A stretch of 41,297 bases of DNA from Syntrophorhabdaceae bacterium (GTDB lineage Bacteria > Desulfobacterota > Syntrophorhabdia > Syntrophorhabdales > Syntrophorhabdaceae). Under the pieces are notes generated by a model. That model did no database searches and had not been told where the DNA came from. It saw only the letters and a list, made by a program, of their open reading frames with translations. This document shows positions 1 through 41,297 of this stretch, piece by piece (position 1 is the first letter of the stretch; each line of letters opens with the position of its first letter). Location: positions 1-41,297 of the forward strand of contig JAQTNJ010000004.1 in the NCBI GenBank assembly GCA_028713955.1, read 5' to 3'. A program made the translations under genes and the position numbers.

Positions 1-1434
1 GCCATGGCGAACGGTGTCATTGCGGGCCCTACCGGTTCATACGGCGAGAAGGAATATATTGCCGACACAATTGATATAGGGAGAGGGATTAACAGGGGGC
101 CTATGGTAGAGATTACCGCGGCAGAAGCACGAAACGCCATTTCCTTTCTCCGCTCCATCGGACTTCATCTTGTGGAAGGGGTAAGTACGTATTCCATAAA
201 ATCGCCCGATCCGGAGGTCATCCCCGGTGTGACCCTTGTTAAAAGGATTCGGGAGGCTGTGGAAGCCCTTGACAACGTTCAGAGCGTAACAGGGTTTTAT
301 GTGACGGAGATCGTAAAGGACAAAGCCCATGCAAGCGGCATAAGAGGTTTTGATAAAACAGGGAAAGAGACAAGGATCTCCGCTGACGCAGTAATCCTTG
401 CTACAGGCGGCGCAGGGGCAATCTATCTGAAAAATGACAACCAGAAGGATATCATGGGGCAGGGATACCTGCTTGCCGCACAGGCAGGGCTTGCCCTGTG
501 GGACATGGAGTTTGTCCAGTATTATCCGCTTGTCTTTTCCGACCCTCACCTGCCTTCCACGATCGTCTTTCCGCCATACAACAGTGAAACAGAGCTGACT
601 AACGGTGCGGGAGAGAACGTCGTCGGGAAATATAACCTCGGAAATATAAATGATGCTGTCTTGAAAAAAAGGGATGAATTTTCCGCTGTCCTTTTCCGTG
701 AACTGCAGTCGGGACCCGTCTGGATGGACTTCAGAAAAGTTCCGCCTCATCTGTGGAAGGAGCATCCCTTAAGCCTTCTCGCTAAGATGAAGCATGATTT
801 CTCAGCGAAGCCTGTCGCTGTTTCTCCGGCTGCCCACTTTTTCATGGGAGGCGTGAGGACAGACGAAAAAGGGGAAACGGATCTGCCGGGCCTTTTTGCC
901 TGCGGTGAAGTTGTATCCGGACTTCATGGCGCCAACAGGCGCGGAGGCAATGCGTTAATGGAATGTGTGGTCTTCGGGACTATCGCCGGCAGGAACGCGG
1001 CAAAATATGCTGTGGGGAATGACGTGCCTCCCATGAAGGAGTCGGACACTGCGCGGAGCGATATACCCGCCGGCAGAGGTGATCTGCGTGCCCTCCGTAA
1101 GGAGATAAGGGAGATCGCCTGGAGCCATGCCGGCGTCGTGAGGTCTGAAGCCGGTCTGAAAGAGGGACTTGAAAAGATTGCCGTGATGCGGGGAAGGCTG
1201 GGGGAAATATTGCCGCAGACCACCCGGGAAAGAAGGCTGAAGCTCGACCTGGATAGTGCCGCCTTTACCGTGCAGGCGATCCTGGCGGCAAGCCTCGGAA
1301 GGAAAGAGAGCAGGGGCAGCTTTCTGCGGAGCGATTTTCCCGGTGAGGACAATGCGAACTGGAAGAAAAACTCCTGCCTGAAATATGATACAGAGAACAA
1401 TTCATTCACGTTGAGTTTCAGGGACGTCGGATAA
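1..1434 (+). CDS. FAD-dependent fumarate reductase/succinate dehydrogenase-type flavoprotein, 5' truncated
   Basis: This is the C-terminal part (at least 476 residues) of a flavoprotein of the fumarate reductase / succinate dehydrogenase / L-aspartate oxidase superfamily. The frame is already open at base 1, and the N-terminal dinucleotide-binding GxGxxG motif is missing, so the true start lies upstream and the ATG at 4 is internal. The visible parts are an FAD-domain strand with ILATGGAGAIY (about residue 133), the HFFMGGVRTDEKG segment (about 279) typical of the capping/FAD domain, and GLFACGEVVSGLHGANRRGGNALMECVVFG (two parts of the FAD C-terminal signature, about 298-328). The last 120 residues form the helical C-terminal domain. 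GANRxGGNAL is closer to fumarate-reductase-like flavoproteins than to NadB (GANRLASNSLLE), so I do not call it nadB. The substrate is unknown, and any partner subunit would lie outside the window. Confidence 0.8.
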   Translation, partial: AMANGVIAGPTGSYGEKEYIADTIDIGRGINRGPMVEITAAEARNAISFLRSIGLHLVEGVSTYSIKSPDPEVIPGVTLVKRIREAVEALDNVQSVTGFYVTEIVKDKAHASGIRGFDKTGKETRISADAVILATGGAGAIYLKNDNQKDIMGQGYLLAAQAGLALWDMEFVQYYPLVFSDPHLPSTIVFPPYNSETELTNGAGENVVGKYNLGNINDAVLKKRDEFSAVLFRELQSGPVWMDFRKVPPHLWKEHPLSLLAKMKHDFSAKPVAVSPAAHFFMGGVRTDEKGETDLPGLFACGEVVSGLHGANRRGGNALMECVVFGTIAGRNAAKYAVGNDVPPMKESDTARSDIPAGRGDLRALRKEIREIAWSHAGVVRSEAGLKEGLEKIAVMRGRLGEILPQTTRERRLKLDLDSAAFTVQAILAASLGRKESRGSFLRSDFPGEDNANWKKNSCLKYDTENNSFTLSFRDVG

Positions 1435-1607
1435 ATGATTATCGGCCCGAATGCTGCTTAGCTGCCTGCCTTAAAGGCGCTCGTCCGGTCTCGGATTAAC
1501 CATTAAGATTATTGTTCCGTATTGATAGTTTACTTTTCTTGTGTTATTCATATCGCAGTTGAAAGGCAGGATCGACCGGACCATTTTGAGAGAGGTGGTA
1601 TATAGAT

Positions 1608-1784
1608 ATGAAGAATGAAACCCGAAACAAGAAGAGGCTGCACAAGGACTGGCGGACGTGGCTGGTCATTGCCCTGATGCTTGCGGCAATTGGCATCTAT
1701 GTACTGACCCTTGACGACTCCATCCAACCGACCGGCCAGACCGGAAGTGAAGGCGGAGCGTCAACGATACCGTCAAAACCATGA
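1608..1784 (+). CDS. small single-pass membrane peptide, 58 aa
   Basis: This short ORF has a good ribosome-binding site (AGAGGTGG, about 10 bases upstream of the ATG). The product begins with a very basic stretch (KNETRNKKRLHKDW), followed by one hydrophobic segment at about residues 18-35 (WLVIALMLAAIGIYVLTL) and a polar Ser/Gly/Pro tail. This topology suggests an inner-membrane anchor with its N-terminus inside. I recognise no family. It ends 44 bases before the MarC-family gene and could be cotranscribed with it. The Shine-Dalgarno sequence and clear single-TM design make it a plausible real gene, but there is no homology support. Confidence 0.5.
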   Translation: MKNETRNKKRLHKDWRTWLVIALMLAAIGIYVLTLDDSIQPTGQTGSEGGASTIPSKP

Positions 1785-1828
1785 AATGATCATGGTCGAT
1801 TGATTACCATCTGTATAGGAGAAACACA

Positions 1829-2485
1829 ATGGGTCTGGAACTGACACTGTTTATCGGGACCTTCACGACACTCCTGGCAGTCACCAATCCTCTGGAGGCT
1901 CTGCCCGTCTATCTCAAACTATTGAATGGTCAAGACCAGCAGGCACACCGTCGTGTTGCCCTCCGGTCCTGTCTCTATGCGGTCGTCATGATGCTTTTCT
2001 TTTTAGTCTTCGGCAGGCTTGTGTTGAAGATATTCGGGGTGCCGCTCAGCATGGTCCGCATCGTCGGGGGCATCATACTCATGCGCATCGGATTCAGTCT
2101 TTTCCTTCCATCATCGGGCGGAGCAGGATCTGATGAGGGCGGTGTCAACTCAAAACAGGGTGGAGATATAGCCTTCGTTCCTCTTGCCATGCCCCTCATG
2201 TTTGGCCCCGGTGGTCTGGCCACGGTCATCGGCATGTCAACAATGGTCAAACTGTCAGGGTCCGGTGTTGCCTCTTTGCTTGCCATCTTTGCAGCAATTG
2301 TGGCGACAATGTTCGTTACATACCTGTTCCTGGTCTACGCAAAGAAGATTCTCGGCCGGATTGGTCCGCTGGGGATAGATGCTGCGACGCGTATCGTAGG
2401 GTTTTTTGTCTCCACTATGGGTATGGGGCTCATATTCCACGGACTTGTTGAGGCCATCGGGCAGTACGGTATCCTGGCGAAGTGA
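1829..2485 (+). CDS. MarC/YhgN family integral membrane protein
   Basis: The 218-residue, very hydrophobic protein is of the MarC (UPF0056) family. It shows the typical opening 'FTTLLAVTNPLEALPVYLKL' (residues about 11-30), where the NP-x-x-A-x-P element is the family hallmark, and a second half with PLAMPLMFGPGGLATVIG (about 120-137). About six membrane helices are visible, and the length matches the family. The function is not established; the name comes from a discarded link with multiple antibiotic resistance. The start is preceded by AGGAGAAACACA, a usable ribosome site. It lies between two small ORFs encoding a membrane peptide and a secreted peptide. Confidence 0.85.
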   Translation: MGLELTLFIGTFTTLLAVTNPLEALPVYLKLLNGQDQQAHRRVALRSCLYAVVMMLFFLVFGRLVLKIFGVPLSMVRIVGGIILMRIGFSLFLPSSGGAGSDEGGVNSKQGGDIAFVPLAMPLMFGPGGLATVIGMSTMVKLSGSGVASLLAIFAAIVATMFVTYLFLVYAKKILGRIGPLGIDAATRIVGFFVSTMGMGLIFHGLVEAIGQYGILAK

Positions 2486-2605
2486 AAAGCTATTTCGCAC
2501 ATATACGATATCGGTCACCGCAGGAATGGAAAGAATGACAAATCAGGAAAGGGCGGCAATTATTACTGCGAGGGCTATTTTTGATAAAAAAGGGGTGAAC
2601 GAAAG

Positions 2606-2950
2606 ATGCTTCGATCGGCTATGATGTTTATTGCTTTAAGTATAATGGCTTTTTGCCCTTCTTTAATGGTCCATGCCGACTGTCCCGATTGGGTTGATTG
2701 CTGTACCAAGCCGGATATGAAGTATGTCGGACATCTTAGTGTGCCTACGTGTTACAAATTTTTAGAAGGGTGCACCCCGTGGCACTGTCATGACCAGAAG
2801 TATTCTCATGATCTGCAGTGTGAGTGGGACAGGAAATGTAAAGAACAATTCCCGAAAGAGTGCGGCGAAAACGTTTGCAGTGCCTGTTTTCCTACTGTTA
2901 ATATTGATAAAAAGAATTGCGCCTGCGGTTGGACACCCTGTCCTCAGTAA
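2606..2950 (+). CDS. cysteine-rich exported protein of unknown function
   Basis: This is a 114-residue protein with a signal peptide. Residues 1-24 contain a basic start, a hydrophobic core and a plausible cleavage after VHA. The mature part carries about 14 cysteines in roughly 90 residues (DCPDWVDCC, CYKFLEGCTPWHC, CEWDRKC, CGENVCSAC, CACGWTPC), many in pairs as expected for a disulfide-stabilised periplasmic or secreted domain. I recognise no family. The upstream AAGGGGTGAACGAAAG gives a fair ribosome site. CxxC and CHD-type spacing could also mean metal or iron-sulfur binding, but the signal peptide favours disulfides. Base use resembles the neighbours less than the flanking housekeeping genes do (more A/T). 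Confidence 0.55.
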   Translation: MLRSAMMFIALSIMAFCPSLMVHADCPDWVDCCTKPDMKYVGHLSVPTCYKFLEGCTPWHCHDQKYSHDLQCEWDRKCKEQFPKECGENVCSACFPTVNIDKKNCACGWTPCPQ

Positions 2951-3205
2951 GTACGAGCATAAGAAAACATAAGGGTCAGGTCCCGAAGTCGCGAATCACA
3001 TGACGGTTCATGGCGGCTAAGAGAGCCTTCAAGCCCTTTCAGAACTACAAGACGAACCGGCGGGATTATGGCTGGGCTATATGTATTTTGTAGGCAAGGA
3101 CCACATGGAAACACTATCACTCCTAGAAGAAATATTGTTATAATCTATAAACATTATAACCTTCACGGTAAATACTGCCCCTCTCGGGCATCCAGTGTGT
3201 AATCA
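2951..3205. other. intergenic, no gene seen; AT-rich dyad
   Basis: This is a 255-base gap between convergent genes. It contains a perfect 8-base dyad, GTTATAAT / ATTATAAC, at 3137-3160 with an 8-base loop. It lies just past the end of operon A and might act in weak termination, but it lacks a GC stem and a U-run. The sequence at 2970-2995 (AAGGGTCAGGTCCCG) resembles the head of IS200-like REP-associated transposase units, but no transposase reading frame follows. Confidence 0.35.
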
Positions 3206-4423
3206 TTATGGATTCAGCGGGTTTCCTTCCACATCCTGTTTACCAAGCAATATACTCATAAGAAGGACAATCCCCGAGCACATAACCAGGAACATCCATG
3301 CAGATGTATAGGACCCTGTCGAATCAACGATATAACCAAAGACCAAGGGGCCCAGCATCATACCCGTATACGAAGCGGTTACACATATACCCGTTGCCAT
3401 TCCCACCAGTTCTTTTCCGGAAAGCTCCCCGATGGTTGTTAGCCATACCGCATTCCATCCTATGCAAGAGAAGCCAAACAAGATGATTGAGAGCAGTACA
3501 AGCCAGATTGGATATGAGGGGTCAAGGAGACCTATCGCTCCAGTTGACGCGATGCCCATGATACTCAGGAAGATGAGTATTGATTTTCTTCTCCCTTTCA
3601 TCAGGTAGTCACTGAATATTCCCCATCCAATTCGCGCCATTGCCCCCGAACCAAGACTCAGGGCAGCGATAACTCCTGCGAAACCAACAGTATAGTTCAG
3701 TTTCTTTGTAAAGTATAGGATTGCATGGGTGATAAAGGAATGCTGGCTTACCATGAAGAAGATTCCTATAAGCGTAATGAGAATCATGTCTTTAGAAGAG
3801 AATATCTTGAAGGTATTTCTGAAAATAGATTTTGAATCCGCTATTTTTACGGGATGAAAAGATGGATGTTCTCTGTATAAGAAGAATATGAATCCGGCGA
3901 TGATCAGACATAAAAGGCCCGATACAACATATGCACAGCGCCAAGAGTAATATGTTGCAATCGGTGGCAGGAGAAAACACGCCAGCATCCCTCCCGCGTT
4001 CACTCCGGTTTGCTTTACGCCCATAGCTGTTGCCCTTCCTTTCAGGGGGAACCAGTACATAACTGCTTTACTCGAAGGTGATTGGGTAAAACCACCACCA
4101 AGACCCAGACACAAAAGGGTGATAATCAAGATAAAATAACTATTTGACAAAGAAGCCGCTAAAACCGAAAGACCGATTGAGAACACGCCCACGAAAAAGA
4201 TAGTTTTCAAACCTATCACATCAGAAAGGAAACCCGTGGGAATCTGAGTCAGGATTGAACCAATAGAAACCGTACTGGCCAGAAACCCTACCTGGGTAGA
4301 TGTCAGGCTGAAATTAGACTTAATAAATGGGGCTAAGGCCCCTATGCCGGTATAACTTAAATGAAACGCAACATGCCCAAGCCAGAGCAAGAGAACAATA
4401 ATCCATTTGTATTGCTCGTTCAT
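3206..4423 (-). CDS. major facilitator superfamily transporter (operon A)
   Basis: This is a 405-residue MFS permease with about 12 hydrophobic helices. After helix 2 there is the MFS motif A variant GFLSDVIGLKT (about residue 60), and in the second half GWGIFSDYLMKGRRKS, the equivalent loop. I chose the start at 4423 (MNEQYKW...) rather than the longer frame from 4564, because the extra N-terminal 47 residues overlap the preceding permease and are basic and Cys-rich with no transporter character. The chosen start lies 8 bases after the permease stop, as expected for the last gene of an operon. The family includes anion, sugar-acid and aromatic-acid porters. The substrate is unknown, but the context implies an organic acid or the export of a decarboxylated product. 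Confidence 0.82.
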   Translation of the reverse strand: MNEQYKWIIVLLLWLGHVAFHLSYTGIGALAPFIKSNFSLTSTQVGFLASTVSIGSILTQIPTGFLSDVIGLKTIFFVGVFSIGLSVLAASLSNSYFILIITLLCLGLGGGFTQSPSSKAVMYWFPLKGRATAMGVKQTGVNAGGMLACFLLPPIATYYSWRCAYVVSGLLCLIIAGFIFFLYREHPSFHPVKIADSKSIFRNTFKIFSSKDMILITLIGIFFMVSQHSFITHAILYFTKKLNYTVGFAGVIAALSLGSGAMARIGWGIFSDYLMKGRRKSILIFLSIMGIASTGAIGLLDPSYPIWLVLLSIILFGFSCIGWNAVWLTTIGELSGKELVGMATGICVTASYTGMMLGPLVFGYIVDSTGSYTSAWMFLVMCSGIVLLMSILLGKQDVEGNPLNP

Positions 4424-4431
4424 CCCATTTT

Positions 4432-6387
4432 TCAGGGACTCTGGTAGCCGAATCGTTCGCTCTTTCTTGCTCTGAATCTCTGATAGAGGTATATACCTAA
4501 GGCTACGAGAGATCCGGCAACATCGGTATAGATATTTGGGTCGACAAGAGACAGCCCCGCACAAAATAGTATTATCCTTTGTATTACATTCATTTTTGAA
4601 TAAAAATATCCGATTCCGGCGGCCGCCAGGCAGATGATCCCGATTGTTGCGGTAGCAACATTAAGAACAATCTCATGCAATTTCCCGCCCAAGAGAAGAC
4701 CCGGGCCATAAATAAAGGCAAAAGGGACAACCAAGCCTCCTATACCAAGACGCATGGCGATAGAAGCTGTTTTAAGCCAGTTAGCCCCAGCAATACCTGC
4801 CCCAACGTATACAGAAGTACAGACCGGCGGAGTAAGCGCCGAGTAAACTGTATAATAAAATACAAACATATGAGCGGATAAAGGTGGGATACCAAGACCA
4901 ACGAGGATTGGAGCTGTTACCGCAGCGGCTATGACATACGCAGCTACTGTAGGCAAACCCATACCAAGTATTATTGTAACAATCATAGTAAAAAATAGAG
5001 CGCTCAAAAGTGTATGTTGTCCCAGTCGCATTACCATTTCAGATAGCTTTACGCCAAACCCGGTTATATCAATAATGGCAACGACAATCTGTGCAGCGGC
5101 AGAAACAGCACCAATAGCCACAATGCCCTTTCCGGCAGCTCCCATGGCCTCAACACATATGCTCCATACCTTTTTGATGTCTGCTGCGGAACGAATGTGA
5201 AAAGCTGCATAGAGGGTTGTGGTTGCGATTGTTGACCAGAATGCTGCTATCGAGGGCGTATATCCTTCTATCAGGAGATAAACAAGGATAATGATGGGTA
5301 TGAAAAGCGGCAGGCTTTTTGAGAAAGCCAGTATCTGCCGATAACTTGGCAGATTCTCATCAAATGTTTTAATGTCGCCGGTTCTTTTGGTCTCAAAATG
5401 AACACCCATCCAGACACCCAGAAAATATAACAGTGCCGGGATAATGCCGATTATGGCAATCTTGATATATGGTATCCCAACCAACTCTGACATGATAAAG
5501 GCGCTCGCACCCATAATAGGCGGCATGAGCTGTCCACCAGAGGATGCGGTGGCCTCGACAGCACCGGCAAATTCTTTTCTATATCCGAGCCGTTTCATCA
5601 GCGGTATAGTAAAAACACCTGTAGCTGCAACATTTGCAGGCCCGTTACCATTGACCATCCCAAACAGACCGCTCGCAACTATCGCAACCTTTGCGGGTCC
5701 CCCCTGCATTCTTCCTGTTGTTCTGAGAGCAAGATTAACTACCGTATCTCCTGCACCCGTTGACATAAGAAAGGCCCCGAAGACAACAAAAATTGCGATT
5801 ATTGTAGCAGAGATATGGACAACAACACCCCAGATGCCCGTTGTTGTCATGTATAATTCCTCAAGCAGGTGCGCAACGCCGAACCCTCTATGTCCCCATT
5901 GACCTGGGACATACGACCCGAAATAAGCATATAACAAAAAAAGACACGTCATGATCGGAAAAACCAATCCCAAGGACCTTCTTGAAACCTCCAGAATAAT
6001 CAGTATGTACAGTGCACCACATATCAGGTCCCACGTTATTACCGAGTCAACACCCATACTTATCCTGTCATAACTCAGGACTGTGTAGAGTGTTAAAATT
6101 ACCCCCAAAGACATTATTGCCCAGTCTATTATTCGAACCGGTTGATCTATTTTCCCTTTACGTGTAGGGAAAAGAAGGACAGCCAGAACAACAACAAACC
6201 CAAGATGAAAAGCCCTCTGCTGTATGTTCGGCAATAAACCAAAACCACTGGTATACAGGTGAAAGAATGAAAAGGCAATTGCAGTGAATGTAACAATTTT
6301 CGCTGGTATTCCGGTCAGTCTCCTTGGAACCCTTTCATGCTCCACACTTTGGTCTTTGAGGTAATCAATCTGGTTAGATTTTTCCAT
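4432..6387 (-). CDS. TRAP transporter permease, fused 4TM/12TM type, TAXI-associated (operon A)
   Basis: This 651-residue membrane protein fuses the small (DctQ-like) and large (DctM-like) TRAP subunits, the arrangement used with TAXI receptors. The N-terminal about 30 residues are polar, and about 16-18 hydrophobic helices follow. Characteristic segments are MVNGNGPANVAATGVFTIP (about 248-266), SSGGQLMPPIMGASAFIMSE (about 283-302), and the second repeat GMGLPTVAAYVIAAA and YTVYSALTPPVC. These form the Na+-coupled substrate path of the family. It lies 19 bases downstream of its receptor gene and 8 bases upstream of the MFS gene. It would import an organic anion in symport with Na+ after periplasmic capture by the TAXI protein. 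Confidence 0.9.
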   Translation of the reverse strand: MEKSNQIDYLKDQSVEHERVPRRLTGIPAKIVTFTAIAFSFFHLYTSGFGLLPNIQQRAFHLGFVVVLAVLLFPTRKGKIDQPVRIIDWAIMSLGVILTLYTVLSYDRISMGVDSVITWDLICGALYILIILEVSRRSLGLVFPIMTCLFLLYAYFGSYVPGQWGHRGFGVAHLLEELYMTTTGIWGVVVHISATIIAIFVVFGAFLMSTGAGDTVVNLALRTTGRMQGGPAKVAIVASGLFGMVNGNGPANVAATGVFTIPLMKRLGYRKEFAGAVEATASSGGQLMPPIMGASAFIMSELVGIPYIKIAIIGIIPALLYFLGVWMGVHFETKRTGDIKTFDENLPSYRQILAFSKSLPLFIPIIILVYLLIEGYTPSIAAFWSTIATTTLYAAFHIRSAADIKKVWSICVEAMGAAGKGIVAIGAVSAAAQIVVAIIDITGFGVKLSEMVMRLGQHTLLSALFFTMIVTIILGMGLPTVAAYVIAAAVTAPILVGLGIPPLSAHMFVFYYTVYSALTPPVCTSVYVGAGIAGANWLKTASIAMRLGIGGLVVPFAFIYGPGLLLGGKLHEIVLNVATATIGIICLAAAGIGYFYSKMNVIQRIILFCAGLSLVDPNIYTDVAGSLVALGIYLYQRFRARKSERFGYQSP

Positions 6388-6406
6388 ATGTCTGATCCTA
6401 CTTTAT

Positions 6407-7414
6407 TTAATCTTTGTATTCCGGTGGAATTAATTTAGCCGGAACCTTGTACCCTTTCTCCTTGAGATATTTTACGCTTCCTGCATGAAGCGGAATAGGG
6501 GCCGTTTGTAGGGTCATCTCACAAAGGTTTTTCCCCTTTACGGCTGGAAAAGCCGCCGCTTGGTCCTCGATGCCTTCCACTATTGCCTTAATCACTTTAT
6601 ACGCAACTTCATTAGACATCACATCTTTCGTTGTGATAGTCCCCGTTGCTTGTCCGATACAATACACCTCTGAGGTCTGACCTTTGTAGATATTTGGTTG
6701 AAGGTGCAAATCAAGATAGTAGGGATACTTTGCTTTTATCTTTTTCATATTATCTTCTGAAAAGGCAAGGACCGTTATGGGTATCTTTGTCTGTATTTCC
6801 AGGATCAATGCATCAGGAGTATCCACAGAGGAAGCATTTTTGGCAAGTCCGACAATGCGGTTATCCATGATTGCCATGCCTGAATCACTCCACGCGCCTT
6901 TGTAATATTGCGGTTTAATCCCAAGAACTTCAAAAGCACCTGTTACCATCTGTTCAGTGGAAGACCCTGTATTACCTGCATGAAATAATTTTCCGTTAAG
7001 GTCATATATTGATTTAATGCCACTGTCCTTGCGGACTATGATGGTAACGGGTTGCATTATATATCCCCATATCCAGCGGAATTCAGGGTTAGGCTTCCCT
7101 TGCCATCTTTTTAAACCATTATATGCCTCATACACCGCGTTGTCACCGGTAAGTCCCATGTCGAGCTGCCCCTTGCGAATTCTTTCGATGTTATCGACGG
7201 ACGCTTGTGTAGCGACAACGGTGGCATTGATTCCAGGGGCAAGCCTATTGATTGCCTTTGCAGCTCCTACATTGTATGAATAAAAACTGGAAGTCGTTGA
7301 AGTTGATCCGATGAGCAACCGGGTAATCTTTTCTGCTGCATCTGCATAGAGCGATAGCGTTACTGCAGCCATTACACAGACAATGATTAACAAAATCTTT
7401 GTTTTACGTAACAT
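6407..7414 (-). CDS. TAXI family TRAP transporter solute receptor (operon A)
   Basis: This 335-residue periplasmic binding protein is of the TRAP-associated extracytoplasmic immunogenic (TAXI) family. Residues 1-28 are a signal peptide (MLRKTKILLIIVCVMAAVTLSLYADA, cleavage after Ala). The mature part opens with RLLIGSTSTTSSFYSYNVGAAKAIN, the TAXI-type ligand loop, and later shows SIYDLNGKLFHAGNTGSSTEQMV. The ATG at 7414 is preferred over the GTG at 7453: it is preceded by AAAGGGGGTATTGGATT and starts directly with the basic n-region. Known TAXI receptors bind small organic acids such as 2-oxoglutarate or glutamate, but the ligand here is unknown. Its partner permease follows immediately. Confidence 0.9.
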   Translation of the reverse strand: MLRKTKILLIIVCVMAAVTLSLYADAAEKITRLLIGSTSTTSSFYSYNVGAAKAINRLAPGINATVVATQASVDNIERIRKGQLDMGLTGDNAVYEAYNGLKRWQGKPNPEFRWIWGYIMQPVTIIVRKDSGIKSIYDLNGKLFHAGNTGSSTEQMVTGAFEVLGIKPQYYKGAWSDSGMAIMDNRIVGLAKNASSVDTPDALILEIQTKIPITVLAFSEDNMKKIKAKYPYYLDLHLQPNIYKGQTSEVYCIGQATGTITTKDVMSNEVAYKVIKAIVEGIEDQAAAFPAVKGKNLCEMTLQTAPIPLHAGSVKYLKEKGYKVPAKLIPPEYKD

Positions 7415-7501
7415 AATCCAATACCCCCTTTTTTGTTTTTGTTGTGCATACACTTTATGTTTCTTACATATTTTTTTCTCTAAGTATTTTCCCTATAGTC
7501 C

Positions 7502-7789
7502 CTATAGTCCACTTTTTTCCTTGAAATCTTTGAGAAGATCAAGAAGAACCCTGCTGTAAGGGATTTCCCATTTATAGAGTCTTTTGCATGAAGGAAAGTC
7601 GTCACATCTCAGACAGTAATCCTGGCCCCTCTTTATGGCACAGTCAAGTGCAGGACAAAGAGCGCCAAGCATTTCTTTAAGTTCTAATGATCTTTCCTGA
7701 GCCTTTGGATCAACACCTGAGACGCATCCTCCACAAGATGTTTTGAGCTTACATACATCACAATTTATTCCACAGGCCGCGGTGCTCAT
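7502..7789 (-). CDS. DUF3795-like cysteine-rich small protein (operon A)
   Basis: The 95-residue protein matches the general look of DUF3795. It starts with AACGINCDVCKLKTSCGGCVSG (two Cys pairs in the first 25 residues) and continues with CPALDCAIKRGQDYCLRCDDFPSCKRL, giving about ten cysteines suited to zinc or iron-sulfur binding. No signal peptide is present, so it is cytoplasmic. The family has no assigned function. It is inserted between the acyl-CoA synthetase and the transporter genes with gaps of 42 and 87 bases on the same strand, so it is probably cotranscribed. A good ribosome site (AGGGGAAAA) precedes the ATG. A tandem 9-base repeat CCCTATAGT lies at its stop. Confidence 0.7.
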   Translation of the reverse strand: MSTAACGINCDVCKLKTSCGGCVSGVDPKAQERSLELKEMLGALCPALDCAIKRGQDYCLRCDDFPSCKRLYKWEIPYSRVLLDLLKDFKEKSGL

Positions 7790-7831
7790 TTTTTCCCCTG
7801 TTTCTACTGATAACCTATTTTCCTACAGCAC

Positions 7832-9976
7832 TTATTTCAAAACAACCAGGGCATCAGCAGAAATAACACCTTCTCCCTTATCCATTACCATCAGCGGATT
7901 AATATCTATTTCGGAAATAACATCGCCTAAATCTGCAGCCAACAGGGAAAGTTTTAACAGCACATCAATAATACCCTCAATATCTGCTGCGGATTTGCTC
8001 CTAAAAGATTCAAGCAATCTGTGCCCCTTAATCTCTTTGACCATTTCTTCTGCATCAGCCCTTGTCAATGGTACAACTCGTAGTGAAACGTCCTTGAGAA
8101 CCTCAACAAACACCCCTCCAAGACCAAACATAACAACAGAACCGAATTGAGGGTCATAGGACAACCCGACAATAACCTCCCTCGCATCCTTGATCATTTT
8201 CTGGATCGACACACCTTTTATCGATGCATGTGGAGCGTATTTTCTTGCATTATTCTCCACTTCATGAAATGCATGTACCAGTTCATCCCTGTTTGTAATG
8301 CCAAGACGAACAGCATCTGCTTCGGTTTTATGTGCAATATCCGGGGAATCTATCTTTAAAACAACCGGGTATCCTATTTTTTCCGCTATTTTAATGGCTT
8401 CATCAGGGGAGACCGCTATTGCTTCTTCGACGACTGGTATACCGTAGTATGACAGCAGCTGTTTACTCTCATGTTCGGAGAGGGTTTTGTTCTTTTTGTC
8501 GAAAAGTTCCTTTTTTATCTTTTCTTTGTCAACATGGCTATTAATATCAGGCAATTCCTCAGCGTCTTTTTGTCGTCTAACTGCCTCTGCAAATTCAAGC
8601 ATAGCATCTAATGCTATCACGCATTCGGCGCTGTCGGTCAACATAGGCACATTGCCTTCATAGAAGATTTTTTCCTCCTCCTCGCGTAAGCCTCCCATAG
8701 GGGCGAAAAGGATTACCGGTTTGCTGCTCGATTTTGATGCATCAACTATTGCCTGTATGTAATTTTGAGTTCCCCGTCTTTCCATTGGCGTTATTATGGC
8801 AAGTAATATATCAACATTTTCATCGAACAGAATAAAATCCACTGCTTTTCTGGCAAGCTCTACATCCTGCGTTGCTTTCGATCCTGCCGCTGCAATGTCA
8901 AAGGGACTTTTAAACTCTCCATACCACGGTAAAACAGCTAATGCCTGTTGTTTTGTTTTTGCAGATACATCAGTGAAGCTGATCCTTGATCCCATGGCAC
9001 GATCAGCCACCAGACCAATTGCCCCGCCCGAACTCGATATTATCCCAACCCTATTGCCTTTCGGTAGTTTGCATTTGAGAAAAACCGATGACACTGCAAT
9101 CAATTCATCAAAATCATCCACTCTGGCAACACCTTTTTGTTTGCAAATTGCGTCAACGATCGGGTCTGAACCTGCCAATGACCCCGTGTGGCTTTTTGCG
9201 GCACTCACTGCCAGTTCAGAGCGCCCCACTTTTAACATCACTATTGGTTTTCTCTTCTCTATGGCAAGGCCGGCAACATCAATGAATTTTTGCGGGTTCT
9301 TGAAACCTTCAACATAGACAGCGATGACATCCGTATTGGGATCATCGATTAAATATCGTACGTAATCGAAAACTTCTAGGTCTGCCTGGTTTCCTGCCCC
9401 AACAAAATAGCTCATGCCAATCCCTTTTTTAGCAAAACGCGGGACAGTAGCGCTGAGCAAAGCGCCCGACTGCGTGACGTAGCCTAATCTCCCCGGGATA
9501 ACAACTTCTTGGGCGTAGGAGTAACCCAGGGAGATTCCTTCGTGCACATTCAGCAATCCGTTTGTATTGGGTCCACAAATCCTCATCCCGCTCTTCTTTG
9601 TCGTCTCTATTATCCGATCGTGTCTCTTTTTGCCCTCTTCGTCAAGTTCTGCGAATCCTGAAACACCGATTACAGCCGCTTTAACACCTTTTTGTGCGCA
9701 CTGTTCGATCACATCAGGGACTACAGCAGCCGGTACCACTATCATAGCAGCATCGACCTCCTCAGGAATATCGAGGATACTAGGGTAACACTTGAGCCCA
9801 AGGACAGATTCACGGTTATTATTTACAGGGAAAAGCTTCCCTTTGTAATTGTGCTCAATGGCAAATTTCAGCGGCAAACCTGCAACTCTACGGGGATCCT
9901 CGGTAGCTCCTATTACGGCTATTGATTTTGGCCTGAAAAGCGGTTCCAAATTAGGATATTCAATTTGTTTTGCCAT
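7832..9976 (-). CDS. NDP-forming acyl-CoA synthetase, fused alpha-beta type (operon A)
   Basis: This 714-residue enzyme belongs to the acetyl-CoA synthetase (ADP-forming)/acyl-CoA synthetase (NDP-forming) family, which makes acyl-CoA from acid, CoA and NTP through a phosphohistidine, or runs in reverse to harvest ATP. Domain order: CoA-binding Rossmann domain (residues about 10-130, IAVIGATEDPRRVAG), CoA-ligase domain with the phosphate-accepting His263 in KSHTGSLAGSD, a linker, then an ATP-grasp domain (about 495-710). In the ATP-grasp domain the usual HKTExGGV reads HKTEADAV (His549), unlike its paralogue at 17116-19266. The start at 9976 is supported by GAGGAGG 9 bases upstream; the frame is open six codons further. 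It follows the UbiD gene after a 189-base gap containing a strong dyad. Likely role: activation of the aromatic or alicyclic acid handled by this operon (inference). Confidence 0.9.
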   Translation of the reverse strand: MAKQIEYPNLEPLFRPKSIAVIGATEDPRRVAGLPLKFAIEHNYKGKLFPVNNNRESVLGLKCYPSILDIPEEVDAAMIVVPAAVVPDVIEQCAQKGVKAAVIGVSGFAELDEEGKKRHDRIIETTKKSGMRICGPNTNGLLNVHEGISLGYSYAQEVVIPGRLGYVTQSGALLSATVPRFAKKGIGMSYFVGAGNQADLEVFDYVRYLIDDPNTDVIAVYVEGFKNPQKFIDVAGLAIEKRKPIVMLKVGRSELAVSAAKSHTGSLAGSDPIVDAICKQKGVARVDDFDELIAVSSVFLKCKLPKGNRVGIISSSGGAIGLVADRAMGSRISFTDVSAKTKQQALAVLPWYGEFKSPFDIAAAGSKATQDVELARKAVDFILFDENVDILLAIITPMERRGTQNYIQAIVDASKSSSKPVILFAPMGGLREEEEKIFYEGNVPMLTDSAECVIALDAMLEFAEAVRRQKDAEELPDINSHVDKEKIKKELFDKKNKTLSEHESKQLLSYYGIPVVEEAIAVSPDEAIKIAEKIGYPVVLKIDSPDIAHKTEADAVRLGITNRDELVHAFHEVENNARKYAPHASIKGVSIQKMIKDAREVIVGLSYDPQFGSVVMFGLGGVFVEVLKDVSLRVVPLTRADAEEMVKEIKGHRLLESFRSKSAADIEGIIDVLLKLSLLAADLGDVISEIDINPLMVMDKGEGVISADALVVLK

Positions 9977-10099
9977 GGTTGCACGCCTCCTCATACCCCT
10001 CTTTACGTTTTAATATTTTATAATCAAAATTTTTGCCAAACAATTATGTCTTCAAGATAGCCTCCTGCAGAATTCGCATATGAACATGTTTATCATTTC

Positions 10100-10144
10100 C
10101 GTTAGAGGAATGCAGTTATTGAATAATACCGCATTCCTCTAACG
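10100..10144. promoter_or_regulatory. perfect 14-bp inverted repeat between ubiD-like and synthetase genes
   Basis: The arms CGTTAGAGGAATGC (10100-10113) and GCATTCCTCTAACG (10131-10144) are exactly complementary, with a 17-base loop. The repeat lies 22 bases after the UbiD stop and about 120 bases before the synthetase start. No U-run follows on the minus strand, so a complete terminator is unlikely. An RNA stem that stabilises the upstream message, causes partial attenuation or serves as a processing site is more plausible. A protein operator cannot be excluded. Confidence 0.6.
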
Positions 10145-10165
10145 ATGTATGCTATGCAATAACTC

Positions 10166-11683
10166 TTAACCCCAACCAAATCTTGCCATAGACCTCGCAT
10201 AGTCACCTTGCTGTGCCAAGGATGCCTTTATCTCTTTGTCTGAAAACCACTTTTTTAGATCTACCATATCGGAAGGATAATGTGCCCTTTCGTAACGCCA
10301 TTTTTCCATGAAATGGACTGTGGCGTCTATGCCCAAACCTCCTCCAAAACCTCCAATATCAAGTCGCGTTGCCTCTTCACCCGGTTGGGCTGCAACACCT
10401 CTTGAACCGGTTGCACCTCTCAGGAAATCAACAGCAGGCTCCGCACGGCTCATAATTGCCCACATGACATCATCCATGGAGTAAATATCAACATCTTCAT
10501 CAACGGCAATAACAAGACGTATACCGGGACAGGCACCAAGGGTATTAATAAGGATATTGCGCTGGTAACCCTCATCCCTCGGTCTCCTCTTCTTGACCTG
10601 GTATATTACACCACCCCAGAATCTCAGTGCAAAGGGGCAGTGCGTGTCAATAACCATACCGGGAACAAGCCTGTCGGCCAACTCATAGAACATTGCTTCC
10701 CTCAGATCAAAGGCATTGAATTCGCCGTCATAAGAAGCCGCAAGCTGGTTGTAGAATATGGGGTCTTTCCGATGAGTGATGGCAGTAATCTGGAACTTCC
10801 GGCTCTTCCATGTTTTGCCGAGATATCCGGTCCACTCCGGGAAGAATGGCACAACGTCCTGCCTGCCGTCTTTTTCCGCTTCCTCTGTTTCCCAGATTGT
10901 CTCTTTTGTCCAGTAACCCTCAATGACGATCTCTGCGTTGGCGACAGCATAGGCATCAACTGTTTTGGCTTTGACGATATCCACCGGGAAGCCCTGCATC
11001 GCCCCTGCAATTGCAAGTTCATCCGTTCCAAGTGGAACTACACTGTGAACACCACCGGCTGCGGCTATCATCATGGCTGCCGGAGGATTGCAGATATTGA
11101 TGGTCATCGGTATATCTTTTCCACGGTGATCCATGAACACGATTGCTTCTGTGTGTGTTGCTGGACTGGATGTGATCGAACCCCAATCCTTGCCTCTGAA
11201 ATGCATCCTTTTATATGAGAATTCTTTGCCTCCACGTGCCCATTGGTCACATATCAGAACATTGCCGCTACCCATTACCCTGGCGCCATCTCTTGCTGTG
11301 TGCTTCAAAACAGGCAGGAAGCTGAGTATATCGATGTCTTTACCGGTCATAACCACATCCTGGCACGGTGCTTTGTCCACCAGTTTCGGGGGTAATGGTT
11401 TCCTCAGGGCTTCGAGGCATTTCCATTTGAACTGTTTCCAGTCATCCACACCAAAAAGCTTTGCAATCCGGTCTCTTCTTGCAAAAATATTCCCTACGGC
11501 CCGCATATGAGGGTAACCTTTAACTTTCTCGTAAAAAATTGCTGGCCCCTCTTCTAACGCTACCTGGATACCGGCCATTTCCAGTATCGGATCGGTAGGC
11601 TCCTTGGCCACCAGCAGCTCCCCTTCTTTTTGCAGGTACTCAATTGTTGACCGCATGTCCGCTAAATGTTTCTTTTCACCCAT
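10166..11683 (-). CDS. UbiD family (de)carboxylase, first gene of operon A
   Basis: This 505-residue protein is of the UbiD family, prenylated-FMN-dependent enzymes that decarboxylate or carboxylate aromatic and unsaturated acids; the length is typical. Visible family segments are DIDILSFLPVLKHTARDGARVMGSG (two parts, about 116-140), MTINICNPPAAMMIAA (about 193-208), PVDIVKAKTVDAYAVANAEIVIEG (about 233-256) and ACPGIRLVIAVDEDVDIY near the C-terminus. The usual EGPFGEW motif, which supplies two catalytic glutamates, reads VVPFFPEW (residues 277-284), so the first Glu is replaced by Val; the second remains (Glu283). A strong ribosome site (AGGAGGT) precedes the ATG, and a sigma54 promoter lies about 50 bases upstream. 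The cofactor would come from the UbiX encoded at 14243. The substrate is unknown; the changed motif suggests a chemistry outside the canonical decarboxylases. Confidence 0.88.
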   Translation of the reverse strand: MGEKKHLADMRSTIEYLQKEGELLVAKEPTDPILEMAGIQVALEEGPAIFYEKVKGYPHMRAVGNIFARRDRIAKLFGVDDWKQFKWKCLEALRKPLPPKLVDKAPCQDVVMTGKDIDILSFLPVLKHTARDGARVMGSGNVLICDQWARGGKEFSYKRMHFRGKDWGSITSSPATHTEAIVFMDHRGKDIPMTINICNPPAAMMIAAAGGVHSVVPLGTDELAIAGAMQGFPVDIVKAKTVDAYAVANAEIVIEGYWTKETIWETEEAEKDGRQDVVPFFPEWTGYLGKTWKSRKFQITAITHRKDPIFYNQLAASYDGEFNAFDLREAMFYELADRLVPGMVIDTHCPFALRFWGGVIYQVKKRRPRDEGYQRNILINTLGACPGIRLVIAVDEDVDIYSMDDVMWAIMSRAEPAVDFLRGATGSRGVAAQPGEEATRLDIGGFGGGLGIDATVHFMEKWRYERAHYPSDMVDLKKWFSDKEIKASLAQQGDYARSMARFGWG

Positions 11684-11730
11684 AAAAACCTCCTAAATTT
11701 TTTAATTACTGACATTTTAGTCCCATAGAA

Positions 11731-11746
11731 AGCAAGACGCATGCCA
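11731..11746 (-). promoter_or_regulatory. sigma54 (-24/-12) promoter of operon A
   Basis: Read on the minus strand this is TGGCATGCGTCTTGCT, which matches the RpoN consensus TGGCAYR-N4-TTGCW at every fixed position. Transcription would begin about 12 bases beyond the TTGC element, near 11720, giving a leader of roughly 37 bases with the AGGAGGT ribosome site before the UbiD start at 11683. The neighbouring divergent gene encodes a sigma54 activator, which fits the requirement for an enhancer-binding protein. Confidence 0.82.
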
Positions 11747-12010
11747 AACTCCATTAGCGGTATAGAGTTGTTCCCTATCAACTCCTTCCAATTCATCTAA
11801 TGACCTCGCCCCGTGGACGTCCTTCAACATACAAAAATACCCGCATGTTATGACTATGGTTTGAAGCTCTGTCCATCCTGTTTCAGATATTATCGAACAC
11901 TCACGTACCCTGCCGCCCTCAACAGTACTCTATGGTTCAGATGGACAGACACGAATTCTTTTATTTACAAAAATTTTTATTTGTGCTACGGATTATGATA
12001 TAAACATAGT

Positions 12011-12053
12011 GTTGTTTCAATAATGGAACTCTATATTCCATATATGGAACAAC
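12011..12053. promoter_or_regulatory. palindromic operator/enhancer site for the divergent sigma54 activator
   Basis: This AT-rich segment contains the perfect palindrome TTCCATATATGGAA (12036-12049) and two further half-sites: GTTGTTTC at 12011-12018 and GGAAC at 12025-12029. The right end reads GGAACAAC (12046-12053), complementary to the GTTGTTTC arm with one mismatch. The two TGGAAC copies are 21 bases apart, two helical turns. The site is about 55 bases upstream of the regulator start and about 290 bases upstream of the sigma54 promoter of operon A. That is a normal distance for an enhancer acting by DNA looping, and it also allows autoregulation. Binding is inferred, not shown. Confidence 0.6.
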
Positions 12054-12108
12054 ATTAAACACCTTCCAAATAGTAACCTTAAACCTGGGGTCGAGGAGGT
12101 GACCGAGA

Positions 12109-14040
12109 ATGCAAAACGCTGAAATTTGTTACATCTCGCCATATCCCGCCCTTACCTCCTTGATTCGCCAATGCTTTATTGAGACCCCGAAGCCACCGCT
12201 TGTCATCGAAGCAGCCAATGCTGCTGCCGAAATAGTATCGTACACTTCCTTGGAACAGGGTATTGAAGTCTTTGTTACCACAGAAAACAATGCCCGGTAC
12301 CTTAGAACCAGACTCAGTATGCCCATTGTCGTTATCCCCTTCACAGCCTTCGATACCATATGTGCACTGAAAGAGGCAAGTACCCAACATGGTCACCCGA
12401 TTGCCCTTTTCCAGTTTCTCTATCATAACCCCCTTTTACCGACTTTCGAGGAGATCATCAATTGCGATATTCAGGAGTTTGTATTCCAAAATGAAGACGA
12501 CGCCCGCGATAAATTGATACAAGCAAAAAAGGAAGGGTTCAAGGTTATTGTGGGCGGAGGGCTGGTTCACGCTATGGCGCAGCAGGTGGGTTGTGAAAGG
12601 GTGTTATTAATCCCCAAAAAAGAGGCTGTTTTATATTCGTACGACCAAGCGCAGCAGGTAGTGCTGGCCCGTCATACCGAAAGACACAAAGCGGTGGTTT
12701 TCAGATGTGTTGTTGAGTATTCTTTCGATGGTATTATTGTGATTGACAAAGAGAATAAGATAACTGTTTTCAACCCCGCCGCAGAACACATATTAGGCAT
12801 ACCGGCACAGAAGGCAATCGGCAACACTTTGTATGACGTATTACCGGAAAACATACTCCCCCCGGTTATCGAGAATGGCGTGGCACAACTTGATCAGGTA
12901 AAGACCTTCTCTCAAAAAAATATCATCATAAATGCTGTTCCCATTTACGATCACAAGGAACTCACTGAGGCTATATTCACCCTGCAGGAGGTAAAAAGAA
13001 TAGAATCCCTTGAGGAAAAGGTTCGTAGAACCACCCATAACAATGACTTCGCGGCAACAATGACCTTTGATGATATCATTACAATAAGCGACACGATACG
13101 TGGGATTATTAATCATGCAAAACGTTTTGCCAATTCAAAAGAAACTATCCTTATCACAGGCGAAACAGGTACTGGAAAAGAAATATTTGCTCAAAGCATC
13201 CATAATGAGAGCCCCTTCAGGGGCCACCCTTTTGTTGGGGTCAATTGCGCCGCTATTCCACCAACACTTTTAGAAAGCGAGCTCTTTGGGTATGCCGAGG
13301 GTTCTTTTACGGGGGCAAAACAAGGGGGCAAAAAAGGGCTCTTTGAACTCGCCCATGGGGGGACCATATTTCTTGATGAAATTGGCGAACTTCCACAGGA
13401 TGCTCAGTTAAGGCTGCTTCGTGTACTTCAGGAAAAACAGGTCAGGCGCGTCGGAGATATCAAGGTTATCCCCGTAGACGTGAGAGTCATTGCCGCTACA
13501 AACCAGCAGCTTGAAGATGCTGTAAGAAATGGGCGATTCCGGTCTGACCTTTATTATCGCTTGAATGTTCTGCAGTTGAGGATCCCTCCTTTGCGTGAGC
13601 GTCCTGAAGATATATTACCGCTGTCAGACTCTTTCTTACATCAATCCTGCACAAATACAGAAACCCGAATGATTATAAAGTTAATCTTGAATAAGTACCA
13701 GCAGGTTTTGACAGATTATTCATGGCCTGGCAACATCAGGGAACTCCAGAATCTTGTTAAAAGAATATCTGTACTTTGCGAAACAAAAACGGATGGCTCT
13801 ATTGAAGGGATTGTAAGGGATATGCTTAGTGAAATACTGAAGATATATCCTGAAAAGAATACAGAGATGCAGCAACCCTCTTCCATCGGTCTCAAAGACG
13901 TCTTAGAAAATACAGAGTCTGCTTTAATAGCCCGTCTTTATGAACAGGTGAATTATAATAAATCTGAGCTGGCCAGGCAATTAGGTGTAGGTAGAACAAC
14001 CCTGTGGCGTAAACTGAACAAGCTTGGATTAAAACAGTAA
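12109..14040 (+). CDS. sigma54-dependent activator with PrpR-N sensor, PAS, AAA+ and Fis-type HTH domains
   Basis: This 643-residue enhancer-binding protein is divergent from operon A. Residues about 1-190 resemble the PrpR N-terminal sensor domain, which in PrpR binds 2-methylcitrate. About 195-300 form a PAS domain (YSFDGIIVIDKENKITVFNPAAEHILG). The AAA+ domain covers about 320-555, with Walker A GETGTGKE at about 351, Walker B GGTIFLDEIGELP and the R-finger region RSDLYYRLNVL. The sigma54-contacting loop reads GSFTGA (about 398) instead of GAFTGA. The C-terminal HTH ends with SELARQLGVGRTTLWRK. A strong site GAGGAGGTGA precedes the ATG. It should respond to a small molecule from the local pathway and activate the sigma54 promoters at 11731 and 14142 (inference). 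A paralogue lies at 21130-23049. Confidence 0.92.
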   Translation: MQNAEICYISPYPALTSLIRQCFIETPKPPLVIEAANAAAEIVSYTSLEQGIEVFVTTENNARYLRTRLSMPIVVIPFTAFDTICALKEASTQHGHPIALFQFLYHNPLLPTFEEIINCDIQEFVFQNEDDARDKLIQAKKEGFKVIVGGGLVHAMAQQVGCERVLLIPKKEAVLYSYDQAQQVVLARHTERHKAVVFRCVVEYSFDGIIVIDKENKITVFNPAAEHILGIPAQKAIGNTLYDVLPENILPPVIENGVAQLDQVKTFSQKNIIINAVPIYDHKELTEAIFTLQEVKRIESLEEKVRRTTHNNDFAATMTFDDIITISDTIRGIINHAKRFANSKETILITGETGTGKEIFAQSIHNESPFRGHPFVGVNCAAIPPTLLESELFGYAEGSFTGAKQGGKKGLFELAHGGTIFLDEIGELPQDAQLRLLRVLQEKQVRRVGDIKVIPVDVRVIAATNQQLEDAVRNGRFRSDLYYRLNVLQLRIPPLRERPEDILPLSDSFLHQSCTNTETRMIIKLILNKYQQVLTDYSWPGNIRELQNLVKRISVLCETKTDGSIEGIVRDMLSEILKIYPEKNTEMQQPSSIGLKDVLENTESALIARLYEQVNYNKSELARQLGVGRTTLWRKLNKLGLKQ

Positions 14041-14141
14041 TACCACGTTAGCAGAAACATTTCCGATAACTATAATCACGCCACACATTATTGTATCGTT
14101 CGTTCAAAACAAGCATCCTGTACAAAACATTAAGAAAATTA

Positions 14142-14157
14142 TGGCATTGTTCTTGCA
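14142..14157 (+). promoter_or_regulatory. sigma54 (-24/-12) promoter of the ubiX-like gene
   Basis: The sequence TGGCATTGTTCTTGCA matches TGGCAY-N5-TTGCW, with only the loosely conserved purine after the -24 box absent. Predicted start of transcription is near 14169, giving a leader of about 75 bases to the ATG at 14243. I saw no clear copy of the GGAACA-type operator in the 100 bases upstream, so the activator may act from the site at 12011-12053 or from inside the regulator gene. Confidence 0.75.
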
Positions 14158-14242
14158 AAATATTTCTTTAATTTCATTAACCATGAACTTGTTACGTGGT
14201 TAACAGATTAACATACGATTTGCAATGAAGAGGAGGAGTTTC

Positions 14243-14833
14243 ATGAAAAAGATCATTGTGGCTATATCAGGGGCTTCAGGTATTCAATATGGCGTGAGGA
14301 TGTTGGAGGTGCTCTCTAAATTGGAGGTAGAGACCCACCTGGTCATCACAAAGTCCGGTATAAATAATCTATCGATAGAGACAAAATATACACGGTCCGA
14401 TCTTGAGTCTATGGCATCGTATGTATACGATTTTGAAGATGTCGGTGCCTCTATAGCAAGCGGGTCTTTCCCGATAGACGGTATGGTAGTAGCCCCCTGT
14501 TCTATAAAAACACTCTCTGCGATAGCAAATTCCTACAACAGCAACCTTGTTGTAAGGGCTGCAGATGTAACCCTCAAAGAAAGAAGAAGGCTCGTGTTGC
14601 TTGTGAGAGAGACCCCCCTCCACGAAGGTCACCTTGAACTCATGTTAAAGGTGACAAGGATCGGAGGTATTATAATGCCTCCGATCCCCGCCTTCTACCA
14701 CCTGCCGGAAACAATCATGGACATCGTTGATCAGACTATTGGCAAGGCGCTTGATCTCTTTTCAATAGATGCTAAACTTTTCACCAGATGGGGGACGGAA
14801 AATGAGGAATTGAAGGTAGAGCTGGTACAATAA
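14243..14833 (+). CDS. ubiX: UbiX family flavin prenyltransferase
   Basis: The product is 196 residues, the usual UbiX size. UbiX transfers a dimethylallyl group to reduced FMN to make prenylated FMN, the cofactor of UbiD enzymes. Diagnostic segments are the FMN-binding start IIVAISGASGIQYG (about 4-17), VVAPCSIKTLSAIANSY (about 86-102) and the C-terminal-half signature RAADVTLKERRRLVLLVRET (about 110-129). I chose the ATG at 14243 because GAGGAGG lies 8 bases upstream; the earlier in-frame ATG at 14225 has no ribosome site and would add six basic residues. Only one ubiX is visible for two ubiD-type genes, so it probably serves both. An own sigma54 promoter ties it to the catabolic regulon. 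Confidence 0.93.
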   Translation: MKKIIVAISGASGIQYGVRMLEVLSKLEVETHLVITKSGINNLSIETKYTRSDLESMASYVYDFEDVGASIASGSFPIDGMVVAPCSIKTLSAIANSYNSNLVVRAADVTLKERRRLVLLVRETPLHEGHLELMLKVTRIGGIIMPPIPAFYHLPETIMDIVDQTIGKALDLFSIDAKLFTRWGTENEELKVELVQ

Positions 14834-14895
14834 ATTCAGACGGTGACATAAGTGGTAATGCTGCTCTATAATAACCAACAGAAAGGAGTAGCCAA

Positions 14896-15198
14896 ATGAC
14901 AAAAAGACCACGAAGGAACCATGGAGCAGTATTCAAGGCAAAGGTAGCATTGGAAGCAATCAAGGGAGAGCAGACGTTGGTGAAGTTATCAGAGCGTTTC
15001 CAGGTACACCCGAACCAGATCGCCGAATGGAAGAAGGTCCTTTTGGAAAAGGCCCCTGAAGTATTCGACAAAGGGAAATCATCTCAGAAAGAACCTGATA
15101 TCAAGGAACTCCACGCCAAAATAGGGCAGCTTGCCATGGAGAACGATTTTTTATCAGTCGCACTCGGGCGCATAGACGGGCCGAGCGCAAAGAAATGA
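14896..15198 (+). CDS. IS3-family transposase OrfA
   Basis: This is a 100-residue OrfA protein. An N-terminal HTH_Tnp_1-like DNA-binding region (GAVFKAKVALEAIKGEQTLV then LSERFQVHPNQIAEWKK) is followed by a coiled-coil stretch (IKELHAKIGQLAMENDFLS) used for multimerisation. AAAGGAG precedes the ATG. Its stop overlaps the orfB start (ATGA at 15195-15198). The two frames differ by -1, so coupling or frameshifting could yield the OrfAB transposase; I did not see a classical A6G slippery stretch. Confidence 0.88.
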   Translation: MTKRPRRNHGAVFKAKVALEAIKGEQTLVKLSERFQVHPNQIAEWKKVLLEKAPEVFDKGKSSQKEPDIKELHAKIGQLAMENDFLSVALGRIDGPSAKK

Positions 15199-15992
15199 TC
15201 GACAAGGAGCATACGTTGCCTATTACAAGACAGTGCACAATACTGAACCTCTCCCGGTCAGGCATCTGCTACATCCCTGTCCCGGTAAGCGACAGCGACA
15301 GGGAGATCATGCGTTGTATCGACGAGATCCACCTGGAAGAGCCTTATCTCGGTTCCAGGGGAATAAAAAGCATTCCGAAAAGGAGGGGCTACACAATAGG
15401 CAGGATACATGTCCGTACCTTTATGAGAAAGATGGGCATCGAGGCCATCTACAAGAAGCCCCGTCTTTCAAAACCCCAGCCTGGTCATACGGTCTATCCC
15501 TATCTCCTTCGTGGGCTTGACATAACGGAGGCCAATCAGGTTTGGTGCTCGGATATAACCTATGTTCCCATGGAAAAGGGATTTTGCTACCTCGTCGCTA
15601 TAATGGACTGGGCAAGCAGGAAGGTGTTGTCGTGGAGGGTGTCAAATACGCTGGATACCTCATTTTGTATGGAAGTGCTGGAGGAAGCATTGATGAAATA
15701 TGGCAAACCCGATATATTCAATACCGACCAGGGAAGCCAGTTCACCTCTGACGCATTTACCGATATTCTCATACACAACAACATCCGTATCAGCATGGAC
15801 GGGCGCAATCGCTGGAGGGACAACATATTCATAGAGAGGCTATGGAAAACAGTAAAATATGAAGAGGTATATTTAAAGGCATATGAATCGATTACCCATG
15901 CGAAAAAGGAGCTTGAAAAATTCTTCGATCGGTATAATACCCGGCGGCCCCACCAGGGGCTTAACGACAGAACGCCTGACGAGGTGTACTGA
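15195..15992 (+). CDS. IS3-family transposase OrfB (DDE integrase core)
   Basis: This 265-residue DDE transposase has an N-terminal HTH_21-like region (DREIMRCIDEIHLEEPYLGSRGIKS in two parts) followed by the integrase core. The catalytic triad is visible as Asp in WCSDITYVP, Asp in FNTDQGSQFTS, and Glu in IFIERLWKTVKYEEVYL. The C-terminal signature NTRRPHQGLNDRTPDEVY is followed at once by a stop. Related proteins usually run a few residues further, so the end may be slightly clipped by the 10-base duplication at 15981-16000. Otherwise it looks intact and could be functional. Confidence 0.88.
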   Translation: MIDKEHTLPITRQCTILNLSRSGICYIPVPVSDSDREIMRCIDEIHLEEPYLGSRGIKSIPKRRGYTIGRIHVRTFMRKMGIEAIYKKPRLSKPQPGHTVYPYLLRGLDITEANQVWCSDITYVPMEKGFCYLVAIMDWASRKVLSWRVSNTLDTSFCMEVLEEALMKYGKPDIFNTDQGSQFTSDAFTDILIHNNIRISMDGRNRWRDNIFIERLWKTVKYEEVYLKAYESITHAKKELEKFFDRYNTRRPHQGLNDRTPDEVY

Positions 15993-16094
15993 GGTGTACT
16001 ATTGTACATTGCCAAGGATCAGGGATGCGGTATGAATGGAAGCAGTGAACCACTTAAAAAATGCCGGATGCTGTCTGAAAAGACTTGACCGGCT

Positions 16095-16419
16095 CTTCTT
16101 CTCGGCATCCCCGGCGATAAGATAAATGACGACCGGCTTTATCGCGCCCTCGATGCCCTTCGGCCCCACAAAGACGATCTGTGCAGACATCTCCAGAAGC
16201 GATACGGCAAACTCTTCTTCTTACCTTCGATTTTCTCTTCTACGATATCACCTCTACCTACTTTGAAGGGAACGCAAAGGGCAATCCCTAGGCAAAGAGA
16301 GGGGATACAGCAGGGACAGCCGTCCCGACTGTCCCCAGGTCACCATCGGTATTGTGGCAACGAGAGAAGGGTTGCCCATAGTTTTTGAGATCTTCGACGG
16401 CAACAGGACCGCATCATGA
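16095..16419 (+). pseudogene. IS1634/IS4-like transposase fragment, frameshifted
   Basis: This is an internal fragment of an IS1634-type transposase. One frame reads LGIPGDKINDDRLYRALDAL followed by RPHKDDLCRHLQKRYGKLFF (16101-16220). After a one-base shift near 16211-16225 the match continues as LTFDFLFYDITSTYFEGNAK, then an in-frame TAG at 16289, then AKRGYSRDSRPDCPQVTIGI and TREGLPIVFEIFDGNR up to about 16410. The N-terminal and C-terminal thirds are absent. It abuts an IS481-like fragment, so this is an IS remnant with several disabling lesions. Confidence 0.75.
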
Positions 16420-16436
16420 AACCTCTGAAAAGTGGA

Positions 16437-17015
16437 CAAAACAAAAAGGTGTTGACAACGGAGAGATGGAAACAGGGCATCCGGGCTATCTCGGCACCCA
16501 GGATACCTTCTATATCGGAAACCTGAAGGGAGTGGGAAGGATCTATCAGCAGGCCTTCATTGATACCTACAGTAAGGTAAGCATGGCCAAGCTTTATGAC
16601 AGAAAGAACGCTCTCGCCGCCGCTGATCTTTTAAGCGACCGGGCGCTTCCCTTTTTTGAAGAGCACCATATTCCTCTCCTCCGTTTGCTTACCGACAGGG
16701 GATCTGAATACTGCGGCAACAGAAAATACCATAAATATGAACTCTATCTGACCATGGAGGGGATCGAGTATACAAAGACCGAAACAAAATCGCCCCAGAC
16801 CAACGGTATATGCGAGAGGTTCCAAAGAACGGTGCTCAATGAGTTCTACCAGTGTTGAAGAGCTCCAGGAAAATCTCGATGAGTGGCTGAGGGAGCACAA
16901 CGAAAACCGCACCTACTCCGGCAGGTACTGCTTCGAGAAGACTCCCATGCAGACCTTTCTGGATACATTGCCCATGACGAGGGAGAAGATGATCAGGTAT
17001 CAGAAGACGGCATGA
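16437..17015 (+). pseudogene. IS481-family transposase, N-terminally deleted and frameshifted
   Basis: The integrase core of an IS481-type transposase is visible: GHPGYLGTQDTFYIGNLKG, VGRIYQQAFIDTYSKVSMAK (first catalytic Asp region), LLTDRGSEYCG (second Asp) and KSPQTNGICERFQRTVLNEF (Glu). The HTH half is missing. After EFYQ the frame stops at 16856. The C-terminal portion (SVEELQENLDEWLREHNENR, then GRYCFEKTPMQTFLDTLP) continues in another frame to the TGA at 17013, with a deletion at the junction. The sequence TGTCAGAAAACGTGTTGAC just beyond (17029-17047) may be the old element end. Confidence 0.8.
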
Positions 17016-17115
17016 AAGATGAGGGATGTCAGAAAACGTGTTGACTAATACAGACCTCCTTTAAAGTAATCAAAAGTATAATTGGTATTAAAAGCATTTG
17101 CCATGATATTCCTTA

Positions 17116-19266
17116 TTATACGCCTCGCATGTTTTCGTTTAATACTGCAAGAGCATCAACTGCCTTTACTCCATTTCCTTTTTCAAACACTATCAATGGG
17201 TTGATTTCGATTTCCGTTATATAATCACCTAAATCTACGGCAAGTTGTGACATCTTCAGGAGGACATCAACAATGGCGTCGATATCAGCCTCGGGACTTC
17301 CCCTGAAAGCACCTAGTAATGCGTTACCCTTGATTTCCCTGACCATCTCCTCTGCGTCAAATCGAGATAATGGGACTCTCCTGATTGCCACATCCTTCAA
17401 TACTTCGACGAAGACACCACCCAGACCAAACATGATAATCGGGCCGAACTGAGGATCTTTCGAAATTCCGACAATCACTTCGCGTCCCTCAGAAACCATT
17501 TCTTGCACAAGTACTCCCGAAATGCTAGCGTTTGGTGCATGATTGCTGACAGAGGACAAAATGTCGCTGTAGCTTTGTCGGAGACTTGGCTCGTCTGCAA
17601 TGTTGAGTCTAACACCGCCTACCTCTGTCTTGTGGGGAATATCTCGGGAGTCTACCTTGAGTACAACTGGATAACCAATAAGCGCTGCGACTCGTACCGC
17701 CTCATCCTCAGAGACTGCCAACTTTTCTTTTGTAACGGGGATTTCGTATTGCGCCAGCAACTCTTTGGCCTCATGTTCGCTTAAAATTTTCTTATTTGAC
17801 TTCCTCAATCCTTCTGAAATTGATTGAGCCCGCGAAGAACGCACAGCTTGTTGCTTGGTATCTCGGAAATTTAACGCCTGTCCGAACTTTATCAAAGCGT
17901 CGATCGCCTTTACGCATTCTGCACTATCACTGAGGACCGGTATTGATCCCTGTTTGATAATCTCCGCCTCCCCCTCTCTAAAATCTGCCATGGGGTTAAA
18001 GAGGATAATTGGTTTTGTGGAAATCGTTGATGCCTCTACGATCGCTTGCAGATAATTGTGTGTGCCTCTACGATCCATAGGGGTAATGACTGCAAGAAGG
18101 ATATCCGTATTATCATCCTCAAGTACAAATTGAACGGACGCTTTAGCAAGATTGAAGTCCTGTGTCGCTTTAGACCCAGCTGCAGCAATGTCAAAGGGGC
18201 TCTTGAATTCGCCATACCAAGGTAAAAGTTGTGAGGCCTGTTCTTTTGTTTTTTGGCTAACGTCTGCAAAGACTAACCCGCTGCCTTGTGCCTGATCTGC
18301 AATCATCCCGATTGCACCACCGGAACTTGTGATGACGCCAACCCTGTTACCTTTTGGAGGTTTGCATTTGAGAAAAACCGATGAAACAGCGATTAATTCA
18401 TTGAAGTCATCCACTCTCGTGACACCTTTCTGCTTGCAGATTGCGTCAATCACTATATCTGAACTGGCAAGAGAGCCCGTATGGCTCTGTGCGGCTTTTG
18501 CCGCGAGCTCTGATCGGCCAACCTTGAGCATTACGAGAGGTTTTTGCCGTTCTAGGGCAATATCGGCTACATCGGGGAATTTGCGAGGGTCATTAAATCC
18601 CTCGACATATGTAGCGATAACATCGGTATTTGGGTCATCGAGTAAGTAACGTACATAGTCCATCACCTCAAGATCCGCTTGGTTTCCTGCGCCAGCAAAA
18701 AAACTCATTCCTACGCCCCGCTGAGAAAACCGAGGCACTGAAGCGGAGAGCAATGCGCCTGATTGTGTCACATAGCCGAGCCTGCCTGGTATGACCACCT
18801 CTTGGGCGAAGGAGTAACCAAGAGATATGTGCTCGTGTACATTAAGTATGCCGTTTGTATTTGGGCCGCAAATTCTCATGCCGCTTCTTTTTGCAGTATC
18901 AACTATCCGTTCCTGAAGCTTACGACCTTTCTCGTCAAGTTCCGCGAAGCCAGATACACCTATTACTACTGCCTTTATCTCTTTTGCCGCACATTCCTCT
19001 ATAATTTCTGGTACGGTGTGTGAAGGCACAACGACCATGGCTACGTCTACGGGATCGGGAATATCTTTAACAGTCGGGTAGCACTTCAGACCGCGGACCG
19101 TATCCCTGCTACGGTTAACTGGATAGAGCCGCCCCTGATATCCATGATCGAGCGCATATTTGAGTGGAAGCCCAGCCACCCTGCCTGGGTCTTCAGTGGC
19201 TCCTACAATCGCGATCGACTTTGGGCGAAATAATACTTCTAGATCAGGATATTCAATCGGTTTCAC
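17116..19266 (-). CDS. NDP-forming acyl-CoA synthetase, fused alpha-beta type (second copy)
   Basis: This 716-residue paralogue of the operon A synthetase has the same domain order: CoA-binding Rossmann domain with IAIVGATEDPGRVAG (about 18-32), ligase domain with phosphohistidine His262 in QSHTGSLASSD, and C-terminal ATP-grasp with the canonical HKTEVGGV. It starts at a GTG preceded by AAGGGGGAG at good spacing. It appears monocistronic here; the downstream side is an IS graveyard. A sigma54-like promoter and an 18-base palindrome lie upstream (19482-19604), and the palindrome uses the same half-sites as the one beside the second activator gene. That links it to operon B, which otherwise lacks a CoA-activating enzyme (inference). 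Confidence 0.9.
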   Translation of the reverse strand: MKPIEYPDLEVLFRPKSIAIVGATEDPGRVAGLPLKYALDHGYQGRLYPVNRSRDTVRGLKCYPTVKDIPDPVDVAMVVVPSHTVPEIIEECAAKEIKAVVIGVSGFAELDEKGRKLQERIVDTAKRSGMRICGPNTNGILNVHEHISLGYSFAQEVVIPGRLGYVTQSGALLSASVPRFSQRGVGMSFFAGAGNQADLEVMDYVRYLLDDPNTDVIATYVEGFNDPRKFPDVADIALERQKPLVMLKVGRSELAAKAAQSHTGSLASSDIVIDAICKQKGVTRVDDFNELIAVSSVFLKCKPPKGNRVGVITSSGGAIGMIADQAQGSGLVFADVSQKTKEQASQLLPWYGEFKSPFDIAAAGSKATQDFNLAKASVQFVLEDDNTDILLAVITPMDRRGTHNYLQAIVEASTISTKPIILFNPMADFREGEAEIIKQGSIPVLSDSAECVKAIDALIKFGQALNFRDTKQQAVRSSRAQSISEGLRKSNKKILSEHEAKELLAQYEIPVTKEKLAVSEDEAVRVAALIGYPVVLKVDSRDIPHKTEVGGVRLNIADEPSLRQSYSDILSSVSNHAPNASISGVLVQEMVSEGREVIVGISKDPQFGPIIMFGLGGVFVEVLKDVAIRRVPLSRFDAEEMVREIKGNALLGAFRGSPEADIDAIVDVLLKMSQLAVDLGDYITEIEINPLIVFEKGNGVKAVDALAVLNENMRGV

Positions 19267-19481
19267 AGACTCCCCCTTGTCATAATGATTTGTCCTGCTG
19301 AGAATGTATCTAAATTTACATCAAACTGTTTCTTAATCAAGTTCTTGATGTTTGGGGATTTGTACAGAGCATTTGTGAATTTTAATAGAAGAATTATGTT
19401 ATAACTAACAATTCTCATGCATTAATTACCCCCTTGCATCTCTTTTCATGTCAATCATTGCTGGTTCATGTATTGTTTAAC

Positions 19482-19497
19482 AGCAAGAATCATGCCG
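19482..19497 (-). promoter_or_regulatory. sigma54-like promoter of the second acyl-CoA synthetase gene
   Basis: On the minus strand this reads CGGCATGATTCTTGCT. It matches TGGCAY-N5-TTGCW except for the first base of the -24 element. Transcription from about 19470 would give a roughly 200-base leader before the GTG at 19266, longer than usual. The enhancer-like palindrome 90 bases upstream supports the call. Confidence 0.62.
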
Positions 19498-19586
19498 CTT
19501 GGGATGATATATGTAAAAAAGCAAGTTAATAGCAATAATAATCAACAGTTATCTTTGAGATAGATATAAGTGTAAAAAAAGCTGTA

Positions 19587-19604
19587 TGTTCCCATATGGT
19601 AACA
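19587..19604. promoter_or_regulatory. 18-bp palindromic enhancer site upstream of the second synthetase promoter
   Basis: TGTTCCCATATGGTAACA is palindromic in 8 of 9 base pairs and consists of half-sites TGTTCCC and GGTAACA separated by ATAT. The same two half-sites, in the opposite order, form the core of the 40-base palindrome at 23105-23144 beside the second sigma54 activator gene. The position, about 90 bases upstream of a -24/-12 promoter, is typical for an activator site. Confidence 0.6.
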
Positions 19605-19734
19605 ATTGTCCCCTAAAATAAACTTTTTTTTCATTTAAATTTTTCTATCTCTAGGAGCCTGTCGGAATATTCCTCTTTCCAATACTCCTCAATTCGCATT
19701 ATAATAAGGAACATCAACCTGCCGGTGCGTACCA

Positions 19735-20742
19735 ATGGGTAAATCCTATAAGCCGTATGATCTTGACCAGACATTCCTCCCGCCTCCATCTCTCCGGGAG
19801 TGGCTTCCCGCAAACCACCTTGTCTATTTTGTCGCCGATGTGGTGAAGGTCCTCGATCTGTCAAAGATCAAGGATGCGTACGGAAGTGATGAACGGGGTC
19901 AGCCTCCCTATCACCCTGCCATGATGGTTTCACTTCTTTTCTATGCGTACTGTATCGGCATCCCTTCTTCGCGTAAGATAGAAAAAAGAACACATGAAGA
20001 TATTGCCTTCCGGATCCTCGCCGCAGGACATCACCCGGATCACGACACGATCTCTTCGTTCCGGAATACCCACCTTCCTGCCTTGAAAGATTTTTTCCTT
20101 CAGATACTGCTGCTCTGCCGGGAAGCCGGGCTGGTAAAGGCGGGACACATCAGTCTTGACGGGACAAAGATGAAGGCCAATGCATCGAAGCACAAGGCCA
20201 TGAGCTACGGCCGCATGATGCAGCGCGAGAAGGAACTGGAACGGGAGATAGAAAGGCTTCTTGCGAAAGCCGATAAGGCCGATGCCCTGGAGGACGCGCT
20301 CTACGGCAAGGGCAAAAAAGGCGATGAGATCCCCGAAGAGTTCGCCTTCAGGGAAACAAGGCTTAAGAAGATCAAAGAGGCGAAGGCCGCCCTTGAGAAG
20401 CGTGTCCGGAAAGAAAAGGGCAAAGACCCCGATCCCAAAGACCAGATCAACTTCACCGATCCGGAAAGCAGAATAATGAAGGACTCCGCCACGAAGGAGT
20501 TCGTTCAGGGATACAACGCCCAGTGTGCGGTGGATACCGCATCGCAGATAATCATCGCCGCCGATGCGACCGGACAGACCAATGACAGGAAACAGATAGA
20601 GCCCATGACCGGTCTGATGCAGCACAATCTGGGACGTCTCCCGAAGTGGCTCTCTGCCGACGCGGGGTACTTCAGCGAAGACAATATCTCCTTTTTGCAA
20701 CGGCACACCATAGAGGCGCTTATTCCTCCCGTCAGGATATGA
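19735..20742 (+). pseudogene. IS1182-family transposase, interrupted (N-terminal two thirds)
   Basis: This 335-residue reading frame of an IS1182-type transposase starts with the N-terminal DUF772-like domain (TFLPPPSLREWLPANHLVYF, HPAMMVSLLFYAYCIGIPSS). It continues with the DDE core: HISLDGTKMKANASKHK supplies the first Asp, and LPKWLSADAGYFSEDN the second. A long charged helical insert lies at about 165-240. The frame stops after IPPVRI, and the remaining C-terminal part is found 170 bases further on (20915-21077) behind unrelated IS sequence. The element sits between the second synthetase and the second activator gene. Confidence 0.82.
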
Positions 20743-20785
20743 CCTGTTTTTTTTAGTGAGTCGTTATCATAAAGGAGATACAGGC

Positions 20786-20946
20786 ATGGAAGAAAAAGAG
20801 AAGCCACCGAGAAGGTCCTTAACCTCGGAACAGAAGTAAAGTACATGGAACGTCATGCAACGCTGAAAGAAGGACTCAAAAAGTACCGGATCGCCGATTC
20901 CCTGTACCGGAAATGGAAACGGCAGAACCTGTCTTCGGGCAGATAA
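20786..20946 (+). pseudogene. small HTH transposase (OrfA-like) fragment inside the IS1182 remnant
   Basis: A good ribosome site (AAAGGAG) and an ATG open a 17-codon frame (MEEKEKPPRRSLTSEQK). After a stop, a shifted frame gives VKYMERHATLKEGLKKYRIA and DSLYRKWKRQ, which look like the helix-turn-helix of an IS OrfA protein. The piece runs into the C-terminal IS1182 segment, so two elements have been spliced together. The family assignment is tentative. Confidence 0.45.
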
Positions 20947-21077
20947 AAGAGGAGCGGGGGTTCCACCGCTTTCTCCTTCAGGGGCTGGAAAACGTCAGGG
21001 TGGAATGGCAGCTTGTCTGTGCCTCTCATAACCTTCTGAAATTATACAGGTGGAAGACAGCTCACACAGCGACATGA
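20915..21077 (+). pseudogene. C-terminal fragment of the IS1182-family transposase
   Basis: The frame reads AEPVFGQIKEERGFHRFLLQ then GLENVRVEWQLVCASHNLLK, ending at TGA 21075. EPVFGQIK with the following RG..RFLLxGLENV..E..L....HNLLK is the usual IS1182 C-terminal block containing the catalytic Glu. It is separated from the N-terminal piece by about 170 bases, so the transposase cannot be made as one chain. It ends about 50 bases from the 3' end of the convergent activator gene. Confidence 0.75.
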
Positions 21078-21129
21078 ACTACAACTCACAAAACATGCTA
21101 CATAGATCTTCCAATGATGTGTGGTACTT

Positions 21130-23049
21130 CTATCGTCGATTGTTTTGTTTCCGCCACAGGGTGGTTCGACAGATTCCCAATTTTTTTGCAAGCATGGTCT
21201 TATTGCCTTTGAAGGCCTCAGACTGTTGTTTGATAAAATATTCTTCAAGATGGGAGATCAAATTTTTGATATTCATGTCCTGTGGTGGGCATAGCTCAGA
21301 AGACGAGGTGTTAGCTTGCTTCAATCCTTCATTGATGACGTTGCCCACCTGATTGGATAGGGAGGTCTTGTCCTTTGTTTCTACTATTGCTAGCAATCGC
21401 CTTACTATATTTTGGAGTTCACGTATGTTTCCACGCCAAGAATGATGTAAGAAGATTTCCTGGTATTCCTGAAGAGCATCTTCAATCTGGGCTGTCCGTA
21501 TAGGATCGTTGCCAAATTGATTAAGAAAGGCGTGAATAAGAAACGGTATATCCTCGCTATGTTCTTTTAGGGGCGGAAGTTCCAATTGAAGTACATTGAG
21601 CCGATAATACAGGTCGCTTCTGAACAGACCCCTTTCTGTTGCCTCCTCTAGTAACTGGTTGGTAGCGCCGATTACCCGCGTGTCGACCCTTATTACTTTG
21701 TTATCGCCAACCCGCATAATTTCCTTTTCCTGAATTACCCTGAGTAAATGACTTTGAGCGTCCTTCGGCAATTCACCTATTTCATCGAGAAATATGGTTC
21801 CGCCCTTGGCGAGCTCGAACATACCCTGACGTCCACCCCGCCTGGCACCCGTAAAGGCGCCTTCTGCGTAGCCGAAGAGTTCGCTTTCGATAAGAGAGGG
21901 TGGTATAGCTGCGCAGTTGACTGCGACAAATGCGTTATCTTTCCTGGAACTTGCGTTGTGGATGCCTTGCGCGAAAAGCTCTTTTCCTGTACCCGTTTCC
22001 CCCGTGATAAGCACGGTCTCATCCGTTGCGGCAATGCGGCGGGCTTTCTCAATTACTTCAATCATTATAGAATTGTTTGATGAAATGATATCTGCGAAAG
22101 TAGACTTGGCCATAAGTCCACTGGCCTGTGGTTGACCTACCTTTAATTCCCTGCTTCGTTCTTTGTCTACAGGACGTACAGTGAAAACAGTCCCGACAAA
22201 CTCCTCGCGGTCAATTATTGGTATTCTGCTAATCAGCACGTGGTTTTTACCGATTACCTGGAGCTCTTCTACGCGATCGCGGTCTCCATATGTTGGACGG
22301 GCAAGAGGACCAGAGGGAACCAGATCTTGCAACGGTTTGCCAAGCGCACGCTTTGCAGGAAAACCGAAAATTTTCTCCGCAGAAGAATTGAATACGGTAA
22401 CCCGGTGGTCAGTATCAACCATAATAACGCCAGCCTCTGAATACTGTGTAATATAATGAAATCTAACTGCCTCGGACTGTTTTTCGCGACGTTCCTCAAG
22501 GATCTGTTTGGCCTGTTCATGGGCCTGTTTGATTGCTTCAATTCGAGGAAAAAGGGGAACACAGGGAACACCAACCTTACGGGCTGTCTCTGCAGTGAGT
22601 CCGCCGGTGACGGCTACCTTACATCCTTCCCGCTTCGCCTTGAGTAGCTTGTTTGCAGCGTCAGTCTGATCATTGATAATAAATTCTCTAATCTCACACC
22701 CAATTATGTCCTGGAATGCGGTGACGTAAGGATTATTAGAATGAAACTCGAAAAGTGCAATCGGATAACCGTAACGTTTCTTAGCTTGGTGTAGTGCATA
22801 GACAGCGTCAAATGCCGTGAACGGGATGTCGACAAAAGGTAGACTAAATCTGGTTCGGAGAAAGCGCGCATTTTTTTCCGTGGTGACAAACACCTCATAG
22901 CCATCCTGCAGGGACATCCGGACTATGCCTTCAGCAACTCCATACGCCCCCTCCGTAATCCTTGGAGGGTCAGGTAGTCCAGAAAAAATTCCTTCAAGTA
23001 TTCGTGTCAATTCTGTATATGGGGAGACAAAACAGATTTTTAAAGTCAT
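21130..23049 (-). CDS. second sigma54-dependent activator with PrpR-N, PAS, AAA+ and Fis-type HTH domains
   Basis: This is a 639-residue paralogue of the activator at 12109. PrpR-N-like sensor domain at about 1-195 (ICFVSPYTELTRILEG start), PAS domain at about 200-300 (YSEAGVIMVDTDHRVTVFNS), AAA+ domain at about 320-555 with Walker A GETGTGKE, canonical GAFTGA loop and Walker B GGTIFLDEIGELP. The C-terminal HTH reads MLAKKLGICRTTLWRK and shares the recognition-helix residues RTTLWRK with the first activator. GGAG precedes the ATG at normal spacing. It is divergent from operon B, and a 40-base palindrome lies between them, 56 bases from its own start. Likely target genes are operon B and the second synthetase (inference). 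The sensor domains of the two activators differ, so different inducers are possible. Confidence 0.92.
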   Translation of the reverse strand: MTLKICFVSPYTELTRILEGIFSGLPDPPRITEGAYGVAEGIVRMSLQDGYEVFVTTEKNARFLRTRFSLPFVDIPFTAFDAVYALHQAKKRYGYPIALFEFHSNNPYVTAFQDIIGCEIREFIINDQTDAANKLLKAKREGCKVAVTGGLTAETARKVGVPCVPLFPRIEAIKQAHEQAKQILEERREKQSEAVRFHYITQYSEAGVIMVDTDHRVTVFNSSAEKIFGFPAKRALGKPLQDLVPSGPLARPTYGDRDRVEELQVIGKNHVLISRIPIIDREEFVGTVFTVRPVDKERSRELKVGQPQASGLMAKSTFADIISSNNSIMIEVIEKARRIAATDETVLITGETGTGKELFAQGIHNASSRKDNAFVAVNCAAIPPSLIESELFGYAEGAFTGARRGGRQGMFELAKGGTIFLDEIGELPKDAQSHLLRVIQEKEIMRVGDNKVIRVDTRVIGATNQLLEEATERGLFRSDLYYRLNVLQLELPPLKEHSEDIPFLIHAFLNQFGNDPIRTAQIEDALQEYQEIFLHHSWRGNIRELQNIVRRLLAIVETKDKTSLSNQVGNVINEGLKQANTSSSELCPPQDMNIKNLISHLEEYFIKQQSEAFKGNKTMLAKKLGICRTTLWRKQNNRR

Positions 23050-23104
23050 GAGTTCTCCAAAAAATTATTGTTAACCATTTTTAACATATCGGGAATAGCA
23101 GTGC

Positions 23105-23144
23105 AAGTTTCTTTTAGGTAACATATGTTCCCAAAAAGAAACTT
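23105..23144. promoter_or_regulatory. 40-bp near-perfect palindrome, candidate enhancer of operon B
   Basis: Eighteen of 20 base pairs are symmetric. The outer arms are AAGTTTCTTTT and AAAAGAAACTT, and the core is GGTAACATATGTTCCC (23117-23132). The two mismatched pairs are in the inner arms. The site is 56 bases upstream of the activator gene on one side and about 115 bases upstream of the sigma54 promoter of operon B on the other. That is where an enhancer and autoregulatory operator should be. Confidence 0.72.
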
Positions 23145-23257
23145 AATCGTCTTACCTAGTGGTTGCCCGCTAATTGATTTTTATAACTTGAGATTGGGTA
23201 GGATTTCTTTATATTTCATATTATTAGCCACCTCTTATTGTAAGATTATTTGAGTCT

Positions 23258-23273
23258 TGGTATGGTTATTGCA
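23258..23273 (+). promoter_or_regulatory. sigma54-like promoter of operon B
   Basis: TGGTATGGTTATTGCA matches TGGCAYR-N4-TTGCW with one change, C to T, in the -24 box. Expected start of transcription is near 23285, about 30 bases before the aldolase ATG at 23317, which carries GGGGGAGG as ribosome site. The palindrome at 23105-23144 lies upstream at a normal enhancer distance. Confidence 0.7.
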
Positions 23274-23316
23274 AATAATCTTCTTATATAAATAAAAAAA
23301 GGGGGAGGTAATCGTA

Positions 23317-24345
23317 ATGAGGAATTGCAGTATGAGACACAGGATTATTTTAAGTGTGCTGCTTATTCTGGTGCTGGCATCAGGAGTAACCCCTGCAATG
23401 GCTGATGTTAAGGTTGCCACAGGGGAGATTACAAAGGTAGAGGGTGGTGGTAAGGCTGTTACCATAAAAACAGACAGCGGGCAGACTATTGTTTCTAAAA
23501 TGAGGGCTAAACGGACTGAGGTCTTCCAGGGGGACAAATTGATTAGCTTTAAGGATATGAGGAAAGGCGACAGAGTCTGGCTGACATACAGGCCGGGAGG
23601 TAAAAACGAGGCTGGCGTAATCAAGGTAAATCCTGACCTGAAAAGTGAGACGGAACTCGTGAAAGACAAGATTGCACGCGCCGTCCGTATCCTCAACATG
23701 GAAGGTCTCGTGGCTTTTTCGGGTCATATCAGTGCGCGTATTCCGGGAGGAAAAACCTTTTTTATCCATAGTTATAACCAGGCAAGGGGAGAGGTGAAGC
23801 CATCTGACCTGTGTGAGGTTACGCTTGATGGCAAACAGCTCAACGAGAAATCGGAAGTCCCGGACGAAACGGCTATCCACGCGGCAGTTTACCGCGCTCG
23901 CGAGGATGTGAACGCGGTGATTCACATCCACCCGCACTATATCATCATCCCCAGTATCATCGGGAAAGACCTTATTCCGGTATGTGGGCACGGGACCATT
24001 TTTGGCACGAAGGTTCCTGTCTATCCTGACTCAGAAAAGATCGGGACCACGGAAGCTGCGAACAAGATGGTAAAATCCCTCGGCAAGGAAAGGGCCATAG
24101 TCCTGAGAGGACACGGCGCAGTGCTGGGTGAGGCTACGATAGAAGCAGTTGTGACCTCAGCCTTTTATATGGAAGAGAATGCGAAGCTTCTCGTTGATTC
24201 CTATATTATGGGGACACCGATACCCATGGCCGAGGAAGAGATCAAGAGAGCGGCAGAAAACACGTTCCAGCCCTTCAGCACAAAGAAGACATGGAAGTAC
24301 TACATAGATAAAGGACGCAAAGCCGGCATCTTCTGGGATAAGTAA
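23317..24345 (+). CDS. exported class II aldolase/adducin-family protein with N-terminal extra domain (operon B)
   Basis: The 342-residue protein combines three parts. Residues 1-29 are a signal peptide (basic start, IILSVLLILVLASGV core, cleavage after AMA). About 32-105 form a small beta-rich domain (GEITKVEGGGKAVTIKTDSG, KGDRVWLTY, EAGVIKV) resembling DUF5666-type OB-like folds. About 108-325 are a class II aldolase/adducin head domain. The zinc ligands of this family are visible as His203 and His205 in HIHPH and His266 in LRGHGAV, with a Glu in PDETAIHAA. Known members (fuculose-1-phosphate aldolase, decarboxylating relatives) are cytoplasmic, so the export signal is unusual. It is the first gene of operon B, directly after the sigma54 promoter. 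It may act on a substrate in the periplasm before uptake (inference). Confidence 0.85.
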   Translation: MRNCSMRHRIILSVLLILVLASGVTPAMADVKVATGEITKVEGGGKAVTIKTDSGQTIVSKMRAKRTEVFQGDKLISFKDMRKGDRVWLTYRPGGKNEAGVIKVNPDLKSETELVKDKIARAVRILNMEGLVAFSGHISARIPGGKTFFIHSYNQARGEVKPSDLCEVTLDGKQLNEKSEVPDETAIHAAVYRAREDVNAVIHIHPHYIIIPSIIGKDLIPVCGHGTIFGTKVPVYPDSEKIGTTEAANKMVKSLGKERAIVLRGHGAVLGEATIEAVVTSAFYMEENAKLLVDSYIMGTPIPMAEEEIKRAAENTFQPFSTKKTWKYYIDKGRKAGIFWDK

Positions 24346-24414
24346 GAATCGCTATTGTATAAGAATTATGGTTATCCCTTGAAGGACAACCAATGAAATA
24401 AAGGGGGTAGAGAA

Positions 24415-25410
24415 GTGAAGATAGACAGTTACGCACATATCCTGCCAGTCAAGTTCAAAGAAGCACTCTATAGTTCTCCCAACGTCAAGACCTGGGTCAA
24501 AAAACAGCTTGAGGCCAATGTGGGGACCTTTGACTATGAGGTCAGGTTCAGGTTGCTCGATAAATATGACTGCGTTCAGGTGCTGAGCCTCGTTACTCCG
24601 CCCATCGAGGATGTGGCCGGTCCTGCCGAGGCAGTGGACCTTGCACGCCGTGCCAACGACGAGATGGCTGAGCTGATATATAAATATCCGGATCGCTTTG
24701 TTGCTGCGGTGGCAACCCTGCCGCTCAATGACATGGAAGCGACGCTTAAAGAGATCGACCGGGCAATCAACAACCTCAAGTTCAGAGGGGTACAGATATT
24801 CTCGTCCATTAACGGGAAGCCCCTCGACTCACCCGAATTCTTCCCGATGTACGAGAAGATGGCAGCATACGATCTACCCCTTCTGATCCACCCCGTACGC
24901 GGTTCAACACAGGCAGACTATCCTGGCGAGAAAGACTCGAAGTATGGTATCTGGTCGATATTCGGCTGGCCTTTTGAAACAACGGCAGCAATGACGAGGC
25001 TTGCCTTTAGCGGGGTGCTTGACAAGTTTCCCGGGATCAAGTTCATGACCCACCATCTCGGAGGCATGGCCCCTTACTTTGAGGAACGTATCAGGGACGC
25101 ATATGATATGCTTGAGATGCGCTATCCGGGGAATATCAAGAAGGGACTCCTGAGGTCGCCGGTGGACTACCTGAAGATGTTCTATGCCGATACGGCGATC
25201 AACGGGAGCTTGGCAGGAACTGCGTGTGGTCTTGCCTTTTTCGGACCGGAGCACGTGCTCTTTGGTACTGACACGCCTTTTGACAGTCAACTCGGCTTCA
25301 GGCTCGTGCGGGAACAGATTGAGTGCATAGAGCGGCTCGATATCACCGAAGCGGAGAAGAAGCTGATCTTCGAGGGGAACGCACGAAGAATTTTTCGTTT
25401 GCCAATATGA
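24415..25410 (+). CDS. amidohydrolase-2 (ACMSD-like) family protein, possible decarboxylase (operon B)
   Basis: This 331-residue TIM-barrel protein belongs to the amidohydrolase-related family that includes ACMSD and gamma-resorcylate decarboxylase. It starts at a GTG with GGGGGTAGAGAA upstream. The metal-site elements are partly recognisable: first strand IDSYAHILP, where the usual HxH reads YxH; LLIHPVRG (His); KFMTHHLGG (His pair); and VLFGTDTPFD (Asp) near the C-terminus, followed by the typical ending IFEGNARRIF. No signal peptide is present. The family mostly decarboxylates or hydrates unsaturated and aromatic acids without oxygen, which would suit an anaerobic acid-degrading operon; the actual substrate is unknown. 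It lies 69 bases after the aldolase gene. Confidence 0.85.
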   Translation: MKIDSYAHILPVKFKEALYSSPNVKTWVKKQLEANVGTFDYEVRFRLLDKYDCVQVLSLVTPPIEDVAGPAEAVDLARRANDEMAELIYKYPDRFVAAVATLPLNDMEATLKEIDRAINNLKFRGVQIFSSINGKPLDSPEFFPMYEKMAAYDLPLLIHPVRGSTQADYPGEKDSKYGIWSIFGWPFETTAAMTRLAFSGVLDKFPGIKFMTHHLGGMAPYFEERIRDAYDMLEMRYPGNIKKGLLRSPVDYLKMFYADTAINGSLAGTACGLAFFGPEHVLFGTDTPFDSQLGFRLVREQIECIERLDITEAEKKLIFEGNARRIFRLPI

Positions 25411-25546
25411 AAGATGGCAGGTTATCCCCCCGCTCATTGTGGGGACAGGCGGCAGTAAGGGCGAAGGCCCGATGGATGCATTGGCAGTGCTTTAAAAAAA
25501 GGCGGAGTCTCGAGCGGGCAATAGCCAAATACTAAGGAGGTTTTTC

Positions 25547-26587
25547 ATGAAGAGAGAAAGGAACAAAGAGGTAACAGTTTTTGCTGCAGCATTAGCTGTA
25601 GCACTAGTATGTGTCATGATCTGTGGTGTTCAAACATCGGCGGTTGCATCTCCTGAGAAAAAGGTGACGTTAACTCTGATGTCTGCGAAGTTCGGATCAA
25701 GCGACTACATCCTCGGCAGCGCTGTAGAGAAGATTGTCAACAAGCTAAACCATCCCTGGCTTAAAATTATGACCGTTGAGGGCATTGGGGGTACCGATAA
25801 CATAGTGACTTACGACAAACTCTCCTTAGAGAAGAAACGAAGGACTATCATGAACGTAGGTGATGCGGGCTACTATGCTGCAGTTTTGGGGATGAAACCC
25901 TGGTTCACGAAGAAATACAAGAACTTGAGGGCAGTCTGCTCCTTTGGGACAGGAGAAATGTTTTTTGCCACAATGAACCCATCGATCAAGAGTATATACG
26001 ACCTTGAAGGGAAAACTCTGGGTGGACCGGACATGGGTTCCTCTGCGTCAGTGCGCCTCCGGGAGTTTCTTAAGGCAGCGGACATGACCGGAAAAATCAA
26101 CATCAAATGGCTCGGTTTCTCGAAGGCAGCGGAGGCCCTACAGGACAGGAGGGTCGATGCCATCATTGTTGTTTCCTTCTCGAAGAGAGTTGCCCCGGGA
26201 TTTACCTCCCTTTGGACCAAACAGGATAAAATCTATGTCTTTGGCATGCCCGCGGATCTCTTCCCCAAGGTCCATGCAGCAGGCTGGCCCTTTCGGGCGG
26301 TTACGATAAAACCTCTGACCTACACGCCGAACCAAACGACCGAGATTACTGTACACCAGATGCTTGCTCGCACCTATTTTACTGGCGTGGAGGCAGATGC
26401 AGATACTATATACGAATTTGTAAAACTTATGTATCAGAATGTTGACAAGTTTAAGCAGTACCTCCCGGCAGGAACAAGCCCGACCAGGGATGAGTTGTCC
26501 AATCTTCCGGTTGATTCGGAAGCGGAGGTCCATCCGGGAGCGCTCAGATTCTTCAAAGAGATGAAAGTGAAGATAGGTGCACCGTGA
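25547..26587 (+). CDS. TAXI family TRAP transporter solute receptor (operon B)
   Basis: This 346-residue receptor is paralogous to the one in operon A but clearly divergent. The signal peptide (residues about 1-34) has a basic KRERNKE start, a hydrophobic core VFAAALAVALVCVMICGV and a cleavage site near AVA. The mature domain begins LTLMSAKFGSSDYILGSAVEKI, and the second lobe includes SIYDLEGKTLGGPDMGSSAS, the TAXI hinge region. AAGGAGG precedes the ATG. The ligand is unknown. Its permease gene begins 37 bases after its stop. Confidence 0.88.
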   Translation: MKRERNKEVTVFAAALAVALVCVMICGVQTSAVASPEKKVTLTLMSAKFGSSDYILGSAVEKIVNKLNHPWLKIMTVEGIGGTDNIVTYDKLSLEKKRRTIMNVGDAGYYAAVLGMKPWFTKKYKNLRAVCSFGTGEMFFATMNPSIKSIYDLEGKTLGGPDMGSSASVRLREFLKAADMTGKINIKWLGFSKAAEALQDRRVDAIIVVSFSKRVAPGFTSLWTKQDKIYVFGMPADLFPKVHAAGWPFRAVTIKPLTYTPNQTTEITVHQMLARTYFTGVEADADTIYEFVKLMYQNVDKFKQYLPAGTSPTRDELSNLPVDSEAEVHPGALRFFKEMKVKIGAP

Positions 26588-26624
26588 CGGAAAACAACTC
26601 TTTGGTAGAGGAGGTGACGAAGAA

Positions 26625-28502
26625 ATGAAGACAGCAGAACTATATACGAAACGAGATATCATTATTATAGCCATAGCGGTAATGGCTGTTTTATACCACT
26701 TTGCCTATATTGCGTTCACCATGTTCGGACCCACGCAGCACCAGATCATCCATCTCGGGCTGGTCCTCATTCTCGTCTGCCTTGCCCTACCTAAAGGGAA
26801 AAAGAAGCCTAACATACTTCAACTCCCGACACTCATCGTCGCAGCAATCTGTATCATCTATGTCTGGATTAATTATGAGGATCTCGAAATCAGGGCAGGC
26901 CACCCTATACCCCTTGATGAGGTGGTGGGTTGGCTTCTCATTGCAGCCGTGCTCTCGACAACTTGGATGTCCTTCGGCTGGGTTCTGCCAATTCTCAGCC
27001 TAGTTGGCATTGTGTACATGTTTGTTGCCCCATACATGCCGGGATCGCTTCAGGGACCGGAACTAAGTTCCTCGAAGATTATTAGTTATTTAGTAATAGG
27101 TTTCCGGGGTATCTTCGATGTACTCCTTGATGTCTCCGCCAAGGAGATATTTCCCTTTATCATCTTCGGTTCCTTTCTCATCATAACAGGCGCCCATATC
27201 TTTTTTAACGAGGTGGGAAAGATTGTGGCGCGACGGTTTGTCGGGGGCTCCGCCCTGAATTGTGTAGTAAGCAGCGGTTTGCTTGGTATGATCACCGGAA
27301 CCCCGGCGGCCAATGTCGCTGTCACGGGCACGTTTACCATACCCTCCATGAAGGCCGATGGGAGGTCACCGGAAGAGGCTGCGGGGTTCGAGGCGTGCGC
27401 AGCCACAGGGGGTACCGTCATGCCACCTGTCATGGGTGCAACTGCCTTTATCATGGCAGGCGTCATGGGTATCGCGTACGCACACATCTGTTACATCGCT
27501 ATTATACCGGCCGTCCTTTATTACCTTCTACTCCTTTTCAGTGCTCAAGTGACCGGGAAGAAACTACGCCTGAAACCATCGTCCGAAGGGGTAAATTGGC
27601 ATAACCTTGCGATATACTCTCCAACCTTCCTCTTGCCCATCTGTTTGCTCACAATATTTCTAATATCGGGTATCAGCGCCATATATGCGGTGTTATGGAC
27701 CTCAATAGTTTTAATCTTAGTCAGCTTTATCCAAAAGAAGACAAGACCCACAGTGAAGAAATTCATCAGTGCCTGTAAGGATGGCGCCATGATGGCAGCT
27801 CGGATTGGCGTTGCCTGTGCCTGTATCGGAATGCTCGCCTCCGCCCTTCAGGTAACACAACTCGCCATGAGGCTGCCCGACATCATCGAAGCTCTTTCAT
27901 TCGGCAATCTCTTCATCTCGCTTGTCTGGGCTGCCATTGTGGGTATAATCTTGGGCTGTGGCATGCCGGGTATGGCTGTCTACATCATCCTCGTCATCGT
28001 AGCTGTTCCCATTCTTGAAAACTTAGGTGTCGAAAAAGAGGCTTCCCATATGTTCATGCTCTACTATGCGGTTTTCTCTGCCATCACTCCGCCGGTTGCA
28101 CTGGCAACTATCGTTGCGGCCAAGGTTGCAGAGGCAGATTTCTGGGGTGCTGGCTGGCAGGGGGTCAAGATTGGGATAGTGGGTCTTAGCATTCCCTTTA
28201 TCTTCGTCTATAGGCCGGAACTATTGCTTGTGCCGGGCACCACTTTAGGGAGCGTGACTTTGGCCTTTACGGTTGTCGTGATTACCTACATTCTTGCTGT
28301 TGCGTTATTAAACAACTTCTTACTACAGAGGCTTAGCCTAATAGAAATGGTCATCTCAGGGATCTCCGTTGCTACCTTACTTGTCTACCTCTTTTGGCAA
28401 AACCATTTGGCCCTTATTGTGGGACTATCAGGTGCCTGCATTATTTTCATCTGGCAAGGGGTAGTGGAAAAAAGGCGTCGGATCGAGGCTGTAAAGGCAT
28501 AG
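26625..28502 (+). CDS. TRAP transporter permease, fused 4TM/12TM type (operon B)
   Basis: This 625-residue permease pairs with the upstream TAXI receptor. The start at ATG 26625 is supported by GAGGAGGTGA just upstream; the longer frame from GTG 26577 overlaps the receptor gene and adds only polar residues. About 16 membrane helices are seen. Signature segments are MITGTPAANVAVTGTFTIPS and TGGTVMPPVMGATAFIMAGV in the first repeat of the DctM part, and GCGMPGMAVYIILVIVAVPI with AVFSAITPPVAL in the second. It carries the import of an organic anion with Na+. Confidence 0.9.
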   Translation: MKTAELYTKRDIIIIAIAVMAVLYHFAYIAFTMFGPTQHQIIHLGLVLILVCLALPKGKKKPNILQLPTLIVAAICIIYVWINYEDLEIRAGHPIPLDEVVGWLLIAAVLSTTWMSFGWVLPILSLVGIVYMFVAPYMPGSLQGPELSSSKIISYLVIGFRGIFDVLLDVSAKEIFPFIIFGSFLIITGAHIFFNEVGKIVARRFVGGSALNCVVSSGLLGMITGTPAANVAVTGTFTIPSMKADGRSPEEAAGFEACAATGGTVMPPVMGATAFIMAGVMGIAYAHICYIAIIPAVLYYLLLLFSAQVTGKKLRLKPSSEGVNWHNLAIYSPTFLLPICLLTIFLISGISAIYAVLWTSIVLILVSFIQKKTRPTVKKFISACKDGAMMAARIGVACACIGMLASALQVTQLAMRLPDIIEALSFGNLFISLVWAAIVGIILGCGMPGMAVYIILVIVAVPILENLGVEKEASHMFMLYYAVFSAITPPVALATIVAAKVAEADFWGAGWQGVKIGIVGLSIPFIFVYRPELLLVPGTTLGSVTLAFTVVVITYILAVALLNNFLLQRLSLIEMVISGISVATLLVYLFWQNHLALIVGLSGACIIFIWQGVVEKRRRIEAVKA

Positions 28503-28583
28503 GGAAAGGGCGCCATAATAGAACCATGGAAGAGACTTTAATAGGTTACAACCAATGGATTTTTATATATAGCAAAGAGACAA

Positions 28584-28661
28584 ATGTCGGGAGATGAAGA
28601 AATGAAATATCTCGATATAAGCTGCGGCCATGAGCATGACCATTTCAACGGATTTCACTAA
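28584..28661 (+). CDS. possible 25-residue His-rich peptide
   Basis: A short frame sits between the permease and the second UbiD gene. Its C-terminus (SCGHEHDHFNGFH) has one Cys and five His within 13 residues, which would bind metal if the peptide were made. The ribosome site is weak. It may be a chance frame; the alternative is a remnant of a longer gene. Confidence 0.2.
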   Translation: MSGDEEMKYLDISCGHEHDHFNGFH

Positions 28662-28680
28662 AAAACCAAGGAGGTAAAAA

Positions 28681-30126
28681 ATGTTTGAGGATTTGCGTGA
28701 GTGGATGAAAGAAGTTAACAAGATAAACGAGCTTGTCGTTATCAATGGTGCTGATACGGACGATTTTGGACCTGTGAGCCAGATAACATCTCGCAATGAG
28801 GCACAGGCCGTTATTTTTGATAACGTCAAGGGTTACAAGCCCGGCTTCAGGATGGCGGCAAACATGATGCAAAATATCAGGACATTCAATCTAGCCCTCG
28901 GATTACCTTTAGATTATTCGATCAAACAAACTATTGAAGTGCTGACAAAAAAAGTTGCAGAGTGGAATGAGAAATCAGTTCAGTTCGATCCGGTCGAAGT
29001 GAAGGATGCACCCATCCTAGAAAATGTGAAAACCGGCGATGAAATTGACCTGAGTATCTTCCCGGTTCCGAAATGGCATGATTTTGATGGAGGCCCTTAC
29101 ATAGGTACAGCGGACAATATTATTACCAGAGACCGCGAAACGGGCCTTGTGAACCTGGGCACGTATCGGTCACAGCTTCTTAACAAGAATACGGTGAGTA
29201 TATTTATCTCGCCGGGCCATCACGGCAGACTCCATTATGAAAAATACTTCGAGAAGGGAGAACCCTGTCCTATCGTTATGGTATATGGCTCAGACCCCAC
29301 AACCTTTGTCATTTCTTCACAGGAGATCCCGGAAAAAATCTCTGAGCTTAATTACATTGGTGCCATAAGAAACAAGCCGGTGCCGGTAGTGAAAGGCAAG
29401 GTAACGGGACTTCCTATTCCTGCTGGCGCCGAAGTCGCTGTCGAGGGTTTTCTTTATCCGGGGCAGACGATGCCCGAAGGACCTTTCGGCGAGTGGCCTG
29501 GTTATTATGCGGGTGGTGTGGTAGACCGGCCGTTTCTTAAGCCGGAGGTGCTCTATTACAGAAACAATCCAATCCTCACCGGTTGCCCGCCTGCAAAGGC
29601 AATATGGGCTGACCAGGCATTTCTTAGGTCTGTGTTGCGCTCCGCACTTCTATACAGCGAGATGTTAAGTGCCAATGTACCCGGTGTTAAAGGGGTGTGG
29701 GTTCCTCAGGTTGGCGGTTCCAGGCATCTGATAATTGTAGCCATAGAGCAGCGATATGCTGGTCATGCTACCCAGGCAGGCCTTGTTGCTACCGGTACAA
29801 GGGCTGGAGCTATGCAGGGAAGATACACGATTATCGTTGATGATGATATAGACATCTATGACATGGAAGATGTGATGTGGGCAATCTGTACAAGGTCAAG
29901 GCCTCATGAAACGGATCTCATAAAAGTTACGTGGAGCACAGAAACAGACCCAACGATTAGGAAACCGTCCGAGAACCTGACGACATCAAGAGCTATTATA
30001 TATGCGGTGAGACCATGGGAATGGAGAGATGAATTTCCAAAAGTGGATATGGCAACTGCCGAGACAAGAACAGAGGTCTTGAACAAGTACAAAGATCTCT
30101 TCGGCGGAAGGTGGAAACAGATTTGA
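28681..30126 (+). CDS. UbiD family (de)carboxylase (operon B)
   Basis: This 481-residue UbiD-family protein uses prenylated FMN. Family landmarks are ISIFPVPKWHDFDGGPYIGT-like segment DLSIFPVPKWHDFDGGPYIG (about 122-141), TGLVNLGTYRSQ (about 155, supplying the conserved Arg), and PAGAEVAVEGFLYPG. The full catalytic motif EGPFGEW is present, with Glu266 and Glu271, unlike the UbiD in operon A. The ending GVVATGTRAGAMQGRYTIIV-type segment (TGTRAGAMQGRYTIIVDDDI) is also typical. AAGGAGG stands 7 bases before the ATG. It is probably a genuine decarboxylase or carboxylase for an aromatic acid, with cofactor from the UbiX at 14243. Confidence 0.9.
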   Translation: MFEDLREWMKEVNKINELVVINGADTDDFGPVSQITSRNEAQAVIFDNVKGYKPGFRMAANMMQNIRTFNLALGLPLDYSIKQTIEVLTKKVAEWNEKSVQFDPVEVKDAPILENVKTGDEIDLSIFPVPKWHDFDGGPYIGTADNIITRDRETGLVNLGTYRSQLLNKNTVSIFISPGHHGRLHYEKYFEKGEPCPIVMVYGSDPTTFVISSQEIPEKISELNYIGAIRNKPVPVVKGKVTGLPIPAGAEVAVEGFLYPGQTMPEGPFGEWPGYYAGGVVDRPFLKPEVLYYRNNPILTGCPPAKAIWADQAFLRSVLRSALLYSEMLSANVPGVKGVWVPQVGGSRHLIIVAIEQRYAGHATQAGLVATGTRAGAMQGRYTIIVDDDIDIYDMEDVMWAICTRSRPHETDLIKVTWSTETDPTIRKPSENLTTSRAIIYAVRPWEWRDEFPKVDMATAETRTEVLNKYKDLFGGRWKQI

Positions 30127-30231
30127 CAAAGAAGGGCAGAGTAAGAAGAGGCTAGGCTTACCGACTAGCTGTGCCAGCAGCACTTCAGGAACATGAGAAA
30201 TATGCTGTGAAGATAAGATAGATTTATAATT

Positions 30232-30258
30232 GGTTTAAATTCCGGGAGTTTTTAAACC
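30232..30258. promoter_or_regulatory. 8-bp dyad in the porin leader
   Basis: GGTTTAAA (30232-30239) and TTTAAACC (30251-30258) are exactly complementary with an 11-base spacer. The dyad lies 100 bases before the porin start, followed by a doubled ribosome-site-like sequence AGGAGGTGAAAGGAGGTGA at 30289-30307 that has no fitting start codon. It could be an operator or a leader stem that allows separate control of the porin. Confidence 0.35.
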
Positions 30259-30358
30259 TAATGCGGTGGATTATTGAACCAAAACAGGAGGTGAAAGGAG
30301 GTGAAATAATCGTTTATAAGTATGTATTCTTTAACTACATATTAAAAAGGAGGTAGGA

Positions 30359-31645
30359 ATGAGAAAATTATTAATTGTTATGCTTATATTGTTCCTTGCA
30401 CCGCCTGTTTTTAGCTATGCAGGTACTGTGGCAAGTAGATGGGATATAAGCATTGGTGGTTTCGTAAAGTTTGATGGCGGCTGGGCAAGCCAAGGGGTCA
30501 ACGGTGATTACCTTTATGCATCACCGGAAAGCATCACCGGCAACAAGAACGTAGTTGATGAGTATGGCAACTCCTTTATGGCATCCGGTGAAACAAGGCT
30601 TAATTTCGCCATTAAAGGCCCTAACGCATGGGGAGCAAAGACATCGGCCTTCATTGAGGGCGATTTCAGACAGTCTGGTGCATATGAAGGCTTCAGGTTG
30701 AGGCATGCCTGGTTGAAATTTGATTGGGCAAAGACATCCCTTCTCATCGGTCAGGCTTCAACGAAATGGAAAGGGATGACCACGTATAACGTGCTTGGAA
30801 TATCTGAGCTCGCAATGGCAAAAACCAACAGGGTTCCACAGATTATGTTTACAACGAAGTTTACAAAAAACTGGTCGTTATCCTACGGTATAGTTTCTCA
30901 GTATAAATCGAACTTAGCAGGCGGCTCCAGGGCGCCCACCGGTATCCCTGCGGCTTCAAATACACAGAGATTAAACGATCTGCCGTTTGTTGAAAGTGAA
31001 TTAGTCTATAAAACCGATACCTACGGCAAGATCGGTCCTAGGCCATTGACATTGGCTTTTGGCGGATTCATAGGTAGAGACAAGATTGCAAGGCGTTCAG
31101 GTGTAGCAGGCACACAATGGTATGATGATGATGCAAACACATGGGGGCTTGCATTTAAAGGCTTTATACCGGTTATTCCCGAGAAAAAAGGCAACAAGGC
31201 TGGTTCACTCGCCTTTACCGGCACAATAGTAATCGGACAAGGGTCAAGTACAGAAAGGTATCCTTCAGATGTCTGGGATGCATACGTAAGACGAGCTTCA
31301 ATCACTGCAACAGACTTTGATGCAGCGAATGCGACAAATTCAGCAGGATGGGCAGAGTTGACCTACTACTTTACAGACAGTATTTATGCGAGTGCTGTAT
31401 ACGGTACTAGCCAGTGGAACTTAAGCAGTACAATCAGGAACGACGCAACGTATATGAACTCAAATTATCCAAGATCGGTTCAGCACTACGTTGTAAACCT
31501 GATGTATGATGTCAATCAGGCAATCAGGTTTGGTGTAGAATATACGCATATTAACACAGCTTATGCTAGGGCTCAGGCTGCAGGCAGCGGCGGAGCGAGT
31601 GGCTCTCTTGATGTCGGCCGTGTAGCAGCGTGGTATTTCTTCTGA
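30359..31645 (+). CDS. outer-membrane porin-like beta-barrel protein (operon B)
   Basis: The 428-residue protein has a clear signal peptide (residues 1-22, MRKLLIVMLILFLAPPVFSYAG) and alternating polar/aromatic strands throughout, for example KTSAFIEGDFRQSG, FRLRHAWLKFDW and SLSYGIVSQY. It ends with a terminal Phe (VAAWYFF), the usual C-terminal signal for outer-membrane assembly. No Cys is seen. The general plan resembles trimeric porins or DcaP-like outer-membrane proteins of acid degraders. AAAGGAGGTAGG precedes the ATG. As the last gene of operon B, before a strong terminator, it would let the organic acid cross the outer membrane to reach the TAXI receptor (inference). Confidence 0.78.
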   Translation: MRKLLIVMLILFLAPPVFSYAGTVASRWDISIGGFVKFDGGWASQGVNGDYLYASPESITGNKNVVDEYGNSFMASGETRLNFAIKGPNAWGAKTSAFIEGDFRQSGAYEGFRLRHAWLKFDWAKTSLLIGQASTKWKGMTTYNVLGISELAMAKTNRVPQIMFTTKFTKNWSLSYGIVSQYKSNLAGGSRAPTGIPAASNTQRLNDLPFVESELVYKTDTYGKIGPRPLTLAFGGFIGRDKIARRSGVAGTQWYDDDANTWGLAFKGFIPVIPEKKGNKAGSLAFTGTIVIGQGSSTERYPSDVWDAYVRRASITATDFDAANATNSAGWAELTYYFTDSIYASAVYGTSQWNLSSTIRNDATYMNSNYPRSVQHYVVNLMYDVNQAIRFGVEYTHINTAYARAQAAGSGGASGSLDVGRVAAWYFF

Positions 31646-31659
31646 ATGACTGAAAGTCG

Positions 31660-31702
31660 AGAGGTTCCATCACATCGTGATGGAACCTCTACATATGTTT
31701 TT
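31660..31702 (+). terminator. rho-independent terminator of operon B
   Basis: A perfect 14-base-pair stem (AGAGGTTCCATCAC at 31660-31673 with GTGATGGAACCTCT at 31677-31690) has a 3-base loop and is followed by ACATATGTTTTT. It lies 15 bases after the porin stop codon. Confidence 0.88.
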
Positions 31703-31800
31703 AAAAAGAGCCTTTTTCCGTTGTATCTAATCAATGATGCTAAAACGGTAACGTCAAGTATTTTGTGTCAGCATCCAAAAATATAATATACCACCTCAGT

Positions 31801-33062
31801 AGTGTCCGGTAAAACTTTATAAAAGTATGGCCTGTTCTTTGTACTTGTCGGATATAAAGGCAACGAAACCCAAATCCTTCAAGGAGGAACAGACCATGAA
31901 CAGAGTATACAATATTTGCAGAGTTGTTAAAGCTTTGTCCGAGATATCAATTTGAAAGGACCACAGAGCGCTATAGAGGTAACCGTTACGTGAAGACCTT
32001 TACGGCATGGCAGCAGTATATCACTGTTCTTTATTCCCAGATTACACATAAGGACAGCCTGCGGGACATCGAGACGGGACTTGCCGGTAAGTCAGACCGC
32101 CTCTATCATCTGGGCTTAAGCGGGATACACAGAAGCACACTCTCCGATGCCAACGCGAAAAGGGATTACCGGATATTCGAGGACATGTTTTATCATCTTC
32201 TTATACGATCCCGGGACCTCACCCCGAAACACAGATTCCGGTTCAGGAATCCCCTCTATACGATCGACGCAACCGTCATCGATCTGTGTCTGTCGGTATT
32301 TCCCTGGGCAAGGTTCAGGAAAACCAAGGGTGCGGTAAAGATGCATTGCCTCTATGACCACTCGGGGCCCTTCCGTCCTTTCTGACCGTTACCGACGGTA
32401 AGCGGCATGAGGTGACAGCGGCACGGGAGACCCCGTTCCTTTTGTTGCCGGACAGCATCGTCTCCGTCGATAAGGCGTATATCGATTACACATGGCTGTA
32501 TTCGTTGAACATGAAGAGGATATGGTTTGTCACCAGGGCAAAGTCGAATATTGATTATGCTGTTGCCGGACAGCATCCGGTAAAAGACAAAAGGGTCATA
32601 AGCGATGAGCGAATATCCCTGGAAGGACCGCTTACCAGACACAAATATCCCCGGGATTTGAGGCTCATCAGATTCTATGATGAGGAGAGACAGAAGACCC
32701 TCACGTTTTTAACGAACAACTTCAGGCTTGCCGCAACAACAATAGCGCAGATATACAAATCCCGGTGGCAGATCGAACTGTTCTTCAAATGGATCAAGCA
32801 GAACCTGAAGATCAAATCATTCCTTGGCACAAGTAAGAATGCCGTTCTGACGCAAATATGGGTGGCCATGTGCTACTATCTGCTTCTCACCTACATCAAA
32901 TACCAGACGAAATATGGGTACTCTCTGCTGCAACTGAGCAGAATGATCCGTGAAATGCTTTTTGACCGGAAGAGTCTTATTGACATTTTGACTGTGCATC
33001 CTGAACATCTCCCAGCCGTGAGAAATGAGACGCTGCAGGGAGCTTTATTTTAACCGGACAGT
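31801..33062 (+). mobile_element. IS4-family insertion sequence with terminal inverted repeats
   Basis: The element of about 1.26 kb is bounded by AGTGTCCGGTAAAACTTTAT on the left and, read inward, ACTGTCCGGTTAAAATAAAG on the right; the first 14 bases agree with two differences. It carries one broken transposase gene. No target-site duplication was evident. It separates operon B from the downstream MFS gene. Confidence 0.82.
31897..33053 (+). pseudogene. IS4-family transposase with two frameshifts
   Basis: The gene starts at the ATG at 31897 (MNRVYNI) after AAGGAGG. A base is missing near 31914, after which the match continues in another frame as ELLKLCPRYQFERTTERYRG, the DUF4372-type N-terminus, and TIDATVIDLCLSVFPWARF (first catalytic Asp). 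A second missing base near 32376-32384 stops this frame after HSGPFRPF. The third frame resumes with LTVTDGKRHEVTAAR, SIVSVDKAYIDY (second Asp), and SRWQIELFFKWIKQNLKIKS (Glu). The catalytic residues survive, but the chain is broken, so the copy is probably inactive unless supplied in trans. Confidence 0.82.
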
Positions 33063-33133
33063 AATGTAAAAATAATGAAAAAATATTCGGAGTTATGTGG
33101 TAATCGCAAGAGATGTTGGGTTAGATTGAAGGA

Positions 33134-34297
33134 ATGACAAAATACACTGACTTGCGTGGTAAGGCCCTTTTGTTTCTCCTGTGCCTCTGGTTTTTGTGGT
33201 TTATCAACTTTAATATCCGGATGGTCTTCTCGCCGATCTTGCCGATCGTGGAGGATGAGTTTATTGTGAACCACGCCCAGGCAAGCGGCATCTTTTTATT
33301 TCTGTCTATTGGGTATAGTATTGCGGTCATTATCGCAGGGTTCTTTTCAGGGACCTTCGGCTACAAAAAGTCTATTATCTTTTCGCTGTTGCTTTTGGGT
33401 CTGATCTCTTTCGCGATTCCTTTCGTTCGTACATTTTGGCTGCTCTATGTTTCCGCTTTTTTCATCGGTCTTTTCGTTGGTTTTTATATCCCTTCGGTCA
33501 TTCCGCTGATGACCGAGTATTATTCAGAGAACAACTGGGGCAAGGTGATCGCTATTCATGATACCGGTGCATCGATAGCCATATTCGCTGTCCCTTTTAT
33601 TGTCCTTTTTCTTCTCCGGTTCTTTTCATGGCGCGGTATCTTTATAGTGTTTGGATTCATTTTCCTGGCCTCCGCTCTTGTTTTCTCATTTATGTGCAGC
33701 GAGGTAAAGCTTAATAATCCCCCGAAGACAGTATTCAGGGATCTTGTTAAAATGCGGTCCCTCTGGCTTATGGCAATACTTTGCATTTTTGGCGCGGGAG
33801 CGAACCTGGGCATTTACTCTATCACTCCGTTATACCTCGCAAAGGAGCTCGGATTAGGGTTCGGTTATGCAAATACGATATTAGGCATATCAAGGCTGGG
33901 AGCCATTGGTGTGGCCATCTCCTGCGGTTTTCTGATCGACAGGTTCAACCTGCGAATAGTCATGTTCCTTGTTCTGCTCATTACAGGTATCCTGACTGTT
34001 CTTATGGGGATGGCCTCTGCCGGATTCATAGGGATCGTCCTTTTTCTCCAGGCATTTTGCGTAACGGCTTTTTTCCCCGTTTTCCTTGTAGCGATAGCAA
34101 AAACCTTCAGCCGTGAAATGCGAAGCCTGGCTACAGGCGTTATCCTGGCCTTGAGCATGGTCTCCGGAGGGGGACTGATCCCCTACCTTCTCGGTCTCGC
34201 AGGAGACCTGCACAGCTTCGGGCTGGGCATTACCATCCTTGGAATATTTGTGGCCCTATCCAGCCTGCTGGTCTTTCATATGAAAGATCTTGAATAG
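33134..34297 (+). CDS. major facilitator superfamily transporter
   Basis: This 387-residue MFS permease has about 12 hydrophobic helices. The N-terminal segment IRMVFSPILPIVEDEF resembles the opening of nitrate/nitrite and organic-anion porters of this superfamily. Motif A is weak (GTFGYKKSI at about 74), and the C-terminal equivalent is GFLIDRFNLRI. AAGGA is 4 bases before the ATG, a short spacing. It is a separate unit behind the IS4 element, and its relation to the catabolic operons is uncertain. The substrate is unknown. Confidence 0.8.
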   Translation: MTKYTDLRGKALLFLLCLWFLWFINFNIRMVFSPILPIVEDEFIVNHAQASGIFLFLSIGYSIAVIIAGFFSGTFGYKKSIIFSLLLLGLISFAIPFVRTFWLLYVSAFFIGLFVGFYIPSVIPLMTEYYSENNWGKVIAIHDTGASIAIFAVPFIVLFLLRFFSWRGIFIVFGFIFLASALVFSFMCSEVKLNNPPKTVFRDLVKMRSLWLMAILCIFGAGANLGIYSITPLYLAKELGLGFGYANTILGISRLGAIGVAISCGFLIDRFNLRIVMFLVLLITGILTVLMGMASAGFIGIVLFLQAFCVTAFFPVFLVAIAKTFSREMRSLATGVILALSMVSGGGLIPYLLGLAGDLHSFGLGITILGIFVALSSLLVFHMKDLE

Positions 34298-34351
34298 CTT
34301 CCATCCATATACGCATATACCCTTCCACGCATCTACGATTCTCCAGTGCAG

Positions 34352-34380
34352 TTGATAAAGCACGTATGGTATGATACAAA
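34352..34380 (+). promoter_or_regulatory. possible sigma70 promoter of selA
   Basis: TTGATA and TACAAA are separated by 17 bases, with a predicted start about 15 bases before the ribosome site AAGGGGTGATGAG of selA. Each box deviates from consensus, so this is a weak prediction. Confidence 0.3.
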
Positions 34381-34401
34381 TACGTTAAGGGGTGATGAGC
34401 T

Positions 34402-35796
34402 ATGACGAACGAGCTTTTGAGAAAGATTCCGAAGGTCGATGACGTCCTGAAACATAAGGACTGGAAAAGGCTTGTCCGGGAATATTCTGAAGACATAGCC
34501 AAAGAGGCGCTGAGGGAATGCCTTGATGAGCTAAGGCTCAATATCAAGGAAGGAAAGGCAGCTTCTGTACCACCGGTCAGTGATATCGTCGGCGCCGCGC
34601 AGAAGAGGGTAGCGCTCATTACCGCTCCCCGGCTGAAGCGGGTCATCAACGGAACAGGCGTTATCATCCACACAAACCTCGGCAGGTCCCTGCTTGCCCA
34701 AAAGGCCATCGATGCCATTGTGAATGCGGCATCGTACTATACAAACCTCGAATATGACCTGAAGAAGGGTGCGCGGGGAGACCGCCACGAACACTGCACC
34801 TTTGTCCTGAGACGGCTTACCGGCGCTGAAAGCACCCTTGTCGTGAATAACAATGCCGGCGCTGTGTTCCTTACACTGAATACACTTGCGGATGGGAAAG
34901 AGGTTATCATCTCAAGGGGTGAACTCGTTGAAATAGGCGGCTCATTCAGGATCCCTGATGTGATGAAAAAGAGTGGAGCCATCCTGAGAGAGGTAGGTAC
35001 AACCAACAGGACATACATTGAAGATTATGAACGTGCCATCACTGAGGATACGGGCCTTCTCATGAAGGTCCATACAAGCAATTTCCGGATCAGGGGCTTT
35101 ACGCACGAGGTAAGCGTGGAAGAACTCACGGCCCTTGGCAGAAGGCATAATATCCCCACGTACTATGATGCGGGGAGCGGGCTTTTCTACCCCATCGGCG
35201 ACGGGGATGGACTCGATGAGCCGTTGGTAAAGCAGGAGCTTCTCAAGGGACTTGATGTCCTCTCTTTCAGCGGCGACAAACTTCTCGGGGCTCCCCAGGC
35301 AGGGATCATCCTCGGGGAGAAGCAGTGCATCGATATGATGAGAAAGAATCCCATGACAAGGGCCTTGAGACCCGATAGGTTCACCCTCGCAGGGCTGGAA
35401 AGCACGTTGCTCCTCTATCTCGACATGGAGACTGCGCGACAGGAAATACCCACCCTTTCGATGATCTTCCAGGACAGCAGACTACTCAAACGGAGGACGC
35501 AGAGGGTCGCTGCGGTGATCAGGAGAAGGTGCGACGACCTGTCTGTGTCTGTTATTGCCGTACAGTCCGAAGTCGGCGGCGGAAGTCTCCCTGATGTAGT
35601 GATCCCCTCTTTTGCCGTCTCGCTTCAACCGGGGACAATGAGTGTCGAGCACTTCGAAGACAAACTGCGCAGCCTCAATGTTCCTGTTATCGGGAGGATC
35701 GAAAGAGACCGCCTTATCCTTGATATGAGAACCATCCTCAAAGACGACGAACCTTTCCTCGTCTCCGGGATCGAGACTGTCCTCAGGGATGAGTAA
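34402..35796 (+). CDS. selA: L-seryl-tRNA(Sec) selenium transferase
   Basis: This 464-residue PLP enzyme converts seryl-tRNA(Sec) to selenocysteinyl-tRNA(Sec) using selenophosphate. The family signature VINGTGVIIHTNLGRSLL occurs at about residue 77, and the PLP-binding lysine is Lys293 in SFSGDKLLGAPQAGIILG. The length is normal for SelA. A clear ribosome site precedes the ATG. Its presence means the organism reads UGA as selenocysteine in some proteins, typical of formate dehydrogenase and hydrogenase users. selB, which often follows, is not in the window; the next gene overlaps the selA stop and encodes a pseudouridine synthase. Confidence 0.95.
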   Translation: MTNELLRKIPKVDDVLKHKDWKRLVREYSEDIAKEALRECLDELRLNIKEGKAASVPPVSDIVGAAQKRVALITAPRLKRVINGTGVIIHTNLGRSLLAQKAIDAIVNAASYYTNLEYDLKKGARGDRHEHCTFVLRRLTGAESTLVVNNNAGAVFLTLNTLADGKEVIISRGELVEIGGSFRIPDVMKKSGAILREVGTTNRTYIEDYERAITEDTGLLMKVHTSNFRIRGFTHEVSVEELTALGRRHNIPTYYDAGSGLFYPIGDGDGLDEPLVKQELLKGLDVLSFSGDKLLGAPQAGIILGEKQCIDMMRKNPMTRALRPDRFTLAGLESTLLLYLDMETARQEIPTLSMIFQDSRLLKRRTQRVAAVIRRRCDDLSVSVIAVQSEVGGGSLPDVVIPSFAVSLQPGTMSVEHFEDKLRSLNVPVIGRIERDRLILDMRTILKDDEPFLVSGIETVLRDE

Positions 35797-36853
35797 TACA
35801 TTCCACATCACGTGCGAAGAAGACGGCGCGCGCCTCGATGTCCTTCTCTCCGAAAGACTTTCTCTGACAAGAACGAAGGTGAAAGACATGATCGAGGGGG
35901 GTCATATCCGTATTGCCGGGAAATCCCCGAAACCCTCACTGAAGGTCAAACGTCTTATGGAGATCGAGGGCGAGATACCCCAGGAAGAACCTCTGACACT
36001 TGTGGCCCAGGCAATTCCCCTGGATATCCTTTATGAAGATGAGTACATGCTCGCCATTAACAAGCCTTCCGACATGGTCGTCCATCCTTCCCTGGGGCAT
36101 AAAGAAGGGACACTGGTGAATGCCGTGCTGGCGTATCTTGGGCGGAGAGCTGAGAGCGGAGAGCTGAGAGCGGAGAGCGGAGAGCAGAGGGCAGAGGGCA
36201 GAGGGACGAGGGACGGGGAATGTGGAGCGAAGGCAGAGGGACGAGGGACGAGGGACGAGCAAGGCAAGACCACGCCGAACACCGAACGCCGAACACCGAA
36301 CGCCGAACCGGCAGGTTCGGCAATGCGTCCCGGTATCGTCCACAGGCTCGATAAGGGTACCACAGGGGTCATCATCATTGCGAAAGATAGAAAGACTCAG
36401 GAGATGCTTTCAAGCCTTTTCAAGGAACGGAGCGTCAGGAAGGTCTACAGGGCAATCGTTGAGGGTATTCCCAAAGAAAACGAATGGAACGTCGAAGGAA
36501 ACATCGGCAGGCACCCCGTGGAGCGGAAAAAGATGGCTGTTCTTAAAGAGAAAGGACGATCATCTCTTACAGGATTCAAGGTACTGGAAAAGCTGGACGG
36601 GTTTGCCTATGTCGAGGCATACCCGAAGACAGGCAGGACGCACCAGATAAGGGTACACCTCGCGTACTCAGGGCACCCCATAGTCGGCGATGCATTGTAT
36701 GGAAAAAGGGCAAAAAGGTTAGCAGGAAGGCCCCTCCTCCATGCCTGCACAATTGAATTTGTACACCCCGTCAGGAAGGAACCTGTCTCGATTGAAGCGC
36801 CGGTGCCGGAGGATATGGTGGAATTTATAAGAACAGTAGGCAGTAGGGAGTGA
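35789..36853 (+). CDS. RluD-like ribosomal large-subunit pseudouridine synthase with low-complexity insertion
   Basis: This 354-residue enzyme of the RluA/RluD family has an S4 RNA-binding domain at about 8-65 (ARLDVLLSERLSLTRTKVKD) and a catalytic domain with Asp188 in HRLDKGTTGVIIIAKD. Further family marks are LAYSGHPIVGDALYG and KTGRTHQIRVHLA. The ATG overlaps the selA stop by 8 bases. Between the two conserved parts an in-frame stretch (about residues 118-174) is encoded by tandem degenerate repeats at 36141-36310, adding roughly 50 residues compared with usual members. The last residues (TVGSRE) also fall in a repeat-like GTAGGCAGTAGGGAG. The insertion should form a flexible charged loop; the enzyme is probably still active because all catalytic motifs are intact. 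Confidence 0.9.
   Translation: MSNTFHITCEEDGARLDVLLSERLSLTRTKVKDMIEGGHIRIAGKSPKPSLKVKRLMEIEGEIPQEEPLTLVAQAIPLDILYEDEYMLAINKPSDMVVHPSLGHKEGTLVNAVLAYLGRRAESGELRAESGEQRAEGRGTRDGECGAKAEGRGTRDEQGKTTPNTERRTPNAEPAGSAMRPGIVHRLDKGTTGVIIIAKDRKTQEMLSSLFKERSVRKVYRAIVEGIPKENEWNVEGNIGRHPVERKKMAVLKEKGRSSLTGFKVLEKLDGFAYVEAYPKTGRTHQIRVHLAYSGHPIVGDALYGKRAKRLAGRPLLHACTIEFVHPVRKEPVSIEAPVPEDMVEFIRTVGSRE
36141..36310 (+). repeat. degenerate tandem repeats inside the pseudouridine synthase gene
   Basis: Three blocks follow each other: units of GAGAGCTGA/GAGAGCGGA, then units of GGCAGAGGGACGAGGGACG, then units of GAACACCGAACGCC. Each is repeated two to five times with small changes. The reading frame stays open throughout. 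Similar low-complexity blocks occur in three nearby intergenic regions. Confidence 0.8.
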
Positions 36854-36857
36854 AGAT

Positions 36858-36927
36858 CAGGTTAAGGCTAAGGTTAAGAAAAAGGGTAAAAAATCTTAAC
36901 CTGTTTTTTATGCTTAACCTTAACCTG
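36858..36927 (+). repeat. AGGTTAAG-type inverted repeats with terminator-like end
   Basis: CAGGTTAAG (36858-36866) can pair with CTTAACCTG (36895-36903), which is followed by six T's, a terminator-like arrangement for the pseudouridine synthase gene. A further CTTAACCTTAACCTG at 36913-36927 can also pair with the same left arm. The copies are variants of one AGGTTAAG unit. Confidence 0.55.
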
Positions 36928-36964
36928 CATTTTTATTGCTGATAGCCGGCAATAAAGGATCAAC

Positions 36965-37675
36965 ATGAACTTTGAGCTTGCGTATAAAGGCGACTGGTCA
37001 TATTACTGCATCCCGGAGCTTGAGACGACAGGTATTTTACACGGTTTTTTCACCAGGGCATCTCCATCGCTTGAACCTTATGGGAAAGACGGAAAGACAT
37101 TTCTCGATGCCTTTGCATTACAGCGTTTTGTTATAATGAATCAGGAACACGGCGATACGATTCACGTAATCCGGGACGGAGAGAAAGCCGTTAACGGCGA
37201 CGGCATCATCATCATTGAAAAAAATGTTGCGGGGATTATCAAGACTGCCGATTGTCTCCCCGTCATTATTGCTGCTCCTGGGTTGCCGATGGCCGGCATA
37301 GTCCACGCAGGCTGGCGTGGCACTGCCAGGAAGATAACCCTGAAGGCAGTACAAAAAATGGTAGAACTCGGCGCAGCAAGAGAAAGTCTCGTTGTCCTTA
37401 TGGGTCCCGCTGTCGGTTCATGCTGTTACGAGGTTAAAGAAGATGTATATAACATATTCAATAAAGAGGGGTTCCCGGACAGAGTTTTTCGTAAGGCCGG
37501 CGGTACTACCTACCTTGATATGAGGGAGGCAAACAGGGAACTTTTGCGCCAGGAAGGCGTAATAAAGATATATGATGTCAACCTTTGCACGTATTGCAGC
37601 AATGGGCTCTTTGCCTCATACAGGCGTGGCGAACGGAGCAGCAGGCAGATAAACTTTGTTTCTCTCAGGGGATAA
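36965..37675 (+). CDS. pgeF: PgeF/YfiH-family (multicopper polyphenol oxidase/laccase domain) protein
   Basis: The 236-residue protein matches the DUF152/YfiH family. Members have been linked to purine nucleoside phosphorylase/adenosine deaminase activity and peptidoglycan-precursor editing. The zinc ligands of the family are visible: His in MNQEHGDTIHVI (about 60), Cys in TADCLPVI (about 97) and His in AGIVHAGWRGTARK (about 114). GPAVGSCCYEV and CTYCSNGLFASYRR are typical as well. No export signal is seen, so it is cytoplasmic. It is transcribed alone or with the kinase gene behind it, separated by a repeat-rich 127-base gap. Confidence 0.88.
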   Translation: MNFELAYKGDWSYYCIPELETTGILHGFFTRASPSLEPYGKDGKTFLDAFALQRFVIMNQEHGDTIHVIRDGEKAVNGDGIIIIEKNVAGIIKTADCLPVIIAAPGLPMAGIVHAGWRGTARKITLKAVQKMVELGAARESLVVLMGPAVGSCCYEVKEDVYNIFNKEGFPDRVFRKAGGTTYLDMREANRELLRQEGVIKIYDVNLCTYCSNGLFASYRRGERSSRQINFVSLRG

Positions 37676-37685
37676 GGTATAATAA

Positions 37686-37800
37686 CCATAGCAAAATACA
37701 GTAGGCACTGGAGGTCTTTACTGCATACTCCATAGTATTCCATAGTGCTCACTGATTTACTTGCTGTAAGCTGTCAGCTGAAAGCTGCGAGCTGGGTTTG
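37686..37800. repeat. low-complexity intergenic repeat with AGCTG units
   Basis: The gap between the pgeF-like and kinase genes contains CAGTAGGCACTGG- and TACTGCATACTCC-like pieces, then GCTGTAAGCTGTCAGCTGAA with further AGCTG units up to 37796. These are the same kinds of degenerate unit that occur inside the pseudouridine synthase gene and at its 3' end (GTAGGCAGTAGGGAG). No gene is seen here. Confidence 0.5.
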
Positions 37801-37802
37801 AT

Positions 37803-39932
37803 ATGAAATACAGAAAAGAACTTTTTATCACATTACTCATATTTCTCACCCTCGGTTTTCTTGTCTATCTCGAGACACAACTCCCTTTCTTTACAAAATT
37901 CCTCCCCGTCGGGGAGAACAAACTTGTCATCATTTTTCTGAACATCAATCTTTTGCTGATCCTCCTCTTCCTCTTCCTGATTACGAGGACGGTGATCAAG
38001 GCCTATATCGAGAAAAAGCGGGGCATCTGGGGATCCGGGCTCAAGCAGAAGCTTACCTCAACGCTGCTCTTTATCTCTATCGTGCCGTCCTTCACACTTT
38101 TTATCCTTGCCACCGGTTTTTTCTATATCAGTATGGATAAATGGTTCAGCCAAAAGATAGAAGATACTATAGAAAATGCCCTTAACCTCACACAATTCCA
38201 TTATGAAGATATTTTTAACCGGTATGAAAAGATCGGCGCATCACTGGCAGGGGAGATAAGAAAAAAGAAACTGCTAAACGATGAAACGGCATTGAGCACA
38301 TATATCAACAGGAGCGCCAGGACGTACTTTCTCGATTACCTGTCTGTCCACAAGGTATCAGGAGGTATCATCAGGGTCAGGGACAACCTCAAAGAGGACT
38401 TTGACGAACGGCTGTCGAAGAAGATCAAGGCGGCGATCCATGGCAATATCATACGGGAGATCATCCCCATCGAGGAGGGGGAGCTGGTCATTACCGGCAC
38501 AAAGGTCCTCGATGATTCCGGAAATATGCGCGCGCTTTTGTTCGTCGGCGACACCATCAAGGTCCACGGAACGCAACGGATCAAGGAGATTGCCACAACC
38601 TACAAGGAATTTAAAGAATCGCGGGCCTACAAAAAGGTCCTCAAGTACAGCTTTATCATCCCGCTGTTTCTGATCACCATGATAACGATCTTTTTTTCCA
38701 TGTGGGTAGGGATAAAGATGGCTGCCGAGATCACTATCCCCATTGAACGCATGAAGGAGGGCGCATCGATCATCGCGAAAGGCAAGTTTGACATAAACCT
38801 CGAAGAGCGGGGCAAGGACGAGATAGGCACCCTTGTGAGGGCCTTTAACAGCATGGCCAGAGAGCTCCAGATAACGAAAGATGAGATAGAGGAGAAGCGA
38901 AGGTACATAGAGGTCATCCTCGACAATGTTGCAACGGGCATTATCTCTACGGACACACGGGGGAATATCCTTCTTCTTAACAGGGCGGCAAGGGCGATAC
39001 TGGGCATCGAGAGGGATCAATGGGTTGGAACACCGCTCAAGGATATCCTCGGTGATGATTTCAGAGATCTCATGAAGTCCTTTCTGAAAGAGGTCAGGAG
39101 GGCAGACAGCGGGAGCATCACAAAAGAGGTGCGGCTCAACCTCAGGAAGGATGTAACCTACATCAGGGCTTCGTTAACGGTTTTGAAAGATGAAGCGAGG
39201 AAGGCCGAAGGATTCATCATCGCCTTTGATGATATCACCCATATTGTGCGGGCGGAAAAGCTTGCCACCTGGAGGGAGATCGCGAGGAAACTGACCCATG
39301 AGATCAAAAATCCATTGACGCCGATCATCCTTTCTGCCGAGAGGATCAGAAGAAAGTTGCTGGCGCAGTTCACGGGTGAAGAAAAAGAGGTCCTCGATGA
39401 AACGACATCGGTTATTATACGGTCCGTGGATGATATCAAAGGGATCGTGAACGAGCTTACCAAACTGACCCACACCTCACAGACAAAGACGTTGGAGGAT
39501 CTGAATACTATCGTGGAGGAGACCATCGGTCTTTATAGACACCTCTACCAGAATGTTACTTTTCAGTATGAGAACGAAGGGATACCTCCTTTAAGGGTAG
39601 ACAGGGACGGGATCAAGAGGGCGCTCATCAATCTCATCACCAATTCGGTGAAGGCGATCGATAACAGTCAGGGCACAATCAGCATTCAAACGAGATACTC
39701 CGAGGAGAAAAGCGCGGGTATTATAGAGATCACCGATACCGGGAAGGGGGTTCCCGACGAGGACAAAGAGAAGATCTTTGACCCCTATTTTACCAAGGAC
39801 AAGGAAGGTCAGGGTCTTGGCCTGGCGATAGTCCATTCGATCATACTTGAGCACCACGGGAAGATCCGGGTAGAAGACAATACCCCCAGGGGGACGAGAT
39901 TCGTCATAGAACTTCCGATCATAGAAACGTAG
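37803..39932 (+). CDS. NtrY-like membrane sensor histidine kinase
   Basis: This is a 709-residue sensor kinase. Three membrane helices lie in the first about 110 residues, a large extracytoplasmic sensor region covers about 112-285, and a fourth helix is at about 285-308. HAMP follows at about 308-362 (ITIPIERMKEGASIIAKGKF), PAS at about 370-480 (ILDNVATGIISTDTRGNILL), HisKA with phosphorylated His499 in KLTHEIKNPLTPI, and HATPase with N box NLITNSVKAID, TDTGKGVPDEDKEKIFDPYF and GQGLGLAIVHSI. This is the NtrY architecture of nitrogen or redox sensing. No NtrX-type response regulator gene lies next to it in the window, so its partner is elsewhere. The start codon has no strong ribosome site (GAGCTGGGTTTGAT). 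Confidence 0.88.
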   Translation: MKYRKELFITLLIFLTLGFLVYLETQLPFFTKFLPVGENKLVIIFLNINLLLILLFLFLITRTVIKAYIEKKRGIWGSGLKQKLTSTLLFISIVPSFTLFILATGFFYISMDKWFSQKIEDTIENALNLTQFHYEDIFNRYEKIGASLAGEIRKKKLLNDETALSTYINRSARTYFLDYLSVHKVSGGIIRVRDNLKEDFDERLSKKIKAAIHGNIIREIIPIEEGELVITGTKVLDDSGNMRALLFVGDTIKVHGTQRIKEIATTYKEFKESRAYKKVLKYSFIIPLFLITMITIFFSMWVGIKMAAEITIPIERMKEGASIIAKGKFDINLEERGKDEIGTLVRAFNSMARELQITKDEIEEKRRYIEVILDNVATGIISTDTRGNILLLNRAARAILGIERDQWVGTPLKDILGDDFRDLMKSFLKEVRRADSGSITKEVRLNLRKDVTYIRASLTVLKDEARKAEGFIIAFDDITHIVRAEKLATWREIARKLTHEIKNPLTPIILSAERIRRKLLAQFTGEEKEVLDETTSVIIRSVDDIKGIVNELTKLTHTSQTKTLEDLNTIVEETIGLYRHLYQNVTFQYENEGIPPLRVDRDGIKRALINLITNSVKAIDNSQGTISIQTRYSEEKSAGIIEITDTGKGVPDEDKEKIFDPYFTKDKEGQGLGLAIVHSIILEHHGKIRVEDNTPRGTRFVIELPIIET

Positions 39933-39940
39933 TTCATATA

Positions 39941-40100
39941 AATACCCAATCACCAATAACCAAGCTCCAATTAATCACCAATATCCAAAATTCAATAACC
40001 AAACAAGAACTTCCCGGTATTGTTTCCCGTTTGGGTATTCGGTCATTGGTTATTGGGTATTAATTGGTGATTGATGTTTGGTTATTGGTGATTGGGTATT
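39941..40100. repeat. 160-bp inverted-repeat region with perfect 23-bp arms
   Basis: The outer arms (39941-39963 and 40078-40100) are perfect complements, built from AATACCCAAT, CACCAATAAC and CAA units. The interior repeats variants of the same CCAAT/ATTGG units on both sides. The transcript could fold into a long hairpin between the kinase gene and smpB. It may act as a bidirectional terminator, but there is no U-run. It is one of several low-complexity repeat families in this part of the window. Confidence 0.82.
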
Positions 40101-40121
40101 GTCGGTGCCTTAAGTGTGCCC

Positions 40122-40150
40122 TTTAAATTAAGGCATTTCTGTGTTATACT
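40122..40150 (+). promoter_or_regulatory. sigma70 promoter of smpB
   Basis: The boxes TTTAAA and TATACT are 17 bases apart. The predicted start of transcription, 6-7 bases after the -10 box, falls at 40156-40157, the A of the smpB start codon. There is no Shine-Dalgarno sequence, so the smpB message may be leaderless. Confidence 0.5.
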
Positions 40151-40156
40151 GTTGAC

Positions 40157-40603
40157 ATGAAAGTGATTTGTGCGAACAAGAAGGCATACCACGATTACCA
40201 CATCGAGGAAAAGTTTGAGGCCGGTATCGTGCTGACAGGGACTGAGGTCAAGGCGCTCCGTGAGGGCAAAGCAAACCTGAAGGATAGCTATGCACGAGTC
40301 AAGGATGGTGAGGTCTTTCTTGTCAATGCCCATATAAGCCCGTACTCCTGCGGGAACATCTATAACCATGACCCGAAACGGACACGGAAACTTCTCATGC
40401 ACGGCAGGGAGATAGACAGGCTTGTAGGAAAGGTGAAGGAAAGGGGTTTCACACTGGTGCCGCTGTCACTGTACTTCAATAAACGCAACATGGCAAAGAT
40501 GGAGATCGCGCTTGCAAAAGGCAAGACCCTCTACGATAAGAGGGAAAGTATCAGGAAAAAAGATGAAAAAAGGTTAACGGAACGCGAGGGAAGGTTGAAG
40601 TGA
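40157..40603 (+). CDS. smpB: SsrA-binding protein SmpB
   Basis: This 148-residue protein binds tmRNA and delivers it to stalled ribosomes for trans-translation. Typical segments are [40 protein letters not shown], and the basic tail region [20 protein letters not shown] that follows [10 protein letters not shown]. The start at 40157 is fixed by the conserved N-terminus; no ribosome site is present upstream. Its stop is only 7 bases from the mature 5' end of tmRNA, its partner. Confidence 0.96.
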
Positions 40604-40610
40604 AATATAT

Positions 40611-40962
40611 GGGGGCGACAGGTTTCGACAGGGATGTAAGGGTCAAAGAGGCATGCCGGGTTACTGCTTACCCGTACCCAAGCGGAACTAAACATAACTG
40701 CAGACTCTCACGAGTACGCACTAGCCGCTTAGCGCGGCTACATCATCCGGACTTTCTTTCTGCTTTAAGTCCGGAATGGTGTCATACAAGCAGGATAGTC
40801 TCCCTGAACGCCTGTACAGGTAGGCGAAAACTTGCAGGCTGGGATGATGGAAAACCTGTCAGAGGGTGCTTCGTCATCCGAGATAAATACACTGACTAAG
40901 CATGTAGTCTCTCTGATTGCCTTCTTCTTTGGACGCGGGTTCGATTCCCGCCGCCTCCACCA
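40611..40962 (+). ncRNA. ssrA: transfer-messenger RNA (tmRNA)
   Basis: This 352-base tmRNA starts with GGGGGCGACAGGTTTCGACA, the tRNA-like 5' part, and ends with the T-arm GGGTTCGATTCCCG and encoded CCA. The acceptor stem GGGGGCG / CGCCTCC pairs over seven base pairs with one G-U. The tag frame at 40700-40732 reads ADSHEYALAA followed by TAG, with the usual ALAA degradation tail. The region 40733-40780 and later contains pseudoknot-type stems such as CCGGACTTTC / TAAGTCCGG. It is probably processed from a transcript shared with smpB, because only 7 bases separate the two. Confidence 0.96.
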
Positions 40963-41122
40963 TAACTTCTTGGTCCTTTCCGTTGACAGGTTGAGGGCAT
41001 TCAAATAGTTTTTCAAGATACCGCGACGCCGCGCCTATTGCCGAGTTAGGAGCCCATGGGGGCCTTGAGTTGTCACCACCGGTTGACTCACCCCCGCAAT
41101 TCTGATAACCTTATAGGTCTAC

Positions 41123-41297
41123 ATGCAAAAACAATCCGGCTGGAGACAAAAATCCAAAGAAGATATTCATGAGATCTTCCGATTCTGCGAGGAATACAAG
41201 TCCTTTCTTGACAGGTCCAAGACAGAAAGGGAGGCCGCCCGGTATATAGCGGATTACCTTGCGAAGAACGGTTTTTCAGAGGATTGTACTGGTGAAA
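41123..41297 (+). CDS. M18-type aminopeptidase, 3' truncated by the window end
   Basis: The first 58 residues (start MQKQSGWRQKSKEDIHEIFR) of a protein continue past the window. The segment IFRFCEEYKSFLDRSKTERE followed by AARYIADYLAKNGF resembles the N-terminus of aminopeptidase I-like (M18) metallopeptidases of anaerobic proteobacteria and clostridia. The metal-binding residues lie outside the window, so this is a family guess from a short stretch. No strong ribosome site precedes the ATG. Confidence 0.55.
   Translation, partial: MQKQSGWRQKSKEDIHEIFRFCEEYKSFLDRSKTEREAARYIADYLAKNGFSEDCTGE

Follow-up and report, generated by a model that had tools for sequence, protein, structure and literature searches.

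The gene at positions 23317–24345 of the plus strand encodes a real and conserved enzyme that belongs to a known family but takes an apparently undescribed form, in which a class II aldolase is preceded by a signal peptide and a small β-barrel domain. The window, that is, the whole stretch of DNA analysed, is 41,297 nucleotides long and comes from a Syntrophorhabdaceae bacterium. Our overall reading, to which we give a probability of roughly one half, is that the protein is a Sec-exported, divalent-metal-dependent lyase, carried behind an OB/CusF-like domain, which trims a substrate ahead of a TRAP/amidohydrolase/UbiD pathway. The elements of this proposal that are read from the sequence are the architecture, the conserved signal peptide, the intact active site, the gene order and a promoter match.

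The gene is a single clean frame of 342 codons, with an ATG start and a ribosome-binding site (GGAGG) 8 nt upstream of it. The protein consists of three parts, a Sec signal peptide, a β-barrel domain of approximately 75 residues and a class II aldolase domain, and the features within it are as follows.

23317..24345, plus strand: fused exported class II aldolase gene, 342 aa (open reading frame, Pfam, full-length homologue in L058)
23317..23403, plus strand: Sec signal peptide, residues 1–29, predicted cut between AMA and D (sequence, n/h/c scorer, counterpart in L058)
23404..23640, plus strand: N-terminal OB/CusF-like β-barrel domain, residues 30–108 (predicted models, Foldseek match to CusF, free-standing homologues)
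23665..24342, plus strand: class II aldolase domain, residues 117–342 (PF00596, fold match to 2z7b)
23866..23868, plus strand: Glu184, at the position of the FucA catalytic Glu73 (alignment column common to REF_6btd and 2z7b)
23923..23931, plus strand: His203 and His205, metal ligands in HIHPH (sequence, alignment)
24112..24114, plus strand: His266, third metal ligand, in LRGHG (sequence, alignment)

A tetramer with the active site at the subunit interface is characteristic of the class II aldolase/adducin superfamily. PF00596, whose cut-off is 22 bits, matches residues 118–292 of the window protein at 123 bits (E value 1.6e-35). A full-length homologue with three matching parts, 55% identical over residues 2–342, is present at 8013–9020 of L058, a locus from another deltaproteobacterial MAG; it was located using a three-sequence alignment as query, while a single-protein scan of the genome contigs gave no match. 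These two are the only fused copies known: none was found beyond L058 in the samples of the order, phylum and class, where the pattern scan detects only copies with exact short matches and more may exist. No close homologue of the window aldolase was found in the 45 further genomes of its order. Between the two copies, pN is 0.40 and pS 0.70 for the N-domain, and 0.21 and 0.77 for the aldolase part; silent sites are near saturation and the values are rough, and as a rough estimate they suggest purifying selection on both folded parts. The original prediction of a signal peptide, an extra N-terminal domain and an intact metal site is borne out by the top rank of the signal peptide in our scorer, by the predicted model and by the presence of E184, H203, H205 and H266; the search that it proposed for other aldolases carrying the N-domain yielded the copy in L058, the only further one in the samples.

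Phylogenetic analysis of 156 sequences puts the window protein and its L058 homologue in one clade (support 99), within a group (support 100) that also contains the cytoplasmic sisters L154 and L152, and a second cytoplasmic group (L031, L060, L157) lies nearby. A UbiD gene adjoins five of the eight members of these two groups taken together (the window, L059, L060, L159 and L234; not L058, L160 or L161). The survey also covered 34 loci with class II aldolases from elsewhere in the family, and none of them has a UbiD; as locus lengths vary, this is a tally rather than a test. One of the five, L159, is a cytoplasmic paralogue in the genome of L058 itself, which directly adjoins UbiD and has a TctA gene near, and in L059 and L060 there is TctC/TctA alongside UbiD. 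By sequence, the two fused proteins stem from a clade of cytoplasmic enzymes that is repeatedly found beside UbiD decarboxylases and tripartite transporters. The window UbiD is 39–44% identical to the aldolase-linked UbiDs and up to 38% identical to paralogues in its own genome, which is only suggestive of a single pathway. We note two further groups of cytoplasmic aldolases. L061–L077 form a tight clade from deltaproteobacterial and Binatia MAGs, with an ORF of about 120 aa just downstream followed by ORFs of about 480 and 820 aa, and UbiD was seen in none of these loci. In the paralogues L033 and L037, His ligands are replaced (R at 203, N at 266), and these proteins are possibly non-enzymatic.

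The genes surrounding the aldolase in the window are listed below, together with the promoter match.

21130..23049, minus strand: divergent PrpR_N-PAS-AAA sigma-54 activator (Pfam)
23258..23273, plus strand: sigma-54 (−24/−12) promoter, TGGTATGGTTATTGCA (strict pattern match)
24415..25410, plus strand: Amidohydro_2 protein (Pfam; solved-structure relatives)
25547..26587, plus strand: TAXI-family TRAP solute-binding protein with signal peptide (profile matches, scorer)
26619..28502, plus strand: fused TRAP permease (profile matches)
28681..30126, plus strand: UbiD-family (prFMN) decarboxylase (profile matches)
30359..31645, plus strand: porin-like outer-membrane protein with signal peptide, the probable operon end (sequence, scorer)

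The gaps between the genes of the proposed operon are 70–233 bp. The closest named solved relatives of the Amidohydro_2 protein are mostly ACMSD, γ-resorcylate and 5-carboxyvanillate decarboxylases. For the strict sigma-54 pattern TGGYAYNNNNNTTGCW, 0.23 sites would be expected in the window by chance and three are present. Each precedes a gene by a short distance: the UbiD gene at 11683, a UbiX-like gene at 14225, and the aldolase. For the last of these, transcription is predicted to start about 30 bases upstream of the ATG, so that the signal peptide lies within the message. Gene order and promoter agree with the earlier suggestion that the aldolase opens a transporter operon, the transporter here being of the TAXI-TRAP type. 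Transposase genes or pieces of them are found at 15195–16858, 19735–20742 and 31924–33053; because these flank the operon, and because no close homologue of the aldolase turned up in the order's 45 remaining genomes, the operon looks mobile.

A second, parallel set of genes occupies 3206–14833 of the window, comprising a TRAP permease, a TAXI protein, an ADP-forming acyl-CoA synthetase, UbiD, a PrpR-type activator and the UbiX-like gene. Its UbiD is distant from the other one in the window (26% identity), and its sigma-54 sites are at 11731 (minus strand) and 14142 (plus strand). Elsewhere in the window, an RluD-like pseudouridine synthase ORF at 35789–36853 contains in-frame RAESGEQRAEGRGTRD-type repeats near its middle, a repeat element within a coding gene, and there is a tmRNA gene at 40611–40962 (RF00023, 197 bits).

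The organism probably breaks down aromatic acids. We propose that the window protein would have arisen by fusion of a cytoplasmic, UbiD-associated aldolase with a signal peptide and a small secreted barrel domain. The PrpR-type sigma-54 activator probably switches on the aldolase together with the porin, the TAXI-TRAP importer, the homologue of amidohydrolase-type decarboxylases and UbiD. An aromatic or hydroxy acid would enter through the porin; the periplasmic, metal-dependent aldolase-fold lyase would cleave one of its carbon–carbon bonds; and the TRAP transporter would import the product, on which the amidohydrolase and UbiD would then act. The reaction type, the substrate and the order relative to uptake are what we infer from these neighbours and from the relatives of the enzyme. 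Decarboxylation appears more likely than retro-aldol or sugar-phosphate aldol cleavage, because the best match by both fold and sequence is the decarboxylase 2z7b, because the best family model, although below its cut-off, is also a decarboxylase, and because the operon contains two decarboxylase-type enzymes. The tree sets the window clade apart from 2z7b, and the term decarboxylase therefore rests on distant similarity and on neighbours. The strongest counter-evidence to the proposal as a whole is that L058 is without the operon and that cytoplasmic sisters are found next to UbiD. The pathway can do without export, since the nearest relatives that adjoin UbiD and transporters are cytoplasmic, and the same chemistry is evidently also carried out after uptake, as far as the predicted location of these relatives can tell.

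These observations leave room for an alternative that we consider rather unlikely, in which the protein is an active exported lyase whose substrate is unrelated to TRAP or UbiD (it might, for example, remove a reactive carbonyl or a hydroxy acid from the periplasm) and which came to lie in the operon by chance rearrangement. In its favour, L058 encodes a matching protein at a locus with neither a transporter nor a UbiD operon, and the window is a mobile patchwork, with transposases at 19735–20742 and 31924–33053 around an operon for whose aldolase no close homologue was found in the rest of the order's sampled genomes. However, the parent clade is UbiD-linked in five of eight cases, one of which is the cytoplasmic paralogue from the genome that carries L058, and the sigma-54 site reads straight into the aldolase. 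We prefer the reading in which the lyase serves the TRAP/amidohydrolase/UbiD pathway.

Export is not confined to the fused pair. Signal peptides were found in 20 sampled class II aldolases, comprising the two fused proteins and 18 more, and the metal site is kept in all of the lineages, of which there are at least three besides that of the window protein. The order to which the window belongs contains two exported groups, one with L038 and the other with L041, L145, L147, L149 and L150; further exported sequences come from the family of Bradyrhizobium (L090, L167–L175, L177 and L182). L003 is export-like but falls under the strict cut and is outside the 20. On the tree there are nine changes of export label, at least five of them forced by well-supported branches, with gains and losses not separated. 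The original prediction held that known members of the family are cytoplasmic; this is correct for the characterised enzymes as far as found, but not for sequences, given these 20. Its reading of an exported enzyme would have been undermined by a lack of homologues with signal peptides, and L058 and the 18 others provide them. Searches of an open-access library for papers that place class II aldolases in the periplasm or describe their export gave none of relevance, and repeated, separate export within this family seems not to have been described before. In L198, an exported TctC-type solute-binding protein is encoded 25 bp downstream of an exported aldolase, and in L205 an exported solute-binding-like protein precedes one. 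In Bradyrhizobium sp. BTAi1 (L090, 6126–8696), the exported aldolase directly follows a gene that by eye is galactarate dehydratase-like, a possible sugar-acid context for exported aldolases. A broader reading, which we consider less likely than not, is that lyases with the class II aldolase fold became periplasmic on several independent occasions in order to trim substrates outside the cytoplasm, by decarboxylation or C–C cleavage, to a product that fits a tripartite transporter, and that the window version gained a dedicated OB-barrel escort domain.

The presence of solute-binding proteins next to exported aldolases at several loci would also fit a non-catalytic periplasmic protein, for binding or docking, that uses the aldolase fold as a scaffold, as adducin does, and passes its ligand on to the TAXI protein. 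Adducin belongs to this fold family without being an enzyme, and it is also a fold match of the window protein. We nevertheless regard this as improbable: the equivalents of Glu184, His203, His205 and His266 are kept in all 20 exported sequences, whereas the cytoplasmic L033 and L037 illustrate how they can be lost.

The signal peptide itself, MRNCSMRHRIILSVLLILVLASGVTPAMA, is predicted to be cut after A29, ahead of DV, and ranks top of 167 class II aldolase ORFs in a simple scorer of n-, h- and c-regions; the solute-binding proteins and the porin of the window score level with it. In the same scorer, cytoplasmic homologues fell far below it, cytoplasmic control proteins showed no signal peptide, and none of 97 internal Met starts passed. 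The sequence and the scorer reveal a charged n-region, a hydrophobic core and an AXA cut site, as in substrates of Sec signal peptidase I, and the L058 signal peptide ends in ALA before E, such that both fused copies have an AXA site. Export combined with an intact active site is well supported at the sequence level, and would place the aldolase in the periplasm in vivo. The nearest relatives are cytoplasmic, and a GTG at codon 115 is close to where cytoplasmic homologues begin; the protein could on that basis act in the cytoplasm, either with the signal peptide as an uncleaved anchor or from an internal start at GTG115 or at ATG128. We think this very improbable. There is no convincing ribosome-binding site upstream of GTG115 and L058 lacks an equivalent start codon there, leaving an internal start without support, and the N-domain is conserved and folded, with AXA cut sites in both copies. 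That two genes were joined by an assembly or gene-calling artefact, as might be feared in a MAG-like assembly of 371 contigs, can be dismissed, because the independent genome of L058 has the matching fusion at 55% identity and the window gene is one clean open frame.

The decarboxylation of aromatic acids and aldol cleavage are generally assigned to the cytoplasm; if the proposal is true, exported enzymes of this fold would place a carbon–carbon cleaving step outside the cell membrane. Genome-based guesses of the substrates of TRAP and TTT importers would then change, the transported molecule being a product and not the nutrient. The interest lies mainly in the several export events of this fold, which are testable.

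In the full-length predicted model, the N-domain (residues ~30–105) has seven strands with pLDDT of 91–96. The earlier description of it as DUF5666-like did not stand: four N-domain sequences gave no match to DUF5666 (PF18914) at E ≤ 10, nor was DUF5666 matched anywhere in the window genome. A PHROGs search gave no match. By fold, the best match of the predicted model in Foldseek is instead E. coli CusF (E = 1.6e-4, TM 0.68), followed by OB proteins such as IF-1 and CspA; the match to the CusF sequence profile is marginal (E = 0.013). The domain also occurs free-standing, in proteins of approximately 105–130 aa; of the order's 45 further genomes, up to 17 encode such a protein, and those whose sequences were read carry signal peptides; in the window genome it is found only as the fused copy. 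The simplest origin for the window protein is thus fusion of a small secreted barrel protein to an aldolase-family gene, and the barrel may serve in folding, docking or oligomer packing.

Compared to known systems, the N-domain shares its OB barrel with CusF, the periplasmic Cu/Ag chaperone of E. coli. CusF binds its metal through His, Met, Met and Trp. This site is absent from the window N-domain, which has no His in residues 30–105 and whose Met residues are not shared with L058, and CusF-like metal delivery to the aldolase site is ruled out by the missing ligands.

For the aldolase domain, the best solved structure both by sequence (E = 5.4e-21) and by fold (target TM 0.91) is 2z7b, the 3-hydroxy-2-methylpyridine-4,5-dicarboxylate decarboxylase Mlr6791 of Mesorhizobium loti. 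It has the metal site and the Glu in common with the window protein, but is 27% identical in the fold alignment and is not known to have a signal peptide or an N-domain. It falls in a different clade of 42 rows (support 95) without the window protein, and the tree thus rejects a grouping of the two; the branch of 2z7b is long and its exact place unsure. The best NCBIfam model is that of PhtC, 3,4-dihydroxyphthalate decarboxylase (NF053537), at 102.9 bits, far under the curated equivalog cut-off of 200 bits, and we do not assign the protein to this family. FucA, L-fuculose-1-phosphate aldolase, shares the fold, the three His and the Glu73 equivalent; its Tyr113 position is apparently His225 in the window clade, from the sequence alignment only. 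Unlike the window protein, FucA is cytoplasmic and has no N-domain.

Pyruvic oxime dioxygenase (8iqa, 8ix6) also has the class II aldolase fold and is a strong fold match (PMC5216522, PMC11841055); it is predicted to be cytoplasmic (PMC5216522). It lacks a Glu73 equivalent in sequence, and the window protein has E184 and H137 where 8ix6 has A and Q; because the Glu absent from the dioxygenase is present here, a similar dioxygenase activity is unlikely from the sequence. Finally, PMC6362003 cites DhbB of Pseudomonas reinekei MT1 as a class II aldolase-family decarboxylase in aromatic catabolism, and OpaD, an amidohydrolase-superfamily enzyme of another strain, as performing DhbB's decarboxylation step in its own pathway. 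DhbB belongs to an aerobic ring-cleavage pathway, which is a difference; the window operon has one member of each of these two families.
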